Virus record (IMG/VR): IMGVR_UViG_3300022752_003600
Coordinates: 1 to 64,000 of that record
Strand: one strand, 5' to 3'
DNA from: a virus
DNA: 64,000 nt
In this document: positions 1 to 64,000 of the stretch, piece by piece
Position numbering within the stretch: the first letter of the stretch is position 1
Layout: each line of letters begins with the position of its first letter
Program-made: the position numbers and the translations under genes
The notes under the pieces: model-generated
Database searches by the model: none
What the model was told of the DNA's origin: nothing
Seen by the model: only the letters and a program-made list of their open reading frames with translations

Positions 1-1
1 G

Positions 2-1333
2 ACTGGTCCTCAGGGTGGCACGGGTCCAACCGGCGCAACAGGCGACACCGGTCCGACCGGTCCGCAGGGCATCCAAGGTGTCACCGGTCCGACTGGTCCT
101 CAGGGTGGCACGGGTCCAACCGGCGCATCGTCGTTTTCAATAGATGAAACTACACTTACATCAAATTCTGCGACAACCATCGCATTATTGCCGCTGTCTG
201 GTTCTGATGCCGCTGAATTTACAGTAAAAATTACACAGGGTAATCGCAGATACTCCACCAAAGCACTTTCTCTACATGATGGCTCCAATGTTGACCTTGT
301 TCAATATGGCGAACTATCAATGGGGGCAACAGAGGCTGTTCCGGGAAGTGGCGCAACTACTTGGGTAACGCGAACATCAAACTTTGGTAATACAGTCATC
401 AACTCCGTTGCATTCGGCAACAACCTCTGGATCGCTGGCGGTTCTTATGGTCAACTCCGCACCTCCACCGATGCAATAACTTGGGTAACAAGAACATCAA
501 ACTTTGAGAATACAAACATCCAGTCCATTGCTTTCGGCAACAACCTTTGGGTTGCTGGTGGCTATTATGGTGAACTCCGCACCTCCACCGATGCAGTCAC
601 TTGGGTAACAAGAACATCAAACTTTACAAATGATTTTTTTGGAATTATCAACTCCATCGCCTACGGCAACAACCTGTGGGTTGCTGGTGGATTTGTCGGC
701 AACCTCCGTACCTCAACAGACGCAATAACATGGGTCACGCGAACATCAAACTTTGGCAATACAGGCATCCGCTCCATTGCCTTCGGCAACAACCTTTGGG
801 TCGCTGGTGGGGTTGTTGGTCAACTCCGTACCTCGACTGACGCAATAACATGGGTCACGCGAACATCAAACTTTGGCAATGAAGGCATCCAGTCCATTGC
901 TTTCGGCAATGGTCTTTGGGTTGCTGGCGGGTATTCCGGTCAACTCCGCACCTCTACCGATGCAATAACTTGGGTAACAAGAACATCAAACTTTGGTAAT
1001 ACAAACATCAACCTCATTGCCTACGGCAATAACCTCTGGGTTGCTGGAGGTAATTCCGGTCAACTCCGCACCTCCACCGATGCAGTCACTTGGGTAACAC
1101 GAACATCAAACTTTGGGAATACAGCCATCTTCTCCATCGCCTTCGGCAACAACCTCTGGGTTGCTGGTGGCAATCTCGCTCAACTCCGCACCTCTGCCAC
1201 CAACACCGCTCTTTACGAAATCCCAGTAACCCTTTCTGCTGATATTTTGGGTTCTGATGTAAGGCTTCGTGCAACAATTACAGATGCAGCAACCACTAGT
1301 GCTCAGGTAAAGGTACTTAAAACCGCTCTTTAA
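2..1333 (+). CDS. Tail fibre, 5'-truncated: collagen-like stem plus seven-repeat propeller
   Basis: The reading frame is open from base 2, so the start lies outside the window. The first ~42 codons are Gly-X-Y triplets (GPTGPQG type), a collagen-like trimeric stem. After a ~75-residue spacer come seven copies of a 40-residue repeat with the core [11 protein letters not shown]...[23 protein letters not shown], then a ~40-residue β-rich C-terminal tail. A Trp/Gly/Asn-rich 40-residue unit in exactly seven copies fits a seven-bladed β-propeller of the Ycf48/sialidase type (inference). Role: probably a receptor-binding fibre tip. The next gene carries the same repeats. An internal TTG at 188 is in frame but would cut off the stem, so I do not use it as the start. 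Confidence 0.85.
359..1200 (+). repeat. 120-bp coding tandem repeats, 7 copies
   Basis: Seven in-frame units of about 120 bp (40 codons) follow each other directly. The third unit carries three extra codons. The nucleotide sequences are similar but not identical; synonymous drift is common, so this is an old or selected array rather than a fresh slippage product. Confidence 0.9.
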
Positions 1334-1382
1334 AAAGAGATCTGATATTATTATATATACATCAACGGGAGAGTGAACAGAG

Positions 1383-3488
1383 ATGGCTGATAAAAATTTT
1401 AAAGTAAAAAATGGGTTGGATATCGGAGATAATATCTCTATATCTGTTACCAAGACAGTTATTGATACATTGTCAGAAACGACACTTGATTCAGTTTTGT
1501 CTGGTACAGCCAAATCGGTAGATTATTTACTGACCATCTATCAAGGCAATACTGGTAATACTGCTAAAAAGTATCTTGTTACAGAAAATGGCGCTTACGT
1601 ATCGGCTCATGAATATGCCTCATCCTTGACAAACAGAGAAGAATATTCTGGTGTTTGGAATTGGACAACACGAACCTCAAACTTTGGTACATCAGGAATC
1701 CGTTCCATTGCCTTTGGCAACAACCTATGGGTTGCAGCTGGAGTTTACGGTCAACTCCGTACCTCTACTGATGCAATCACTTGGGTTACAAGAACCTCAA
1801 ATTTTGTAGGTACTTATGGCGCAGTAATCCGTTCCGTTGTCTTTGGCAACAGCCTTTGGGTTGTTGGAGGATACACCGGTCAACTCCGCACTTCCACCGA
1901 TGCGATTACTTGGACAACACGAACATCAAATTTTGGTAATACAGGCATCTTATCCATCGCCTACGGCAACAACCTATGGGTTGCAGCTGGAGTTTACGGT
2001 CAACTCCGTACTTCGACTGACGCTATTACTTGGACTACACGGACATTAAATCTTCAACCATTTGATGCACCAATCCTTTCAGTTACTTACGCAAACAATC
2101 TTTGGGTTGTTGGTGCCTACTATGGTCAAATCCGTACCTCCACCAACGCAATCACTTGGACAACAAGAACCTCAAATTTTGGAAATACGGCTATTCAGTC
2201 AGTTGCCTATGGCAACAATTTATGGGTTGCTGGTGGGGGTGCCGGTCAACTTCGTACTTCAACTGACGCAATCACTTGGACAACAAGAACATCAAACTTT
2301 GGAAATTTATCCATTGACTCCGTTGCCTTTGGCAACAATCTATGGGTAGCCGGTGGGGGTGGTGAAATCCGTATTTCGACAGATGCTATTACATGGGTAA
2401 CGCAAATATCAAACTTTGAAAATAACCCTGTATATTCAGTTGCCTACGGCAATAACCTCTGGGTTGCTGGAGGTAATTCCGGTCAACTCCGTACTTCTCC
2501 TGTGTTGAATCCACCAGCATCGGTTCCAGCAACCATAAGTTTGTTTTTTTCATATAACTGGACTATACAAACATCAAACTTTGGAAATACTACAATAAAT
2601 GAAATCTCTTACGGCAATGATCTTTGGGTAGCCGGTGGATATGCCGGTCAACTCCGTACCTCAACTAATGCAATAACCTGGACCACACGGACATCAAATT
2701 TTGGTAACTCAAATATTAAATCTGTTGCCTACGGCAATAACCTCTGGGTTGCTGGAGGTAATTCCGGTCAAATCCGTACCTCCACCGACGCAATCACTTG
2801 GACAACAAGAACATCAAACTTTGGTAATACAAACATCTTCTCCATCGCCTACGGCAACAATCTATGGGTTGCTGGAGGATACAGCGGTCAACTCCGCACT
2901 TCTACTGATGCAATCACCTGGGTGACCCGCACATCAAATTTTGGCAATACAAACATCCGTTCCATTGCCTTTGGCAACAATCTATGGGTTGCAGCTGGAG
3001 TTTACGGTCAACTTCGCACCTCAACTGATGCAATAACTTGGGTTACAAGAACATCAAACTTTGGAACTAGTTTTATTGCCTCCATTGCCTTCGGCAACAA
3101 CCTTTGGGTTGCTGGTGGATATGCTGGTCAAATCCGTACCTCCACCGACGCAATCACTTGGACAACAAGAACATCAAACTTTGGTAATACTATAATAAAT
3201 AAAATCTCTTACGGCAATGGTCTTTGGGTTGCTGGTGGGAGTGCTGGTCAAGTTCGTGTCTCAACTGATTCAATCACCTGGACAACAGTAACCTCTACCT
3301 TCGGTACAACTGGTATTAATGTCATTACTTATGCAAACAATCTTTGGGTTGCTGGTGGGGGTGCCGGTCAACTTCGTACAGAAAACCCAGCAGAACGCTC
3401 AATTAAATTAACTGCAACAGTTGGTAATGCGTTCTTGTCCAACTCAGCAGCAACAGCGATTGTTGAAAAAAAGACGGTTACTGCCTAG
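1383..3488 (+). CDS. Tail fibre with two tandem seven-repeat propellers
   Basis: This 701-residue protein begins MADKNFKVKNGLDIGDN, a start often seen in fibre proteins attached to virions. A ~90-residue N-terminal region is followed by repeats 1-7 (about residues 93-372), a Pro/Ser-rich linker of roughly 20 residues, and repeats 8-14 (about 394-667). A short C-terminal tail (SIKLTATVGNAFLSNSA) resembles the end of the upstream fibre. The repeats are the same 40-residue unit as in the preceding gene, so two adjacent seven-bladed propellers are likely. A GGGAGAG Shine-Dalgarno lies upstream of the ATG at 1383. The 3' end overlaps the convergent glycosyltransferase by 11 bp. Probable role: host surface recognition; the glycan it binds is unknown. 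Confidence 0.85.
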   Translation: MADKNFKVKNGLDIGDNISISVTKTVIDTLSETTLDSVLSGTAKSVDYLLTIYQGNTGNTAKKYLVTENGAYVSAHEYASSLTNREEYSGVWNWTTRTSNFGTSGIRSIAFGNNLWVAAGVYGQLRTSTDAITWVTRTSNFVGTYGAVIRSVVFGNSLWVVGGYTGQLRTSTDAITWTTRTSNFGNTGILSIAYGNNLWVAAGVYGQLRTSTDAITWTTRTLNLQPFDAPILSVTYANNLWVVGAYYGQIRTSTNAITWTTRTSNFGNTAIQSVAYGNNLWVAGGGAGQLRTSTDAITWTTRTSNFGNLSIDSVAFGNNLWVAGGGGEIRISTDAITWVTQISNFENNPVYSVAYGNNLWVAGGNSGQLRTSPVLNPPASVPATISLFFSYNWTIQTSNFGNTTINEISYGNDLWVAGGYAGQLRTSTNAITWTTRTSNFGNSNIKSVAYGNNLWVAGGNSGQIRTSTDAITWTTRTSNFGNTNIFSIAYGNNLWVAGGYSGQLRTSTDAITWVTRTSNFGNTNIRSIAFGNNLWVAAGVYGQLRTSTDAITWVTRTSNFGTSFIASIAFGNNLWVAGGYAGQIRTSTDAITWTTRTSNFGNTIINKISYGNGLWVAGGSAGQVRVSTDSITWTTVTSTFGTTGINVITYANNLWVAGGGAGQLRTENPAERSIKLTATVGNAFLSNSAATAIVEKKTVTA
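1659..3382 (+). repeat. 120-bp coding tandem repeats, 7 + 7 copies split by a linker
   Basis: Two blocks of seven units of about 120 bp lie either side of a non-repeat linker near 2497-2556. Unit 2 carries three extra codons, unit 4 two extra, and unit 6 lacks one codon. The 7+7 partition is visible because the linker falls exactly between units 7 and 8. Confidence 0.9.
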
Positions 3489-4386
3489 TCAGCAATACTT
3501 TCCACTGCTGAACAATCCTGTCCCACGAATAAAAATGGTTGAAGTATTCGGATTGTTTTTGAAGGATTGATTGATTATCCCAATAATTATCAAGTGTTGA
3601 ATTCAGCGCATTGGCGTATTTCTCTGCCAACGTTTTATCGTCAATTCTTATCGGAACCAATGTTGCAAATTCTCCACCTGTTTCATACAGCGCTCCAAGA
3701 TTATGCCCAACAAGTGAGCATCCAGCAGCGCCAGCCTCAATCATTGCCAAGCAACAAGTTTCTTCAAACATGCTCGGATAGGCAAATATATGAGCAGATT
3801 GCAACGCCTTAATTACCTCATCATTCGGTGCATATCCATGGTAAATAACATTCTTTATATTTGCCGCTCGCTCGAACAAAGGTTTGTATTGCGCGGAGTG
3901 AGCAGCGTTATAACCGCTTCCATAAACAATGGTTGAAGAATAAACATGAAGTTCTGTGTCATCCCTATTGAGCAATTCAAATGCGTCAAGCAGAACATTT
4001 AGTCCACGAAATGGCGCTGATGTGTAAATCAATTTAAATTTCTCGCCCTTAGGTCTCGGCAGATATTCAATCGGGTCAATGGCATTTTTGATTACATGAG
4101 CATTTTCAACCGGGCAATGATAAACATAACGGAACTTTTCATGTTGCCAATGAGATACGTATACCCATTCGTCAATCGCACGGGTGAAGAATTTATTATT
4201 CATCCCTTGGGTTAACGGTTCGTTGTAGTTCAAGTGTTGCCAAAGGATGTTGATTTTCCCATCAACAATTTGGTCTTCGGTGCATCGAGAAAGAATCAGA
4301 TTGACGTTGTAATCATCAAAATTGATGCGCTTGCGCAAGCCCTGCTCCATAATGTCAGAGCCGCCACGCGGTGGAATTACGTTCAT
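3478..4386 (-). CDS. GT-B family glycosyltransferase (GT4-like)
   Basis: This 302-residue protein shows the C-terminal half of a group-1 glycosyltransferase. It has a KLIYTSAPFRGLNVLLDAF segment starting the donor-binding Rossmann domain, then HGYAPNDEVIKALQSAHIFAYPS, then an EETCCLAMIEAGAAG segment that supplies the acidic nucleotide-sugar-binding residue. The N-terminal acceptor domain is short. It probably adds a sugar to a phage or host glycan. The ATG overlaps the stop of the upstream gene by 4 bp (ATGA), implying translational coupling. Codon use and base composition are AT-rich like the neighbouring glycan genes and unlike the rest of the window. Confidence 0.8.
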   Translation of the reverse strand: MNVIPPRGGSDIMEQGLRKRINFDDYNVNLILSRCTEDQIVDGKINILWQHLNYNEPLTQGMNNKFFTRAIDEWVYVSHWQHEKFRYVYHCPVENAHVIKNAIDPIEYLPRPKGEKFKLIYTSAPFRGLNVLLDAFELLNRDDTELHVYSSTIVYGSGYNAAHSAQYKPLFERAANIKNVIYHGYAPNDEVIKALQSAHIFAYPSMFEETCCLAMIEAGAAGCSLVGHNLGALYETGGEFATLVPIRIDDKTLAEKYANALNSTLDNYWDNQSILQKQSEYFNHFYSWDRIVQQWKVLLTRQ

Positions 4387-5054
4387 TGCGGCCAGCGCAA
4401 CTTCATCGTCTTTTGATGACCAACCCGAACGAGCGGGTCAACCCAAATATCAACACCCATCTCACGAACTTTCGTGCACCACGATAAATCTTCCCCGACC
4501 AGCGGGAACTTACGCTCGAATTCTCCAGTCTGTTCGTTCTTTACATCCACCCACGTGGAGCCAAACCACGGTCTTTCCATGCGCTCAAATACCCCAGAAC
4601 GAACCGCCAAGAAGCCGAATCCAACTCCAGCACACTTGAACGGAGACTTAAGTTTTAATATATCGTTTTTGTGCATTGCTGGACCCATCGGTTCGTGATA
4701 AACAGTCACGGTTTCGTCTTCCAACATGTAGCAACCTGAAATCACCTGCTTATCCGACTGCATCAGGCGAAAGAAGTCGTCTGGCTCCCATTCGATATCG
4801 GAGTCAATCCAGAACAACTTGTCATATGTCCATTCCCCGTTTCCGGGCTTTTGCTGGTGTCTATCGTTGAACGCAGTCCCCCCTACGGTTCGCTCTCTGG
4901 CGTCGGCCACGTGAGATGAGTACTCATTCATAAAATTCCAAGGGATGTTTTGCTGGTTCAGGACATAGGTGGTCTTTAGCAGGCTCCTGACGTACGAAGC
5001 CGTCATGCTGTGCCCTGGGGTGCAAATAACTACGGGAAAGTGCGGTTTATCCAT
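4383..5054 (-). CDS. GT-A-like glycosyltransferase (paralogue of the 7800-8450 gene)
   Basis: I place the start at the ATG ending at 5054 (MDKPHFPVVICTPGHSM), because the paralogue at 7800-8450 begins at the matching position and a -10 hexamer TAGAAT sits exactly 7 nt upstream, fitting a leaderless message. The frame stays open to 5201, but that extension is unlike a real N-terminus. The 223-residue product has KLFWIDSDIEWEPDDF, a DxD-type metal/nucleotide-sugar site, a CAGVGFGFLAVR segment, and an EDLSWC motif near the C-terminus where GT-A enzymes place a catalytic acid. The acceptor is unknown. It is translationally coupled to the GT-B gene that follows. Confidence 0.75.
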   Translation of the reverse strand: MDKPHFPVVICTPGHSMTASYVRSLLKTTYVLNQQNIPWNFMNEYSSHVADARERTVGGTAFNDRHQQKPGNGEWTYDKLFWIDSDIEWEPDDFFRLMQSDKQVISGCYMLEDETVTVYHEPMGPAMHKNDILKLKSPFKCAGVGFGFLAVRSGVFERMERPWFGSTWVDVKNEQTGEFERKFPLVGEDLSWCTKVREMGVDIWVDPLVRVGHQKTMKLRWPQ

Positions 5055-5118
5055 GATGGCCATTCTATACAAAACAACGCCAACTCCCAGCCTCTTAATA
5101 CGTGGTATTATAAGACCT
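5055..5118. promoter_or_regulatory. Divergent leaderless promoter pair
   Basis: The 64-bp gap separates two divergent starts. On the plus strand a TATTAT hexamer (5106-5111) is followed by exactly 7 nt and the ATG at 5119. On the minus strand a TAGAAT hexamer (5067-5062) is followed by exactly 7 nt and the ATG at 5054-5052. With a -10 ending at -7 or -8, transcription would start on the A of each ATG. Leaderless messages are common in Actinobacteria. No Shine-Dalgarno is present at either start. Confidence 0.55.
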
Positions 5119-5778
5119 ATGAGACTTGCAGGAACATACGAATACAACGAAACATTCGCCGCACAACTCCACAATGCGTTGTGTGCCTCATATTCAGACA
5201 AGGCTAGCGGGCATGACTATCACAAGGCCTATGCCCACGTCCTTGAAGAAGTAACCGTTAATAACTTTCTTGAAGTTGGATTGTTTCTTAACGAATTGCA
5301 GCATACTGACCTGACTGCTTGGGCAGCGATTTACCCAGAGGCAAACATTTACGGCGCCGATGTAAAAGAATCGCAGTTGTTCAATCGCGACAACATCCAG
5401 ATGATGTATGCAGACCAGTCAAACACGGACTCGCTGACCGCTCTCAAGGCTGCGTTTCCAGTTGAGTTTGATGTGGTTATCGATGATGCGTCGCACATGT
5501 ACGGACCAACCGTCAACACGTTCTCAAATCTCTTCCCGGCGGTAAAGAGCGGCGGTGTCTACATCATCGAGGATTGCCAGTCGGACAACCCGGGCAACAA
5601 CGGATGGCAACAGACGGTTGCTTCGCTTGAAGAGTATCTGACCGGTGGTGGATACACATACGAAGTATTTGAGTCTCGCTCGCCAAGAAAGAAGATGGAT
5701 TTCGAACAACAGCCTCCCGTCGAGACAGAAGAGGATGCTCCGAGCGACGACTACATCATTTGCGTTTATAAGTCGTAG
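5119..5778 (+). CDS. Class I SAM-dependent methyltransferase-like protein
   Basis: The start is the ATG at 5119 (MRLAGTYEYNETFAAQ); upstream in-frame codons are read-through of the divergent promoter region. The 219-residue product has FLEVGLFLNELQHTDLTAW, a degenerate SAM-binding motif I, a GADVKES motif II, and VEFDVVIDDASHMYG, the motif-IV acidic patch seen in macrocin-O-methyltransferase/cephalosporin-hydroxylase-like proteins. GGVYIIEDCQ follows, as in that family. It probably methylates a sugar or other small acceptor in the glycan cluster; the canonical GxGxG is not evident, so activity is uncertain. A glycosyltransferase starts 5 nt after its stop. Confidence 0.65.
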   Translation: MRLAGTYEYNETFAAQLHNALCASYSDKASGHDYHKAYAHVLEEVTVNNFLEVGLFLNELQHTDLTAWAAIYPEANIYGADVKESQLFNRDNIQMMYADQSNTDSLTALKAAFPVEFDVVIDDASHMYGPTVNTFSNLFPAVKSGGVYIIEDCQSDNPGNNGWQQTVASLEEYLTGGGYTYEVFESRSPRKKMDFEQQPPVETEEDAPSDDYIICVYKS

Positions 5779-5783
5779 TTTTA

Positions 5784-6404
5784 ATGGCGAATATCGCCAT
5801 CTTCTATCACTTGTATCAACATGGTGATTGGCGTTCATTTTTCAACGGACAGTCGTCCCTGCTGAATGATTCAGGCTTGGTTGATGAGTGCCAGTTCGTT
5901 CATGTTGGCGTGAATGGTGACGATGTCCCTGAATCACATGAAAAGTTCAGATTTGTCAAAAACACTGAACCGCTGAACGAAGAAACACCAACTTTGGTTT
6001 CACTTCGTGACTTCTGCGTCAGCAATCCAGGATGGAAAGTCCTGTACATGCATACAAAAGGGATAACACAACCGATGCAATCAACGCATGACTGGCGCAA
6101 AATAATGGAGTATTACTGCATTGAGCGGTGGCAGGAATGCGTAAAAAAACTAGAAGAACACGATGCCGTTGGGTGTTTGTATATGGACCATTGTTATTAC
6201 GGGTATTTCCCGCATTTTTCAGGCAATTTTTGGTGGGCGAATTCTGATTACATCAACAAACTTGATGATTCATATCTGAGCAGTGGCATACGCCAAAACA
6301 GAGAGTTTTGGATTGGTAGCGGCGGTGGCTCTCTTTACAGTTTTCACACCACCGGATTGAACCATTACGCCCACGAATATCCGCGCCATCTCTACGTTAA
6401 TTAG
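5784..6404 (+). CDS. Glycosyltransferase-like protein (rhamnan-synthesis/GT-A type)
   Basis: The 206-residue product carries VLYMHTKGITQP and HFSGNFWWANSDYINKL, signatures I associate with short glycosyltransferase-like proteins near capsule and rhamnan genes. There is no clear DxD, although YMDHCYYGYFPHFSGN could supply metal ligands. It follows the methyltransferase by 5 nt, so both are probably one transcript, and it overlaps the convergent GT2 gene by 4 bp. Acceptor and donor are unknown. Confidence 0.6.
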   Translation: MANIAIFYHLYQHGDWRSFFNGQSSLLNDSGLVDECQFVHVGVNGDDVPESHEKFRFVKNTEPLNEETPTLVSLRDFCVSNPGWKVLYMHTKGITQPMQSTHDWRKIMEYYCIERWQECVKKLEEHDAVGCLYMDHCYYGYFPHFSGNFWWANSDYINKLDDSYLSSGIRQNREFWIGSGGGSLYSFHTTGLNHYAHEYPRHLYVN

Positions 6405-7084
6405 TCAAGCCACTCGTGGTCTATTCGTCGCTGTAGGTCATACTGCATGCAGTTGATGTGCGGGTTTTCTGGAACTGATTTGGCTATTCGATAGTCGGCA
6501 TTTTGCTTGTTGGTGAACACGTTTTTTTCGTAGAACTTCCTATCGCTATGCACGGTCAAGGAAGCCTGAACTTGATAAATCGCAGCAGTAGACCAGACGA
6601 TATTGTCCTCCAGTCCTGCGTATCTCATGCGGAGTCGCCAGTCAGTATCTTCACTGTAGGCGGGATGGAAGTTCTCGTCGAATAGACCTATCTTTTTGAC
6701 TATTTCACTACCCAGCGAGAACGCATTAAAAGCAAGATTCGACATCACCATCTTGTCTGGCGCCGATAATCTCTGCATTTCTGCTAAGCCACCTGGCATC
6801 CAGTGGTTGTCGTTTGAGCAGATGAGCCAGTAGGGTGCATGGGGAAAGCACTTTATTCCCAGGTTCCACGACCCGGCTACGCCCATATTGGCGGGCATAT
6901 TGAGTATCTGGCATTTGGTGTTCTTCAGATTTTCATGAACTTTGAGGTCTGTCGACATCGAATACGAATTGCTGTTGTCGATAATCAGAATATTGTCAAT
7001 CGGATAATCCATGCATTGCAGACTCTGCTCAAGCATGTCAAACCGATTAAGCACCGGGATTATTACGACCGGAATCGGCGTCAT
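6401..7084 (-). CDS. GT2 family glycosyltransferase
   Basis: I choose the ATG at 7084-7082, which overlaps the upstream stop as TAATG, over a TTG eight codons earlier. The 227-residue protein opens with MTPIPVVIIPVLNRFDMLEQ and has ILIIDNSNS, WNLGIKCFPHAPYWLICSND, and a later LFDENFHPAYSEDTDWRLR. This is the order of the UDP-binding, DxD-region (here CSND) and ED motifs of GT2 enzymes. The second Asp of DxD is not obvious, so metal use is uncertain. It probably elongates the same glycan as the neighbouring genes. Confidence 0.75.
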   Translation of the reverse strand: MTPIPVVIIPVLNRFDMLEQSLQCMDYPIDNILIIDNSNSYSMSTDLKVHENLKNTKCQILNMPANMGVAGSWNLGIKCFPHAPYWLICSNDNHWMPGGLAEMQRLSAPDKMVMSNLAFNAFSLGSEIVKKIGLFDENFHPAYSEDTDWRLRMRYAGLEDNIVWSTAAIYQVQASLTVHSDRKFYEKNVFTNKQNADYRIAKSVPENPHINCMQYDLQRRIDHEWLD

Positions 7085-7803
7085 TACTTGTATGACTTCT
7101 TCTTCCAAAACTGCAACTGATACGAACGAACGATTTTCCCCTTCAAGATGAACCCCTGACGCTTCTGCTCTTTTTTGTCAAGAGGAATGACTTCGCTCTT
7201 CCAGTCATCGCGTCGGAACGGAATGACCTGGCAGACGGGAGTGCCCTTTTCGAGGATGAATACATCTTTATCGGTCTCCAATAGACGAAACGGGAACTCG
7301 ACGCCGAGTTTGTATGAATCTGTATCCACGACGCCAGAAATAGTTACAAACGGAAGGTCGAAACGGTTCAGTGGATGAGCGAACAAACAACTGTATCCAG
7401 GAGGTGTAGCGACTCTCCAGCCTGGACGCCACTTTAAAATGCTGTTGATTGCACCATGTGGCGCAGGTAATCCTGGCGCTTGGTCTGGTCCATGCTGCCC
7501 AATGAGGTCTTGATTCGTTGCCCAGCGAAGTCCGACCATTCCATCTTTTTTGCGAATCTCCATGTCGCATGGAAGGGTAAACACATACCCAGATGTCATT
7601 GCATCCAAAAACGGAATGCAGCCCTTCAGCGTGAGGTTGCTTGTTGCAACCCCATCTTTGTCCAGCGCCGTTTCTTTTTCGCCGTTTATGTGCAGAGCCA
7701 TATTCCTGTACCAACTTGGCAGGTTCTCTATCGCCGGAGATGGTGCTTCATACAAAAGACCAGCATCTTCCGTGGTCGGTTCAAACTGAATCAGTTTGGT
7801 CAT
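7084..7803 (-). CDS. Unknown protein of the glycan cluster
   Basis: I do not recognise this 239-residue protein with certainty. Visible features are NLPSWYRNMALHINGEKE, a TLKGCIPFLDAMTSGYVFTL stretch, a CDMEIRKKDG turn, a PGYSCLFAHPLNRFDLPF segment and a highly basic C-terminus (FWKKKSYK). There is no signal peptide or membrane segment. It sits between two glycosyltransferase genes, coupled to both (ATGA upstream, TAATG downstream), so it probably acts in the same glycan pathway or in attaching the glycan to a virion protein. Fold prediction would be the most informative next evidence. Confidence 0.7.
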   Translation of the reverse strand: MTKLIQFEPTTEDAGLLYEAPSPAIENLPSWYRNMALHINGEKETALDKDGVATSNLTLKGCIPFLDAMTSGYVFTLPCDMEIRKKDGMVGLRWATNQDLIGQHGPDQAPGLPAPHGAINSILKWRPGWRVATPPGYSCLFAHPLNRFDLPFVTISGVVDTDSYKLGVEFPFRLLETDKDVFILEKGTPVCQVIPFRRDDWKSEVIPLDKKEQKRQGFILKGKIVRSYQLQFWKKKSYK

Positions 7804-8450
7804 GGTTTGATTGGTACCTTTTTGTTGTGAGTGACTTTTGTAAGCGGGTCAAGATGCACCTTGAATCCGCACTTGCGCGCGGAAATGCACCAGGAGTAAT
7901 CTTCGCCAAATGGGATGAACACTTCTTTCCCGGTCGCCTCATCAACAATCTTGGCGAACTGAGTATCAAACCACGGGCGAGGCATTGCTTCAAACACCCC
8001 TTGTTTCACGCAGATAAACCCGAACCCAGCACCCATGACTTCCTGTGGTTCAGTCGCCGAAATCATCGCCCTGATGTCGTCTTTTTCGGACATCGGTGTA
8101 AACATTGGAACGCCATGGTCGCTCAAATACAGACCAGAAACAATGTCTAGGTCAGACTTGTAGAGGGCATAGAAGTCAGATGGCTCCCAAGACATGTCGC
8201 TGTCAATCCAAAATATCTTCCTGTATTGGACATTCCCCGACAGCGGAGCGTTGTTGAATGCATCAAGAAAGTCAGAATCCATCGCCGTTGCTTCGCGTGC
8301 CGCCGCAACCCTGGATGTGTATCTATTCGCATAGTGGAAAGAAATGCCGCGCTCGGTCAAAAACGCCATCGTGTTCACAAGGCTGCGCACGTACGCAGAC
8401 TCCATCATTGAGCCCGGAGTCGCAATAATTACATCAACCGATGTTGCCAC
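7800..8450 (-). CDS. GT-A-like glycosyltransferase (paralogue of the 4383-5054 gene)
   Basis: The 216-residue product aligns by eye along its length with the 4383-5054 product: VIIATPGSMMESAYVRSL near the N-terminus, KIFWIDSDMSWEPSDF as the DxD region, VMGAGFGFICVKQGVFE, RPWFDTQF, and GEDYSWCISARKCGFKVHLD. Two diverged copies in one cluster suggest successive sugar transfers with different acceptors. Its 3' end overlaps the next gene by 4 bp, and its 5' end overlaps the sulfotransferase stop by 17 bp, so all are likely co-translated. Confidence 0.75.
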   Translation of the reverse strand: MATSVDVIIATPGSMMESAYVRSLVNTMAFLTERGISFHYANRYTSRVAAAREATAMDSDFLDAFNNAPLSGNVQYRKIFWIDSDMSWEPSDFYALYKSDLDIVSGLYLSDHGVPMFTPMSEKDDIRAMISATEPQEVMGAGFGFICVKQGVFEAMPRPWFDTQFAKIVDEATGKEVFIPFGEDYSWCISARKCGFKVHLDPLTKVTHNKKVPIKP

Positions 8451-9321
8451 TATTTCTCCAGAACTCCATGTTTGCGTACTTCTGAATCACGCGAGGCGGC
8501 AAAACTTCCGCAACATTTACGGTGCTGCGCGACAATCTGCGCCGAACGTCATGCATGCCATAAAGTCCGTATGTCTCGTCTCTTTCGTGGAATTTGTTCT
8601 CAATGTTTGAGTAGTCATGCTCGAACGGCTCAATGCCCAAGAAATTGTATATACCGTCAATTGTCTGTTTTGTGTTTGCCACAACATCCGAGTACTCAAC
8701 GATATGGAAATATGGCTTGTTTTCCGGTTGCGACGCAAAGGCGACTCCATATAGCGCATTGTCTATCGGCCCGCCCGCTCGCATCAAGCTGTCGCAACGA
8801 GTTTCGTGTGGGTGGTGGTAGAAGTGAACCTGCTTGTGGGCCTCTATCTCTCTGTCAATAAATGAGGCGTTGCCGGAGTTGTTGTTCACCAAGTTAATAA
8901 ATGAGGCAAGAATCTCAATGATTGAACGGACGCACACGATAATTTTTGGCTCATACGGCAAAATGCGCTTTAGCAGCTCAAAGTGCTGAGGCATCGCCCA
9001 TTCTCGCGATTTATCAATAATTAGTGGTTCGGTTCTGTCAGAATAAAAAGACTCAAGAACTCCAAGAACCATCGGCGGGACTACGTGCATCTTTGGGTAG
9101 GCATTGAACTGTTCTGAAGCAACAATGCTACGTTCAAGGTTCCACATCATGCCGCACATTGGAGAGTTTGCTCCAGCGTGCAGTTTTTGGTTTTGATTAA
9201 GTATTGACGCAAGAAGTGTGCTTCCAGATCGCGGCAGTCCAGACAGAAAAGCGTACTGTTTAAGAGCATGACCGCCTCTTGGGGCCATATTTGGCTTGCT
9301 TCCAGCTACTGTGATCTCCAT
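8434..9321 (-). CDS. Sulfotransferase family protein (PAPS-dependent)
   Basis: The start is the ATG ending at 9321, preceded by AAGAGG at about 9 nt. The frame is open to 9351 but without a better start. The 295-residue protein has FLSGLPRSGSTLLASIL, the P-loop-like 5'-phosphosulfate-binding loop, and IIVCVRSIIEILASFINL, the 3'-phosphate-binding region of Sulfotransfer-type enzymes. A conserved late Arg/Trp-rich end (KYANMEFWRNSG) is present. It would transfer sulfate from PAPS to a hydroxyl, most plausibly on the glycan made by neighbouring enzymes. Phage sulfotransferases are uncommon. It is first in a four-gene minus-strand operon. Confidence 0.8.
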   Translation of the reverse strand: MEITVAGSKPNMAPRGGHALKQYAFLSGLPRSGSTLLASILNQNQKLHAGANSPMCGMMWNLERSIVASEQFNAYPKMHVVPPMVLGVLESFYSDRTEPLIIDKSREWAMPQHFELLKRILPYEPKIIVCVRSIIEILASFINLVNNNSGNASFIDREIEAHKQVHFYHHPHETRCDSLMRAGGPIDNALYGVAFASQPENKPYFHIVEYSDVVANTKQTIDGIYNFLGIEPFEHDYSNIENKFHERDETYGLYGMHDVRRRLSRSTVNVAEVLPPRVIQKYANMEFWRNSGNIG

Positions 9322-9407
9322 GCGGTTAAACCTCTTACGTCTTAAAGACAATATTCTGTGTCTAAGGCAATACTAACAAGACAAGTCATAGTATTGTGTA
9401 TCTTAAG

Positions 9408-11159
9408 ATGAAAATCGCAGTTTACACCATAGCACTTAATGAAAAAAAGTTCGTTGACCCGTGGTACGAGTCAGCGAAGGACGCAGACTACCTGCTGATC
9501 GCCGACACCGGCTCGACAGACGGGACCGTCGAGCGGGCCCGTGAGCTCGGTATTCACGTTGCGCAGCTCACCGTCAAGCCCTGGCGGTTTGACGACGCGC
9601 GCAACGCGTCGCTGGCGCTGATTCCGGCGGACATTGACTTCTGCATCGCGCTCGACATGGACGAGGTCCTCGTTTCAGGCTGGCGCGAGCACCTCGAAAA
9701 GACGCCGCCCGGCACGACGCGGCCGCGCTACAAGTATGTCTGGAACTGGAACCCAGACGGCAGCGAGGGGCTTGTGTACGGCGCCGACAAGGTGCACGCG
9801 CGCCGTGGATACCGCTGGGTGCATCCGGTGCACGAGGTCCTGGCGCCGACAGACGGCGAGGTCCAAAACTGGATCGGCATGGAGATCCACCACTTTGCCG
9901 ACCGATCAAAGTCACGCGGCCAGTACCTGCCGCTGCTCAAGAAGGCGGTTGACGAGCGTCCGATGGACGACCGCAACGCATACTACTACGCGCGTGAGCT
10001 GTTTTTCTACGGCCAGAACGAGGAGGCGCAGAGAGAGTTCAAGCGGCACCTCGCGCTGCCGACCGCGACCTGGCGCGCCGAGCGGGCGGCGTCCATGCGC
10101 TACCTGGCCAAGATCGAGAAGCACGAGGCCGAGACGTGGCTGCTGCGCGCATGCGCCGAGGCGCCTGAGTTTCGCGAGCCGTGGGTCGAGCTCGCGACCC
10201 ACTACTACGGCAGGCGCTCCTGGGAGAACTGCCTGTCGGCCGCACGGCGTGCGCTGACGATCAAGGAAAAGCCGCTCGTGTATATCAACGATGCGACCGC
10301 GTGGGGCTCGCTGCCGCACGACCTGGCGAGCATCAGCGCGTGGCACGTCGGCCAGAAAGACGCCGCGATCTCGCACCTGCGAGACGCGCTGGCGATCTCT
10401 CCGAACGACGAGCGCCTCCAGGCGAACCTAGCGATGATGCTGCGCGACACGCGGCCTGAGCCGGTGGTCGCCGTCGTTCCTTCGAAGTCAAACTTCAGCG
10501 GTTGCCTGAGTGTCATTGAAAAGCTCGTCAAGGACCCACAGGTCAAGAGAGTGATGCTTGTGGCCGATGGAGACGAGGCGCACGAAGAGTACAGCAAGCT
10601 GCTGAGAGACGAGAAGTTTAATGACGTTAAGCTGCATAAGGTGCCGCTTGGCGCTGGAATCCACGCGATGTGGAACATCGGCGCCGAGGCGGCGTCACGG
10701 CTTGGAACGGCACTCGCACTTGTCAACGACGACGTCACGATCTCAGACACAACGATCGGCACGCTTGCGTCGCTGCTCGCCTACGACAAAAGCATCGGGC
10801 TCGCGTGCCCGGCCTACGACTACCGCAAGTTTAAGGACATCTGCCAGGACGTGAGGACGGTCTGCAACGGCAGGTACGACGGCACCGGCGGCCTCGCGGG
10901 GTTCTGCATGGTCTTAGGCAAAGACGTCGACTGGCGCTTTGACGAGTCGATGAAGTGGTGGTACGGCGACAACGACGTGCTGCTGCACGTCTTAAGGGTC
11001 AAGAAAAAGCGCGCTGTCATCACGAGTCTGGCCAGGTGTAGTGGCAACTCGTCTGCGACGGTCGACAACGACCCGCCGGCTGACTTTGTGAAGACGGTGC
11101 AAGACGACAAGCTCAAGTTCTGCGTCAAATGGGGAATCGAGGACTCAAATGCATGGTGA
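9408..11159 (+). CDS. Two-domain glycosyltransferase: GT2-TPR-GT fusion
   Basis: The ATG at 9408 (MKIAVYTIALNEKK) is chosen over a GTG four codons upstream. Residues 1-190 are a GT2 domain: IALNE, LLIADTGSTDGT, and ALDMDEVL with the DxD at 83-85. Residues ~195-345 are helical TPR-like repeats (YYARELFFYGQNEEAQREF and similar). Residues ~360-570 look like a second GT2-like domain with HAMWNIGAEAASRLGTALAL, VNDDVTIS and a GFCMVLGK segment. The domain order is that of bacterial protein/glycan glycosyltransferases. Base composition rises sharply in GC from this gene onward. A candidate TAGTAT -10 lies at 9389-9394. Confidence 0.8.
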   Translation: MKIAVYTIALNEKKFVDPWYESAKDADYLLIADTGSTDGTVERARELGIHVAQLTVKPWRFDDARNASLALIPADIDFCIALDMDEVLVSGWREHLEKTPPGTTRPRYKYVWNWNPDGSEGLVYGADKVHARRGYRWVHPVHEVLAPTDGEVQNWIGMEIHHFADRSKSRGQYLPLLKKAVDERPMDDRNAYYYARELFFYGQNEEAQREFKRHLALPTATWRAERAASMRYLAKIEKHEAETWLLRACAEAPEFREPWVELATHYYGRRSWENCLSAARRALTIKEKPLVYINDATAWGSLPHDLASISAWHVGQKDAAISHLRDALAISPNDERLQANLAMMLRDTRPEPVVAVVPSKSNFSGCLSVIEKLVKDPQVKRVMLVADGDEAHEEYSKLLRDEKFNDVKLHKVPLGAGIHAMWNIGAEAASRLGTALALVNDDVTISDTTIGTLASLLAYDKSIGLACPAYDYRKFKDICQDVRTVCNGRYDGTGGLAGFCMVLGKDVDWRFDESMKWWYGDNDVLLHVLRVKKKRAVITSLARCSGNSSATVDNDPPADFVKTVQDDKLKFCVKWGIEDSNAW

Positions 11160-11667
11160 TGTGCTTACCTGGGTGCGCGGAGCGCTTGCTACTCACAAGG
11201 AGACTGCCAACCCAAAGTCAAGTGGAAACCACGTCCTAGAGATAGGCAGCCTCGACATCAACGGCAGCGTCCGGTCACTGTTTGACGAGCTCGTGCGCGA
11301 CGGAGGGTCCTACCTCGGCATCGATGTCCAAGAAGGCCCCGGAGTAGACCTCGTGGCCGACGCAAGCGTCTACAGCAGTGACAAAAAATATGACACCGTC
11401 GTGTGCGCCGAGGTGTTCGAGCACACGCCGCTGTGGCCGAAGATCGTCAAAAACGCGCACTCGCTCCTTGTACCAGGCGGGATGTTTGTCGCAACCATGG
11501 CCGGAGAAGGCCGTCCACCGCACTCGGCAATTGACGAAAACCCGATACGCGACTGGGAATACTACAAAAATGTCACATCTACGATGCTCGAGGCTGAGTT
11601 AAAGATATTTTCTCACTACGAGGTCAACGTGCTGAAGACAGACACGCGCTGCTGGGCGATCAAGTAG
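11149..11667 (+). CDS. Class I SAM-dependent methyltransferase
   Basis: The 172-residue product overlaps the preceding gene by 11 bp and has a GAGGA ribosome site 5 nt before its ATG. Motifs: VLEIGSLDINGSVR (SAM-binding motif I), YLGIDVQEGPGVDLVAD (motif II acid), YDTVVCAEVFEHTPLWPKI (motif IV/catalytic region), and LVPGGMFVATMAG (post-motif). This is the methyltransferase_11/ubiE-like arrangement for small molecules or sugars rather than for DNA. Coupling to the GT suggests it caps the glycan. It converges on the WhiB-like gene with an 8-bp overlap. Confidence 0.75.
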   Translation: MHGDVLTWVRGALATHKETANPKSSGNHVLEIGSLDINGSVRSLFDELVRDGGSYLGIDVQEGPGVDLVADASVYSSDKKYDTVVCAEVFEHTPLWPKIVKNAHSLLVPGGMFVATMAGEGRPPHSAIDENPIRDWEYYKNVTSTMLEAELKIFSHYEVNVLKTDTRCWAIK

Positions 11668-12193
11668 CTTTCTTTTTCTTTTCTTCTTTTAGTCGTTTCT
11701 TTTCTTCTCGTTCTTTTTTCTTGCGCATCTTTGCCTCGCGCGAAGCGTGGTAGGCGTTCACAGCGTTTGCGCTTGTCCTGCTCTTCCAGTTAAAGCCGCA
11801 CTTTTCGCACGTCACGATCTTTGTCGTAGACCACCTACCGCCTCCGTCAAGCTCGTGCTCTGTGACACTGAGGTGCACCGGTCGAGCGCTGCAGTACGGG
11901 CACTGCGGCGACCTGCGTCTGCGGATCTCCTGCCCGGTATGTGAGACTGACAGCGCACGGCGAATGTCGTCTTCTGTCCTTCCTCCCCAGACACCCCACA
12001 GCTGCTTTGTATCAAGCGCCCACTTGAGGCACTCTTGCCGCACATCACAACCAAAGCAGAAGTTGCAAGCGCGGTGCTGCTCGTCAAGTTCCGAAGAAAA
12101 GAACAGTTCTTTTATCGACCTAGCTTCTTCAGTTTTGTCCGCGCACCGCGCACGGCCGTGCCATGAAACATCTCCTAGAGAAAAGATACTCAC
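11660..12193 (-). CDS. WhiB-like regulator fused to a zinc-ribbon tail
   Basis: Residues 1-75 have the WhiB signature: Cys17, then Cys46-x2-Cys49-x5-Cys55, and GVWGG at 67-71. Four such cysteines bind a [4Fe-4S] cluster, and WhiB proteins work by contacting the primary sigma factor. Residues 98-132 add a second metal site, CPYC...CEKC, typical of a zinc ribbon. The last ~30 residues are Lys/Glu-rich. Extra Cys43 lies next to the cluster ligands. Start is GTG at 12193. A WhiB-zinc-ribbon fusion is unusual and could give DNA or RNAP contacts beyond sigma. It is co-oriented with a second WhiB two genes upstream. Confidence 0.85.
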   Translation of the reverse strand: MSIFSLGDVSWHGRARCADKTEEARSIKELFFSSELDEQHRACNFCFGCDVRQECLKWALDTKQLWGVWGGRTEDDIRRALSVSHTGQEIRRRRSPQCPYCSARPVHLSVTEHELDGGGRWSTTKIVTCEKCGFNWKSRTSANAVNAYHASREAKMRKKKEREEKKRLKEEKKKKAT

Positions 12194-12197
12194 AGCT

Positions 12198-12533
12198 TTA
12201 CAACTCTACAAGTGTTACTGGGACCGGCTCCTCGACCGTGTCACCGAGCGATGTCTCTCCTCTGTCATTGCATATCGCGTAGTCTTTAGCTTCGTCGAGC
12301 TCACCGGCGTATGAGTGCACGCAGAGTCCGGTCTCGACTGTCTTAAACGCCTCTCCCAGTGTATCCACAAGTCCTTCACGCTGCACGGCAGACGCGAGGG
12401 CCCTGCGGACTACATCGTTCTCGATGTCGACGTGCTCGACGGTGTAAAAGACTACAGAGCCACTACGCTCTTTTTCGTACAGTTCACCGGTCCACTCTGA
12501 CCAAAGCGACTCACCTCTTCGCGTGTCTTTCAC
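12198..12533 (-). CDS. Hypothetical protein between two WhiB genes
   Basis: This 111-residue acidic protein is not recognised. It has no membrane segment, Cys pattern or repeat. The GTG start at 12533 overlaps the upstream WhiB stop by 23 bp, and the stop lies 4 bp before the next WhiB start, so the three are likely one operon. I see no strong ribosome site for the GTG, so the exact start is uncertain. Function unknown; context suggests a regulatory or early role. Confidence 0.6.
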   Translation of the reverse strand: MKDTRRGESLWSEWTGELYEKERSGSVVFYTVEHVDIENDVVRRALASAVQREGLVDTLGEAFKTVETGLCVHSYAGELDEAKDYAICNDRGETSLGDTVEEPVPVTLVEL

Positions 12534-12858
12534 TCTCAGATACTATCGCGCTTAGGCTCAGCGCGCGGCGCTTTGCCTTGTATTCTCTAGCACGCATGCG
12601 GCGGTGCATCATCTTGTCGTCGACAAAGTACCCGGCTAAAAACCTCTCGTCAGCTGTCTCGCCTCCCCAGACGCCAAGCTCTCCGTTCTGTCTGGCGTAC
12701 TCGCGGCACTCATTGACGACAGTGCAACCTGCGCAGATAGACTTCGCGACCGCAACTCTCCTAGCTGTCATCTGTGGCCTTTCAGACGCCTTCTCAAAGA
12801 AGTAGCTAGTCTTGCCCTTGCAGTTTGCTTCTTTGATCCAGTCAATGATGCCTGTCAT
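12511..12858 (-). CDS. WhiB-like transcriptional regulator
   Basis: The 115-residue product is a canonical WhiB: Cys13, Cys42-x2-Cys45-x5-Cys51 for the [4Fe-4S] cluster, the turn motif GVWGG at 62-66, and a basic C-terminal segment (MMHRRMRAREYKAKRRA) like the DNA-contacting tail of WhiB proteins. Phage WhiB proteins can down-regulate host whiB genes (as reported for mycobacteriophage TM4 WhiB). An AGGAG site lies about 12 nt upstream of the ATG. It precedes the hypothetical gene and the WhiB-zinc-ribbon gene. Confidence 0.9.
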   Translation of the reverse strand: MTGIIDWIKEANCKGKTSYFFEKASERPQMTARRVAVAKSICAGCTVVNECREYARQNGELGVWGGETADERFLAGYFVDDKMMHRRMRAREYKAKRRALSLSAIVSESERHAKR

Positions 12859-12942
12859 ATGCTTCTAACGCTCCTATATGTCTTGGTGGTGCGAAACCGA
12901 ATTATCTTGTTTTTGCGTCACGAAATGTCATCTAATAGCACG

Positions 12943-13455
12943 CTATGCAGCGAGTACGTAGCCGTCCTGGTGTGGCCACGCGTATTCGTAGGTGCCAGGC
13001 GCGGCGCCGGTGTCCTCGGTCCAGCCAAACTGCTTGTACCAGTCGTAGTGCTTGCACAGCAGCGCGGTACGGTGCGTCGAGCACAGGCGCTCGTAGTACT
13101 CGACGTCGGACATCCAACGAGGCAGCGTGTACTCTGGTGAGATGCGGCCAAGCTCGACGGCGCGGTCATATGTAGAGAACATCTTTTCGAGCAGTGTCGA
13201 CTTGTAGCCGCGGCCGCGCCACTCGTAGTATGTCGCGGTTAGGTACGCGAGTAAGACGGTTTCGTGGCCGCGCCACATGCGGACAACAGGGTGGTTTGCC
13301 CAGCCTTTGGTCGTCTTGTCGGTGCCGTCAGGGTTGAGGCCTGTCATGGTAAGCAGGCACTGCCAGCCTTCGAGCGTCTGCTTATGTAGACGTTTGTTGT
13401 CGAGGTGCCTAGCGATCGTCTCGAATGAGGCCGTGTCAGTTAAGAATGTTTGCAT
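12943..13455 (-). CDS. MSMEG_6728-like protein (pyrimidine-dimer DNA glycosylase family)
   Basis: The real start is the ATG ending at 13455, with GGAG 4 nt upstream; the frame is open to 13680 but those residues look non-coding. The 170-residue protein begins MQTFLTDTASFETIARHLDN, then KRLHKQTLEGWQCL, HPVVRMWRGHETVLLAYL and YKSTLLEKMF. This matches the actinobacterial MSMEG_6728 family, annotated as related to T4 endonuclease V. T4 endonuclease V uses Thr2 as nucleophile; this protein has Gln2, so glycosylase activity cannot be assumed. It could repair or process phage DNA. A candidate extended -10 lies 36 bp upstream of the start. Confidence 0.7.
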   Translation of the reverse strand: MQTFLTDTASFETIARHLDNKRLHKQTLEGWQCLLTMTGLNPDGTDKTTKGWANHPVVRMWRGHETVLLAYLTATYYEWRGRGYKSTLLEKMFSTYDRAVELGRISPEYTLPRWMSDVEYYERLCSTHRTALLCKHYDWYKQFGWTEDTGAAPGTYEYAWPHQDGYVLAA

Positions 13456-13490
13456 GTCGCTCCGTATGTAGTGTCGTCGTTGCGTATCTA

Positions 13491-13499
13491 ATTGTACCA
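13491..13499 (-). promoter_or_regulatory. Candidate extended -10 promoter, TGGTACAAT
   Basis: Reading the minus strand, TGG-TACAAT lies in the 70-bp gap upstream of the glycosylase-like gene and the WhiB genes. It matches the extended -10 form TGnTAnnnT. No good -35 is visible. A GGCGCGCGCC palindrome lies immediately upstream. The same motif type recurs in other minus-strand gaps of this window. Confidence 0.45.
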
Positions 13500-13525
13500 C
13501 GGCGCGCGCCGAATCTGAGGAAGAC

Positions 13526-14773
13526 CTATTTCTTCTTTTCGGCCATCTTTCGCTTGACATAGACGCGTGAAAAGCCCTTGTCTGTGTGGTGCATATACTC
13601 ATGGTCGCCGATCTTTTCTCCTGCCGGTCCGCCCTGCTCTTCGTCGAGGCAAGCGGCGACGTGCTTTCCGATCCACGCACCAGCCTGCGCGGCTACAGCC
13701 TTGCCCCAGGTGGCCTTCATCATCGAGTAGTCTTGCGCTCCCTCGATGGTCCACGCGTCAGGCAGTCCCTGGATGCGCGCGGCCTCGCGGTGCGTAAGCA
13801 ACCGTGGTTGGGTCGGGTGGACGACGTGCTGCAGCGCGGCTCCTGTCAGCACGCGACACACTCCACGGCCGTCCCAACGACCCGGCTGTGAGTACCCGAG
13901 CACAAACTTACGCCTACGGACATTCTTCTCAGAGCCGAGCCACGACTGCGGAAACTTGTTGTTGTTGAGCCGCACGGCCTCCTTGAGGACCTCTTGCTGA
14001 ATCTCATTTGGCTTCCACCCGTCATTGCCGATGATCGCAAAGATGTCCTCGACCTTAGCTTTTGAGCCGTCACTAACGCCGATGTGGCCGTCGACGGTCG
14101 AGCTCTTTGAGCGGAGGTGCTTGACGTATTGTGACGGCTTGTCCGTGATCTTTTGCGATGACCACTGTAGCGGCAGGTGCTCAAGGTCACCGATGATGTC
14201 CATGACCGTCGGAAAGCGTTTTGGCTCGTCAACTGTCACGCCGAACTTCATGCCGCGGCGCACCGCCACCCAGAAGTAGCGCGGCCTGTACGAGAAGCCG
14301 CCAAGCTGTAGGTTGTTGTGAAGCACATGGTGCAGGTCATACTTCTTGCCAGAGATCTCCTCGACCATGTCTCGGTACTTGAGCATGACCTCACGCCCGT
14401 CTGAGTATGCCTGCTGGACGCACTCGAACACGATGGCCTGCGGCTTGACCGCGCCGGCATAGCGCATGAACGCTCGCGTGTGCTCGTGCGCCTTTGACTC
14501 CGGTCCGCGCTGAGTGTGAGACGACCACACAGACCAGCCTGAGCATGGCGGGCAGCCGACAACAGCGTCTGTCTTTAGCCGAGGCCAGTCATCAGATTCG
14601 TCTGCAAAGCTCGCTTCCCATGACTGGCCGAAAAACGACCGGTTTGCCTCGACCACGGGGTTGCCAAAGTCGAGCGTACCTGTACGGGCAACCATCTCCA
14701 TGCCAGACTTCACGAAGCCGTAGCTCATGAATCCAGCGAGTCCGTTGCAATCTACAAATGTGTGCTTTGACAT
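13526..14773 (-). CDS. C5-cytosine DNA methyltransferase, divergent
   Basis: The 415-residue protein has the C5-MTase plan: motif I region FVDCNGLAGFMSYGF, motif IV GCPPCSGWS with catalytic Cys77, motif VI reduced to FECV (Glu117; the usual ENV), motif VIII YRPRYFWVA with Arg163 and Arg165, and motif X GKAVAAQAGAWIG. The middle (210-330) is the target-recognition region. Motif I lacks the usual DLFxGxGG. It would methylate cytosine C5 in phage DNA, for self-protection or as a step in further modification. The ATG follows a TACGGT -10 by 7 nt with no Shine-Dalgarno, so the message may be leaderless. Confidence 0.85.
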   Translation of the reverse strand: MSKHTFVDCNGLAGFMSYGFVKSGMEMVARTGTLDFGNPVVEANRSFFGQSWEASFADESDDWPRLKTDAVVGCPPCSGWSVWSSHTQRGPESKAHEHTRAFMRYAGAVKPQAIVFECVQQAYSDGREVMLKYRDMVEEISGKKYDLHHVLHNNLQLGGFSYRPRYFWVAVRRGMKFGVTVDEPKRFPTVMDIIGDLEHLPLQWSSQKITDKPSQYVKHLRSKSSTVDGHIGVSDGSKAKVEDIFAIIGNDGWKPNEIQQEVLKEAVRLNNNKFPQSWLGSEKNVRRRKFVLGYSQPGRWDGRGVCRVLTGAALQHVVHPTQPRLLTHREAARIQGLPDAWTIEGAQDYSMMKATWGKAVAAQAGAWIGKHVAACLDEEQGGPAGEKIGDHEYMHHTDKGFSRVYVKRKMAEKKK

Positions 14774-14780
14774 GAAGACT

Positions 14781-14789
14781 ACCGTATCA
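14781..14789 (-). promoter_or_regulatory. Candidate leaderless extended -10 promoter, TGATACGGT
   Basis: On the minus strand TGA-TACGGT ends exactly 7 nt before the methyltransferase ATG (14773-14771). That is the same spacing as both divergent starts near 5.05-5.12 kb. It overlaps the stop codon of the upstream DUF6378-like gene. The TG extension and the missing ribosome site support initiation on the A of the ATG. Confidence 0.45.
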
Positions 14790-15080
14790 CGCCTGCGTCA
14801 AAGAGGTCTTACCCACCTCGTAGCCACACGCGGCGTATCCAGCGATGTCGGTCCAGGTGTCTCCCTGGAAGCCGGACTTAGACGCGTAGCGGGCGACCTT
14901 GACCGCGACCATCGCCATCGCGACGTCCTCTCTTGTGACCTCGATGCCGAAGATAACCGACCAGATCTTAGCGATCCTGTCAAAGTTCTCCTCAGGGCCA
15001 CCATACTGCTTGTCGCGCTCGCCGTTGATGATCCTCGCGGCCTCGTCGAGGCACTTTTCTCTCTCAAGCTTCTTTGCCAT
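14787..15080 (-). CDS. DUF6378-like small phage protein
   Basis: This 97-residue protein reads KCLDEAARIINGERDKQYGG, then PEENFDRIAKIWSVIFG and VARYASKSGFQGDTWTDIAGYAA. I recognise this pattern from the DUF6378 family, small all-helical phage proteins often encoded among nucleotide-metabolism genes. Function is not established; the RDxxYG...W...D...D layout loosely resembles MazG-type folds. AGAGGT lies 4 nt upstream of the ATG. It sits 2 bp from the next gene upstream. Confidence 0.75.
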   Translation of the reverse strand: MAKKLEREKCLDEAARIINGERDKQYGGPEENFDRIAKIWSVIFGIEVTREDVAMAMVAVKVARYASKSGFQGDTWTDIAGYAACGYEVGKTSLTQA

Positions 15081-15082
15081 GT

Positions 15083-15280
15083 CTACCTCTCTGTGATCCG
15101 CAGCCGCACTGTCACGGTTGCCTTGTACTCTTTTTCTGAGTGCTCTTCTACCTTAAACTCGCTGTCGTGCGGCAACGAGGCCTCGCTGTCGCCGACAAAC
15201 TCGCGCCACTGCTTGACAGCCTGCTTCTTAAGCGCATCAAAGTCGCTGCCATACACCGTCATAGACACACTTCCAATCAT
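15083..15280 (-). CDS. Small hypothetical protein
   Basis: A 65-residue protein with a predicted helix (DALKKQAVKQWREFVGD) flanked by β-strands (ATVTVRLRITER at the C-terminus). It starts with TAATG overlap on the preceding stop and an AGAGGAT ribosome site. I do not recognise the family. Conserved coupling implies it is a real gene. Confidence 0.65.
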   Translation of the reverse strand: MIGSVSMTVYGSDFDALKKQAVKQWREFVGDSEASLPHDSEFKVEEHSEKEYKATVTVRLRITER

Positions 15281-15699
15281 TACTTGATCCTCTTTTCAAG
15301 CTTGTGCGGCGAGTGGTGTGTTCCGTCGAGAAAAGGCACTTTTTCATCCGTTGACCTAAAGATGACGTCGCCGTAGCGCACCGCGACGACCTTTCCGACG
15401 CGCCCGTTGTGCAGCGTGCCGAGCTTTCCTTCATACGCGTCGTGCCTAACCCGCACGATGTCGCCGACTGATATCGCCCCCGGTCTAGCCTCGACCCACA
15501 CTTCTTCTGACGCGTCTTGAAGCAGCGAGTGCGCCACGGCGAGCTTGCTAAGCAGCGACAGCACCTCGGCAGAGTCTTTGTCGGCGTGTTTTAGGTCTTT
15601 CCACGCCTCGAGTAGCGCCATGACTGACGCTCCAACCGACTTTTTTGCCCGCACACTTGCGAGTTGCGCGCTAGCCCAGTCAAGGTCAACGTGTTTCAT
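15280..15699 (-). CDS. Hypothetical protein with KOW/SH3-like C-terminus
   Basis: A 139-residue protein. Residues ~1-65 are helical. Residues ~75-125 read GDIVRVRHDAYEGKLGTL and RVGKVVAVRYGDVIFRS, a β-barrel pattern like KOW/SH3-type nucleic-acid- or protein-binding domains. AAAGGAG stands 5 nt before the ATG. It overlaps the MazG-like gene by 14 bp. Function unknown. Confidence 0.65.
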   Translation of the reverse strand: MKHVDLDWASAQLASVRAKKSVGASVMALLEAWKDLKHADKDSAEVLSLLSKLAVAHSLLQDASEEVWVEARPGAISVGDIVRVRHDAYEGKLGTLHNGRVGKVVAVRYGDVIFRSTDEKVPFLDGTHHSPHKLEKRIK

Positions 15700-16168
15700 C
15701 TTTGCTCCTTTGTGGACATGCTTGTTCTCTGCAGCTTTCAGTGTCGTAGTCGTCGAGCGCTCGTGCGCATAGTTGGCACTTCACGCCGGCGTCAAGGACC
15801 TTGTAGCCTTTCTTTTGGCGGTCTGCGTTCTTTTGCATCTTTGCCAGGTACTCAGCGTTGAGCTCCTCGTCGGTCCCGCCGACGGCGCAGATGATGTTCG
15901 CGACAAAGTGCAATACATCGACGCACTCTTTAAGTACCTCGCGGCGGTCAACATACGGGTCGTCGTGCTGCCAAGGCTTCCACGAGATGGCCTTGCGCAC
16001 CTCGGCGAGCTCATCGTCGATCGCGAGCATGTTCCACCGCAGGTACTCAATGACAGCGCGCAGCGAATCATGGTCATCGCTGTGAAGCTTTGCGTAGTCA
16101 ACGTTGTAGCAGTCTTGCTGCAACTTAGATGTTGCCTCAAGCCACTTTCCGAATAACTTATCAGTCAT
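15686..16168 (-). CDS. MazG/dUTPase-2-fold nucleotide pyrophosphatase (candidate dCTPase)
   Basis: The start is the ATG ending at 16168, with AGGTGA upstream; a TTG three codons earlier is less likely. The 160-residue protein has the all-α NTP-pyrophosphatase signature ExxE (Glu53, Glu56 in DDELAEV) followed by ExxD (Glu81, Asp84 in LKECVDVLHFV), which binds the metal-nucleotide complex. A short Cys-rich C-terminus (CQLC...C...C) may bind zinc. T4 gp56 dCTPase belongs to this fold. Given the hydroxymethylase in the window, dCTP/dUTP hydrolysis is the likely role; substrate is inferred. It overlaps the upstream GT gene by 8 bp. Confidence 0.75.
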   Translation of the reverse strand: MTDKLFGKWLEATSKLQQDCYNVDYAKLHSDDHDSLRAVIEYLRWNMLAIDDELAEVRKAISWKPWQHDDPYVDRREVLKECVDVLHFVANIICAVGGTDEELNAEYLAKMQKNADRQKKGYKVLDAGVKCQLCARALDDYDTESCREQACPQRSKDETR

Positions 16169-17180
16169 GTTTGTCAATCACCTGTCGTAGTGTTTCTAAT
16201 GCTTCTTCTCTAGAAGGTATCTTATCTAGATATTCGCGAGATTGGTGAACCGAAAGTTCGTATGCGTCTAACCTACTCATGTTTTCAATCCTCGCGGCGA
16301 GGACGGCCCATGACGGGCCAGCCGTGTTGCTATACTTCCACTCTGTGACCACAGGAGTACCGACGTTGAGTGACTTCACAAATAGCGGCGACCACCAAGG
16401 CCTCTTGTCGTCGTGAATCGTAAGTATCACGCCGAGTAGCGAGCCGATCTTTTTCTTGACTTCTGCTCCAGACATGTGCTTTTTGTCTTTGATGCCAGAG
16501 TGCGGTAGTCCAAGTGTGTGCGCGATAGACCTTGCCCATCGAGTAGACGTTAGGTCGATCCCCCACGCTCGAGTCCTCTCTCGTTGTAGCGCTTCTGTGC
16601 CAGGTTGGCGCGTGTAGAGCGCGTCAAACGACAGCCCGACAAGCGAGTGCTTTAAGCCGTCTCTTACTCCGACAATGTCGGACGCGTCTTTGTACCACGG
16701 AAGCGTCGGCCACAGTGTCGTAGGCCACTTCGCAGTTAGAAGGCCGAGAGCAGACTCAATGACTCGTTCTTTTGCGCCTTCATCGGCCAGTGCCAAGCTG
16801 TACCCGCTTCTTCGAGAGTAAAAAGGCTTAAACAACTTCTGTGGGTCACGCTGGATCGACCTAAGCCCGGCAAATATCTTTCCAGGCTCAGGAGCGTCAA
16901 TGAACAGCGCGAGTCTTTCATCTCCACGCAGCAACGATGCGACGTTAAGTGCGCCATAGACTCCGTTTGACGACACGCTTAGCGGTGAGGTCAAGCCTAC
17001 AAACACCTTGTCATATTCTGCGAGGTCATCAAGTGTCCATGACACGTCTGCTTCTGCCTGCACGACCTCGTACCCTAGTTGGCGGACAGCGTTTGCCAGC
17101 ATTCCGGCATACGTAAGCGCGCGCTGCGCTACAGATGACGAGTAGTGCTGCGCACTGGTACCAGTGACTAGCACTTTCAC
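16161..17180 (-). CDS. GT-B-like glycosyltransferase of the modification cassette
   Basis: The 339-residue protein starts GTGAAAGTG (MKVLVTGTSAQHY) with a GTGA overlap. The first half alternates β-strands and helices (YEVVQAEADVSW, YDKVFVGLTSPLS, RLALFIDAPEPGKIF) like a Rossmann acceptor domain. The second half has SLVGLSFDALYTRQPGTEAL, GSLLGVILTIHDDKRPWWSP and SLNVGTPVVTEWKYS, matching the position where GT-B enzymes bind nucleotide-sugar. Sequence-level support is moderate. It is the last enzyme of the 16.2-20.5 kb sugar cassette and may glycosylate DNA or a virion protein. Confidence 0.6.
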   Translation of the reverse strand: MKVLVTGTSAQHYSSSVAQRALTYAGMLANAVRQLGYEVVQAEADVSWTLDDLAEYDKVFVGLTSPLSVSSNGVYGALNVASLLRGDERLALFIDAPEPGKIFAGLRSIQRDPQKLFKPFYSRRSGYSLALADEGAKERVIESALGLLTAKWPTTLWPTLPWYKDASDIVGVRDGLKHSLVGLSFDALYTRQPGTEALQRERTRAWGIDLTSTRWARSIAHTLGLPHSGIKDKKHMSGAEVKKKIGSLLGVILTIHDDKRPWWSPLFVKSLNVGTPVVTEWKYSNTAGPSWAVLAARIENMSRLDAYELSVHQSREYLDKIPSREEALETLRQVIDKHD

Positions 17181-17938
17181 GACTGCGCCTCTTCGATCGC
17201 GGCCTCAAACGCCGCGGGGACACCGACATCCATCGCGTTGACGTCAAACAGGTGGGTTGGGTACCTAAGTATGTCTGTTAGATACGGTCCGATCTTCAGC
17301 TCTCCCGCTGTTTGACCGCGTTCTTTCCACGCATATGAAAGTACATTACGTGCGCGGTGCGTGTCCATCACCACAGGACCGCACCACACGACCGCCAACG
17401 GCATCGCCGCTGTAGGATCAACAAAGTCACTGTCTTCTAGAGCAGCGCCTTCAGCAAACTCGTACATCAAGTCTCTGGTAATGCCGTCTGACCACCTGTT
17501 TCTCACTCTAGTAAACCGATGAGCCTGTGTTTTTGGCACCGTGCGCGTGCCGACGGCATTTGAGTTAGAGATCTCAGTTGTTACTGCCATGTCAACTACT
17601 TTTTCTTGGTCCATGATGTTGTCACTCATGAGCAGCATCACACGCTTTGAGTCGCCAAGCGCGTTGATACCGACAAGCGCCGCGTGTCCCGGCCCGCGCG
17701 GCTCGTCTTGGACAACGACCTGTACCCACGACGAGTATGGCTCGAGGACTTTCTTGACCTGCGTGATGTTGTGTGGTGAGACAACTACGATAGTCTTCTC
17801 TGCGCCGGCAGCTGCCGCGTATTCGGCCGCGTAGGCCAGCAACGTGATGCCGTTAACCTCAAGAAGCGGCTTAAAGAACGGCATCGAGTATCCCAGCATG
17901 CGCTGGCCTCTTCCCGCGGCGAGGATCACTGCGTCCAC
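17177..17938 (-). CDS. Sugar-phosphate nucleotidyltransferase
   Basis: I place the start at the GTG ending at 17938 (VDAVILAAGRGQRML), which has AGGAG 5 nt upstream; an earlier GTG at 17959 is in frame. The 253-residue protein has the N-terminal GxGxR nucleotide-binding loop (ILAAGRGQRM), FFKPLLEVNGITLLAYAAEY, an EPRGPGHAALVG segment, and VMLLMSDNIM, the metal-binding Asp. This is the RmlA/GlmU-type NTP-transferase plan. It activates a phosphorylated sugar or alcohol as NDP- or CDP-derivative. It follows the HAD and kinase genes, giving a kinase-to-nucleotidyltransferase order. Confidence 0.8.
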   Translation of the reverse strand: MDAVILAAGRGQRMLGYSMPFFKPLLEVNGITLLAYAAEYAAAAGAEKTIVVVSPHNITQVKKVLEPYSSWVQVVVQDEPRGPGHAALVGINALGDSKRVMLLMSDNIMDQEKVVDMAVTTEISNSNAVGTRTVPKTQAHRFTRVRNRWSDGITRDLMYEFAEGAALEDSDFVDPTAAMPLAVVWCGPVVMDTHRARNVLSYAWKERGQTAGELKIGPYLTDILRYPTHLFDVNAMDVGVPAAFEAAIEEAQS

Positions 17939-18441
17939 GGCCACTCCTGTCGCGCCCACACGAACTTCCAGCCAGCCTCACGCGCCGGTGCCTGCCCGTC
18001 GATCCTGTCATCAATGTAGACTCCAGTCACTGCCACTTTTTTGAGGATCGCGACGCGCTCACTCGTCGACACGCTACCGGCTAATAGCGCGCCTGGCGTA
18101 AGCCCTAAGGCCTCAAGAACGGCCTCGGCCGCGTCGCGAGCGGCTCCGGTGACGTACGTCACGTCGCCAGGAAACACGCGCTCAAGCGCGAGCAAGATGT
18201 CGGCGTACGGAAGCTTGTTCTCGAGCGCCGCGCCTGACTTGATCACGTCTACGTACACGAGCGTCTTCTCACTGTGCACCCTGCGCGCGTCCTCAAGCGA
18301 GCCAACTGCGGACGGAAGCCACATCTGCCACGGATGTCCCCACGCCTCATCTGGCATGTTGACGCCAACTTTCTTGTACGCCTCGCGGACGAGGTGCCTC
18401 GAGTTTACGAGCACGCCGTCAATGTCTGAGCACCACTTCAT
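17926..18441 (-). CDS. HAD-superfamily phosphatase
   Basis: The start is the ATG ending at 18441, overlapping the upstream stop by 4 bp (ATGA); the frame extends to 18696 without coding character. The 171-residue protein begins MKWCSDIDGVLVNS with the DxD nucleophile pair Asp6/Asp8, has TYVTGAARDAAEAVLEAL as the motif II Thr region, a Lys in ILKKVAV, and VYIDDRIDG as the acidic motif IV. It lacks a large cap. It probably dephosphorylates a sugar phosphate or mononucleotide in the cassette. Polynucleotide-kinase-like phosphatase activity cannot be excluded. Confidence 0.75.
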   Translation of the reverse strand: MKWCSDIDGVLVNSRHLVREAYKKVGVNMPDEAWGHPWQMWLPSAVGSLEDARRVHSEKTLVYVDVIKSGAALENKLPYADILLALERVFPGDVTYVTGAARDAAEAVLEALGLTPGALLAGSVSTSERVAILKKVAVTGVYIDDRIDGQAPAREAGWKFVWARQEWPWTQ

Positions 18442-19217
18442 CTGTAAAAACCTCCTGCTTGAAGTGCCTTTGATAGTACCGCAGACACTGCGCCAAGCGA
18501 CGCCGGTGCTTGTCTCTTGACGTAGGGTATCGCGCGGATGACGTGGACTACGGCCCACGCCTGGCCCGCAACAAACAGGTCTTTGTCTGCAACAGCCTGC
18601 TCTACATCTTCGACAGAGTACGCTCTCCACTCGCGCCTGTACTTTGCCTCTTCCCAGCCGTAGGCGCTCTGCAGCATCTTGCCGACGTCGACGCACGGCG
18701 AGTCTGGCACAGTCAGTGTTGCGGGTATCGGGTCAATGAGCACAGGACCAAACCCACGCCTGTACATCACGTTCTCAGCAGTCGCGTCCCCATGCGACAG
18801 CGCCGGTTGCGCCGACAGCGCGGCCTCATAAGCTCGCTCGGCGGCCGCAAGCGCGGCGTCGACATGCGCTGTAGACAGGTGCAGACCGCTGTTTTCTAGG
18901 TTGCGCGTGACCTTGCTGCGCAAAAGCTCACGGGTCTCTTGTGCCGCCGGCTGAGTTGCCGGCGCGTCCCAGACGTACCTACGAAGCAGCGAGACCACGT
19001 CTGCAGCACGCACCTCAGCCGGTGACATGTGGTCAAGCCGCTCCATGACGTAGCCGTCACCCGTCAGCTCAAACACCAGCGGAAGTGCAGGCGAGGTGTT
19101 TTCCATGATCCAGCGCCCTTGTTCGATCGTCTTCTCGACGATCCCACCTCGCTTCGTGACCGTTGCCTTATTGTTCTCGACGACGACGGCTCCAGAGAGG
19201 CCGCTGTTCATGCTCAC
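18438..19217 (-). CDS. APH/choline-kinase-fold small-molecule kinase
   Basis: The 259-residue protein has LSHGDATAENVMYRRGFG with His142, Asp144 and Asn149 as the Brenner-type catalytic loop, and PVLIDPIP with Asp162 as the metal-binding Asp. The N-lobe is short (VTKRGGIVEKTIEQGRW with a candidate ATP Lys). This is the aminoglycoside/choline/sugar kinase fold. In context it probably phosphorylates the sugar or alcohol that the adjacent nucleotidyltransferase then activates, as LicA and LicC do for choline. The substrate cannot be read from the sequence. It overlaps both neighbours by 4 bp. Confidence 0.75.
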   Translation of the reverse strand: MSMNSGLSGAVVVENNKATVTKRGGIVEKTIEQGRWIMENTSPALPLVFELTGDGYVMERLDHMSPAEVRAADVVSLLRRYVWDAPATQPAAQETRELLRSKVTRNLENSGLHLSTAHVDAALAAAERAYEAALSAQPALSHGDATAENVMYRRGFGPVLIDPIPATLTVPDSPCVDVGKMLQSAYGWEEAKYRREWRAYSVEDVEQAVADKDLFVAGQAWAVVHVIRAIPYVKRQAPASLGAVSAVLSKALQAGGFYR

Positions 19218-20461
19218 GAAAACGCGCTCTCGATCATGACCTGAGCTGTTTTCTTTGGGTCGTTTCGCGTGCGCAACACCTCACGGTTGTGGCGCGCGAT
19301 CTCAGCACGCTCAGCGTCGGGAATCTCGAGACACGTCATGAACGCGTCGGCGATCTTTTGGATCAGTTCTAGGCCTTCAGCTTGAACTAGTCGCGACTGC
19401 GTTGGCGACTTTGTGTACCAGTCGAGCACCATCATGCGAAACTGAGGATCTGATAGGTGCCCAGGAACGATGCACATCGCACCAGCGTCTGCGGCCTCAA
19501 GAGATGAGTATTCGACTAAGCCGCGCGCAAACGCGTGCGCGGTCAAGTTCATGTGGACCTTGAACCGTGAAGCAATTGCCGCAGAGTCAGTGTAGTTGCC
19601 TAGGTAGCGCACAAGCGCCTTACCAGGGACACGCGCGTCCCAGGGATACGGCGTGACGATGTTTCCGTCCATGCTTCCGTTAAACTTCTCAGGGTTGACG
19701 ACCTTCGCGTACCTCTTGACCTGCGCTTTAAAGTGATCTTTGAGGATCTCATAGACAATGTATGTCGGCGAAGGCCCTAGGCCGACTGAGCACGATCCCC
19801 AGACCTCAACTGTTACGTCTTCTGGCAAGAAAGCGCCGGCCAGGGCGACGAGTGGCTGTCCCTTGTTGTAGATAAACCGACCAGACGTCCCGACGACACG
19901 CTCATTTGGTATCGGAGCGTCAATGTCAAACTGCGGGATGTACGGCATCGGTCCCTTGATCCACTCCATCGAGGCAAACAAGTCATTGCTGTGCTTCGCG
20001 GACTCTTCGCTCATCGTCACAAGCTTGCTTCCTCGCGACGGAGACTCGAGCAGCTTCTTGACAAACGGGATGTCTTTCTCTGGGTAAAACGAACCGTGGA
20101 GTGCCGTAGTCCACCTCGCCTTCGTGCGAAGCAGCGCGTCTACATACTCTGGTATCGCGTCTTCACCCTTCTTGATCGCCTGCTTGTCGTGCAGCGGAAT
20201 CTTGATCTCTGGAAGCACGACCATGTCATACTTATCCAGTGTCTCGACGATGTTCGCTGTCTTTACGACGACGTCAGGGGCCTCGCTCCACCACCTGCCG
20301 CCCGGCTGTGGCTTGCCCCACGCCGAGCGAGTCTTTCCGCTCTTTGTGAATGACACGACATCACAGTCGTGTCCAAGTTCTTTGAATCCGTGACGAAGCC
20401 TGAACGCCCAGGCAGTCGGTCCTTTGACTCCTGGTTCTGGCTCAAAAACTGCGACTTTCAT
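19214..20461 (-). CDS. GT-B glycosyltransferase of the modification cassette
   Basis: The 415-residue protein starts MKVAVFEPEPGVKGPTAWAF with AGGAGAG 5 nt before the ATG. It has an N-terminal acceptor domain (YDMVVLPEIKIP), a linker, and VVGTSGRFIYNKGQPLVALA, the start of the donor domain, then HMNLTAHAFARGLVEYSSLE and AADAGAMCIVPGHLSD, where GT4-type enzymes bind the nucleotide-sugar (Glu in the EYSSLEA region). It is the first gene downstream of a strong terminator, so it probably opens a separately controlled operon with the kinase, phosphatase, nucleotidyltransferase and second GT. Confidence 0.75.
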   Translation of the reverse strand: MKVAVFEPEPGVKGPTAWAFRLRHGFKELGHDCDVVSFTKSGKTRSAWGKPQPGGRWWSEAPDVVVKTANIVETLDKYDMVVLPEIKIPLHDKQAIKKGEDAIPEYVDALLRTKARWTTALHGSFYPEKDIPFVKKLLESPSRGSKLVTMSEESAKHSNDLFASMEWIKGPMPYIPQFDIDAPIPNERVVGTSGRFIYNKGQPLVALAGAFLPEDVTVEVWGSCSVGLGPSPTYIVYEILKDHFKAQVKRYAKVVNPEKFNGSMDGNIVTPYPWDARVPGKALVRYLGNYTDSAAIASRFKVHMNLTAHAFARGLVEYSSLEAADAGAMCIVPGHLSDPQFRMMVLDWYTKSPTQSRLVQAEGLELIQKIADAFMTCLEIPDAERAEIARHNREVLRTRNDPKKTAQVMIESAFS

Positions 20462-20505
20462 GGTGTCTCTCCTAGTTGTTACGTACCTTGTCTAATTTTG
20501 ACACG

Positions 20506-20543
20506 AAAAGACGCGCCCCGGTGTTACCGGAGCGCGCCTTTTT
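20506..20543. terminator. Bidirectional intrinsic terminator
   Basis: A 13-bp stem (20510-20522 with 20526-20538) and a 3-nt loop, GC-rich with two G·U wobbles, is flanked by AAAAG on the left and TTTTT on the right. Either strand therefore gives a hairpin followed by a U-run. It lies between the SSB-like gene stop and the GT gene start and separates replication from the modification cassette. Confidence 0.8.
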
Positions 20544-20563
20544 CGCGTAAAGTGCGGGCTAGC

Positions 20564-21106
20564 TCAGAACGGAGCTGCCGGAGGCGTGTTTGGGTTAGCC
20601 GCTCCTGCTGCCGCTGCTGCCGGTGCCGGTGCCGGTGCCGGTGCCGGTGCCGGTGCCGGTGCCGGTGCCGGTGCCGGTGCCGGAGACGCCGAAGCGACCG
20701 CAGGGACCGAGTAGTACGACTTGATCTCGTTCTTCTTCTGACCCTGCCAGGTGCGCGTGCCGACCGCCGCGCGGAAGGTGCGACCCTTCAGTGCTGCCTC
20801 GATCTGCGCGTTGGTCGGGTTTGACGTGAAGTACTCACGCGGAAGCCCGAGTGCGGCCATCTTCTTGAAGAACATCCCAAGCGCGTTGGGGTTGTCAGTG
20901 GTGACGACAAGGTTGTCCCAGACAAGCCGCTTGGCGTGCGCGCCGGTTTGAACCTGCGCCTTGACGGCGAACATGGTCTTTCCGGTCTGCGTCACCTTTG
21001 CGACTGCTTCGACGACCTGGAGGTCGTAGTCGCCGTCTGGCAGCGGGTCGTACCCGCCCGTGTCGGCTGCGTCCTTGATGAGGTCGCCCCAGTTGAGTGA
21101 TGACAT
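20564..21106 (-). CDS. DUF669-like single-stranded-DNA-binding protein
   Basis: The 180-residue protein begins MSSLNWGDLIKDAADTGGYD, then PLPDGDYDLQVVEAVAKVTQ and MFAVKAQVQTG, the N-terminal β-barrel start of DUF669/OB-like phage SSBs encoded beside Sak4-type ATPases. Residues ~85-130 complete the domain. The C-terminus is a Pro-Ala repeat followed by Ala/Gly and ends PPAAPF. Host SSBs end in an acidic DDxxPF tip; here the acidic residues are missing but Pro-Phe is kept. It starts 2 bp after the upstream ATPase stop. Confidence 0.7.
   Translation of the reverse strand: MSSLNWGDLIKDAADTGGYDPLPDGDYDLQVVEAVAKVTQTGKTMFAVKAQVQTGAHAKRLVWDNLVVTTDNPNALGMFFKKMAALGLPREYFTSNPTNAQIEAALKGRTFRAAVGTRTWQGQKKNEIKSYYSVPAVASASPAPAPAPAPAPAPAPAPAPAPAAAAAGAANPNTPPAAPF
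20619..20683 (-). repeat. Hexanucleotide array in the SSB-like gene
   Basis: About 10.8 uninterrupted copies of GCCGGT (plus strand) encode a Pro-Ala dipeptide run. Near-perfect identity at the DNA level, including third positions, indicates recent slippage. Copy number should vary between relatives without a frame change. Confidence 0.95.
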
Positions 21107-21108
21107 TG

Positions 21109-21897
21109 TTACTTGCTCGCTTTCTCTGTTGTTGTTGTTGTTTTTTCTTGCTTTTGTTCTGGCCGTGGGCCGAACACTATCTCGAGCATCCTCTCAATTC
21201 CGAGGTCTTGCTGCTCGACAACTTTACCCAGCCGTCCCTGCACGCGCTCGCCGGCCTCGAACTTGCTCGTTCGCTCGACGTACATGCGGCGCGCCTTGTA
21301 CGGCGGCTGCGTCGGGTCTGGGTGTGGGAACTCTTCAACCGTGATCGCACCGAGGACGTCGTAGAAGTACGGCGCCTGGATCGCGAGCTGGCCCTGGAGG
21401 TATGGACGAGCGCGCCCGTCCTGCCCGGTGCGAGACATCGCGGTCAGCACAACCGCCTCAAGAGGCGCGGTCGGGTGCATCGTCAAGTCGCGGAGGTCGC
21501 GAAGCAGCGCGCCCATGTGGCGAAGAAGCTCGCCCCACTGCTGCATCTGCATCTGGTTTGTTCCGGCGATGTTGTCCACGCACTTGACCTGGAGCTCCGA
21601 TACGGAGTCAATGATCAGCGACTTGAACTGGTGACGTCCGAGCTGGAGCCACTGGTACGCCTTCATCATCGTGTCATACTTGGTGATGTTGACGACGCAG
21701 GTGTCCCACGTCCCGTCAGCCACCGGCGGCTCCTCGCGTAGAGGGTCCCAGTACTTAACCGTGATTGGAAGAAAGCGGTGGCCGCCCTCTACGTCGAGCA
21801 TAAGCCGCGGGTACGGTGCTGTGACCGCAAACGTCGACTTGCCGACCTTTGATTCTCCGTACACCATGAGTGTAAGAGAACGTTGGACATTTGTCAT
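21109..21897 (-). CDS. Sak4-like RecA-fold ATPase (single-strand annealing/recombination)
   Basis: The start is the ATG ending at 21897 (MTNVQRSLTLMVYG) with AAGGA about 10 nt upstream; the frame extends to 22032 as overlap with the nuclease gene. The 262-residue protein has Walker A GESKVGKST (14-22), PRLMLDVEGG, and FKSLIIDSVSELQVKCV as Walker B. This is the P-loop order of Sak4 phage recombinases (AAA_24/RecA-like). It probably works with the adjacent SSB-like protein and Cas4-like nuclease in recombination-dependent replication. The C-terminus is a Thr/Lys/Glu tail. Confidence 0.8.
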   Translation of the reverse strand: MTNVQRSLTLMVYGESKVGKSTFAVTAPYPRLMLDVEGGHRFLPITVKYWDPLREEPPVADGTWDTCVVNITKYDTMMKAYQWLQLGRHQFKSLIIDSVSELQVKCVDNIAGTNQMQMQQWGELLRHMGALLRDLRDLTMHPTAPLEAVVLTAMSRTGQDGRARPYLQGQLAIQAPYFYDVLGAITVEEFPHPDPTQPPYKARRMYVERTSKFEAGERVQGRLGKVVEQQDLGIERMLEIVFGPRPEQKQEKTTTTTEKASK

Positions 21898-21899
21898 GT

Positions 21900-22826
21900 T
21901 TACTCGTTTCCTTTGGTCTCTGATTTGTAATAGCCGTACGGGTCGTCGACCACGTACATTTCGCTGATTGCCTGCTCGGCGGCGGAACCGTCGTCGAGCA
22001 GCGGGCATACAGCGAAAAATTGGCACTTCCACTTGCAGTCGCGGCTCGGCCGCGGGTACGCAAGCGTCGTGTGATCTCCGCCCTCTTCAAGCCCTTTGCG
22101 GACCCTGAGGAGGTCAGTGATCGTGCCATGAATCCTATTCCAGAAAGAGCGCAAACTGAAGATGTTGTGCCGCACTTCAATCTGGTCGTAAAACGGCGGG
22201 CGCGCGTTAGCAGTCCGCTTGACCTTACGCAGCATCGTAAAGATGCCGCCGTCACAGCGCTCGGTCTCGTCTTTCTTTTGCGCTTCAAGAAGCATGTACG
22301 TAAGCACTTGCTCGTTCATGTGCGCCATGCTTGTGAAGTCAGCAAACGAGCCGCCGACTGTCTTGAAGTCACGAAACATGCGGACGCCGTCAGCCTTGCG
22401 GCGGACACGCATGTCGAGCTTTCCTTGCAGCTCGACCTGGCCGTCAAGTAGAGTCGCGCTGACGACCTCTTCACTCGAGATGAACTCGAGCTCGGCGTCA
22501 ATGCCGTTTTCTTCAACCCAGCCGAGGTACCCTTCGAGCATGATCCGGCCAAGTTCTGCCTCAGATTGCAGGTCGACCGTGTCGCGGAAGCCCTCAATAA
22601 GCAGCTGCTTGTCGCGTTCGACGAGCTCGGCGTGCGCATCGAGTAGCGGCACCCCGTTTGCGTAGTACTGCTCAAACGCTGAGTGAATGCGCGTGCCGAG
22701 CGCGAGCGGGCCGACCATCTGCTTTTCCCTCGGCTGCAGCCGCCTGAAGTACGTTAGCCACCAGCGGCGCCGGCAGTCTTTAAACGTCTGAAGCTCGCTG
22801 TTAGATACTTTGAGTGGTTGTGTCAT
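21900..22826 (-). CDS. Cas4/RecB-like PD-(D/E)XK exonuclease
   Basis: The 308-residue protein has Cys18 in LQTFKDCRRRWWLTY, then GPLALGTRIHSAFEQYY (motif with His), QGKLDMRVRRK (the first Asp of PD-ExK), and MFRDFKTVGG (D-x-K). The C-terminus carries DCKWKCQFFAVCP. Cys18 plus these three late cysteines form the [4Fe-4S]-binding set of Cas4/AddB-type nucleases. It would process DNA ends for recombination. It overlaps the helicase gene by 4 bp and precedes the Sak4-like gene by 2 bp. Confidence 0.85.
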   Translation of the reverse strand: MTQPLKVSNSELQTFKDCRRRWWLTYFRRLQPREKQMVGPLALGTRIHSAFEQYYANGVPLLDAHAELVERDKQLLIEGFRDTVDLQSEAELGRIMLEGYLGWVEENGIDAELEFISSEEVVSATLLDGQVELQGKLDMRVRRKADGVRMFRDFKTVGGSFADFTSMAHMNEQVLTYMLLEAQKKDETERCDGGIFTMLRKVKRTANARPPFYDQIEVRHNIFSLRSFWNRIHGTITDLLRVRKGLEEGGDHTTLAYPRPSRDCKWKCQFFAVCPLLDDGSAAEQAISEMYVVDDPYGYYKSETKGNE

Positions 22827-24622
22827 AGCTTACCTGCCTTGTCTTCTTTGAGCATGCTGAGCAGCTTGTCCTTGTCTCGGACTATCTGCTCGAAGTTGTC
22901 TGCCTTTGTGTCAAGCACCTGGATCACGCGCTCCTCAACGGTGCCTTCGGTCACGTAGTCAGTGATGATGACGCTGTCGTGGATCTCTGACCCGATGCGG
23001 TGGACGCGGTCAAGTGCCTGCTTGTGGTCGACCAACGACCAGGGACGTTGAAGCATGATCAACCTACGCGCCGCGGTGAGTGTCACGCCTACGCCGCCAG
23101 CCTGCGCCGTAAACAAGATCCACTTCGTCCTGCCTGACTGAAAGTCGTCGATAGACCGCTGGCGCTCTTCTTCATTTTGCGCGCCGGTGATGAGTCCGTG
23201 TTCGATGCCAGCCTTTGTCATGGCCGCGCTTAGCAACTCAATAAGCTGCCGCGACACGGCGCATACAGCGACTGAGTCGCTGCCGAAGTCGCCACTCTCG
23301 ATGTCGTCCATCAGCGCGTCAACCTTGCACGACGGCTCGGCGAGCACCGCTCGCACCTCGCCAGTCTCTGTGTCGGCGACCATGTCAGCATACGAGCTTG
23401 CAAACTGAAGCAAGCGCGTCACCTGTGTAAGCGGGCTTGTCGCCATCAGCGCGGCACCGCTCTCAAGCTCGGCGATCATGAGGTCACGCATCTGCGAGTA
23501 GGCCTTGGCCTGTTTTGACGACATCTCGACGTCACGGCGCTCATTTATGACTGGCGGCAGCCAGTGCAGCACCTTCGCCTTGAGCATGCGCCGCATACGC
23601 GGGTTGATGCTTGCGTAAAACTCCTGCTCCATCTGTGGCTTGACGCCGAGGACCATCATGCCGCCGAACGCGTTAAGCATCGTGTTGATCATGCGGTCGA
23701 TCCAGCGCGTCTTGCTCGGCCACTCTTCTGGAGACAGCCAGTGCAAGATAGGCCACAGGTCGACGACGTCATTCGCGATCGGCGTGCCGGTCAGCGCAAA
23801 CCGGATGTCTGCGTCACCTGTTGCGGCCCACAGCGCACGCGTCTGCTTTGACTTTGGATCCTTTGACCGGTGTATCTCGTCTGCGACGACGGCCTTGAAG
23901 TCAATCGCGTTAAGTTCGCGCGGTGTGACCTCGCACTGCTTTTCAGTGACGCTGTCATCGTGGCCACCCATCGCGACACAACGTTTAAGGGCGATTGAGC
24001 CGTAGGGAGCGAGACGCGAGTGAGCGCGCAGCGACTCCCAGTTGATGACATAGACATCAGCGCCAGACTCAAAAGACTTTCGCCGCTGCGTCGCCGTTCC
24101 AGAGATGACCTCGACATTCACACTTGGCCACCAGCGCGCAAACTCGCGCTTCCAGTTCTTTTTCACCGTGTTCGGGCACACGACCAACGCTGGAAACACC
24201 TGCTCGCCTGCGTCTTGAAGGGCCTTAAGCGCGCGGATCGCCTGCGCGGTCTTGCCCAGGCCTGGCTCGTCGGCGAGCAACGCACGGCGTGCGACCTTGA
24301 GAAACTGGACACCGGCGCGTTGGTGAGGAAACAAGTCTTCATCGCCATCGGCTTCTTCGAGCTCGCGCAGTTTGTTAGCTGGCTCGACTCGAGATGTAAG
24401 CTCGCTGGTCGCCCACGCGGTGAGCGACTGTCCGATGACGAGCTCGGTCTTGAACGTCGACCTCAGCGCGAGGCAGGTAGACCAGCTTAGCGGGACGCTC
24501 CAGACCTTATCTGTCGTCGACCACTTTGCCCCTGGGATGCTCTTGCAAAGCTCCTTGTAGCGCCAGTCGGCGTCAATGCGGATGTGTTTTCCGTCTTTGT
24601 CGATGTCAACTAATACTGTCAA
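22823..24622 (-). CDS. SNF2-family DEAD/H-box helicase
   Basis: The 599-residue protein starts with a TTG preceded by GAGGGA, a clear ribosome site. Residues 1-75 look like the HARP-like β-domain of SMARCAL1-type proteins (WRYKELCKSIPGAKWSTTDK). Then FPHQRAGVQFL, Walker A DEPGLGKTAQ (Lys124), NTVKKNWKREFARWWP, DEIH box VVADEIHRS, ALTGTPIAN (motif III), and the C-lobe QAGGVGVTLTAARRL and QALDRVHRIGS (motifs V and VI). The motif set is complete. HARP-SNF2 enzymes anneal or remodel forked DNA, so replication-fork remodelling is the likely role. Confidence 0.9.
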   Translation of the reverse strand: MTVLVDIDKDGKHIRIDADWRYKELCKSIPGAKWSTTDKVWSVPLSWSTCLALRSTFKTELVIGQSLTAWATSELTSRVEPANKLRELEEADGDEDLFPHQRAGVQFLKVARRALLADEPGLGKTAQAIRALKALQDAGEQVFPALVVCPNTVKKNWKREFARWWPSVNVEVISGTATQRRKSFESGADVYVINWESLRAHSRLAPYGSIALKRCVAMGGHDDSVTEKQCEVTPRELNAIDFKAVVADEIHRSKDPKSKQTRALWAATGDADIRFALTGTPIANDVVDLWPILHWLSPEEWPSKTRWIDRMINTMLNAFGGMMVLGVKPQMEQEFYASINPRMRRMLKAKVLHWLPPVINERRDVEMSSKQAKAYSQMRDLMIAELESGAALMATSPLTQVTRLLQFASSYADMVADTETGEVRAVLAEPSCKVDALMDDIESGDFGSDSVAVCAVSRQLIELLSAAMTKAGIEHGLITGAQNEEERQRSIDDFQSGRTKWILFTAQAGGVGVTLTAARRLIMLQRPWSLVDHKQALDRVHRIGSEIHDSVIITDYVTEGTVEERVIQVLDTKADNFEQIVRDKDKLLSMLKEDKAGKL

Positions 24623-24648
24623 CTTAGTCCCTCAATCATTCGTCATTC

Positions 24649-24657
24649 ACTGTACCA
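24649..24657 (-). promoter_or_regulatory. Candidate extended -10 promoter, TGGTACAGT
   Basis: In the 92-bp gap upstream of the SNF2 helicase, the minus strand reads TGG-TACAGT. It sits 27 bp upstream of the TTG start, leaving room for the GAGGGA ribosome site. It would drive the helicase, nuclease, Sak4 and SSB genes as one operon ending at the terminator at 20.5 kb. Confidence 0.45.
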
Positions 24658-24714
24658 CATACTAGGAAGATTTTGATGATCTCCAGCAAATATTTTTCTT
24701 AGTACATAAGCTCT

Positions 24715-25185
24715 TTACTCAAGAAGTACTCTTGGCACCCAGCCGGTCTTGGCTAGCCGCAGCAGGCCGTGGCGCATCGCGTCAAGCGCGTGTCCGCCAC
24801 CGCCGACGTGCCAAAAACCGAGCTTCTTCAACGCGTCGTTGGTAAACAGCTTCTTGGCATCAGATGGCGACTGAAAGTAGATCTTTTCGGGGTCAAGACC
24901 GCTGCTGTGCACTACGTACTTCATGATGCCGATCTGCTCAAGGCTAAACGGAGCCTGCGAGTTCTTGATTGTCTGCGCGTTGATGACGAAGCGCTCACAC
25001 ACGACGTCTATCGACGCTCCGGCCTCTTTTGCGGCCTTGATCTCGTCACTAAGAGCCATCGCGAACGCATATGGCCCAAGCTCGCGAGACACCAATAGCG
25101 CCGGCGACTCTCCAGCGTACGTGATGACGGCGAACCCTGTGGTCTTGCCAGGGTCGATCGCGATGACTGTTTTTGCTTGTTTCAC
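24715..25185 (-). CDS. RuvC-like Holliday junction resolvase
   Basis: I choose the GTG ending at 25185, which overlaps the polymerase stop as GTGA and has GGGGAG about 10 nt upstream. The 156-residue protein has VIAIDPGKTTGFAVI with Asp11, DVVCERFVIN with the second acid, and GGGGHALDAMRHGLLR with the C-terminal His/Asp pair. These are the RNase-H-fold catalytic positions of RuvC. It would resolve branched replication or recombination intermediates before packaging. The last gene before a 92-bp gap. Confidence 0.8.
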   Translation of the reverse strand: MKQAKTVIAIDPGKTTGFAVITYAGESPALLVSRELGPYAFAMALSDEIKAAKEAGASIDVVCERFVINAQTIKNSQAPFSLEQIGIMKYVVHSSGLDPEKIYFQSPSDAKKLFTNDALKKLGFWHVGGGGHALDAMRHGLLRLAKTGWVPRVLLE

Positions 25186-27002
25186 TTGTACTTGTCTCCC
25201 CATGTCTCGAGCGGGCCGTCGATTCCCGCCGTCAGCGGGACGTTCCAACCTTCAGTTGTAGTCATGCAGTCTTTTACAATGTGCTTGATCTCTTCTGCGT
25301 CCTTGCGCGGCGCGTTGAGCACGATTTCGTCGTGCACCGGCACGATCAGCAGCTCGGTGAGGTCCGCCTGGTCGAGCTTGACGAGGTTTGCTTTGAACAC
25401 CTCGGCCGCGCCGCCCTGGATCAGGTAGTTGACCAGCGTGTACACGCGGTCCTCATCGCACGGCAGGCGGCGGCCGGTCCATGTGTAGACGTATCCCTGT
25501 CCCTCTTCACGGACACGGCGCATCCCGGCGTCTTCAATCTGCCGCTGAAACATCGACATCCCAGGGTACCGCCCGTCGAACGCGTCTGACACCTCTCTCA
25601 TCTGCGGCTCGGCGACGCCCGCGGTGAGCGCCTGCTTTGCGACGCCGGCGCCATACAGGCGACCGTAGACCGTGCCCTTGATGAGCGCACGGCGCTTGTC
25701 TGACTTTTGCATTGTCGGGTCTCTATAGATCTCTCGGCCGATCTCGGTAAACGGGTCAGACCCTGTTGCGTCGGCGCGGTTGAACAGTGTGATGAGGTTT
25801 GGGTCGTTTGACAGGCTCGCAAACATGCGGAACTCGACCTGGTCGAGGTCCGACGTGATGATGACGTGGTCATCATCCTTAGGCAAGAACGCGCGGCGGA
25901 CGACGTCGTCTCCTTTTGGCAGAGTCTGAAGCGCTGGGTTTTGGATCGACATGCGGCTCGTGCGAGCGCCGAGCGTCTTCACAGACGGGTGGACAAACCC
26001 GCCGACGTTTTCGCTCAAGAAGTTCGAGAAATATGTGTTGGCGAGCTTGTCGGCCTTGCGCTGCTTCAGGACTGTGTCGGCGAGCGTTGACACTTCCTCA
26101 TTTCCGTTGATCTTGAGCAGCTTGAGTTGATCTTTGGTGCATGATTTTTGCCCAGTCGGCGTAAACTCGGTGATCTCGGCGCCGAGGTCCTCGAACAAGC
26201 GCACGAGCTGCTGGTTGCTCGTGATCGACACACCGCCATACTTGCCCTTGGCCCACTCTTTGACGGTTGCTGTATATGCGGTGAGCTCGTCGTACTTTTT
26301 CTTCGAGTACTCAAGGTCGACGCGTGCACCGTTGATCTCCATGCGCGTCACGATCTTTCTCGCGGCCATCTCGAGCTCGTAGGCGCGGCTATACGGCTTG
26401 CCAGGGCCGCATTTTTCGTAGAACATCTCCCACAGGCGCATCGTCAGCACCGTGTCGAGCGCGCCGTACGACCAGTACGGCTGAAACGTCACCGGAACAG
26501 TGCCCCACGTCCACCCGTTCTTTGCGAGCTCTGTGTCTAGCGTGTCTTGTAATGCGACGGCGCGGCCGTCGACGTGCAGTGCGGCAAGCCGCTTAAGCGC
26601 CCCCGATCCAAGCGGGTCAATGATGTGCGCCATGATCATCGTGTCGTGCGCGCGGCCCCACGGCAGGCCCCAGCGTGACTGTACGTCAAACCAGCGGGCC
26701 TCGAACGCGATGTTGTGGCACACGATCGGGCCGTCAAACCTGTCCATGGCCTCGTAGAAGACGCCAGACCACTCTCCCCACGGGATCGCCCAGCCCTGCT
26801 GCCCGTCGCCAACCTGTACGAGGCGCAGTCGACCGTGCCACGGAGACAGCGCGTGTTCTCTAGGGTTGCCTGGAAGCTCACCGGTCTCAGTGTCAATCGC
26901 GATCGCGCCGTGCGGCCTACGCTCACTGAGCCAAGCGACGAATTCAGACGCCTTCTGCGCTGAGTCTACCAGTGAAAGCTTGACGCTGGAGAGGTCGCTC
27001 AC
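25182..27002 (-). CDS. Family A DNA polymerase (PolA) with 3'-5' exonuclease
   Basis: Residues ~30-190 are a DEDD exonuclease: IAIDTETGE (DxE at 37-39), VCHNIAFEARW, and YGALDTVLTMRL. There is no 5'-nuclease domain. Polymerase motif A is SDLDQVEFR (Asp385), motif B is RRALIKGTVYGRLYG (Arg438, Lys442, Tyr446, Tyr450), and motif C is VPVHDEIVL (His557-Asp-Glu). Tyr446 aligns with E. coli Phe762. At 606 residues it is a typical phage PolA. It would replicate the phage genome. It overlaps the deaminase stop by 4 bp and the resolvase start by 4 bp. Confidence 0.95.
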   Translation of the reverse strand: MSDLSSVKLSLVDSAQKASEFVAWLSERRPHGAIAIDTETGELPGNPREHALSPWHGRLRLVQVGDGQQGWAIPWGEWSGVFYEAMDRFDGPIVCHNIAFEARWFDVQSRWGLPWGRAHDTMIMAHIIDPLGSGALKRLAALHVDGRAVALQDTLDTELAKNGWTWGTVPVTFQPYWSYGALDTVLTMRLWEMFYEKCGPGKPYSRAYELEMAARKIVTRMEINGARVDLEYSKKKYDELTAYTATVKEWAKGKYGGVSITSNQQLVRLFEDLGAEITEFTPTGQKSCTKDQLKLLKINGNEEVSTLADTVLKQRKADKLANTYFSNFLSENVGGFVHPSVKTLGARTSRMSIQNPALQTLPKGDDVVRRAFLPKDDDHVIITSDLDQVEFRMFASLSNDPNLITLFNRADATGSDPFTEIGREIYRDPTMQKSDKRRALIKGTVYGRLYGAGVAKQALTAGVAEPQMREVSDAFDGRYPGMSMFQRQIEDAGMRRVREEGQGYVYTWTGRRLPCDEDRVYTLVNYLIQGGAAEVFKANLVKLDQADLTELLIVPVHDEIVLNAPRKDAEEIKHIVKDCMTTTEGWNVPLTAGIDGPLETWGDKYK

Positions 27003-27481
27003 TTAGAACTACGTTCTGGAATCGCGCGGACTTCAAGTCCGCACTTCTTTAGGTATACGATAACCTCGCTTGGCTTACGGTGAAAGTCGACATCGCGCAC
27101 AACCATGACCACACGAGATACTCCAGAGTTCGACACAAGCTTCGCGCACTGTATGCAGACCGCGCCTGTCACGTATAGTGTTCCGCCTTCGACCTGGGAC
27201 CTGTCGACATAGAGCAGCGCGTTTGCCTCGGCGTGTATCGCGGGACAGGCGTCGTATGTATTGTCCAACGGTGCGTCGCCCTGCGCACGCGGGCACCAGA
27301 ACGAGCACGGTCGCTCGTCTGGCCACGTCGCCGCCGGGCCGTTGTACCCAGTCGCGCAGATGCGTTGGTTCTTTGACACGATAACAGCGCCGATCTGCGC
27401 CCGCGTGCAGCGCGATCTGCGAGCGACGGCCTTGGCGACGTTAAGCCACGTCTCGTCCCAGTTCGTGCGGTCAGGAAGCAT
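26999..27481 (-). CDS. Deoxycytidylate deaminase
   Basis: The start is the ATG ending at 27481 (MLPDRTNWDETWLNVAKAV); upstream residues are shadow of the hydroxymethylase gene. The 160-residue protein has HAE (His83, Glu85) and CxxC (Cys109, Cys112) for the catalytic zinc, and PCSFWCPRA (Cys59, Cys63), the second zinc site of dCMP deaminases. The usual PCxxC is VCxxC here. It turns dCMP into dUMP and so competes with, or balances, dCMP hydroxymethylation. It overlaps the hydroxymethylase gene by 11 bp. Confidence 0.85.
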   Translation of the reverse strand: MLPDRTNWDETWLNVAKAVARRSRCTRAQIGAVIVSKNQRICATGYNGPAATWPDERPCSFWCPRAQGDAPLDNTYDACPAIHAEANALLYVDRSQVEGGTLYVTGAVCIQCAKLVSNSGVSRVVMVVRDVDFHRKPSEVIVYLKKCGLEVRAIPERSSK

Positions 27482-28328
27482 TTTTCTCGTTCTTTGCGAT
27501 CGCGCTACGCATCGCCGAGGCGTACCACCTGTCCTCAGCCGGCAGAGACTCGTACACAGCGTCGTCGTGCGCGGCGTCGAGGCACTTGACGGCGCGCGCC
27601 TGGATCGCGCTCCACGACCGGGCGACAAAGACGGGTATCGGCTTGCTCGGCTCCGACGCGTAGGACAAGTTTTCCGCGGCGGCAAAGTTGTTCTCATAGA
27701 CATGCAACGAGCCGACGTGGTGGCCGTAGGTGCCTGGCTCGATACCGAGGATAGACGCGATCGCGACCTGCACGCGTGTGAACTGGAAGAAGTCATAGGC
27801 TGCGCCAAGCCACACGTCGTTTGAGCGCATGTAGACGCTCATGTTGAGCCTGTTCTTTCGGACTCGAAACTGGTGAAGTATCGTGCACGGGTAGTCGCGC
27901 TTCTTCTCGAGCATGTCACGCTCGGGATTCCAGATGGTGACGACCGCCTGACGCGACTCGGGGTCTTTCTTGAGGCGGTCGACCACGACCTCGTACTGGC
28001 CGAGCGTCCGCGTTCCGTACGAGCCGTGAAACTGCCCGTCATCCTCGGTGTAGTTCGCAAACTGCGGGCCGACGGCGACTACCGTCTTCGGCCGCGACAC
28101 GCCGCCGAGCAGCTGGCACGCCTCAACCGCACCGATCCCTGAGACGACGTTGCGGCCGACGCCGACCGGCAACGTATTGTATACGTCCTCGATGAAGATC
28201 ATCGCGTCCTCGATCTCGCGCGTCTTCATGCCGCGCGGCGCGGCCTCCTCGCCGTAGCGAAGGACGTGCCTGACGAGGTCAACGTATCCGTTGACGCCGT
28301 CTTGTATGTGTATCACCTTAGTGTCCAT
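27471..28328 (-). CDS. ThyA-fold enzyme, dCMP-hydroxymethylase-like
   Basis: The 285-residue protein has the thymidylate-synthase fold: GSYGTRTLGQYEVVVDRL, DPESRQAVVTIWNPE, the catalytic loop YPCTILHQF with Cys148, MRSNDVWLGAAYDFFQF, and HHVGSLHVYENNF. In ThyA the last-but-one motif has an Asn (E. coli Asn177) that recognises uracil. Here it is Asp179, as in T4 dCMP hydroxymethylase, where Cys148 and Asp179 carry the same numbers. MRSNDV and VGSLHVY are also T4-like. The likely reaction is dCMP plus methylene-THF to hydroxymethyl-dCMP. GGAGG lies 7 nt before the ATG. A CMP-type or altered ThyA activity remains possible. Confidence 0.75.
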   Translation of the reverse strand: MDTKVIHIQDGVNGYVDLVRHVLRYGEEAAPRGMKTREIEDAMIFIEDVYNTLPVGVGRNVVSGIGAVEACQLLGGVSRPKTVVAVGPQFANYTEDDGQFHGSYGTRTLGQYEVVVDRLKKDPESRQAVVTIWNPERDMLEKKRDYPCTILHQFRVRKNRLNMSVYMRSNDVWLGAAYDFFQFTRVQVAIASILGIEPGTYGHHVGSLHVYENNFAAAENLSYASEPSKPIPVFVARSWSAIQARAVKCLDAAHDDAVYESLPAEDRWYASAMRSAIAKNEKNAS

Positions 28329-29314
28329 GGGTCTACCTCCATGTGTGTTGTGGATAACCGTTCAATCGCGCGGCCGTACTCATAGCCGTCGCGGTGGTGG
28401 AACCTGCGCACGTACTGCGGGTGCGGGACGACGTTGACCAACTCGCGCGGTATCGACGCGTCTTTGAGGCTCTTCTCGGCCATGCGCCCGAGCGCAACTA
28501 TCCGCGGTCGCCCTATGGTTGCCCACAGCAACGACATCCGCGAACCACAAAGCTCGGTGCCGTTGACGATACCGACGTTCTTCCAGAACGGATCTGGGAG
28601 GTGCGTGAGCAGGTAGTCACCTGAGTTGCCGCGCGCGGGGAAGAACGGAAGTATCGGTCCGTTAGGGTCATTGCGCCTGTCACCGACGAGCAGCACGCTT
28701 GGCCTTGCCGGGCCGATGTACTCAGGAAACTGCGCAACATTCTTGACCTGTGCCTCGCGCTCTTTTGCGATCGTAAGCATGCGGTCTGCGAGAGCAGGCA
28801 ACGCTGACATGTCATATGGATCCGGCGAGACGACCTCGACGCGGGCCGCGTTGCGCATACCGAAGTCATACAGCTCGCATATCTTTTCAAGTTCGGACGT
28901 CTTGACAAAGTCGTCACCGCGTACGCCGACACGCTCGACGATGACGTCAAGCGGCTGCTTCATCACAAACTGCACAGCGCCACGCGACAACAACATGAGC
29001 TCAACGAGCCGCCAGCCGCCCTTGCCGAGCAGGCCGTATTCGTCCGTGCATGTGTGCGGACGCTTGATCGGCGCGTACGTGACCTCGCCCCAGTGCCACC
29101 TGTCGGCGATCACGATGTAGCCGTCTGTCCAGTTGACGTTTGCGACCGAAGTTGCCCACTCATTCAAGACCCACGCCCTGGTCTCCTCGGCCGGCCTACC
29201 CATGTGGTACGTCACAACCTCGCGGTCGGAAAACATGGAGGTCGCGCGCTCGATGAGCGCGGACACGACCGAACTCTTGCCTGAGCCGTCAGGGCCTTCA
29301 ACAACTATAAACAT
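28313..29314 (-). CDS. dNMP kinase fused to a UDG-superfamily-like domain
   Basis: Residues 1-190 are a thymidylate/dNMP kinase: VVEGPDGSGKSSV (P-loop 7-15), VIADRWHWG (DR motif), and a short lid. Residues ~205-310 read PSVLLVGDRRND, FPARGNSGDYLL, IVNGTELCGSR, RPRIVALGRMAEKSL and VVPHPQYVRRF, the strand/motif order of uracil-DNA-glycosylase-superfamily proteins. The catalytic acid of the first loop is not evident. Placed directly before the hydroxymethylase gene (16-bp overlap), the kinase probably phosphorylates the modified dCMP; the UDG-like domain may bind a base. AAGGA precedes the ATG by 5 nt. Confidence 0.75.
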   Translation of the reverse strand: MFIVVEGPDGSGKSSVVSALIERATSMFSDREVVTYHMGRPAEETRAWVLNEWATSVANVNWTDGYIVIADRWHWGEVTYAPIKRPHTCTDEYGLLGKGGWRLVELMLLSRGAVQFVMKQPLDVIVERVGVRGDDFVKTSELEKICELYDFGMRNAARVEVVSPDPYDMSALPALADRMLTIAKEREAQVKNVAQFPEYIGPARPSVLLVGDRRNDPNGPILPFFPARGNSGDYLLTHLPDPFWKNVGIVNGTELCGSRMSLLWATIGRPRIVALGRMAEKSLKDASIPRELVNVVPHPQYVRRFHHRDGYEYGRAIERLSTTHMEVDPWTLR

Positions 29315-29346
29315 GACCGTCCTTCGTCTTTAGGATATGAATATTA

Positions 29347-29823
29347 CTACGGAATAAGCTCAACCTTGTAGATCATCTCAATCCCCTTGTCGTTCCGCGC
29401 GGCCTCCTCTAGAAGCCGCTGCGCGACGTGGGTCAGGTACTTTGCGCCGCTTGCGTCATACTTGTAGAGCGCGTCGAGCACCGCGCTCGGCTCCTCGCTG
29501 ACCTGCGCCCAGTAACGGTTCTTTTCAGGAAACACGACTGGCGCATTGAGAGATGGCCTGCATTCCGGGCAGACGATCAGCCTTTCTGGATTTTCTACCT
29601 CGGCTGTCGCGACCTCTTCAAGCCCGTAGCGCTGCACGAGGTGGCACGCGCCGGTGTGGTACATTACGGACACACCAACACGAGAGAGGACGTATGAGCC
29701 GTTTTCTGTCCGGTACAGGTCAAACTCGATCCAGCGGTTAGCGCCTGGACGACTTGAAGAAGAGTGGCCAAGCAGCTTGCCGCTGAACTGCAGTGTTCTT
29801 GAGCCGTCTTTTACCTGGATCAT
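29347..29823 (-). CDS. Hypothetical protein with a CPEC motif
   Basis: A 158-residue protein. The N-terminal half is β-rich (ANRWIEFDLYRTENGSYVLS); a VMYHTGACHLV segment and IVCPECRP could together bind zinc through His/Cys. The C-terminal third is helical (KYLTHVAQRLLEEAARN). I recall similar proteins in other actinophages but no function. It overlaps the upstream small gene by 4 bp (ATGA). Confidence 0.65.
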   Translation of the reverse strand: MIQVKDGSRTLQFSGKLLGHSSSSRPGANRWIEFDLYRTENGSYVLSRVGVSVMYHTGACHLVQRYGLEEVATAEVENPERLIVCPECRPSLNAPVVFPEKNRYWAQVSEEPSAVLDALYKYDASGAKYLTHVAQRLLEEAARNDKGIEMIYKVELIP

Positions 29824-30032
29824 GCTTCTTTGTTTCTGTGAGTGGTTTCGGTAGTAGATACCGTATCATGACTATTGTCTTTGACGTAGCGCTCTGCTAG
29901 CAACATCGCCTCGAGCTCTATCGACGTGTCAATGGACCTACTCAGCGATTCTTTTAGCACCTTTACAAGCATCGAAAGCTTGATGTTTTCGGCTTTAAGG
30001 TAGTCTACTTCTCTTTCGTCGTTGTTTGTCAT
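29820..30032 (-). CDS. Small coiled-coil hypothetical protein
   Basis: A 70-residue protein with a heptad-like helix (VDYLKAENIKLSMLVKVLKE) and a polar C-terminus. GAGGAG lies 5 nt before the ATG. It is the first gene after the tail module, with a candidate promoter just upstream. No family recognised. Confidence 0.6.
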   Translation of the reverse strand: MTNNDEREVDYLKAENIKLSMLVKVLKESLSRSIDTSIELEAMLLAERYVKDNSHDTVSTTETTHRNKEA

Positions 30033-30048
30033 TTTTTCTCCTCGCTAA

Positions 30049-30057
30049 ACTTTACCA
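30049..30057 (-). promoter_or_regulatory. Candidate extended -10 promoter, TGGTAAAGT
   Basis: The minus strand reads TGG-TAAAGT in the 37-bp gap between the tail fibre stop and the first gene of the nucleotide-metabolism block. The position, 17 nt upstream of an ATG with its own GAGGAG, suits a transcription start at the structural/replication border. Confidence 0.45.
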
Positions 30058-30069
30058 TAAGCTGGTCGA

Positions 30070-31623
30070 CTACGGCGTCTGGAGCGCCGATTCAATTGCC
30101 TCTACTCGAGCCGCGAGCTCTTTGATCGCGGCGACGCACGTCGCGATCATGCCGTTTGTCTGCCACATGGTCGTGATCGCCGAACTTCCGTCTGGCGACG
30201 AGTCGTAGACAGCCAGGTGAGGAGCTACTTCCTCGACTTCCTCCGCGACAAACCCTGCTTCCTTGTGCGCAGACACTTTTTCGTGGACAAGCTCGTTGGG
30301 GTGCTCATACATCGACTTGTCTTTCCACGCAAAGCGGCGCGGACGGAGAAGCTTTATGACTTCAAGCGCGTTTTCAACGTCCTCGATCTGCTCTTTCATG
30401 TCTCTTCGTGAACCGTCAATGAGAAAGTACCCGTCAGAGTTTCTTCTGCGTAATGGCTGGCTGTTTGCGGGCAAGACTGTGGCGGTGCCGAGGCCGCGGA
30501 TATAGTCGCTGTAGACTAGGTTTACTCCGTAGACAACGTTGTTTGCCTGGATGTTTCCGTTTACTTGAAGGCTGCCGCTTACGCCCATGTTTGCGCCGGT
30601 GTTGATGTTACCGCTTACGTCAAGCTGCTGGCCGATGTCAATGTTTCCGTCCGCGTACAAGATCGTGTTTCCACTGCCGCTTAGAATCCTGTTTGACGTC
30701 AAAGACCAGCCACCGATTGTGCCAGTCGTGGCCGAAAGCGACACGGTCGCGCTGAGCGTTCCGCCGCTGATCCTGTCGGCGGATAAGGTTCCTGCTGTTA
30801 TCTGCCCAGCGTTGATGTTTCCGGCATAGACATATGCTCCAGAGATCTGCGTCGCGGTGATGGTGCCGGCCGTGATCTTGCTCGCGTCGAGGCTACCGGC
30901 GGCGATCCTCGCCGCGGCAAGTGTGCCCGTCGTGATGTTGCCTGCGTTGAGGTTAGAGACGGTGATGATACTCGCATCAATTGTTCCGGCCGTGATCTTG
31001 CTTGCGCTGAGGCTGGCGATCGCGTTGTCGCCGAGGTTGTTTGCGACCCATGTTGAGCCGTCCCAGCGGTAGATCCTGTTGTCGTCGTCTGTGTCAAACC
31101 ACAGGTCACCGGCCGCTGTCGCCGTCGGCGCCGACGTCTGGCGAAACACCTTGTTTTTACCGTTGGCTGTCGACTGGGCCGCGCTAGCGGCCGACTGCGC
31201 AACTGCAATTGTTAAGTCGCGAACCGACACCCACGCGGTGCCATTGTAGCGCTTGAGGTTGTAGTTATCCGATGTGTCAATCCACAGGTCGCCCTCTCCA
31301 GGAGCTGCCGGCTGAGATGGCAAGACGCTTGTCTCAATTCCACCGAGCTCGTCCTGCGTTGCACCGTCGATCTTGTCAAGGTCAATTGCTCCGTCAGCGA
31401 TGTTGTCGGTGTCTACCGCGCCAGGCGCGATGGTCTCGGTCGTGACAGAGTCTGGCGCAAGTTCAACATTTGTCACCGCGTCAACGTCGATGTTGTCAGT
31501 TACAACAACACGGTCACCTATACGCCGCGGCGCAGGCCGTCGCGACAGCCGCTTGACGCGGCGGTCAAGCCTGTTTACATAGTTGCTGAGGCGTCGAAGA
31601 GCTCGGCGACGGTTACTAGCCAC
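30070..31623 (-). CDS. Tail fibre with S74-type intramolecular chaperone
   Basis: The 517-residue protein starts with GTG (GGGAGG 9 nt upstream) and a basic coiled-coil (NRRRALRRLSNYVNRLDRRV). Residues ~110-200 hold two GDLWIDTSDN/GDLWFDTDDDN modules seen in fibre shafts. Residues ~205-370 are repetitive β-solenoid-like sequence (ITAGTI, GNINAG). Residues ~400-517 are a peptidase-S74-like chaperone with Ser405 and Lys410 in GSRRDMKEQI, the self-cleavage dyad, followed by LLRPRRFAWKDK and EAGFVAEEVEEVAPHL. The chaperone should trimerise the fibre and then cut itself off before Ser405. It overlaps the upstream tail gene by 8 bp. Confidence 0.85.
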   Translation of the reverse strand: MASNRRRALRRLSNYVNRLDRRVKRLSRRPAPRRIGDRVVVTDNIDVDAVTNVELAPDSVTTETIAPGAVDTDNIADGAIDLDKIDGATQDELGGIETSVLPSQPAAPGEGDLWIDTSDNYNLKRYNGTAWVSVRDLTIAVAQSAASAAQSTANGKNKVFRQTSAPTATAAGDLWFDTDDDNRIYRWDGSTWVANNLGDNAIASLSASKITAGTIDASIITVSNLNAGNITTGTLAAARIAAGSLDASKITAGTITATQISGAYVYAGNINAGQITAGTLSADRISGGTLSATVSLSATTGTIGGWSLTSNRILSGSGNTILYADGNIDIGQQLDVSGNINTGANMGVSGSLQVNGNIQANNVVYGVNLVYSDYIRGLGTATVLPANSQPLRRRNSDGYFLIDGSRRDMKEQIEDVENALEVIKLLRPRRFAWKDKSMYEHPNELVHEKVSAHKEAGFVAEEVEEVAPHLAVYDSSPDGSSAITTMWQTNGMIATCVAAIKELAARVEAIESALQTP

Positions 31624-33586
31624 GCTGGTCTACCTCCCACTCTGTCACGAGGTCTAGGTCGACGTCTTCCGGAAACGACGGGTTGTTCGGGACGTTTACC
31701 TTGATTGCGTCAATCTTGCGGACAAGCACCGTGTCACGCACCTCCATGTCACTTGCAAGCCGCATGCGTACAAACTCATCGTCTGCGACGATTGAGCACC
31801 AGTCGCCAGGCGCGTACGTCCCGACCTGTGGGTCGAGCGAGCCGTTGACCCGGATCGTGACGTCGGCCACAGGCGGTCGAAACTCGTTAAGATACCGCAC
31901 AGCGTGGTCGTACAGCTTTTGCTCGTCGGCCGTGTCATTTTTTTCTTCTTCTTGGTCGAGAAGCGGCCACCCTGCCTCGAGCAAGTCGGTCGCCGTCGCG
32001 GCGGCGTACGGCTGGCTGATGTCGTCGCCGAGGTCTGAGATGTTACCGACAACAAAAAACCTGGTTGCGGCATTTTCAGCAGACTCTTTAACCGTCAGGT
32101 CGCTGATGTTTCCTGGATACTCAAACACGAGCCTGTCGGCGCCAAAGCGGCTGACAGGAGACACTTCGCCGGGCGCCGGCGGGTTAGGAAAGTCAATTGG
32201 TATGAAGACAAATGTTCGTGTAAATGACCTTGTGCTTGGGTCGTAGTCGCAGTCAACGCGGTACTCAAAGCCGTCGACCGTGTCAGAGTACTCGTCAAGT
32301 TCCTCGCCGACAGACCGCAGCTCATAGCCGCGGTACATCTTATTTTCAAGGTTCTTTGACGCAAAGTCTCCCGTTGAGTAGTCAATGAGGATGTCAGAGT
32401 TTGCGGGAAACGAGCCATACGTCGCCAAGATCGCGGCGCGGTTGATCGCGACGGTGCCGCTAGACGCCACCGATGTGATGTCTGTCGCGTTGAATGCGGC
32501 GTAAGTAAACGTAGTTGCTGTAGGCGTAGTTAGCACCTCGACGCCTTCAGCGTTAAACACTTCTGTCGTAGACGATAGGTCGTCGACTCCAGATATCGTT
32601 ACTAAGTCTCCTGGCAAAAGCCCGTGCGATGCGCTTGTTGTCAACGTCGCTACTCCAGCTGCGTAGGCTTTGTTCGTCACCGTCTTTGTCGTGTTTGAGT
32701 AGGCCGTCGGACCTTCATTTGCACCAGTATTTTGGACTCTAAATGTCGTCACTGACGGAATCTCTGTGATTTCGTACTCTCCGTTGTACGCCGCACTGAT
32801 GTTAGTGATCTTAACTGTCTGGCCAATGACACCTCCGTGCGACCCACTCACGGTGAATGTTGCAACATTTGAAGCACGAGACACTGAAACAATGTCATAA
32901 CTAGTGCTCTGTGCCGGTTCAATCTCGTCGTTTGGAAACGCAATGTTTATGAAGTCAACCATCGTTGAGTCAAGCAGCTGGCGCATGTAGTCATACGCAT
33001 CTGTCCTGACATACACGGTTGCCAACGTGTAGGTGCCGTTTGGCATAGTGGGTATTGACACAGAAAATGTGGTCGTGGTCGGCGCGGGGCTTGCGAGCAC
33101 GGTGTAGTAGCCGTTGTACTGAAAATCGCCTACTTCATAGAAAATGATCCTGACGCTAGAGCCGGTTGGGGCCTCGTACTCACCGTTGTCAAGCGTCACC
33201 GCCGCGACGCCAGACGTGACAACGACCGTCGCGCTAAAGTCGTGCGTGTACGTCTTCCAGATGTTGCGGTGGTGAAAGTAGCTCGTGAACTCAGAGCCAC
33301 TGACCGTCAGCTCGCGCGTCCGAGCGGAGTATGACCTGTCCCAGATGATTCCGCCCCACACGCAGACGTCGTCTCTTACGACGTACAGCGCCGTCTTGCC
33401 CGGCATGGTGTTTTCATAGAGGTTAAACACGTTTGACGACTCAACGACCGGCACCTTGCCGCTAAACGACCCAGCGCCCTTGATCGACCGCTCGTATGAC
33501 ACGTCGGTAAACGGAATCTCGGCGATGACAACGTTGCTGAGCAGGTCAGCCGTGAAGTACCTATATGTCGCTACTCTGTCTGTCAT
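31616..33586 (-). CDS. Minor tail protein (Gp37-like) with inserted FCCH-like modules
   Basis: The 656-residue protein opens with IPFTDVSYERSIKGAGSFSG and VPVVESSNVFNLYENTMPGKTAL, a pattern I associate with siphovirus Gp37-like tail proteins that follow Dit (baseplate/tail hub). Between ~120 and ~375 are inserted β-modules such as VATFTVSGSHGGVIGQTV and VATLTTSASHGLLPGDLV, ending TTFTYA, which also appear in two other tail genes. The C-terminal part (RFGADRLVFEYPGNISDLTV) rejoins the hub core. AGGAAGA precedes the ATG. It probably forms the tail tip. Confidence 0.75.
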   Translation of the reverse strand: MTDRVATYRYFTADLLSNVVIAEIPFTDVSYERSIKGAGSFSGKVPVVESSNVFNLYENTMPGKTALYVVRDDVCVWGGIIWDRSYSARTRELTVSGSEFTSYFHHRNIWKTYTHDFSATVVVTSGVAAVTLDNGEYEAPTGSSVRIIFYEVGDFQYNGYYTVLASPAPTTTTFSVSIPTMPNGTYTLATVYVRTDAYDYMRQLLDSTMVDFINIAFPNDEIEPAQSTSYDIVSVSRASNVATFTVSGSHGGVIGQTVKITNISAAYNGEYEITEIPSVTTFRVQNTGANEGPTAYSNTTKTVTNKAYAAGVATLTTSASHGLLPGDLVTISGVDDLSSTTEVFNAEGVEVLTTPTATTFTYAAFNATDITSVASSGTVAINRAAILATYGSFPANSDILIDYSTGDFASKNLENKMYRGYELRSVGEELDEYSDTVDGFEYRVDCDYDPSTRSFTRTFVFIPIDFPNPPAPGEVSPVSRFGADRLVFEYPGNISDLTVKESAENAATRFFVVGNISDLGDDISQPYAAATATDLLEAGWPLLDQEEEKNDTADEQKLYDHAVRYLNEFRPPVADVTIRVNGSLDPQVGTYAPGDWCSIVADDEFVRMRLASDMEVRDTVLVRKIDAIKVNVPNNPSFPEDVDLDLVTEWEVDQRG

Positions 33587-33595
33587 CTTTTCTTC

Positions 33596-35251
33596 CTAGC
33601 CGATCCACCCTGACCGGTAATATACTGTCAAGTCCGCGGTCGAGTTTGCGTTACCGTCGTCTTGAAATGTAAACTCGTTTGCGCCTGGCGCGAGCACGAT
33701 CCAGTCGGTCAACGTATCAAGCATCGACCGCGTGTCATTGGTGTCTCCGTTGAACGCAACCTCAAGGTTATACGTGTCAATCTCGAGTACGTCCACCGGG
33801 ATAGACGCCGTGCCGCTCGCCGCCGCCGGTGAGATGTTTGCGTTTGTTTTGTCGTAGGTAAACGTGGTGGTCGTCGGCGTGTCGGCGATGACGTAGGTGC
33901 CGTCAAACGCCGCGTCAGAGATTACAACCGTGACGGTGTCGTTCGGCAAAAACCCGTGCGCCGAAGACGTAGTAAGTGTCGCGACGTTGCTTGTCAACGA
34001 CTTGTTTGTGACGCTACGTGTTGTCGCGTCGCGCAGCGGCTGGATGATGACAAGTTCTTGGTCGCTTCCTGCGTTGTAGATCGAGAGCGGACCGGTCGAC
34101 GGGCCGGTGACCTCGAGGATCACATTTACGTCGATGTTGCCGTTGTTGTTGATCGTTGCGACTCCAGACTGTCCGCCGGAGCCGCTCTTGCACGGTATCG
34201 TCGTCGTGTTGTAGCCGTCAACCTGCTCCCAGTTCCAGCCGTACTTGATCGGGTCCGGAGCGCGCAGTCCGACGCTAAACTCGGTCCTGCCGCGCGGGTT
34301 GACCGTCTCCATGTCCGGCTTGCCGCTGAGGCGCACCTTTGACGCCTTTGTCGGAGTCTCGTTGACGTACAGCCACGCGTTGCGGTAGACGAGGCTTGTC
34401 GCCTCGATGAGCTTATTTCTGGCGGCCGCGACGTACGACGCATTAGGCGGCAAGAACACGCCTTCAAGGACGATGTCGCGGGCGGCCCAGCGCCCGCGTG
34501 TGTCGTATGAGCCGTCTCCCCAGCCGCGCCGGATGTCCTGCATCTCAGGATCTGGCTGTCCCCACCAGCCCTTGATGTCGGTGACGACCCACACAACTCC
34601 GTTTTCATCGATGGTGTTGAAGACCATCTCGCCGAGCTGGATGTCAGCGTTGAGCTTCATGCCGGTGAAGACCGGCGGTGGCAGCTGCTTCAGCGAGTTG
34701 TCGACCGTGCTTGTCTCGTACGCCTGCGTGAAGTCGTCGGTGTAGAGGTTGATATATGCGCTCTGTTCAAAGAGAACTCCGTCAACCAAGAACTTCTTTG
34801 ATGCTGTACCGGCCGTCGGCTGGATGACCTTGATCGACGCCGCGACCGCGCCGACCGGCGCCGCTCCGACCTTGCCGATGCGGACCCAGTCCGAGCCAGG
34901 GTCCATCTCAACAAGCTCGCTTAAGAGTGACGAGACGAGGCTGCCGCCGGTAAGCGCCGTGTACCACTCGACGTCAAGACGCACGCTCGATACGTCTTCT
35001 CCTGTTGGGACCTTGAGGTAGGCCGAGATCGCGTACGAGAGTCCAGCCGTCACGGCGATGCGCGACGACGTCACGGCGCCGGAGCTCGTCGTGTTTGACT
35101 TTGTCACCTCGAGACACGCGCCGCCGAAGACATAGTCCGTCGTGACGCGGGCCACGGTCGCGCTGCCGGTTCCGGTCCAGCCGGTCGCGTTTGTCTTAAA
35201 TGACGGGTTAGAGACTAGGTTTGTACGCGCAATGTTCTCAAATGACGTCAT
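33596..35251 (-). CDS. Distal tail protein (Dit-like) with N-terminal carbohydrate-binding-like domain
   Basis: Residues ~1-170 look like a CBM4/9-type jelly roll: NLVSNPSFKTNATGW, VFGGACLEVTKS, ISAYLKVPTG, LVDGVLFEQS. Residues ~195-360 have the tail-protein core: DSLK-like linker, GWWGQPDPEMQ, GSYDTRGRWAARDIVLEGVF, PPNASYVAAARNKL, NPRGRTEFSVGLRAPDPI. An FCCH-like module sits at ~412-490, and the end is GANEFTFQDDGNANST. Dit forms a hexameric ring at the tail tip; a CBM-bearing evolved Dit gives extra glycan binding. It lies directly after the tape measure gene with a 4-bp overlap. Confidence 0.75.
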   Translation of the reverse strand: MTSFENIARTNLVSNPSFKTNATGWTGTGSATVARVTTDYVFGGACLEVTKSNTTSSGAVTSSRIAVTAGLSYAISAYLKVPTGEDVSSVRLDVEWYTALTGGSLVSSLLSELVEMDPGSDWVRIGKVGAAPVGAVAASIKVIQPTAGTASKKFLVDGVLFEQSAYINLYTDDFTQAYETSTVDNSLKQLPPPVFTGMKLNADIQLGEMVFNTIDENGVVWVVTDIKGWWGQPDPEMQDIRRGWGDGSYDTRGRWAARDIVLEGVFLPPNASYVAAARNKLIEATSLVYRNAWLYVNETPTKASKVRLSGKPDMETVNPRGRTEFSVGLRAPDPIKYGWNWEQVDGYNTTTIPCKSGSGGQSGVATINNNGNIDVNVILEVTGPSTGPLSIYNAGSDQELVIIQPLRDATTRSVTNKSLTSNVATLTTSSAHGFLPNDTVTVVISDAAFDGTYVIADTPTTTTFTYDKTNANISPAAASGTASIPVDVLEIDTYNLEVAFNGDTNDTRSMLDTLTDWIVLAPGANEFTFQDDGNANSTADLTVYYRSGWIG

Positions 35252-38200
35252 GCGGCACCTGCCCTAAGTTGAAACGCGAGCTGACGTGAGACCATCGCGG
35301 CGAGCTCGCGCTCGTCCATGCCCTGCGACGGGTAGATGTTGAATGTCTGACCGCCCTTGCCGCCTGACAGGAGCGAGATGATCGCCTTGTCGCGCTTTGA
35401 GAGGCCGTCTTCGTCGAGCGGCTCGATGCGCTCCGGCTTGCCGGCCTCGGCGACCTTGACGAGCGTTCCGCCGGCCGACGGAAACACCGTGCCGCCCATC
35501 GCGAGCTCTGGAAGCTTCGGCGCTGAGATCGTGTTTCCGCCGATGATCGGAACCCACCGCGGCACGCTCCACGAGAGTTTTCCAACAGAGTTGTTCCAGC
35601 CTTTAGCGATGAGGTTAAACGCGGCCTTAAACGGCGCAAAGAGGATGTTCGTGATGCCGCTAAAGATATTCTTCAGGCCGTTGACAAGGTTTCTAAACGC
35701 ACTTTCAAAGAGCTGCTTTGCTCGGTCAGTGTCGCCTTGAAGCAGCGCAAAGAAGCCCTTGATGACGTCCCACACGGCCTTGAAGATCTGGCTGATACCG
35801 CCGATGATCCTGATGAACCCGACAACATTGTCAGCGACCATCTTGATAGCTCCGACAAGGACAACTTGCAGTAGCGGTACCAGCGTGACCGCGAGGAAGT
35901 CACCGATCTTTTCAAAGATATCGCTGAAGCTAGAAATCTGCGGCATAAACTTCTGGATCTCTTCTAAAATCCGTGCGAACGCTTCGCCAAGCGCGTCTTT
36001 TACGGCCGCGACGAGCCCCATGACCGCGTCGCGGAACTTCTCGCTGTTCTGCCAGGCGAGGATAAAGATCGCGACGAGCGCGGCGATGATCGCGATCGCC
36101 GCGATCATCGGGCCGGAGACAGTTATGCCAAACGTCGCAAACGCCGAGCTGAGGCCGGACAGGCCGCCTCCCGACAGCTTGAACGCAACTGACGCGGTCT
36201 TAAGCTGCGTCGCAAGACCGCTGAGCATGCCAGGAAGACCGGTCACGGCCCTAAAGATGTCGCCAAACTTCTGCGCATAGCCGGTGAGTATGGTAAATGT
36301 CGTCATGCCGAGGTTCTTGATCAACGTGATCGCCTTCAAGAAGCCCATGAAAGCCGACACAGACAAAAGAATCTTCATGATCATGTCGTTGCTGAAGACC
36401 TTTATCATGATGTCAAGCGCAAAGTTAAGCACCGAAAAGAACGTCTGTATTGACTCAGACTCGGCAAAAAGCGCCATAAATGTTGCAAACTTGTCAACAA
36501 AATCCCCAAGTGCCGGTGCGCCGGTCAGCAGCCTTTGAAGTGCGCCTGCGATTGCGCCGACTGCCTTTGACAGGCCGTCGGCAAACTTGGTGACACCTTC
36601 GTCATCACCGAGGCCAAGCACCGCCATGATGATGTTGTTAAACAACCTGCCGATCGCCTCAACGTTTGGAACGACACGCTTAAAGTAGTCTTGTAGCGAC
36701 CCGTCTCCGCTGATCTTTGCCGTAAAGTCGGCAAACTTCTTGGTCGCGTTCTCGAACGACGTCAGCAGCATCTCGCCGGCGCTGCCAGGCCCCGCCGCGG
36801 CGCGGCCGATGTTCATCAGCGCGTCCCAGATGTTCTTGAAGATGTCTCCAAGCTGCGCGGCGACGTCGCCAGCATAGTCAAAGATGCCTGTCATCCTTTC
36901 AACTTGTTCGTTAGTGGTGAACGCGGCTGCCCAGCCGTCAGTAAGCGTGACGACCCAGTCTGCAAACCGCCTCGTCAGTGGCCCGGCGGCTTCAAGTATG
37001 CCAAGAAGCGCTGTGTACAGGTTTCCGGCAACAGTTCCCATTCGCTCGATGACATAGATGTTTGTCTCGCCGACCGCCTCAAAACTGCGAAGCGCTTGCT
37101 GCGACGTCGCAATCTCTGCAAACTTCTTTGCCGTCTCGCCGAGCGCCTTTCCTGTAGCAGGAAGCAGCCGCTCGAGCGCCGGAAAGTATGAGTCAACAAG
37201 TAGGCTAAGTGCCTCACCAAGTCGCGGCAAGAACTCTCGCTGGACCTCTTCTTTGATCTTTTTGAACTTGTCTTTCACTGACTCAAGAAGTTTCACGAAG
37301 TCTTGCGCCTCCGGGATCAGCTTCGTGAACGCGTCATCTCCCGCGCCTCCGCCGCCGCCCTTCTTAGCCGCATCTTCACGCGCCCGCGCAAGGGCGCGCT
37401 CCGCGTCTGTCTGCGACCTCAGGCCGTCGCGTTCAGTCTTTGCCTGCTGCTCTCTTGCGTCCTCTAGCCGCCTTGTGGCCTCGACAACTTCGTCGGAGCC
37501 CTCAACGCCTTTCTTGTTTGCCTCGTCTTGCGCCTTCGTGAGATCCGCATTTCGATCTTTAGCGCGGCGCAGGTTGAGGTCGGCCTCGGCAAATGCAAGT
37601 TCAGCTTCACGCCGTGCTCGAGAGTTAGGCGGCAGGTCTTGTACACGCTGCAGCCGCTCGCGCGCCTTCTCAAGCTCAAGTGACGCCTTTTTCTCGCTGA
37701 TCGCGGCGTCTTCTGCATCAAAGTTGAGTTGCTGCAGGTTTTCAGCGGCTTCTTTTCTCGCTCGAGCGAGGTTGTCTTCGGCGTCGGCAAGCTCGCGCGC
37801 CGCGCGCACGAACGACTCTCTGTTGTTCTCAATGACGCGTGCCAACGAGCGCTCTGCGTCCTCGATCCTGCGTAGCGCGGCCTCGTTGTCTTTGCCCGCG
37901 CCTTTTGCCTGCTTTGCCCGTGCCTTGAGCGCCTCTCCGATGCCGCTAAGCGCCATCTTGACGACGCCAAATCCTTGGCCTATTGCGGCCAGAGCTCCGC
38001 CTAGCGCGGCAAGCGCAGGAATCGCGGCCGCAACCTGCGAGACTAAGATGACAAGTCCGGATGCCAGCGCGCCTACCGCTCCGACGACGCCAGCGATGGC
38101 TGGACCAAGAAAGTAACCTACGGTGACAAGCTGCCTAAATGCGTCTGCCGCGTCACGCCCGTTGGCGCGCATGTCCGCAAAAGCGCCGGACAACCCGTTA

Positions 38201-38361
38201 GCCTGCCGCTGCAGCCCCGACCCAAATCCGTTAGCAAACGACTGAGAGGCCTGCTGGCCGGCGCCTTGTAAGTTGGCACGGCGCAACGCCTGCTGGACGT
38301 CACGCTCGAAGTTGGTCGTGATCGCACGAACGATGACATATGCGTCACCGACTACCGGCAT
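35248..38361 (-). CDS. Tape measure protein
   Basis: The 1037-residue protein starts with an AGGAGGT ribosome site. The N-terminal ~60 residues have the usual amphipathic start (FERDVQQALRRANLQG). Hydrophobic stretches lie near 95-130, 600-800 and 760-780; residues ~170-340 are a charged coiled coil rich in Ala, Arg and Glu. The C-terminus contains AKGWNNSVGKLSWSVPRWVP and LAMGGTVFPSAGGTLVKVAE, seen in many tape measures. At roughly 0.15 nm per residue it implies a tail of about 150 nm. It follows the two chaperone frames and precedes Dit, the standard siphovirus order. Confidence 0.95.
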   Translation of the reverse strand: MPVVGDAYVIVRAITTNFERDVQQALRRANLQGAGQQASQSFANGFGSGLQRQANGLSGAFADMRANGRDAADAFRQLVTVGYFLGPAIAGVVGAVGALASGLVILVSQVAAAIPALAALGGALAAIGQGFGVVKMALSGIGEALKARAKQAKGAGKDNEAALRRIEDAERSLARVIENNRESFVRAARELADAEDNLARARKEAAENLQQLNFDAEDAAISEKKASLELEKARERLQRVQDLPPNSRARREAELAFAEADLNLRRAKDRNADLTKAQDEANKKGVEGSDEVVEATRRLEDAREQQAKTERDGLRSQTDAERALARAREDAAKKGGGGGAGDDAFTKLIPEAQDFVKLLESVKDKFKKIKEEVQREFLPRLGEALSLLVDSYFPALERLLPATGKALGETAKKFAEIATSQQALRSFEAVGETNIYVIERMGTVAGNLYTALLGILEAAGPLTRRFADWVVTLTDGWAAAFTTNEQVERMTGIFDYAGDVAAQLGDIFKNIWDALMNIGRAAAGPGSAGEMLLTSFENATKKFADFTAKISGDGSLQDYFKRVVPNVEAIGRLFNNIIMAVLGLGDDEGVTKFADGLSKAVGAIAGALQRLLTGAPALGDFVDKFATFMALFAESESIQTFFSVLNFALDIMIKVFSNDMIMKILLSVSAFMGFLKAITLIKNLGMTTFTILTGYAQKFGDIFRAVTGLPGMLSGLATQLKTASVAFKLSGGGLSGLSSAFATFGITVSGPMIAAIAIIAALVAIFILAWQNSEKFRDAVMGLVAAVKDALGEAFARILEEIQKFMPQISSFSDIFEKIGDFLAVTLVPLLQVVLVGAIKMVADNVVGFIRIIGGISQIFKAVWDVIKGFFALLQGDTDRAKQLFESAFRNLVNGLKNIFSGITNILFAPFKAAFNLIAKGWNNSVGKLSWSVPRWVPIIGGNTISAPKLPELAMGGTVFPSAGGTLVKVAEAGKPERIEPLDEDGLSKRDKAIISLLSGGKGGQTFNIYPSQGMDERELAAMVSRQLAFQLRAGAA

Positions 38362-38379
38362 AACGACCTCCTGTTGCTC

Positions 38380-38838
38380 TTAGTTTAGCGGGGCGTCAAG
38401 TGTCGTTCCAAACGGTCTCGCTGAGCCTTCGTCAATGCGCGTAGGCGCGACATACGGCTTGGTTGACATAGCTGTCTGCCGCTCTATGTCGATAGGCCGT
38501 ACGTCACTTGGAATATCTTCGCCCAGCGGCGGGTCGATGGACGAGGCCGCAGCGCCGATGCCGGTTGAAAACTTGTACGCGTACTCTCGAGAGTACATCT
38601 CTCTGTACAGCATCGACCGCGACTTAGACACGGCCTCGGCCTGCTCGGCGCTCGTGAACCGCATGTCTTCCTCAAACATGTAGTGGAGGACGTCAACCAT
38701 GTCGCCCATGTCTAGCTCACTAAGCTTGACGCCGCTCATGATCGCCTTTCCATTGACATACGGCCAGAGGTCTATGCCCCAGTGGGCAAGGCTTCTGGCC
38801 GCTGCGTAGGGCGGTTGGTATACTCCGCGACGAGCCAC
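38380..38838 (-). CDS. Tail assembly chaperone, downstream frame (gpT-like)
   Basis: This 152-residue frame lies in -1 relative to the upstream chaperone and overlaps it by 67 nt. It opens RRGVYQPPYAAARSLAHWGI and contains MGDMVDVLHYMFEEDMRFTS and AVSKSRSMLYREMYSREYAY, as in actinophage gpT frames. The GTG at 38838 has no good ribosome site, so it is probably made as a G-T fusion by -1 ribosomal frameshift. I could not find a canonical X_XXY_YYZ heptamer in the overlap. Confidence 0.7.
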   Translation of the reverse strand: MARRGVYQPPYAAARSLAHWGIDLWPYVNGKAIMSGVKLSELDMGDMVDVLHYMFEEDMRFTSAEQAEAVSKSRSMLYREMYSREYAYKFSTGIGAAASSIDPPLGEDIPSDVRPIDIERQTAMSTKPYVAPTRIDEGSARPFGTTLDAPLN

Positions 38839-39116
38839 GCGGCGATCTCGGCGAGTGTGTCAACCGAGATGATCTTGTCAGGGTCGCTGCACAGCTCCTC
38901 GAACTTGCGGTGGTCTTCCGGCATGAGGACCATCTCGAAGAACTTGTTCATCGCCTCTGCGCTCTTTGCCGGGTCGTCGGCGTTGGCGACCAGGTTAAGC
39001 AGCAGCTTTCCCTGCACCGCGCGGCGGCAGTTGAACGTGTCGCCGTGAAGCTTGAAAGACAGCGGTTCAACTCCCGACAGGTCGGGGCCGCTTCCAAAGT
39101 CCTTGAACCTTGACAT
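38772..39116 (-). CDS. Tail assembly chaperone, upstream frame (gpG-like)
   Basis: The 114-residue protein has PLSFKLHGDTFNCRRAVQGK, a helical body and a C-terminus NRPTQRPEALPTGA, typical of mycobacteriophage-type G chaperones. AAGGAG lies 7 nt before its ATG. gpG and the frameshift product gpGT chaperone the tape measure and recruit tail-tube subunits in λ-like tails. A candidate extended -10 lies 75 bp upstream. Confidence 0.8.
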   Translation of the reverse strand: MSRFKDFGSGPDLSGVEPLSFKLHGDTFNCRRAVQGKLLLNLVANADDPAKSAEAMNKFFEMVLMPEDHRKFEELCSDPDKIISVDTLAEIAAWLVAEYTNRPTQRPEALPTGA

Positions 39117-39191
39117 TACTATTCTCCTTGTGTAGGTGTGTCGCTGAGGCTGGACATCGCCTCGTGCCGGTCGGCACTGCGTCCGTTAGCT

Positions 39192-39200
39192 ACTGTAACA
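39192..39200 (-). promoter_or_regulatory. Candidate extended -10 promoter, TGTTACAGT
   Basis: On the minus strand TGT-TACAGT lies in the 110-bp gap between the neck genes and the tail chaperones. It is immediately downstream of a small hairpin (39210-39224). It could drive the chaperone-tape measure-tail tip operon. Confidence 0.45.
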
Positions 39201-39209
39201 AACCTTAGA

Positions 39210-39224
39210 GCGCGTGACACGCGC
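39210..39224 (-). terminator. Short GC hairpin after the neck gene
   Basis: A perfect 6-bp inverted repeat (39210-39215 with 39219-39224) and 3-nt loop starts 2 bp past the stop codon of the neck gene. A weak T-rich stretch (TTTGTT) follows some nucleotides later. It may act as a partial terminator or an mRNA processing/stability element. Confidence 0.35.
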
Positions 39225-39226
39225 CT

Positions 39227-39637
39227 TTAGGTGAAGATATACAGGTTCATCGACAAGAACTTGTTTGGTCTTGTGCCAGGATGCATGACACGGTGGGCAT
39301 AGACCACTCGACCACCTTTGGTGAACCGCAGTACTCTTCGACGATACTGGGTTCTTCGCTTTCCTTGTATGACGTGCGGTCGCGTGCCTTCGTGGTGGTA
39401 GTACGCATACGGCATGCGCGAACCGATGTGCCACACCTGGCCGTTTCTGCGCGCCGACTTTTCTAAGATCGTTATAGAAGACTGAAGCTCGCGCGTGCGC
39501 ACTCCAACTTGACGCTTGGCCGCGATGATGAAGTACATCGACTTATCCCATAGGTACCTACCGACCTCGCCTGTAGGCTCATTGAGGTAGTAATGCAAGA
39601 CGGGCCTGCGCCAGACGATGTGCGCTCTTGTTGGCAT
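39227..39637 (-). CDS. Neck/tail-completion protein (HK97 gp10-like, tentative)
   Basis: The start is the ATG ending at 39637, overlapping the upstream stop as TGATG; the frame runs to 39748 as shadow. The 136-residue protein is basic and has YFIIAAKRQVGVRTRELQSS, then RNGQVWHIGSRMPYAYYHHE and GTRPHVIQ. An AYYxxxGTRPH segment is common in HK97-gp10-like neck proteins. Its position between the tail-terminator-like gene and the chaperones also fits that role. Confidence 0.65.
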   Translation of the reverse strand: MPTRAHIVWRRPVLHYYLNEPTGEVGRYLWDKSMYFIIAAKRQVGVRTRELQSSITILEKSARRNGQVWHIGSRMPYAYYHHEGTRPHVIQGKRRTQYRRRVLRFTKGGRVVYAHRVMHPGTRPNKFLSMNLYIFT

Positions 39638-40149
39638 CAGGGAATCGCCATCGTAAGCTGCATCGTGACGACGCGAAACCCGCCCTCTGGGTCGCCCGAC
39701 TCGACTGTCGCGATCACGCCGGGACCGTACACTCCCTGCGGCTCCCACATGTCAAACAGGTTGAGCGACTGCAGCAACACCCACGCGTCTACGGCTGAGA
39801 TCTCAGACCCCGCGGAGATCTTCTCCGGCGAAGGAGGCTTTGTCCCCTGCGTGACGACGACCGGAAGCTGGCGCGCGATTGAGATCGCGATCGTCGCACT
39901 GCGCACGATGTTACACCTGTTCGGCGTGCTGTCTTGCGCTCCAGGTGCGCCGAGGTACGCCTGCATAAAGTGCACGACAAGCTGCTCGCAGTCGATCGCT
40001 GGCATGCCCATCGTCCAGTAGCGCCGCGCCGGGATCGGGACGTTGTACGAGGCGTAGACGTTTTCAACACGCTCAAGTATTCCCTCAAGCATGTCACGCA
40101 GGTTAAGCGCGTCTGGGTTTACTCCTGAGATGTCGATGATACTTGTCAT
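39637..40149 (-). CDS. Tail terminator-like/neck protein
   Basis: The 170-residue protein has LNLRDMLEGILERVENVYAS, ARRYWTMGMPAIDCEQLVVH, ATIAISIARQLPVVV and a C-terminal VESGDPEGGFRVVTMQLTMA β-sheet. This arrangement, and its place directly before a gp10-like protein, suggests a head-tail joining or tail terminator protein. Direct family assignment is not certain. Confidence 0.55.
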   Translation of the reverse strand: MTSIIDISGVNPDALNLRDMLEGILERVENVYASYNVPIPARRYWTMGMPAIDCEQLVVHFMQAYLGAPGAQDSTPNRCNIVRSATIAISIARQLPVVVTQGTKPPSPEKISAGSEISAVDAWVLLQSLNLFDMWEPQGVYGPGVIATVESGDPEGGFRVVTMQLTMAIP

Positions 40150-40158
40150 ACGTCTACT

Positions 40159-40305
40159 TTACTCCGGTTGCTGCTGTTCTTGCTGCTCTTCTTGCTGCTG
40201 ATCTTTACGCCACTTGCGCACCGGGCGCGATGCGGACGGTGACTCAACGGGTTGCCCGTTGGGCAGGTAGTCTTCTTTGTTCTTTCTTGGTGCTGGCCGC
40301 GGCAC
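40159..40305 (-). CDS. Small Gln/Glu-rich protein, 48 residues
   Basis: A short gene fills the gap between two structural genes. GTG at 40305-40303 is preceded by GTAGGAG at 5 nt, a near-perfect ribosome site that overlaps the end of the upstream gene. The product begins VPRPAPRKNKEDYLPNGQP and ends in a run of Gln and Glu, with no hydrophobic core. The stop is 9 bp before the next gene. In size and position it resembles small capsid/neck accessory proteins; the function is unknown. Confidence 0.65.
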   Translation of the reverse strand: MPRPAPRKNKEDYLPNGQPVESPSASRPVRKWRKDQQQEEQQEQQQPE

Positions 40306-40313
40306 GCTTGCTC

Positions 40314-41465
40314 CTACAGCGGATTGCCGGGCTCAAGGGTGATCGCGTCGACAATTGACGTCGCGAGCGAGATCTTGAGGTTACCTGAGCAGATGTATGC
40401 GGTCTCTGTCTCGCCAGGAAAAAGCGGGTGTGGCCTTGATGCGTACAGGTCATACGTACCTGGGTCAACCTTGCCCAAGATTGGAAACGCATCTGCGTAG
40501 CTTACGGTGACCTTGATCTTTGTGTCACTCTCTAAGAACTGAACTGCAGACAAGTCAAGTTCTTTTGATCGAGACTCAGCGAAGTTTCTTACCGTCACAG
40601 AAGGCAACCAGCCCGGCTCGTCGACAAGAAACTCAGCGTTGATCTTGTCCAGCGCGATCGTCATCGAGCCGTAGGTGTGCTGCGAGACCGCGATGTCGAG
40701 CAGACTCTTGCCAAGCTTGGCGGCCTTAGGCGTGTAGGTGCGCGCACGCGGTACGTCAGGGTTGAACACCCGTGCGCGCGCTCGAGCGCCGTCCGGGTTC
40801 ACTGACTTGAGGAATAGGTCGACCGTGTAGACACCGGTGCGCAGCTCTTGGATAAACTCCTGGCTGTCGAGGACCGTGTACGAGACGCCCTGGCGCGACA
40901 CAGACGTCACGCGCGCCGGTAGGTCGCAGTCCTCGCCGGACCAAAGCTTGATGAACTGGATCGCCATGTACTTTGCGGCCTGACGCCCAAGCTCTGGTGC
41001 CTGCGCGCCGTAGGTGTATGTCACCTCGATGTCGCACGGCGCCCACGGGACGCCCTGCGTGGCCTGGATTGTCGAGTGGTCGACAAGGTAGTAGTTTGCC
41101 GGCGAGATCTGCTCGCCGGCGCGGTTGCGGATGTTGTGGATCTCGATGACAGGCCGTCCGCGCAGCCGCAATCGCGACTGCGGTGTCAAGCCGTCGCTCG
41201 TCACGTCGACGTAGTTGTTGAAGTCCTGGTATGGGATGTTGTACACGTTGCCGTTGAGTAGCTCGGCCGTGAAGTTGCGCTCAGATGCTCCGTACCTGTA
41301 GCGGCGGGTTGTGCAGATGTAGCGCTCGGTGACGGTGTTGATCCCGGAGTATTTTCTTCCAGACATCGCCCACAGAAGCTGCGACGCTGACTTGCATGCC
41401 TGGTACGAAAACTCGCTGTTTGCATATTCTCCGAGCTCGCTTGGTGTTATCCAGAGGTTTGACAT
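40314..41465 (-). CDS. Head-tail connector-like structural protein
   Basis: The 383-residue protein starts MSNLWITPSELGEYANSEFS, an adaptor-like N-terminal helix bundle (YQACKSASQLLWAMSGRKYS), then a β-rich insert and QAAKYMAIQFIKLWSGEDCD with RVTSVSRQGVSYTVLDSQEF, features of gp15/gp6-like head-tail adaptors. A ~150-residue C-terminal β-domain (~225-383; YGSMTIALDKINAEFLVDEP) is extra relative to the usual ~110-150-residue adaptors. It probably joins the portal to the neck. Confidence 0.65.
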   Translation of the reverse strand: MSNLWITPSELGEYANSEFSYQACKSASQLLWAMSGRKYSGINTVTERYICTTRRYRYGASERNFTAELLNGNVYNIPYQDFNNYVDVTSDGLTPQSRLRLRGRPVIEIHNIRNRAGEQISPANYYLVDHSTIQATQGVPWAPCDIEVTYTYGAQAPELGRQAAKYMAIQFIKLWSGEDCDLPARVTSVSRQGVSYTVLDSQEFIQELRTGVYTVDLFLKSVNPDGARARARVFNPDVPRARTYTPKAAKLGKSLLDIAVSQHTYGSMTIALDKINAEFLVDEPGWLPSVTVRNFAESRSKELDLSAVQFLESDTKIKVTVSYADAFPILGKVDPGTYDLYASRPHPLFPGETETAYICSGNLKISLATSIVDAITLEPGNPL

Positions 41466-41497
41466 CTGCTGAGCTGTCCTTTACGCTGGTGTGACTA

Positions 41498-41541
41498 GCG
41501 GACGGCGCGCTAGTGACACTGCACTGTTGCGCGCCGCCCGC
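41498..41541 (-). terminator. Strong hairpin after the major tail gene
   Basis: Arms 41498-41510 and 41529-41541 pair as 4 + 8 bp of almost pure GC with one mismatch; the 18-nt loop holds a further AGTG/CACT pair. It lies between the major tail gene stop and the connector start. There is no U-run, so it is a U-less terminator or an mRNA end protector that keeps tail-tube mRNA abundant. Confidence 0.5.
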
Positions 41542-41551
41542 TTGTCGAAGG

Positions 41552-42598
41552 TCAGGAGGTCGGATCCTCCGTTGACGCGATGATGAAGTCCACCGCGTTG
41601 TCGGCATTGTAGTCGACGTTTCCTGGTACGTTGTACGAGGTCGTCGACCCCTGCGACAAGAAGTCGCTGACCAGTCGGCCGTTGGCGTAGACCACCGCGG
41701 TGCCGCTGTCGGCTGTCGAGCCGATTGTGCCGCTTGTCGACGTGGTGTACGTGAACGTCGTGCTTGACGGCGTACCTGTGACCGTGTATGTCCCGTTGAG
41801 CGCTGTCGTCGTCAAGCCAGCGACCTCAACAGTGTCACCGGTCTCAAACTCGTGCGCGTTGGACGTCGTGACCGTCGCGGTCGAACCCGTGCGTGCGACG
41901 TTGCTGACCGTCTCGGTGAGGTCGCCGTGCCACGAGTAGAAGCCCTTGCGGCCTGTCGGTGCCCACGATGAGCGGGCGTATGAGTACGCGCGCTCTGTCG
42001 CCGCAGCAAACTCCCAGCGGTCATCAAGGCCGTTGCTGAAGTTGACGTTGCCGAGGCCGTAGCCCTCAAACGTTGTCGCGAGCATGCCGTTCTCGATCAC
42101 GCGGTCGCCTGACTGGCGAAGCTTGCAGTACGGAAACACCCAGTGGAAGTACGGGCGTGTCGCCGCACGGCGGCCGTCGGCCACTGCAAACGACCAGCAC
42201 TCAATCGCGACGCCGAAGCCCGACGGGTCATCACCGACCGCCGGTGCCGACCAGCCGATGCTCTGGCGGTCAGGCGATGCGAACGTGCCGAGGTTCTTGC
42301 GAAGCAAGAGACCGCCCGAGATGAGCTGCGTCAGCTCCGGGTCCGGCTCACAGATCGCGAGCTCCATCGTGATGCGCTTGAAGGTGTTCGGCGCCTTGTA
42401 CGACACACAGATCGTGCCGTCCGCTGACTTTTCGATGATCTCATCGCCTTCCTCGTACTCCGGCGTGAACGACATGCGCATGAACGCGCTTGTCGTGTAG
42501 CTGTCGCCGTCGTTGTTGAGCAGGTTGCCCGACGCGTCAAGCCGCGTCACGCGGATCGCAACGCCCTGGATGCTTGCTGCGTAGTCTTGTGTTGCCAT
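41552..42598 (-). CDS. Major tail protein with a C-terminal FCCH-like module
   Basis: The 348-residue protein reads MATQDYAASIQGVAIRVTRL, FMRMSFTPEYEEGDEIIEKS, APNTFKRITMELAICEPDPE and LTQLISGGLLL, which I recognise from actinophage major tail (tube) proteins. Residues ~245-320 are an inserted β-module (STATVTTSNAHEFETGDTV...TTFTYTT), probably displayed on the tube surface. AAGGAG lies 9 nt before the ATG. Its place before the connector genes rather than after the terminator protein is unusual among siphoviruses. Confidence 0.75.
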   Translation of the reverse strand: MATQDYAASIQGVAIRVTRLDASGNLLNNDGDSYTTSAFMRMSFTPEYEEGDEIIEKSADGTICVSYKAPNTFKRITMELAICEPDPELTQLISGGLLLRKNLGTFASPDRQSIGWSAPAVGDDPSGFGVAIECWSFAVADGRRAATRPYFHWVFPYCKLRQSGDRVIENGMLATTFEGYGLGNVNFSNGLDDRWEFAAATERAYSYARSSWAPTGRKGFYSWHGDLTETVSNVARTGSTATVTTSNAHEFETGDTVEVAGLTTTALNGTYTVTGTPSSTTFTYTTSTSGTIGSTADSGTAVVYANGRLVSDFLSQGSTTSYNVPGNVDYNADNAVDFIIASTEDPTS

Positions 42599-42634
42599 GT
42601 GGAGTTGCTCCTTGGTGACTAGTTCTTCGTAATC

Positions 42635-43504
42635 TTACACCGAGAGGTCAACCCTGATCGCGAGGTGAATAGTCGCGTCAAAGTAGACCGCCGCCGGTCG
42701 AATTGCCTTTATTCTCATGTCGTTCTGGTTTCCGGAGACATTGTAGGCTTGAGAGAGGTTGTCGTTGACGACGTCAATGTCTCCGAGGTAGATCTTCACC
42801 GTGCCCGTGCCATATATCCACTTGTTTGTGGCCGTCGGCGTCTCGTTTGCGTCTCCAGCAGGGCCCTGTCCGGTGTACCCTGAGCCGATGATGATTGGAG
42901 TGCCAGAGACTGTCTCAATTCGGCCGTCTTCCTTGTGGAAGAGCATGTAGTTCGCCGAGAGGATCGCGGCCGTGTCGCGGGTCATGTGAATGACGCCGCG
43001 TTCGCCGCACGGAGAGTCTAGTCCGATCCGGTGCTCAAGAAGTGCGAGCGCACGCGCCGCACTGAGCGCGGTGCCGCCGTTAAGCACGGTTGCGCTTGCA
43101 TCTGACAACGCCAGGTTTGCGTGACTCTCACCCTTGCGGATCGCGCCCGTCCAAAGCTCGTTTTCAAGCGACTTTTGCGTGACGCCCTCGACCTGCTTTG
43201 TGAGCTTGTCGATGCGGTCGATGCCTAAGAAGCCAAGCGTTGAGCGGACCTCCTCAACCTCGATGAAGAACGGCTTGATCTCGGTGTAGTACGTCGGAGT
43301 CGCGTCTGACGCGATCGTCTGGCTCGTCGTGTCTGTGTCGTCCCACAGCTTGGCTGAGTACAGCGACGTGTCCCACTCCTGTGAGAAACCGCGGATCCAG
43401 CGGTCTTCGTTCGTTGAGCTCTCTGGCTTTACGACGGAAAGAATGCCGTAGTCTGGCGGCGTGATTGCTGGAGCTTTTACTACTCCGTTTGTTGGAAAAG
43501 CCAT
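42635..43504 (-). CDS. Second capsid-like head protein (tentative HK97-fold)
   Basis: The 289-residue protein has EVEEVRSTLGFLGIDRIDKL with KQVEGVTQKSLENELWTGAI (spine-helix-like), ALALLEHRIGLDSPCGERGV, HMTRDTAAILSANYMLFHKE, and TVSGTPIIIGSGYTGQGP followed by WIYGTGTVKIYLGDIDVV, the P- and A-domain order of HK97-type capsids. It is much shorter than the main capsid protein and has no delta domain. It could be a pentamer-specific capsid subunit or a minor head protein. AAAGG lies 6 nt before its ATG. Confidence 0.5.
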   Translation of the reverse strand: MAFPTNGVVKAPAITPPDYGILSVVKPESSTNEDRWIRGFSQEWDTSLYSAKLWDDTDTTSQTIASDATPTYYTEIKPFFIEVEEVRSTLGFLGIDRIDKLTKQVEGVTQKSLENELWTGAIRKGESHANLALSDASATVLNGGTALSAARALALLEHRIGLDSPCGERGVIHMTRDTAAILSANYMLFHKEDGRIETVSGTPIIIGSGYTGQGPAGDANETPTATNKWIYGTGTVKIYLGDIDVVNDNLSQAYNVSGNQNDMRIKAIRPAAVYFDATIHLAIRVDLSV

Positions 43505-43536
43505 CTCGTGCCTTTGCGTGTCGGTTGCCGGACCTT

Positions 43537-43542
43537 ATTCTA
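43537..43542 (-). promoter_or_regulatory. Candidate -10 TAGAAT before the second head gene
   Basis: The minus strand reads GGT-TAGAAT just below the capsid-gene hairpin and 32 bp upstream of the ATG at 43504. The hexamer is good; there is no TG extension and no clear -35. It may restart transcription after the hairpin. Confidence 0.3.
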
Positions 43543-43550
43543 ACCGAACT

Positions 43551-43583
43551 GCGGAGGAGCCTGGTTTCCCAGGACTCCCCCGC
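43551..43583 (-). terminator. Hairpin with GAAA tetraloop after the capsid gene
   Basis: Minus-strand arms pair as 14 bp with one G·U and one bulged T around a GAAA tetraloop, an exceptionally stable fold. It lies 28 bp past the capsid stop. No U-run follows. It is likely a U-less terminator or 3'-end stabiliser ensuring excess capsid mRNA. Confidence 0.65.
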
Positions 43584-43610
43584 ATCCGATTTCTTACCTA
43601 CCGAGTTGGA

Positions 43611-45482
43611 TTAGAACTCGATGGCTGCGGCTGCCGCACCGCCAGTCGTGTCACGGAGGGCTGCTGCCACGCCGTTGACCGCGATGGTCGATGTGATCGC
43701 CAGGGACTCGATGCCGACGAACGCGACGCCTTCGAAGGTCTCAACGAACATCTTGTAGTCGTTGGTCCCGACGAGTGTCGAGTCGCGGATGATGCCCAGG
43801 TCCAGGGTGCCGCCGTCGAGGAACAGGAAGCTGCCCTCGGCGAAGAGGTACCACTTGAACGAGTCAGCGAACTCGACGAGCGACGTTGCGCCCTGCGAGC
43901 CGAACACGTTCTGGTCCGGTGTGAATGTCACGTTGACGCCGCGCGATGCGAGGTAACCCTCGACTTCGCCTGTGGCGTTGAGCGTGCTGTCACCAGGCAT
44001 GTTGAGGGCGAGGTCAGCGACCATCGCGTCCTTCACCCATGCCGGCGCGATCATGCGCAACGGGGCGTCTGTGGCCATGCGATGACGCGAGCGGTATGCC
44101 GCCGCGGCGCGACCGACGTTGACGAGGAAGTCGCGAGCGAAGCCCATGAGGGAGCTTGTCGTGACGGCCGTCGAGGCATCGTTGATCTTGCCGAGGAGGT
44201 ATTGCTCAGCTTCACGAGCGTGCTGGATCAGACCGAGCTCGTTGTGGCGAGCGATCAGTTCCGGGTACGCGCGTGTCATCAGGTTACCGAACTGCAGTTG
44301 CAGCGTGACGGCGTCGGTCGCGACGGTGTTCTCCGTTGCGGCGGCGACTGTCAGGCTGGTCTTGACATCGGTGCCAGGGCTGGTGTCTGTGGCGTTTGTC
44401 CACACACCCACCGCGCTGCCGTAGCTCGAGAGCACGGGCGGTGTGATGAAGCGGATACCACCGCGGTCGGCCGAGAACTTCGGCAGCGCGTCGCGCACGG
44501 GGCGCTCCGTTGTGCCGAGACCGAAGATCTCGTAGCGGACCTCGTACGGAGCCGAGTGTCCGCCTGAGGCAACGAGGGCCTCAGGGCCTGTGACGGCCTG
44601 GACTTTCGCCCAGTTGGACTCGGCATCCTGCGTGAGGATGCGCTCTTCCGGGTAGTGGGTGCTGAACGAGGCAACGATGTGCTGCTCGCCGTCACCGCCG
44701 TTGACGCGGCGGAGACCATGCAAACGCTTGGCCATCGCCTCGGCAACTTCCTTCATGTCGTTGATCGGGCTGCCCGCGGTGTAGCCGGGGATGTCCGCGC
44801 CGGCGGTGATTGTCACCGGGGCGGGTTCCGACTTGACCTTGGGAGCGTGATCAGCCGGTGCCTGGAAGGTTGTGACTTCCGCGACCTCGGTCTTCTCTTC
44901 GTTAGCTGCTGAGCTCACGACTGTTTCTGCTTCCTGCGCCTCTGGCGCACTTGTTGATGTTGCTGTTGCTTGTTCTGTCACTGCTGCTTCGGCCTCGGCT
45001 GGAGCCTCGACAACTGCCTCAGCGACAGGTGCTGCCGCTGCTTCAGCTGCCGGCTGCGCCGGTGCTTCTGCTGTTTCGGTCGAAAGTTCGGCGGCTACTT
45101 CAGTCGCTGTCGACGCTTCTGCCATTGGAGCAGGCATTTCCTCTTCTTCTTCCTTTTCCTCAGCGGGCATTTCCTCTGGGGCTTCGGCTTCAGGGGCCTC
45201 TTCTGCTTCTGGCATCTCCATGTCACCCTCACCGCCCTTGACTCGGGCCGCGGCTTCGGCTGCGCGTGCGGCAAGCTCTTGAGCCTGTGCCTCACGACGC
45301 TTAGCCTCTGCGCGAACCGTGTCGAGCATGTCGGCAAGTTGTGTCATGTTGTCGACGGACTGAGGAGTCGGCTCTTCGCCTTCGACCTTCTCAAACGTCG
45401 AAACGATTTCGTTCTGCAGGGCGGCGAGTTGCTCGTCCGACAGCTCCGTGATCGTGTCGATCTGTGTTTTGATTTGGTCCAC
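43611..45482 (-). CDS. Major capsid protein with N-terminal scaffold/delta domain
   Basis: The 623-residue protein starts with GTG and a GAGGAGG ribosome site. Residues 1-85 are helical (TELSDEQLAALQNEIVSTFE; AKRREAQAQELAARAAEAAA). Residues ~85-215 are an acidic Ala/Glu/Pro stretch. From ~225 an HK97 fold follows: IPGYTAGSPINDMKEVAEAM, FITPPVLSSYGSAVGVWTNA, LQLQFGNLMTRAYPELIARH, LIQHAREAEQYLLGKINDAS, MIAPAWVKDAMVADLALNMP, and VTFTPDQNVFGSQGATSLVE. The N-terminal ~215 residues are the likely scaffold, removed by the prohead protease encoded two genes upstream. Confidence 0.9.
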   Translation of the reverse strand: MDQIKTQIDTITELSDEQLAALQNEIVSTFEKVEGEEPTPQSVDNMTQLADMLDTVRAEAKRREAQAQELAARAAEAAARVKGGEGDMEMPEAEEAPEAEAPEEMPAEEKEEEEEMPAPMAEASTATEVAAELSTETAEAPAQPAAEAAAAPVAEAVVEAPAEAEAAVTEQATATSTSAPEAQEAETVVSSAANEEKTEVAEVTTFQAPADHAPKVKSEPAPVTITAGADIPGYTAGSPINDMKEVAEAMAKRLHGLRRVNGGDGEQHIVASFSTHYPEERILTQDAESNWAKVQAVTGPEALVASGGHSAPYEVRYEIFGLGTTERPVRDALPKFSADRGGIRFITPPVLSSYGSAVGVWTNATDTSPGTDVKTSLTVAAATENTVATDAVTLQLQFGNLMTRAYPELIARHNELGLIQHAREAEQYLLGKINDASTAVTTSSLMGFARDFLVNVGRAAAAYRSRHRMATDAPLRMIAPAWVKDAMVADLALNMPGDSTLNATGEVEGYLASRGVNVTFTPDQNVFGSQGATSLVEFADSFKWYLFAEGSFLFLDGGTLDLGIIRDSTLVGTNDYKMFVETFEGVAFVGIESLAITSTIAVNGVAAALRDTTGGAAAAAIEF

Positions 45483-45588
45483 TGTCCCTCCTCGGGTCAG
45501 TCAGTTGTGCAGCCGCGGATGCGGACTACTTTGGATGGGTCACGGAGAGGGACTATGCGCAACAGCGCCAGGCGCTCACCTAATGTCA

Positions 45589-45597
45589 ACTATAGCA
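45589..45597 (-). promoter_or_regulatory. Candidate extended -10 promoter, TGCTATAGT, before the capsid gene
   Basis: The longest gene-free gap of the minus-strand block (45483-45602, 120 bp) carries TGC-TATAGT near its upstream end. A perfect 6-bp inverted repeat (AGCGCC/GGCGCT, 45565-45577) lies just downstream in the would-be leader and could be an operator or leader hairpin. The ~100-nt leader is long compared with other genes here. Confidence 0.5.
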
Positions 45598-45602
45598 CGA
45601 GT

Positions 45603-46154
45603 TCAAGTAAGCAATCGCAACAGTTTTGACATCTCGCCGGAGACCTCTCCATGCGACAAGACGTCATTGCCAGACTGATACGTCCGAAGCTTCTGTGACG
45701 CGACGTCTGCGTCCTTCTTGCCGATCTTTTCCTCAACCCTCTGCATCATGTCTTTCATGAGGTCTCGAAGCACCGGCGGCAGGTCGCTGAACCGGACCTT
45801 CTGGGTCTCCTGGCCGAACGGCAGCGGTAGGTTGGCCATGACCTCTCCAAGAGCTCTCGCGGCCTCGCGGACGTTCTCTACCGAGTCAGCGTTGAGAGCT
45901 CCGCTGTCGAGGCGCTCAAAGATCTTTCGAAGCTCTGCCGCGGCGCTATATGCCGCCGCGTAGTTTCCCGCGTCGTCTAGGTTCTCGGCCTCCTCGATCT
46001 TGCTGATCGCGTCGTCGAGACCTGTCCTGCCGAGGTCTTCCTTGATGCGGGCGAGCACCTGGCGGAACTTACCCTTGGCGTCACGGGGCTGCGTCTTGCC
46101 GGAGACGTAGATCCCCGGCTTTCTTGCAAACTCTCCTAGGTGCCTCTCAGCCAC
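45603..46154 (-). CDS. Hypothetical head-assembly protein
   Basis: A 183-residue helical protein with GTG start and AGAGGA 9 nt upstream. Segments such as RIKEDLGRTGLDDAISKIEE, YAAAYSAAAELRKIFERL and LRDLMKDMMQRVEEKIGKKD suggest coiled-coil character. Placed between the protease polyprotein and the capsid gene, it may be an additional scaffold or protease-associated factor. No family recognised. Confidence 0.6.
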   Translation of the reverse strand: MAERHLGEFARKPGIYVSGKTQPRDAKGKFRQVLARIKEDLGRTGLDDAISKIEEAENLDDAGNYAAAYSAAAELRKIFERLDSGALNADSVENVREAARALGEVMANLPLPFGQETQKVRFSDLPPVLRDLMKDMMQRVEEKIGKKDADVASQKLRTYQSGNDVLSHGEVSGEMSKLLRLLT

Positions 46155-46159
46155 TCGAG

Positions 46160-49100
46160 TCAGTCCTCTTTTGCGCTCTTTGGCGCCTCTTCCCAGTTCT
46201 CTGGGATCAAGTCGCTCTTGCCGAGCGCGCGTGCGCGCTTGACGATGTGGCGTCGAACCTTCGCCCTGTCCTCTGGGTTCGCTCGGCCGTACGCCTGGAT
46301 CGCGTTCTTCAGGTCACTGGTGTTGCGGATCGGGTACGAGCCATCCGGCAGTGCCTTGCCTGTCTTTGCAAGTCGCTCGCGCACCTTCGGTGAGATGTCC
46401 GCGAACTGCGCGATCTCCTTGGCGGACGCAACGCGGGCGCGAAGCTCATCGGTCGACACGTCATCTTCTTCGATGAACAGCGACGCCGTCTTCCACTTTT
46501 CCGGGACCAGGTCAGACTTGTCGAGCGCGCGTGCGCGCTTCATGATGTGTCGACGGATCGCGGCGCGCTTTGACTTCTTACCGCGGCCGTACGCTTGGAT
46601 CGCGTCCTTGAGCTCATCGACGTTGCGGATCGGGTACGAGCCGTCTGGCAGCGCCTTGCCTTCATCTGCGAGCTTGCGGCGCTTTGTCATCGGCATGTAG
46701 CCAGCCTCGTCATAGCCGACAGCCGACGCGACTCGCGCTGAAAGCTCCTCGGACTTTGCCGCAAGCTCGGCGGCGCGCTGCGCCTTAGCCTCTGCAAAGC
46801 GGGCCTTTGCGGCCTGCGCCTGCGCCTCGAGCGGTGCCTTAGTGATCTTCTCGACCTCCTCGAGTCGCTTGTTGAGGGCGAGCAGCGGGTCGTCTGCCTT
46901 CAGCTTGGCGAGGACAGCGGCGCCTGCCGCGACGAGAGCGTGCACCTTGCCAGAGGCCATGAGTGCGCGTGCGATCGGAAAACCAGGGACGTTGACCTGG
47001 CAGACCGCGACGAGCTCGAGCGAGCCGCGGATCGGGCGCCAGTCGCCTGACGGTGCCGAGGCGCGAAGCGCACGGACCTGCTCTGGAGTCGTGCCTGGGC
47101 GCAGTGCGCCGGCGACCCAGATGCCGTAAGAGTCTTCACCGGCGTGCACGTCGGCGATCGCGGACGCAGTGTCGTCGTAGTGCTTGACGGCGTCACGGGC
47201 GCTCGCCTCGAGCGGCGCGTGGCCACCGGCGAGCGTAAGCTGCCCGACGGCGTAGTCCTTGCCGTCATCGGCGCGGACGACTCCGGTGTGGAAGTACGCG
47301 TACTTGCTCTTGCTGCGTGGCGGCTTGGTGCCTGCGGTCATGCCGATGTGGTCGACGTGCCATGCCGCGATGTGGCCGAACACGCGACCTGCGTCGTCTA
47401 CGGTCAGCGGTGTCGGCTTGTCGAGCTTTGGGTCTGTAAACCAGCCTGCCGGCGGAACGACCGGGATCGACGCGGCGATCGCACCCGACGCCACGATTGA
47501 CTCTGCGGCGAGCGCGTCCATCTCTTCTGTGTATTCTCCGTCTGGAATCACGGTATCCTCCTGGATGACCTGAGGCGCGTACTCGACGGCCTCTGTTACT
47601 TGAATCTTACACTGCTCGAAGGCAGGCTTCGGCACGATTGTCACAGCCATCACGCGGGCCTTGGTGATGTTGATCTTGTCGCCGCCGATCTTGTCTGGCT
47701 TCTTGTCTCCACCAGCCACGTCGGCCGCCTTCTCTGAGTCGGCCTCAAACTGGTCGAGGTCCGCGGAGACGCCGCGCAAGAACCCAGACTTTACAAGCCG
47801 CTCTGCCTCGCGACCGTACGGACCGGAGTCAAACACGCCGGTAGCGTTTCCGATTCCTTGCTCAGTCCGCTCCATCGTGTCGATCCGACCGACCACGACA
47901 GAGCCGTTGTGCCCGTCACCGGTCTTGATCTGCCAAAGCAGCGGAAGTGGAAGCTCGCGCATCGCGATCGCGCCCTTGTTGAACTTACGTCCGTCGCCAG
48001 ACTCAATGTCTTCTGGAATTACGAGCGGTATGTAAAACGCACAGCCGTCAGGTCCGTCTGTGTAACCTCCGGCCGTGATGACGCGCGACGCGACGTCATT
48101 TGACTCGGCGTTGAGCGCCGCAAGCTGGATATACCGTTCTTCTGCAACGATTGAGTCAGTAGAGAACGCCTTGTTTCTGCCGAAGCCATAGATCTGCCTG
48201 TGCAACTTGTCTCCGGTCCAGAGGCCAGTCGCCTCTTTGTGCCGCAGCGCACAGTAGCCCTTGGCACGCGGACCCATGTACTTGACAAGGTGCCTGAAGC
48301 AGCGTGTCCAGTCACCCGGCGTGTTCCAGCGGATCTTCAGCGCGCCGCGGCCATACAGCCAGTACCGGCGCAGCTTCTCGGCGTTGCCACGGTTGCGGTC
48401 AAGGCCGCCCTTCGCGACGAGCGCACCGGCGTTGCCGCGGTTCTTGTCGATCCCTCCCTGCGCAAACTCCGCGCTCGACGTCATTGCGCCGTCGACTTGC
48501 TTGAGGACGTCTTCATACGTTGAGTTGTCGAGCGCGACGACCGGAGGCGGCGTCGGCGATGACAAGTCGGCGAGGATCTGCGTGTCTTGCTCCCACTTGC
48601 CGTCGACACGCTTGAACGTCATCGGCGACGGCATCATCGTCGACTTCGGCACGATCGCGACGAGGTCGAGCACGGCGCGTGGGTCGTCGGGTGACACGAG
48701 CGCGAGGTACATCGGCGGGACGTCACTCGTCTCTGGAGTCAGCGCCTTGCCGCGTTCTTTTCCTGTCGGAGCGTACTTTTCCGCGCCAGCTGACGTGATC
48801 GGGCTGTAGTACAGCGCGCTCTCTTTCTTGCGCTTGAAGAAGTCCTTGAGCATCGGGTGCTGCTTCGCGTCGAGGATCGTCTTCTTTCCAGAGCGCTCTT
48901 CGAGTCCCTTTCGGTACTCACTCGCCTCCGGCTCAGGCGCGTTGTCGCCGACCGGTTGCTGCGGCTTCGGCGTCTCAAAGCGCTCGGCCTGCTGCTTGTC
49001 GCGCATCGACTTCACCCACGCGGGGTAGTCATACAGCACGGTCCGGAGGTCTTCTGGCGACAGCGCAGGCAGCGCGCCTGGTATCTGCGCCTTCGGCCTG

Positions 49101-50488
49101 TCGATCGGCGCACGTGGCTGGCCAAGTATTCCTGAGGTGTCAAGCGGCGCGGTGTCCGTATTTCCACCCTCTTGGGCTACGGCTCGTTGCTGCGCGTCTT
49201 CTTCTTTCTCAGTGAGGTTCGCCGCGACGTTCACGGTGTTGCCGTTGTCGAGCTTCACCGACACCTCCTGCGTCGCAGGGTTGATTCCGGTGATGCTTCC
49301 GCGCCCGTTCTTCATGTCTCCGCCGACGACGACTCGAGAGCCCATCGCGGCAAACCTGCCGCCCTTGTCGCGCACCTGACCCTGGGCCTTCTCTGACCGC
49401 TCTTCTGGAGTGTATACTCCAGGAGACTCGTCATCAAGTCCGCCTTCTCCGGCGGCGACCATCGCCATCTCGATCTCGCTCCAGTCAAGTTCATCGAGCC
49501 CGAGCAAGATAAGTTGCGCCTCTTCTGGGTCAATGTCTTCGGCGCGTACCGACATGAATGGTTGCTGGTGAAGTCTTGCGCAGATCGCCATCGCCGAGTC
49601 GGCGTCAACAAGTATGTGGTCTTTTTCTACGCTGTCATACGGGTCATCAAGCGCCTTGTCATACGTCAAGACATCTCCGTCAGTGGTGCCTAGGCTGTCC
49701 CAGTAGCCATCATCCCACACCATGACCGAACCGTCATTCTCAACCTTGTACACGCGGTCGATGCCGCTGCCGTCAAGCCGCACTCTGGCGACAAACTCCG
49801 GACCAAACCCGCTCTCTCCAAGTTCTTTTGCGAGCTTGAACGCCTCTACGTCTCCCCTGAGGCTTACTAGGTCGTTGTAGTCGTCGTACTCTGCATAGTT
49901 TTCATTGACAACGTAGCCACCGGCGCGTACTGACTTTTTCTTCTTGTTTTCGCGCTCGACGATGGCTCGTGCCCAGCGCCACGCCGTGTCACCGCCCCAC
50001 AGCGCCCACGCGATCCGTCCCGCTGACGGGAACCCGTCTTGGCCTGGCTTGTAACCTTTGCCTTTCTTGTCAACCTCGTGCCGTGGAAAGTACTTTGCGA
50101 TGTGACGCACCTTCTCGATGCCGATCTGCCCGCCGCGCGCGAGTGTGCGTGCGGTGTTAACTCCAACAGGCGTTCCTCCTCGTCCGTGCTCTTTCCTCCA
50201 CTTTAGACCTCGCTCGGCCTCGGCCTTTGCGCCGGCTGGGATCGTGTACATGCGCCCGGCTGACGCAACAATCTGGACGCTCAAGTCTGCAAGTGCGCCT
50301 GTCGCAAGGTCAAGTGCCGACTTTGGCACTGGCGTCGGCTCGACCGCCCAGCGGTGCGCGCTTGCAAGCAAAGAAAAGTCGCCTGCGTCGTCAACGATGT
50401 TGTGCGCGATGTCAATGACGACTCCCTGCGCCCGTTGGTCATCTGTAAAGAGCGCAAAGTCGCCAGACACGCCGTATAGTTTAGTCAC
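46160..50488 (-). CDS. Large head polyprotein with prohead serine protease and DUF6582 repeats
   Basis: The 1442-residue protein starts with GTG (AGGAGG 11 nt upstream). Residues ~735-765 have a basic WTRCFRHLVKYMGPRAKGYC motif. Residues ~800-965 match a U35/S78-type prohead protease: GDGHNGSVVVGRID with His860, then FLRGVSADLDQF with Ser908, then ARVMAVTIVPKPAFEQC. Residues ~1010-1180 contain GIWVAGALRPGTTPEQVRAL, as in actinophage capsid maturation proteases. Two DUF6582-like modules (GKALPDGSYPIRN...LKNAIQAYGR) end the protein at ~1275-1340 and ~1390-1435. Most of the first 700 residues are unassigned. It probably cleaves the scaffold part of the capsid protein, and itself. Confidence 0.75.
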   Translation of the reverse strand: MTKLYGVSGDFALFTDDQRAQGVVIDIAHNIVDDAGDFSLLASAHRWAVEPTPVPKSALDLATGALADLSVQIVASAGRMYTIPAGAKAEAERGLKWRKEHGRGGTPVGVNTARTLARGGQIGIEKVRHIAKYFPRHEVDKKGKGYKPGQDGFPSAGRIAWALWGGDTAWRWARAIVERENKKKKSVRAGGYVVNENYAEYDDYNDLVSLRGDVEAFKLAKELGESGFGPEFVARVRLDGSGIDRVYKVENDGSVMVWDDGYWDSLGTTDGDVLTYDKALDDPYDSVEKDHILVDADSAMAICARLHQQPFMSVRAEDIDPEEAQLILLGLDELDWSEIEMAMVAAGEGGLDDESPGVYTPEERSEKAQGQVRDKGGRFAAMGSRVVVGGDMKNGRGSITGINPATQEVSVKLDNGNTVNVAANLTEKEEDAQQRAVAQEGGNTDTAPLDTSGILGQPRAPIDRPKAQIPGALPALSPEDLRTVLYDYPAWVKSMRDKQQAERFETPKPQQPVGDNAPEPEASEYRKGLEERSGKKTILDAKQHPMLKDFFKRKKESALYYSPITSAGAEKYAPTGKERGKALTPETSDVPPMYLALVSPDDPRAVLDLVAIVPKSTMMPSPMTFKRVDGKWEQDTQILADLSSPTPPPVVALDNSTYEDVLKQVDGAMTSSAEFAQGGIDKNRGNAGALVAKGGLDRNRGNAEKLRRYWLYGRGALKIRWNTPGDWTRCFRHLVKYMGPRAKGYCALRHKEATGLWTGDKLHRQIYGFGRNKAFSTDSIVAEERYIQLAALNAESNDVASRVITAGGYTDGPDGCAFYIPLVIPEDIESGDGRKFNKGAIAMRELPLPLLWQIKTGDGHNGSVVVGRIDTMERTEQGIGNATGVFDSGPYGREAERLVKSGFLRGVSADLDQFEADSEKAADVAGGDKKPDKIGGDKINITKARVMAVTIVPKPAFEQCKIQVTEAVEYAPQVIQEDTVIPDGEYTEEMDALAAESIVASGAIAASIPVVPPAGWFTDPKLDKPTPLTVDDAGRVFGHIAAWHVDHIGMTAGTKPPRSKSKYAYFHTGVVRADDGKDYAVGQLTLAGGHAPLEASARDAVKHYDDTASAIADVHAGEDSYGIWVAGALRPGTTPEQVRALRASAPSGDWRPIRGSLELVAVCQVNVPGFPIARALMASGKVHALVAAGAAVLAKLKADDPLLALNKRLEEVEKITKAPLEAQAQAAKARFAEAKAQRAAELAAKSEELSARVASAVGYDEAGYMPMTKRRKLADEGKALPDGSYPIRNVDELKDAIQAYGRGKKSKRAAIRRHIMKRARALDKSDLVPEKWKTASLFIEEDDVSTDELRARVASAKEIAQFADISPKVRERLAKTGKALPDGSYPIRNTSDLKNAIQAYGRANPEDRAKVRRHIVKRARALGKSDLIPENWEEAPKSAKED

Positions 50489-51173
50489 CTGTTACCGGTC
50501 CTCCTGTGATCCACGCGTCGCACGTCCGCGACGCAGCACACTTAAAGTCAAACGCCTCGCAGTAGCCAAGCGCGCCGGCCTCGACCGTCTCCCACGCGTC
50601 TCGTGCAGGGCCACCACCGGACTTCAAGCCCTCGGCGATGCAGTCAAGCATCTTGCTCGTGACGATGAACGCGGCGCAGTTTCCGCAGAGCGACTGCTTT
50701 GCGTCGTCAGGTGAGACAGTCCAGCGATCTGCCTTCTTCTGCCAGAACTCCGTGTTTGGCAGCTTCGGGTTGAGCGGGCCGTATCCAGCGGACTTGATCG
50801 CGTTCTCGCGGTTGCGCAGGTTGAGCGCTACGTCTTGTGTCGCCGGCGGACAGTCTGCCGCGGCCGCCGCCGTGATCGGCATGTCTTCAGGCTCAATGAA
50901 CCTGCGGATGTCGGCCACATTGATCTTCTTTTCGGCCTCTTCCTGCTTGTCAAAAAATGGTATGAACGAAAGCTTGACCCTGTAGGCGGCTGTGTCTTCG
51001 AGCGTCTCTTCCTCGACCTGAGCCCACGCACGCCCGTCACGGATAAACGTTCCGTCTTTTTCCTTACTGTAGAGGACCAAGTACTTGACGGTCTCGTCGC
51101 TCGTGTCTTCTGCAACGTAGAGGAGGTCATCAGGACCAAGAGATGTCGGCCAGACTGCCACTATAGGCTCCAC
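50481..51173 (-). CDS. Hypothetical head-region protein with HiPIP-like Cys cluster
   Basis: The 230-residue protein has a β-rich N-terminus (VKYLVLYSKEKDGTFIRDGR), a Pro/Ala linker, and a conserved C-terminal domain: NRENAIKSAGYGPLNPKLPN, WTVSPDDAKQSLCGNCAAF, and ALGYCEAFDFKCAASRTCDAW. Four to five cysteines in CxxC...C...C...C spacing look like the metal- or FeS-binding domain seen beside phage head genes. Role unknown. It overlaps the protease gene start by 8 bp and the upstream gene stop by 13 bp. Confidence 0.65.
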   Translation of the reverse strand: MEPIVAVWPTSLGPDDLLYVAEDTSDETVKYLVLYSKEKDGTFIRDGRAWAQVEEETLEDTAAYRVKLSFIPFFDKQEEAEKKINVADIRRFIEPEDMPITAAAAADCPPATQDVALNLRNRENAIKSAGYGPLNPKLPNTEFWQKKADRWTVSPDDAKQSLCGNCAAFIVTSKMLDCIAEGLKSGGGPARDAWETVEAGALGYCEAFDFKCAASRTCDAWITGGPVTGD

Positions 51174-51562
51174 ATGGTTCGGTTGTTCAGCAGCATCGTC
51201 TTGAGCTCTTCCATGTTCTTTGGCTTGTTGATCTTATCCGAGCGGCCGAGGGCCCAGTCTGCGTCGCTAAACCTTACCGCTCTTATCTTATACGTGTTTC
51301 CGTAGGCCGAAAAGCGTATATTTGACCGGTCTTCTGCGACCTTGACGGCGTCGAGGTTCTCGACCAGGTACGCCTTGGCGGTCCCGTCTGAGCGCCCGAT
51401 GAGTACCGCTCTGGTCTCATCGCGCCCTGGCGGAGAGATCGAGACTGAGTAGGCCACGCGGTTCTCTCGAGCGCCGCCTTTTCTTCGTACCTCCATGACG
51501 GCCGGAGCCGGCATGATAAAGACCGTTGACTGGTTTTCTTCTACCTGCTTTTCAAACAGCAT
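51161..51562 (-). CDS. Hypothetical protein
   Basis: A 133-residue, mainly β protein (FIMPAPAVMEVRRKGGAREN, TRAVLIGRSDGTAKAYLVEN, NIRFSAYGNTYKIRAVRFSD). No motif recognised. It follows the giant gene by 9 bp and overlaps the next gene, so it belongs to the same transcript. Probably a small structural or assembly protein. Confidence 0.55.
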   Translation of the reverse strand: MLFEKQVEENQSTVFIMPAPAVMEVRRKGGARENRVAYSVSISPPGRDETRAVLIGRSDGTAKAYLVENLDAVKVAEDRSNIRFSAYGNTYKIRAVRFSDADWALGRSDKINKPKNMEELKTMLLNNRTMWSL

Positions 51563-51571
51563 GTCGGTGCC

Positions 51572-54500
51572 TCACGCTTGCGGTTGGGGTGGAGTCTTGC
51601 TGGTTTGCGTGCCGCGTATGAACTTGATATACGCCGGGTCAATATACTTTTGAACAATCGGGTTTTCTAGCGCCTCGTCGTCCTTCGATATGCCGAACGT
51701 GACTACCTGCCTGATTGGCTTGCCACCGATCTCTGTGACGCCGCGGTCTTCAAGAGCTTTTACAAGAGCGTCTTTCTTGTCTCTCGATGACACAAGGATA
51801 AACCCGATGTCGTCATGGCTGACCTCTCCCTTGAACATGACCTCATAAGAGGTTCTCTTGACTTTGCCGATGACGTAGTCTGTGGTCGGCTCAAGTGACT
51901 CTTCAGGCACGGTGCGAAAGCCGAAGTAGTCGCCTTCGTTGGCGTAGAAGTCTATGCGCCGAAACATCGTCTCTGAATCGTATACGAACGTCACTCCCGA
52001 TGTGCTGTTTTCTCCATAAAGTATGTGTGACGCCATTCCGCTGCTCATGTCACTCGGCGTGAAGAACACGTAGTCTGCTCCGCCTGTTTCTATGTCACGG
52101 TACGTAGACTGTCCAAGCGCGCGGCTGCCGTGCAGCGCACGCTGCACTGACGATCGCAGCGCCTGCCCATCTTTAAGCATGTCGGCGATGCCGTTGATGA
52201 CGCCCTGCTGCCCTTCATTGCTCATGCTGCCTCCACTAAAGTTAGTAGTCGTTATTGTGTGGTGAAGCAAGTCGACGCCTGTCTTGTTTCTTATCGCTTT
52301 CCCAAGCGACGGCGGACCGACGATCTCTACCTTTCCGCCGCTACCGATCTTGACGGTGAAGTCTTCTGGTCTGACTCCATATTTTTCAAAGATGCTGTCT
52401 AGCACCTCTCTTCGCCTAGCGGGGTCTGTCACGTACACCGTCGGGTCCGCCTTGCCTCCAAGCACGCTTACCATCCTGTTTTCGATAAGCAGCTGTAGAG
52501 CCTCGCTCGTTCCCGGGCCGGGGTCTCTGACTCCGCCCGCCTGCAGCGCCTTTGCGACCACCTGTGTCGGCGTCCCTTCAGGCACGTCAACTGAAACAAA
52601 GCCGTCAAATGCCTTGAGCGGCGCGTCTCCACTGTTGCGCGAGCGGACGTAATTGATCGTGACGTCGTATCCGTCGACGTCGACGGTCTTCGTCCATGTA
52701 CCGCTTTCTGTGTCGCTGTCTTTCCATTCCACGTCATAGCTAACAGCCGTGTACGTCCCGAGTGTTTGTTCGCCTGGAATGCCTATCTGGATAGAAGGCT
52801 CGTACCTTGCGTTAGGAACGGTTTGGTCACGGTTTACCGTAAAGCCACTGTCTTCTTTGCCTACTACGTCTTTGAAAAAGTCGTCCGACGCCCATGACGT
52901 CAACTTGTACTGGTACCTGGTCTTTGAGACATACTGCGGCCCGCCTCCTGGCGGAGGCGCCATGCCGGTGACAACGTTGATGACCATGTCCTCAATGTCC
53001 GTGCCGTCGCCGAGCGTCTGGACGATGTCAGCTGTGGTGCGGCTGCTTATCTCTTCGTCTCGCTGCACCTTGATTGCGACCGACCGTTGGGTTGCGTCGT
53101 CAATTGAAAGTATCTTTGGACTAGCGGGAGTAGACCAGTCAACCGGATCTGCGTCGATGTCGCGGTAGGCCGGTTTTGCTGGGTCAAACATGCCACCACC
53201 TCTAAAAGGCGCTTTTCGGGCTTCGCGCTCCTTGACTTTGACATATGCCGAGTTGTACCTATGAGAAAAGTCGTATGACTGATATTTAGCGGATTCGATC
53301 ATCCTGTTCACGCGCGTCTTGAGCACAAGCAGCCTGTCAGCTTCGTTAAGAAGCGTGAGCGCGTTCCTGTCTCCTTTGGCCGCGCTTACACTCGCCGCGC
53401 TGCTTACTGCCTTAGCCAAGCGGTTTATGTCTACGACCGACTGAGCTATCTGCTCAGCGCTGGGGCTGTCGGGAGACTTAAACTTGTCGCTCTTTGATAG
53501 CCCCAGCTCAGAGATAGTCTCTGCACGCAGCGCGAGCGCGAGCTTTGTGAGGACGGTGGCGTCGCCGATCCGCTTAGCCAGTAGCCCGATCGCGTAGAGC
53601 GAGTCGCTTTCTTCCGCCGTGGAGGGCTTTTTTCCCGTAGAGTACATCGCGCTAACGACCTTTTCGATATCAGCAAGCTCGCTGGGCTTTCCCGGGAGGG
53701 TGACTCTTAGCGCGTCGTCATTGAGAAGTTTGGCAAGAGACGCGATGCCTTCGTATTTTGTCTTTTTCTTGTCTTCGGCATCAAAATCTGACAGCCACAG
53801 CTCGCTAAGGTCACGTGGGTCGTGCTTCAAGATGTCAAGCGGCGGAAGCGCTGTCGCAGGGGTCCCGTCCTGCGGCGCCCAACGCGTGCCGTTAAGCCGC
53901 TCGTTTGCGGTATACTGAAAAAGTTCATATGCGTCCTGAAGCTGCCTCTTGGTGTCGTTGACTTCTGATCCAAAGTTAACGCCAGGCATAAATCCTTTGT
54001 CAGCTTCCATATGCTGGTCGAATCGGTCCCTAGCCAAAGTGACCAGCTCTTCCATGTCTTTTTTAAGCGTCTCAAGCGTGTACTCTCCTTCCTCAAGCTT
54101 GCCTCTTATGTCGTCGACCTTGTTACGCATATACGTGAAGCCGACTGTGCTCGAGTACGTTGACAGCGCAAAGATGGTTTCAGCGCTCGCCGTGAGGTCA
54201 ACTAGGTCACTTTTTTCCGACTTGGTGGCCTCAGCAAAGGTGATCACAGGAGCGGCGTCTTTGCTTGGCTCTTCGGCTTTTTCTAGCAGGTCTGCGGTCG
54301 GCGCCTCGGGCTCCGGCGCCAAGATCTCGTCTCCGAGTTTTTCTTCTTCGTCCGGGGTCGCCCCCGAGGGGGCCTCAGCTTTTGGGAGCTTACCGTCCTC
54401 GACCGCCTGCTCGTATTTTTCGCGCGCTTTCTTGTCCCAGGTCTTGAAGCCGCCTGTTGCGTCGGAGGGGTCAATCGGCTCGAGCGACCACGTGACCTTG

Positions 54501-57500
54501 TTGATCTTCTTGCCGGTCTTCGAGTCGATCACAAAGACACCGTGCCACTGAGACTTGTTGGCGTACCTATCGACGACGCCCTCAAAGCCGTTCTTACCGC
54601 GGACGAGCATGCCAGGCTTGATGATCGTCGTGCCGTCCTTAGCGACGCCGAGCACGCGACCTGTCTTCGGATCTGTCGCTCCCATCGGCGGCAGGTCTGG
54701 GTCTTGCACCGGCTCAAACGCCTTGCCGCTGAAGACGTCACGGGCGCGCTCGATCTCTGTCGCGATGTAGTCTAGGTCGTCGTTTTTCCTGTCGAGTCCG
54801 CCGATGACCTTGTCAAGCTCGGCCTGGGCCTCGTCGGCGTCGATGTCACCCTTGCGGAAGCGCTTGATGACGTCTTTCGCGGCGTCGGCAGCCTTTTTTG
54901 CGTTTTTCTTAACGATGAGCTTGACACCGGGGTCCTCGTCGACGACCTGAAGCGCGTCATTGACGTCCTTCTCCGCGTCCTTGAGCGCCTTGGCGACCTG
55001 CTGCGTAGTGACGTCGACGCCGTCTTTGCTCGGGACCTCCTGCGGCGCGCTGTCTGTCGGCTTGGCCTGGACCTTCCTAATCAGCGCATCGACAGACGGG
55101 ACCGAGCACGGTCCGTTTTCTGGTCCGACGGCCGCGGTTAGTCCTGAGCCGCCGCAGTTGAGTGCCGCACGAACGGCCTTGTCAGTCTCAAACCTCGCGA
55201 GCTCGTCACGCCACGCCTCGATCTCCTCTGGAGACGCGTCAGGCGAGATCTCTGGTCTGTGCAGCGGCTCAAGGTCGCCCTTCGGCGGAGTCTTTCCACC
55301 TCGTGCGACGTCATTGACGTCGTCGACCCCGAACTCAAGACGCTGCGACTTGCCACCTGGATAGTAGCCTTGCACGCTAATCTTTCCGTCTGGCGTCTCG
55401 TCGTCGACAAACGCGCTCTCGACGACAAACGAGCCGTCGTCAAGGATGTCTCCAGCTCGAAGCTCACGAGCCGACACTTTTTCAGTGGTTGTAACGACCG
55501 GCATGTCGTCGGACTCGTCGACACCTAAGATGCGTCGCAAGATGTCGGCGCGGCGGTTACGCAGTCGGATCTTGAGCATCGAGGCCATCTCTGGGTCGCT
55601 GACGATCGAGTCAACGACAGCGTCGACAGCCTCTGGCTCGATCGCACGCAGCCTGTTGGCCTGGTCTACAAGCTCTTGGTCGGTGATGCCGCCAAAGATC
55701 CTCGAGTTTTGCGGATTGAGGTCTCGGTCGCGCAGCGTGTCGAGCTCGCCGACCGAGTCGCCAAAAGCGCCACCCTTCGGTGCGCCTCTCGCACGAAACA
55801 CGAGCGCGCCACCCGGGTCAACGCGGACAGGGTTGCCATCCGCGTCAGACATGACGTTGTCGTACACGAGGCCTGCGACGTCCCAGTTGGCGAGCCACGC
55901 GTCGACGACAAAGCCGTCACGCAGCTTCTTGATGTAGTCTTCGTCATAGAGCCGATCTTCAAGCTCGTTTGTCGCTCCGGGGATCAGTGGAGAGACGATG
56001 CGCGTGCCCTCTGACGAGTCGCCGAGCAGCGTGCGCGCCGCCGGCGTGCCGGTTAGCTCGTAGAGCGCCGCGGCAAGCGCCTCGTTCTCTGCGTGCGCCT
56101 GCGACTTGGGAACCTTGACGTAGTACTCGTTGCCGTCTGGGTCTCGGTAGAAGCCGCCCTCGTTGGAGCCGGCCTGGCCGCTGTACATCTCCCAGTCATC
56201 GACGTTGGGGCGCGTGTCCTCGAAGATGTCTTCCTCACTCGGGGCCTCTGCCTTGCGTGCTGACTTTTTGATCGTGACAACGTACTTTGGCTTGCCGCGA
56301 CCCAGTGGATCTGGAACTTTTTTGACGTCTGTGACCTCGTATGTTCCGACACCGAGGTGCTCTTTTTCTCCAAACCACGACACGCCTGAGATAGAGAACG
56401 AGTCTAAGTCGCCGGGTTCCGCGACAAACACGAACTGAGCGTCGTTATTTTCAGGCCTGAACAGCATCGCGCTGGCGAATCCCTTGCCTGTCAAGTCATT
56501 TTCAGTAAATGAGCGCGAGTCCATCGGAAACGTAGCGCCGACTGTCAGGTACGTTGACGCAAGCGGATCGTCTTCTGAGACACCGATTGAGCGTGACAGA
56601 CGCACAGTGTTTGGAGCCGCAGCGACCCTGCTCAGTCGGTACAACGCGGCCGCAGTAGAACCGTCGTCAAGGTCGCCTTCTCCGTTTGCGATGCGGTTGC
56701 GCCCGGCGACAAACTCTGGAAAGCCGCCGTACTCTTCAATCAATGTCGCGTACGCGTCTTCTATGTCAACACTGTCGAGGCCTTCTGCATTTTCAATAGC
56801 TCGACTGACGATGCCTAAGATTGAAGCCGGATCCGCGTTGAGGTCCGGTCCGTCTTCAAGCGTGCCGCTGCTGTCACCGCCGTCTGCGCTCATGACGACG
56901 CCCCACAGCGCACGGAACGCCTCGCGCTGCTGCGCCGTGCCGCGTGACCACGGCAGGTACCTTGTCAACAGGCCTACAAGGTTTTCTTCGTCTAAGCCAC
57001 CAGACTCGGCCGTTTCTTTGATTGTTGATGCGATCTCAACGATGCCAGAGTTTGTCTCGTCTCCATACTCGTCCATGAGGTCGACAGCTCGCTGCGCGCT
57101 GTTTGGCCTGCCGAGTTCTCGGTTTAGCGACCTAGCCAGATCAATCTCTTCGCGACGAGACTTCGGGCCGGTCGGCGCGAGCTCCGGCGCCTCGTCGGGG
57201 CCGACTCTCATGTCATCGCGGACCTGGCGGACCTTGTCTGCGTTGACCGGCTCATCAAGCAACGAGTCATAGAGGCCGGCGAGTACCATGTCGGCGTCAA
57301 GACCTTGCTGCTGGAGCGCCTCGTATAGCGCCTCGGCCGGGACGAGCTCGTCTCCGTCATCAAACGGCATCAGACCTTCACCGCTGGCCGGCTGGCCGCC
57401 GTCCGGCAAGACAGCCTCTCGCAGCGCTCGACCTAGCGTCGCGGCGTCAAACTTACTAGCGAGGACGGCTGGGTCATCAGTGTAGTCCTCGGCGCTCTCG

Positions 57501-60500
57501 GTCGTACGCCCACGTGGCGTAAACAGGTCAAAGATGCGCGGCTTGTACGCGCCGTTAGGCACCGTGAACAGCTCGTCAAACTCGGCGTCGCCTGGAGCCT
57601 CGGCGCCCTCCTCGGGGAGGACCTCCGGAGTGGGTGGAACGGTGTCTCCTGCGCCTTTGAGCAGTGAGTTGATGGCGCGCTCAGAGCGGCGCTTGGCCTC
57701 CGTCGCCGTGATCTCTCCTCTGGCGAGGCGCTCAAAGTCAGCCTTGATTGAGTCATACACCCGGTCTTTTTGCGGGCTGTCTGGGACGTCGGCCATGACC
57801 TGCGCCAGCTCGTCGAGTTCTGTCGTCGGGTCAAGCTCGCCGCTCTCGATTCCATCAAAGCGCGGCAGTAGGTCGTCGACGATGCTTCTGTAGGTGTCGT
57901 CGTCGATCTTGCTGTCGGGTTTTCGAGCCTCAAGAAGCGCGTCAACCTCGCGACGAAGCGTGAGTATCTCGTCTTTGCTCAGGAAGTTTTCTTCTCCGAT
58001 AGAGTCAACGGCCTCTCGGATGTCAAGCCCCGATGGATCATCGCCAAGCTCATCCAAGACAATCTGTGCGATGCCCTTGATCTCGTCTTCTTTGGACTCT
58101 GGCATCTCGCCTTCGGCCTCGCGCTGGGCGACCAACTCGTCGACCTTTTCGTTGAGGCGCCTGATCTTTTCTGGAGACGGTAAGACTCTGTTTACGACGT
58201 CGTCGACCGCCTCCTTGCGGTCTTTTCCACCCACGATCTCGTCAACGATGTCATAGGCCGCTTCGTCTGGGTCAAAGTCAAAGGCGCCGAGTGCGCGAGA
58301 CGGATAGTCAGCCTCGGTGCGCATGTCATCAAACGCCGAGTCTTGCAAGATCTCGTCAAGTTCGCGCAGGTGCTGGAGAGCCTCGTTCCAGATCCCGCGG
58401 TCATACGCGTCTTTAAACTCAGCATACTTGGCCAACGCCGCCTCGGCCTCCGGCGTACCTTTCTCTTTGAGGACAGGCACAAGTCCGCGGTTTCCTGCCG
58501 CGTCCGTCTGTTCATCTTCTGCGACGTCAATGAAGTACCCGCCGATCTCATAGACCTCAACCTGCTCGTCCTCGGACAGCATGGCGGGCGCCGCCGGAGC
58601 GCCCTCCTCGGGGAGCTCAGGCGCCTCAGGCGCGGCCATCTTCGCGGCGGCGTCATCAGCGAGCTTCGCGTAGTCAGAGTAGTCTCTGTCAAAGTTCTTT
58701 CGTGACGCTTCGGCAAATCGCTCAATCGCAGCCCGTGCAGCCACGGCGTCTCCCGCGTCGACTGCCGTCTGGACATCTCTCAGCGCGTCACGCTGGTCAA
58801 AGTAGTATTCACTCATGTCAGGGTCACCTGACTTCAGCTCAGACCTAATCGACTCAAAGATCGACTTGGTCGACCCTGTCTTCTTGTCTCGGATGTGTCC
58901 AGAGCCAGGTCTGTTGACCTCAGCTAGGAAGCTCTTTGCCTCATCTAAGCCATCGGCTGCTGGGACCTCAGGCGCGGCTGGGGCCTCAGGCGTCGGAGTT
59001 GGAGCGCCGGCGCCTGACTTCGTGATCTTTGACAACGTGAACTGCTTTGTCTTCTCGCTGCCGACCTCGTTGCCGACGATGTTGACGTTGCCGTTCTTTG
59101 GGTTAGTCCAGTAGGAGGGCTTGCCGTCCTTCGTCACCTCTGGGAAGACGACGCGCGTCTTGCCGTTGTAGTCAAACGTGATCGGGACGTTGTCGTCGAT
59201 CGCCTTTTGAAGCTGCTCGTCGAGGTCGCCGGCCGGGTCAAAGCGAAGCGCGTTTTCTGGCACCGAGACCGGCGCCTCCGGCTGCTCGCCTGGCGCCTGC
59301 GGGGCCTCGATCTTGTCGAGCGTGAATGACTTCGTGTTGCCGTCGGAGTCCTTGCCGAGGAGGTTGCGCTTGCCTGACTTCTCGCCTGTCGAGATCTTCT
59401 CTGGCGTGACGATGCGCTCCTTGCCGCCGTAGCTGAAGCGGACCTTCTTGCCGTCCTTGACGGCGTCAGAGACCTGTGACGTGATGTTCTTTGCCGGGTC
59501 AAGGTCGACGACCTCCCCCTGCGCGCCGCGCTCCTTCGCCGCCTCTGCCTCGATCAGCTTTGCGTAGTCGTCTTGGTCATCGAGCGCGCCCTTCGAGATG
59601 TCAGCCCACGAGCGGCTGCGCATGACCTCGCTGCCGGGCTTGTTTGTCGCAAAGTCAGTGCGGCGCAAGACAAGCTCGCCGTCTGATGTCTGCTCGACAA
59701 AGTAGCCGTCGGCTGAGCGCCACAGCTTAGCTGAAACTGGAGACAGCTTTTGCAGCTCCTTCGGCTTGATGGATTCCCAGCCGTCAGGCGTGTCTTTGCG
59801 CTTCAGCGTAGACGCGTCGATCGCGTCTTTGTCGACGCCTGTGATAGTGCGCTTTGCTCCCTTTACCGGAGTGATGATCGCCTTGACCCCGGTACCTTTG
59901 TTTGCAGGCAGCGAGTAGATGCCGTCTGGCAGGTCTGGGTCACCGATGACCTCGATGTCAATGTCGTTGTCGCCCGATGACCCGACGACGCGACCCGAGA
60001 GCGACCGAAATATGTTTCCGACCTTGATGTTGAAGTTAAACCCGCCGCCCATGAACGCAAAGCGGCCTCTTAGATCACGACGCTGGAGCTGAGCGCGTAT
60101 CCTGCGCGCCGCGATCGAGTTTCCGCCGATGAGGCTAAGCGCTCCGGCGACAATCGCCTCTGCGTTGTCGATCGTCAGCCAGAGCGGCACAGACGAGCGC
60201 GGTGTCGCGGCGAGTCGAGCGAACAGGTAGCCGCGCTCAGGCGTCAGGTAGTCAGCCGCGTGCGCGGCCGCGACGAGCGGCCGCAGCTCGTCATCGACGA
60301 GCGGGTCGGCCGCGTACCAGCGCGCTCGTGCGTGACGAAGCGCGCCGGCTGTCATCGAGTTCGGCTTTGCTGACATCGGGTGCCCGACCGGGAGCAGGTC
60401 AGCGTGCTTGTACGCGTCGATGACGTCCTTGCCGCGGGTCGCAAACTCGATGAACGCGTTGACCGCGCGGATCGCGCCGAAGGCGCGTGCGGCGGAGAAC

Positions 60501-60673
60501 GGGTTGGCGTTCTTCTTCAGCGCGCGGTTTGCGACCTCGATCGCCGCGGCGTACGTGACGCGACGCTCAGGCTGCAGGCCGCGGTTCGCCTTGTTGACGA
60601 GCCTTGAGACCTCTGCCTGGAGGTAGTCGCGGTGCTTATGCCACAACGCCTTGCGTTTCTTAAGCTTCTTCAT
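51572..60673 (-). CDS. 3033-residue multidomain head protein with ART-like and kinase-like domains
   Basis: It starts with ATG after AAGGTGAG, in a 4-bp overlap with the preceding gene. The N-terminal ~215 residues are helical and basic. Two WYL-like modules lie near 395-465 and 485-560 (VRFSYGGKERIVTPE; ITFDYNGKTRVVFPE). Acidic helical segments follow. Residues ~1340-1475 fit an R-S-ExE ADP-ribosyltransferase: Arg1358, SRSFTEN, and Glu1436-Lys-Glu1438. Residues ~1495-1690 fit a HipA/PI-kinase-like fold: Lys1520, DAWLANWD with Asp1598, DN at 1605-1606, and VDPGG with Asp1619. A KOW-like segment lies near 2040. The last ~250 residues are a separate β-rich domain. Likely a virion protein, perhaps injected; function is inferred. 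Confidence 0.7.
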   Translation of the reverse strand: MKKLKKRKALWHKHRDYLQAEVSRLVNKANRGLQPERRVTYAAAIEVANRALKKNANPFSAARAFGAIRAVNAFIEFATRGKDVIDAYKHADLLPVGHPMSAKPNSMTAGALRHARARWYAADPLVDDELRPLVAAAHAADYLTPERGYLFARLAATPRSSVPLWLTIDNAEAIVAGALSLIGGNSIAARRIRAQLQRRDLRGRFAFMGGGFNFNIKVGNIFRSLSGRVVGSSGDNDIDIEVIGDPDLPDGIYSLPANKGTGVKAIITPVKGAKRTITGVDKDAIDASTLKRKDTPDGWESIKPKELQKLSPVSAKLWRSADGYFVEQTSDGELVLRRTDFATNKPGSEVMRSRSWADISKGALDDQDDYAKLIEAEAAKERGAQGEVVDLDPAKNITSQVSDAVKDGKKVRFSYGGKERIVTPEKISTGEKSGKRNLLGKDSDGNTKSFTLDKIEAPQAPGEQPEAPVSVPENALRFDPAGDLDEQLQKAIDDNVPITFDYNGKTRVVFPEVTKDGKPSYWTNPKNGNVNIVGNEVGSEKTKQFTLSKITKSGAGAPTPTPEAPAAPEVPAADGLDEAKSFLAEVNRPGSGHIRDKKTGSTKSIFESIRSELKSGDPDMSEYYFDQRDALRDVQTAVDAGDAVAARAAIERFAEASRKNFDRDYSDYAKLADDAAAKMAAPEAPELPEEGAPAAPAMLSEDEQVEVYEIGGYFIDVAEDEQTDAAGNRGLVPVLKEKGTPEAEAALAKYAEFKDAYDRGIWNEALQHLRELDEILQDSAFDDMRTEADYPSRALGAFDFDPDEAAYDIVDEIVGGKDRKEAVDDVVNRVLPSPEKIRRLNEKVDELVAQREAEGEMPESKEDEIKGIAQIVLDELGDDPSGLDIREAVDSIGEENFLSKDEILTLRREVDALLEARKPDSKIDDDTYRSIVDDLLPRFDGIESGELDPTTELDELAQVMADVPDSPQKDRVYDSIKADFERLARGEITATEAKRRSERAINSLLKGAGDTVPPTPEVLPEEGAEAPGDAEFDELFTVPNGAYKPRIFDLFTPRGRTTESAEDYTDDPAVLASKFDAATLGRALREAVLPDGGQPASGEGLMPFDDGDELVPAEALYEALQQQGLDADMVLAGLYDSLLDEPVNADKVRQVRDDMRVGPDEAPELAPTGPKSRREEIDLARSLNRELGRPNSAQRAVDLMDEYGDETNSGIVEIASTIKETAESGGLDEENLVGLLTRYLPWSRGTAQQREAFRALWGVVMSADGGDSSGTLEDGPDLNADPASILGIVSRAIENAEGLDSVDIEDAYATLIEEYGGFPEFVAGRNRIANGEGDLDDGSTAAALYRLSRVAAAPNTVRLSRSIGVSEDDPLASTYLTVGATFPMDSRSFTENDLTGKGFASAMLFRPENNDAQFVFVAEPGDLDSFSISGVSWFGEKEHLGVGTYEVTDVKKVPDPLGRGKPKYVVTIKKSARKAEAPSEEDIFEDTRPNVDDWEMYSGQAGSNEGGFYRDPDGNEYYVKVPKSQAHAENEALAAALYELTGTPAARTLLGDSSEGTRIVSPLIPGATNELEDRLYDEDYIKKLRDGFVVDAWLANWDVAGLVYDNVMSDADGNPVRVDPGGALVFRARGAPKGGAFGDSVGELDTLRDRDLNPQNSRIFGGITDQELVDQANRLRAIEPEAVDAVVDSIVSDPEMASMLKIRLRNRRADILRRILGVDESDDMPVVTTTEKVSARELRAGDILDDGSFVVESAFVDDETPDGKISVQGYYPGGKSQRLEFGVDDVNDVARGGKTPPKGDLEPLHRPEISPDASPEEIEAWRDELARFETDKAVRAALNCGGSGLTAAVGPENGPCSVPSVDALIRKVQAKPTDSAPQEVPSKDGVDVTTQQVAKALKDAEKDVNDALQVVDEDPGVKLIVKKNAKKAADAAKDVIKRFRKGDIDADEAQAELDKVIGGLDRKNDDLDYIATEIERARDVFSGKAFEPVQDPDLPPMGATDPKTGRVLGVAKDGTTIIKPGMLVRGKNGFEGVVDRYANKSQWHGVFVIDSKTGKKINKVTWSLEPIDPSDATGGFKTWDKKAREKYEQAVEDGKLPKAEAPSGATPDEEEKLGDEILAPEPEAPTADLLEKAEEPSKDAAPVITFAEATKSEKSDLVDLTASAETIFALSTYSSTVGFTYMRNKVDDIRGKLEEGEYTLETLKKDMEELVTLARDRFDQHMEADKGFMPGVNFGSEVNDTKRQLQDAYELFQYTANERLNGTRWAPQDGTPATALPPLDILKHDPRDLSELWLSDFDAEDKKKTKYEGIASLAKLLNDDALRVTLPGKPSELADIEKVVSAMYSTGKKPSTAEESDSLYAIGLLAKRIGDATVLTKLALALRAETISELGLSKSDKFKSPDSPSAEQIAQSVVDINRLAKAVSSAASVSAAKGDRNALTLLNEADRLLVLKTRVNRMIESAKYQSYDFSHRYNSAYVKVKEREARKAPFRGGGMFDPAKPAYRDIDADPVDWSTPASPKILSIDDATQRSVAIKVQRDEEISSRTTADIVQTLGDGTDIEDMVINVVTGMAPPPGGGPQYVSKTRYQYKLTSWASDDFFKDVVGKEDSGFTVNRDQTVPNARYEPSIQIGIPGEQTLGTYTAVSYDVEWKDSDTESGTWTKTVDVDGYDVTINYVRSRNSGDAPLKAFDGFVSVDVPEGTPTQVVAKALQAGGVRDPGPGTSEALQLLIENRMVSVLGGKADPTVYVTDPARRREVLDSIFEKYGVRPEDFTVKIGSGGKVEIVGPPSLGKAIRNKTGVDLLHHTITTTNFSGGSMSNEGQQGVINGIADMLKDGQALRSSVQRALHGSRALGQSTYRDIETGGADYVFFTPSDMSSGMASHILYGENSTSGVTFVYDSETMFRRIDFYANEGDYFGFRTVPEESLEPTTDYVIGKVKRTSYEVMFKGEVSHDDIGFILVSSRDKKDALVKALEDRGVTEIGGKPIRQVVTFGISKDDEALENPIVQKYIDPAYIKFIRGTQTSKTPPQPQA

Positions 60674-62025
60674 CTACTCACCTTCGGCAAGAGGTCGGCG
60701 TCACGGCTGTCGTATAACTTTACCGCAAGTTCGCGGGCGCGACCGAACGGTTCTTCGTTGGACTCGACGGCGCGTAGCCACGCTGAGCGAAACGCCGGGA
60801 TCGACTCGTAGCCGAGGCCGGAGTACTCCGCAAACGCAAAGATCGCGTCCTCGTCACTGGCGTAGTCTTCGTGCTCACCGAGCTCGACAAGAAGCTGAGA
60901 CTCGTCATATTCTTTATCTGCAAAAAGCTCTGCGATCTCGTCGACGGCCTCAGGCGCGGGGTTCTTCGCCTGGACGGCGCCGGCTGGAAAGATCGCAAAG
61001 CGGCACTTTGCGTCATCCTCGATCTTGAAGCTGAGGATCGCGCAGGTGTCGCCTGACTGGTACAGCATGCAGTTGCTGCACTTGACACCGATCGCAGCGT
61101 CAGTGTTCTCGGCCGCGGGCTGGTACCCGACCCAGATGCCGTTCTCCTCTAGGTCAAACTTGCCGTGCGTCTCTGCGAGCTCAACGAGCGAGCGAGCGAG
61201 GTCCTGCTCAGCCGGTGTGTAGTATCCGGTGTTGCCGCCTGCTGACGCGGTCTTCGCCTTGCTGCTCTTCGGGTGCGTCCGCGGCAAGAGGTCGTTGTCC
61301 TGCTTGTAGTTTGGGTTTGACGGGCGGCCTGACCTAAGAAGCTTGAGGTACGCATTCACTCGCGCCATCGCCCATTGGTCACGGGTCTTGCCCGGACGGT
61401 GCGACGACGAGAACGCTCCGGCGCCGCGCCGATACACGGCCTTGAGCTGCGCGAGCGTCGCCTTGCGTCCCTTGGGTGCGTTCTTGTTGTGCTCGGCGAC
61501 CTTGTTCTTCAGCGCGGTCGTCGTCTTCTCAGAGAACGTGATCGTCTTGCCACCGGACGCGGAGCCCTTTGGATTTTTCTTCGAGCCGTGGATGCGGTCT
61601 TTCTTCGGAGCAGGCCGTGACGCTGCGAGCTCTGACTCTTGCGGAGACGCGTCTGCGGAGTCGACCGGCACGCAGTTTGGGACACGCTTGCCGCCCTTAA
61701 TCTTGAAGCCGACCTGCTTGTAGCCGTCCCAGCACGGGCTACTTCCGGCGGCGACGATGTTTTCAGCCTCACCTGCGGTGACCAGGTCAACGTTGCCCGC
61801 GGTGAGCTCGTCGATCCCGACGAGGACGGTCCACCTGTCGGCGGTGTCCGGTCGAGAGAACAAAGAGTAGAGAAGTACGTCGGTGCCGATGGTGATGCGG
61901 CTTCCGTCGGCGGCCTCCGTCACGATAGAGCCGCGGGGAAGGCCGTCGCCGTCTGTTCCGGTGTACACGACCTTGACGGCGCCGTTCGCCTGCGTCGCGA
62001 CGATGACTTCCTTCTCGCTGCTCAT
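60670..62025 (-). CDS. DUF5824-containing head-region protein
   Basis: The 451-residue protein has PCWDGYKQVGFKIKGGKRVP with NCVP (~98-118), a motif frequent in phage head proteins. DUF5824 (~160-250) is marked by TALKNKVAEHNKNAPKGRKA, AVYRRGAGAFSSSHRPGKTR and MARVNAYLKLLRSGRPSN. A Cys-containing domain (~270-345; YYTPAEQDLARSLVELAE, VKCSNCMLYQSGDTCAIL) follows; the Cys spacing resembles an FeS/metal site. The C-terminus is acidic and helical (FAFAEYSGLGYESIPAFRSA). DUF5824 also occurs in host-like proteins; the function is unknown. Confidence 0.7.
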   Translation of the reverse strand: MSSEKEVIVATQANGAVKVVYTGTDGDGLPRGSIVTEAADGSRITIGTDVLLYSLFSRPDTADRWTVLVGIDELTAGNVDLVTAGEAENIVAAGSSPCWDGYKQVGFKIKGGKRVPNCVPVDSADASPQESELAASRPAPKKDRIHGSKKNPKGSASGGKTITFSEKTTTALKNKVAEHNKNAPKGRKATLAQLKAVYRRGAGAFSSSHRPGKTRDQWAMARVNAYLKLLRSGRPSNPNYKQDNDLLPRTHPKSSKAKTASAGGNTGYYTPAEQDLARSLVELAETHGKFDLEENGIWVGYQPAAENTDAAIGVKCSNCMLYQSGDTCAILSFKIEDDAKCRFAIFPAGAVQAKNPAPEAVDEIAELFADKEYDESQLLVELGEHEDYASDEDAIFAFAEYSGLGYESIPAFRSAWLRAVESNEEPFGRARELAVKLYDSRDADLLPKVSR

Positions 62026-62213
62026 TCTGGCTTGTCCTCTTCTGTGGCTGGTTCCCAGTACCCGCGTGAGAGTACCGAATCTATCATGACGTCAATCTTT
62101 GAGCCGTTCTTCATCAAGACATAGCCCATCCGGCGGGCCACGCCCGTCTTGAAGCTGTCGTGCGTGTACACGAGCTTGTCTCCTCCACGGACCGCGATGA
62201 CTGTTGGTTTCAT
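62022..62213 (-). CDS. Small hypothetical protein
   Basis: A 63-residue protein (MKPTVIAVRGGDKLVYTHDS; RMGYVLMKNGSKIDVMIDSV) with an acidic end. It overlaps its upstream and downstream neighbours by 4 bp each, which supports it as a real, coupled gene. No family recognised. Confidence 0.6.
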   Translation of the reverse strand: MKPTVIAVRGGDKLVYTHDSFKTGVARRMGYVLMKNGSKIDVMIDSVLSRGYWEPATEEDKPE

Positions 62214-64000
62214 ACCGGTGACTCCTCAACCTTTCTATCTCCAGTGACCTCACCCGTTGCGAGGTCGACTTCTTGGCCGCGATCAAACCGAATCACGCGG
62301 ACGCCGATCTTTTCGAACTTTTCCTTGATCTCGGCAAACTGCTCTTCAGACACCACGGGGTCGTGGCTAAACTCTATGGGCTCTCGCGTTACTTGAACCG
62401 CGACGTAGTCGACGTCTTGGAGCGAGACGCCGCCGTGGATCTGGGCCTCGCCATACCCGAAACCGTACATCGTCGCCTCGGGACTTGCCTCGCCAAACAG
62501 CTTCGGTTGGAGGTTCGGCGAACCCAGGCTGTCTTCGCCGGTGTATGTCGAGCGACCATGCACGTCTTTCTTCATGACAAGCTGCACCGCGCCATACTGC
62601 GCTACTCCGCCGACTGACTGCTCGTTCATCTTTCCGCCGGATGTGAGGTAACCGTAGATCGGACGCTTGGTTGGTTCGACAGTTGGGTGGTAGCCTAACT
62701 GAGAGATGTCGACCTTGGTGCGCGCCGTCGGGTGAAGAGCGCCTCGTGACGTGCGCGTCTCAAATTGCGACTTGAGCCGTCCGTCACCGATGACCTTGTC
62801 AACGAGCTCATACGGAACCGCAACAGCGATCCTCGCGTCTCGCAAGACCTCCGCTGAGCGCGCTTTTCGCGCCTCGTCGCCGTACTTTTTGTCGTAATAC
62901 TCCGGTGTTGACGTCTTCTTGAGGTGCATGAACTCGCGGTAGTTGTCGACGTCTTCTGTGATCGCGGCGTGGATCGTCATCGCCTCTTCGTACGTAAATC
63001 CTATCTTTTCGTACTCCTCAAACACAGCCTTTTGGAGGCGTGCACGGGGAGCTTCGGTGTAGCCAGGCGGCATCTCTTCTCCCTGCGGAAGCTCGGACAT
63101 CTGTGTAAACAGTCCCTTGAGCTCGTCATAGGCGGCCTGCACCGGCTCGGGGAACGTGCCGCGCTGAAGCTGGCGAAGCGGGCGGCCTGTGGCCTTGGCT
63201 TCTTCAATGTCATCAGTGGGAGTGAGCTGGGGGTGGAGCTGGGGAGTTGGCTCGGCTGGCTCGGCAGACGAGACTTCATCAGCATAGCGATTTTTTACCT
63301 CTCCTGTGTTTACGTCAAGCGCCTCGGCATCTCTTATAGGCACGACGCGTATTCCAGCTCGCGAGAGCGCCGCACTGATCTTCTCATACTCTTCTTCGCT
63401 AACTCCATTTTGCCCGCTGTCTATCTCGTCTGCAGGCCTCACAAATACAGTGGCGTAGTCGACGTCTTGGAGCGAGACGCCGCCGTGGATCTGGGCCTCG
63501 GCGTATAACGAGTAAAAGTTATCGGGACTAACAGAAGTGGCGGCGCTCGGCACACCAAAAGGTGCCGGTTCAAGTGATGAAAACGAGATGCTATCTTCTG
63601 ATGTATATGTTGCGCGAGCTTCAACATCTTTCTTAAGCACAAGCTGTAGTTGCCCATACTGTGAAATTCTCATTAGTGAGTCTTCATCAATCTTTCCGCC
63701 GGATGTGAGGTAACCGTAGATCGGACGCTTGGTTGGTTCGACAGTTGGGTGGTAGCCGAACTGAATCGCTTCAACTCGCAAGCGTGCCCACTCAGCCACC
63801 AACCCGCCAGATGTCTGTGACTCAAATTGCGACTTGAGACGGCCGTCAGCGATGATCTTGTCCAGCACGTCTGTGCTTACCGCGACTGAGATTCGTGCGT
63901 CCTTAAGCGCGTCTTTGGCTGTTTGCAGCCTTATCTCGTCTGAGTACTGTGCGTCATATGCCTCTTTTCCCATACGCCACTTCATCTCAGCCCGCATGTG
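62210..64000 (-). CDS. Tandemly duplicated DUF3626-like protein, 5'-truncated by the window
   Basis: The frame is still open at base 64000, so the start lies outside. Two copies of a ~200-residue domain are visible (about residues 35-205 and 385-560 counted from the first Met at 63997). Each copy has DARI(S/A)VAV, GDGRLKSQFE or ADGRLKSQFE, GYHPTVEPTKRPIYGYLTSG, QLVLKKDV or QLVMKKDV, YT(S/G)EDS, and EAQIHGGVSLQDVDY. The pattern recalls DUF3626 and other ADP-ribosyltransferase-related toxin domains; that match is from memory. It lies upstream of the giant gene and may be part of the same head-delivered set. Confidence 0.6.
   Translation of the reverse strand, partial: HMRAEMKWRMGKEAYDAQYSDEIRLQTAKDALKDARISVAVSTDVLDKIIADGRLKSQFESQTSGGLVAEWARLRVEAIQFGYHPTVEPTKRPIYGYLTSGGKIDEDSLMRISQYGQLQLVLKKDVEARATYTSEDSISFSSLEPAPFGVPSAATSVSPDNFYSLYAEAQIHGGVSLQDVDYATVFVRPADEIDSGQNGVSEEEYEKISAALSRAGIRVVPIRDAEALDVNTGEVKNRYADEVSSAEPAEPTPQLHPQLTPTDDIEEAKATGRPLRQLQRGTFPEPVQAAYDELKGLFTQMSELPQGEEMPPGYTEAPRARLQKAVFEEYEKIGFTYEEAMTIHAAITEDVDNYREFMHLKKTSTPEYYDKKYGDEARKARSAEVLRDARIAVAVPYELVDKVIGDGRLKSQFETRTSRGALHPTARTKVDISQLGYHPTVEPTKRPIYGYLTSGGKMNEQSVGGVAQYGAVQLVMKKDVHGRSTYTGEDSLGSPNLQPKLFGEASPEATMYGFGYGEAQIHGGVSLQDVDYVAVQVTREPIEFSHDPVVSEEQFAEIKEKFEKIGVRVIRFDRGQEVDLATGEVTGDRKVEESPV
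62405..62450. repeat. 46-bp direct repeat, copy A
   Basis: Identical to 63455-63500, in frame, 1050 bp apart. It encodes the EAQIHGGVSLQDVDY core of each duplicated domain. Confidence 0.9.
62628..62695. repeat. 68-bp direct repeat, copy A
   Basis: Identical to 63690-63757, in frame, 1062 bp apart. It encodes the GYHPTVEPTKRPIYGYLTSG segment plus the following codons. Confidence 0.9.
63455..63500. repeat. 46-bp direct repeat, copy B
   Basis: Second copy of the 46-bp repeat at 62405-62450. Flanking codons differ, so identity is confined to the domain core. Confidence 0.9.
63690..63757. repeat. 68-bp direct repeat, copy B
   Basis: Second copy of the 68-bp repeat at 62628-62695. Perfect identity, while surrounding sequence has diverged, points to gene conversion or strong nucleotide-level constraint. 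Confidence 0.9.

Follow-up and report, generated by a model that had tools for sequence, protein, structure and literature searches.

The stretch of DNA analysed here (64,000 nucleotides, hereafter the window) comprises almost the entire 64,305-base linear virus record, which is probably incomplete. Its source is a freshwater phage of actinobacteria: the actinophage origin originally predicted is borne out by two WhiB genes and by a near relative of the window phage, DSL-LC01, whose predicted host is Actinomycetia (PMC10611076). The following genes are considered.

13526-14773, minus strand: cytosine-C5 DNA methyltransferase homologue, co-occurring with the module
15686-16168, minus strand: all-alpha NTP pyrophosphatase, homologue of the T4 gp56 dCTPase-dUTPase, predicted to remove dCTP
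16161-17180, minus strand: GT2, GT-B glycosyltransferase, found in every relative, whether or not the hydroxymethylase is there
17177-17938, minus strand: sugar-1-phosphate nucleotidyltransferase-like protein, cassette member
17926-18441, minus strand: HAD phosphatase, predicted sugar-phosphate phosphatase, cassette member
18438-19217, minus strand: APH-family small-molecule kinase, predicted sugar kinase, cassette member
19214-20461, minus strand: GT1, GT4-type GT-B glycosyltransferase, candidate hmC-DNA glycosyltransferase, in the variable slot
26999-27481, minus strand: dCMP deaminase, 160 aa
27471-28328, minus strand: predicted dCMP 5-hydroxymethylase of ThyA fold, 285 aa (Pfam, alignment and tree)
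28313-29314, minus strand: dNMP kinase with a thymidylate-kinase-like P-loop, predicted hm-dCMP kinase, with a C-terminal domain

The product of 15686-16168, which bears the Pfam label dUTPase_2/MazG-like and had been described as an enzyme of the MazG/dCTPase fold, is indeed homologous to T4 gp56: hhalign relates the two with a probability of 97.6% (E 3e-12), BLAST gives E 6.6e-9, and the profile of the family picks out gp56 in T4 (E 5e-9). The dNMP kinase fusion reported to adjoin the ThyA-fold gene was likewise found at 28313-29314, with a thymidylate-kinase-like N-terminus and an extra C-terminal domain; the latter is conserved, and in 3 of 26 members it weakly matches the uracil-DNA glycosylase superfamily.

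For the linkage analysis, relatives were gathered via a RecA-like gene, not via the hydroxymethylase, which gave 38 dereplicated loci with both flanks. The hydroxymethylase, the kinase fusion and the gp56 homologue are all present in 20 of these loci and all absent from the remaining 18, a pattern for which a single change on the backbone phage tree suffices, so that it represents one evolutionary event, the counts are not independent and the Fisher p-values are nominal. That these three genes belong together, as had been proposed, is nevertheless upheld (20/20 vs 0/18 loci). The co-occurring genes of the module are spread over distinct sites around the replication genes, and their joint gain or loss from these sites is the informative part of the linkage. 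A second glycosyltransferase (GT0 or GT1) accompanies the hydroxymethylase in 19 of 20 loci and is found in none of the 18 without it, whereas a GT2-family gene is present in all 38, hydroxymethylase or not. In the larger records of the hydroxymethylase-negative group no ThyA-family gene was found. As to the dCMP deaminase, it was correctly placed among the genes present (20/20 positive vs 2/18 negative loci), but its retention in two of the 18 enzyme-less phages means that it is not dedicated to the module and belongs to general nucleotide supply. The C5 methylase was found in 17 of 18 hydroxymethylase-positive and 0 of 17 negative loci; such a methyltransferase is an odd companion if every C5 is already occupied, and the pathway model proposed below leaves its presence unexplained. 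GC-containing palindromes are less avoided in the hydroxymethylase-positive phages (4-mers, 0.955 vs 0.883, p 0.0025), while AT-only palindromes show no difference in avoidance between the two groups; the result carries little weight, since it rests on one evolutionary contrast and the groups differ in GC content.

Between GT1 and GT2 lies a set of kinase, phosphatase and nucleotidyltransferase genes that the original prediction overlooked. It occupies a slot with discrete contents, bounded by an ssDNA-binding-like gene and the gp56 homologue. A census of 53 dereplicated loci of the hydroxymethylase type found two GT2-family genes in the slot of 40; the window type (GT1, APH-type kinase, HAD, nucleotidyltransferase and GT2) in seven; a glycosyltransferase, a UDP-galactopyranose mutase (Pfam E 5e-30) and GT2 in three; GT2 alone in two; and GT1 with GT2 in one. 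Mapped on the tree, the slot type requires at least 8 changes, and GT1-type versus the rest requires 5. The nucleotidyltransferase (17177-17938) resembles sugar-1-phosphate nucleotidyltransferases, one from a heptose pathway among them. A scan of genome contigs found no bacterial relatives of the cassette kinase, and for GT1 only one short match of 52 residues. It is quite possible, though on balance we lean slightly the other way, that in this family of actinophages, with hmC in place of cytosine, whole cassettes are exchanged at this one fixed site and the sugar on the DNA differs even between near relatives: galactofuranose where the mutase lies between two glycosyltransferases, and here a sugar activated by the APH-type kinase, HAD phosphatase and nucleotidyltransferase. 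No report of galactofuranose, or of a sugar activated by a kinase/HAD/nucleotidyltransferase set, on DNA was found in the open-access literature searched.

Both glycosyltransferases are of the GT-B fold, in agreement with the original prediction, which had put both into the hmC pathway. The model of GT2 (pLDDT 93.4) has the glycosyltransferase of phage HY126 as its top Foldseek match, and it is tied between SenB (Z 17.5, rmsd 3.8, 270 aligned) and the T4 beta-glucosyltransferase (BGT; VIA Z 17.2, rmsd 4.0, 297 aligned). That of GT1 (pLDDT 76) matches GT4-type enzymes, namely TarM (Z 22.7, rmsd 3.6, 324 aligned) and the T4 alpha-glucosyltransferase (AGT; Z 21.0, rmsd 3.9, 317 aligned). Searches of PDB sequences with the GT1 and GT2 profiles gave nothing credible and no T4 glycosyltransferase, and the GT2 profile had no match in the T4 genome. 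The acceptor cannot be told from the fold; other GT-B enzymes glycosylate proteins, lipids or small molecules. The role assigned to GT2 did not hold in the same way as its fold. GT2 is kept in all 18 enzyme-less phages, its invariant residues are the same there, and no residues were found that separate GT2 of hydroxymethylase-positive from that of hydroxymethylase-negative phages. Since it is retained without the hydroxymethylase set, GT2 has no specific tie to hmC and may serve another function, and glycosyltransferases of the slot need not act on hmC. GT1 (or GT0) would be the better candidate for the hmC glycosyltransferase, because it co-occurs with the hydroxymethylase.

These data bear on the most serious alternative, namely that the enzyme does make hmC DNA while the glycosyltransferases and sugar genes decorate a virion protein, the host wall or a small molecule, the DNA carrying plain hmC or some other group. 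The persistence of GT2 in sister phages that have neither the hydroxymethylase nor another ThyA-family gene nor a Tet_JBP domain above the cut-off speaks for it, as do the teichoic-acid, lipid and selenosugar glycosyltransferases among the GT-B matches. However, the second glycosyltransferase and the sugar genes are confined to hydroxymethylase-bearing phages (19/20 vs 0/18) and adjoin the gp56 homologue, and the glycosyltransferases, gp56 and the methylase are kept together in three Gordonia phage lineages. We consider this alternative unlikely, and glycosylation of hmC by a glycosyltransferase of the slot likely.

The central gene of the module is the ORF at 27471-28328, which starts with ATG and encodes a protein with the Pfam domain Thymidylat_synt (E 2.9e-26). 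The motifs MRSNDV and VGSLHVY reported in it are both present. Its key residues are Cys148, Asp145, Asp179, Ser169, Glu69, Tyr104, His209 and Tyr211. In its own numbering, Asp145, Cys148, Ser169 and Asp179 are aligned by MAFFT with the same residues in T4 gp42, and Glu69, Tyr104, Arg126, His209 and Tyr211 correspond to T4 Glu60, Tyr96, Arg123, His216 and Tyr218. The identical numbering of Cys148 and Asp179, already pointed out in the original prediction, is thereby confirmed; the numbers agree through a chance match in length, but the alignment behind them is real, and none of 40 dereplicated close relatives deviates at Cys148, Asp145 or Asp179 (a scan of IMG/VR yielded 112 in all). T4 Ser94 and Arg124 are replaced by Gly and Gln in the window enzyme, and most non-T4 homologues are likewise without them. 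According to the literature, Asp179 selects cytosine over uracil and Asp145, an acidic residue (Asp or Glu) three positions ahead of the Cys, activates water for formation of the hydroxymethyl group (PMC6400193); the T4 enzyme requires Asp145 for adding water, not hydride, and its mutants D145N, C148S and D179N lose 5hm-dCMP production (PMC6400193). The replacement of the uracil-reading Asn of ThyA by Asp extends to the window enzyme and all its relatives, while Asn is found at position 179 in ThyA and in the SPO1, Det7 and LuckyBarnes enzymes. ThyA-family proteins on the cytosine-modified contigs of MetaGPA also carry Asp at the equivalent position (PMC8670742). Position 145, in turn, is Asp in the window enzyme, Leu in E. 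coli ThyA and Asn in the DLP4 enzyme.

A tree of 25 proteins places the window enzyme in a pyrimidine-hydroxymethylase clade (99/99) that leaves out E. coli ThyA and DLP4. Within it, the enzyme joins those of Gordonia phages (100/98) and not T4 gp42, which forms with the Kurnik enzyme a branch of its own (100/100), and the window group is placed, weakly (86/81), beside the dUMP-type enzymes of SPO1, Det7 and LuckyBarnes. The expected separation from true thymidylate synthases was thus obtained; membership of the gp42 branch was not, and the neighbourhood is, weakly, that of the SPO1-type enzymes, a grouping that the original prediction had listed as counting against it. Still, the residues, the tree and the controls together support the originally proposed identity, and the product of 27471-28328 is very probably a dCMP hydroxymethylase, predicted to work like T4 gp42 although it stands outside its branch.

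Other activities of the family fit less well. Methylation of dCMP by an Xp12-like enzyme, with 5-methylcytosine in the DNA, would be compatible with Asp179 taken alone, as true ThyA methylates dCMP once its Asn is mutated to Asp (PMC8670742). DLP4, placed in the Xp12 5mC group through its relationship to Xp12, served as the stand-in control for it: its enzyme has Asp179 but the non-acidic Asn145, and a DHFR gene, which would serve to recycle the cofactor, lies two places away. The window enzyme, in contrast, has Asp145 and groups with hydroxymethylases, and the search that found DHFR in DLP4 found none in the window record, in the records of 16 relatives, in Kurnik or in DSL-LC01. With this control dCMP methylation was rejected, and we regard it as very improbable. 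A SPO1-type dUMP hydroxymethylase supplying thymidine hypermodification, to which the weak sister position (86/81) might point, is less probable still, as all three dUMP-type enzymes have Asn at both 179 and 149, where the window enzyme has Asp and Thr, a difference that favours dCMP despite that placement, and the module includes a gp56-type dCTPase homologue. The best solved relatives of the window enzyme are the CMP 5-hydroxymethylases (MilA, of mildiomycin; E 8e-24, with the best true ThyA at 2e-19), with equivalents of Asp145, Cys and Asp179; MilA differs, however, at the sites deciding between ribose and deoxyribose (PMC5175136), and where it has Ala176 and Lys133 for CMP, the window enzyme shares Ser169 and Arg126 with dCMP enzymes, which points to a deoxy substrate and argues against a ribonucleotide hydroxymethylase. 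Thymidylate synthase proper was rejected on Asp179, Asp145 and the tree, and a TET/5mC route on the lack of any Tet_JBP match above the cut-off in the records searched.

Taken as a hydroxymethylase module, the genes suggest the following pathway. The ThyA-fold enzyme would convert dCMP, the substrate that we infer from its residues, to 5-hydroxymethyl-dCMP, and the neighbouring kinase would take the first step from there towards the triphosphate. With dCTP destroyed by the gp56-type pyrophosphatase, the phage polymerase should put hmC wherever C would go, presumably replacing C completely. A sugar would then be transferred to the hydroxymethyl group, during or after replication, by a glycosyltransferase of the slot, here most likely GT1, with DNA as the putative acceptor. 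The activated sugar is probably made by the cassette kinase, HAD phosphatase and nucleotidyltransferase: a phosphate would be put onto the anomeric carbon, the other phosphate taken off and a nucleotide attached, an order of steps suggested by analogy with the heptose pathway. That the phage DNA contains hmC is highly likely; that the complete pathway operates, with hmC glycosylated by a slot glycosyltransferase, most likely GT1, is probable, judging from what the sequence shows, namely protein families, catalytic residues, co-occurrence and fold. Of the T4-style hypermodification pathway originally envisaged, the enzyme, the dCTPase homologue and the linkage stand, while membership of the gp42 branch, the specificity of GT2 and a dedicated deaminase do not.

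Compared with T4, where gp42, gp1, gp56 and the alpha- and beta-glucosyltransferases produce glucosyl-hmC, the window phage similarly has a predicted hydroxymethylase and hm-dCMP kinase, a gp56 homologue and GT-B glycosyltransferases near replication genes; unlike T4, its hydroxymethylase comes from another branch, its kinase resembles thymidylate kinases and has an extra domain, it has sugar-activation genes of its own, and its module includes a C5 methyltransferase. RB69 (arabinosyl-hmC) and Shewanella phage Thanatos (pentosyl-cytosine) also combine pyrimidine genes of T4 type with a phage glycosyltransferase and sugar-activation genes, in their case in a plastic region where TH1_063 of Thanatos is a UDP-xylose pyrophosphorylase (PMC6024577, PMC12838424). 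Those phages, however, are T4-like and proteobacterial, whereas here actinophages carry an APH-type kinase, HAD and nucleotidyltransferase, or a UDP-galactopyranose mutase. The module is predicted to work like those of T4, RB69 and Thanatos; new with respect to them, within the open-access literature searched, are the other enzyme branch, the kinase fusion, the exchangeable sugar sets and the C5 methyltransferase. The 5-carbamoyloxymethylcytosine phages of MetaGPA (PMC8670742) likewise have an Asp-type ThyA homologue along with a deaminase and a pyrophosphohydrolase, there on cytosine-modified contigs, but they have a carbamoyltransferase in place of the glycosyltransferases of the window phage.

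As a ready-made set of natural variants, the slot lends itself to the questions of which sugars are functional on DNA and what host defences lie behind their exchange, and it may yield new enzymes for hmC labelling; the DNA of cultured actinobacterial phages that carry the module is probably refractory to ordinary restriction enzymes. By gene content, the association is seen again in cultured phages that are distantly related. The Gordonia phages GodonK, GMA2 and Sixama possess the hydroxymethylase, the kinase, the gp56 homologue, the C5 methylase and at least three glycosyltransferases; the hydroxymethylase and kinase (with the deaminase) lie upstream of polA, and the glycosyltransferases, gp56 homologue, C5 methylase and WhiB lie together elsewhere, in the same order. 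Micrococcus phage Kurnik has a GT1 homologue (35%), a hydroxymethylase of the T4 branch, two GT25-like proteins and a methylase of the same family; its pyrophosphohydrolase is a different one. Proteins annotated as thymidylate synthase in cultured actinobacterial phages would, by their residues and with the supporting module, be dCMP hydroxymethylases, and since cultured Gordonia and Micrococcus phages have counterparts of most module genes, the prediction is testable now. Sixama and GodonK are phages of Gordonia terrae.

The residues of a dCMP hydroxymethylase are also present in genes of Micrococcus phage Kurnik (L082) and of the Gordonia phages GodonK, GMA2 and Sixama (L173-L175), deposited under the labels 'thymidylate synthase' or 'hypothetical protein'. 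The pair Asp145 and Asp179 is also found in Pelagibacter phage HTVC200P (L184), Stenotrophomonas AXL3 (L177), Pseudoxanthomonas PW916 (L176) and Bacillus phage G (L179). These residues contradict the annotation of the PW916 enzyme as a deoxyuridylate hydroxymethyltransferase. As to the Brevibacterium phage LuckyBarnes (L185), its glycosyltransferases, annotated as HMC glucosyltransferases, adjoin a dUMP-type enzyme (Asn179), which suggests hmU rather than hmC. One phage carrying the hydroxymethylase also harbors ThyX (G006, the record of L103, 36923-37525); therefore, the hydroxymethylase need not serve as thymidylate synthase there.

The module-less sister phages (L153, L187, L190, L204, L216, L223 and others) lack the hydroxymethylase, the kinase, the gp56 homologue, the C5 methylase and the second glycosyltransferase, and retain in the same glycosyltransferase slot one intact gene of the GT2 family. 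GC-containing palindromes are less strongly avoided in the hydroxymethylase-positive phages than in this negative sister group, GATC and GCGC being among those with the strongest effect, as judged from 20-kb loci of both groups, which make up a single contrast.

Two further features of the module region are as follows.

13526-14773: C5-cytosine DNA methyltransferase homologue with the catalytic Cys and Glu retained
28313-29314: kinase fusion whose C-terminal ~135 aa form a conserved domain with weak uracil-DNA glycosylase superfamily likeness

In the methyltransferase homologue of the window the ENV motif is changed to ECV, and the homologues of Kurnik and the Gordonia phages have ESV in its place. 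This gene tracks the hydroxymethylase module, yet a hydroxymethyl group would already fill C5. In the record of the hydroxymethylase-negative L216 (G024, 24395-24952), a C5 methyltransferase match is broken by a TGA. As for the domain fused to the kinase, 3 of 26 members matched the glycosylase superfamily weakly (best E 0.011), and the kinases of Kurnik (178 aa) and Sixama (198 aa) leave no room for it.

Elsewhere in the window, positions 1-9400 have a GC content of ~43-52%, below the ~58% of the remainder. This stretch carries glycosyltransferase-like genes and also encodes a DUF6065 protein and, at 8434-9351, a sulfotransferase. Two proteins encoded at 188-3488, made of many near-identical repeats (NLWVAGG...RTSTDAITW), are possibly host-contact proteins. 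The structural genes include one more feature.

51572-60673: single ORF of 3033 aa
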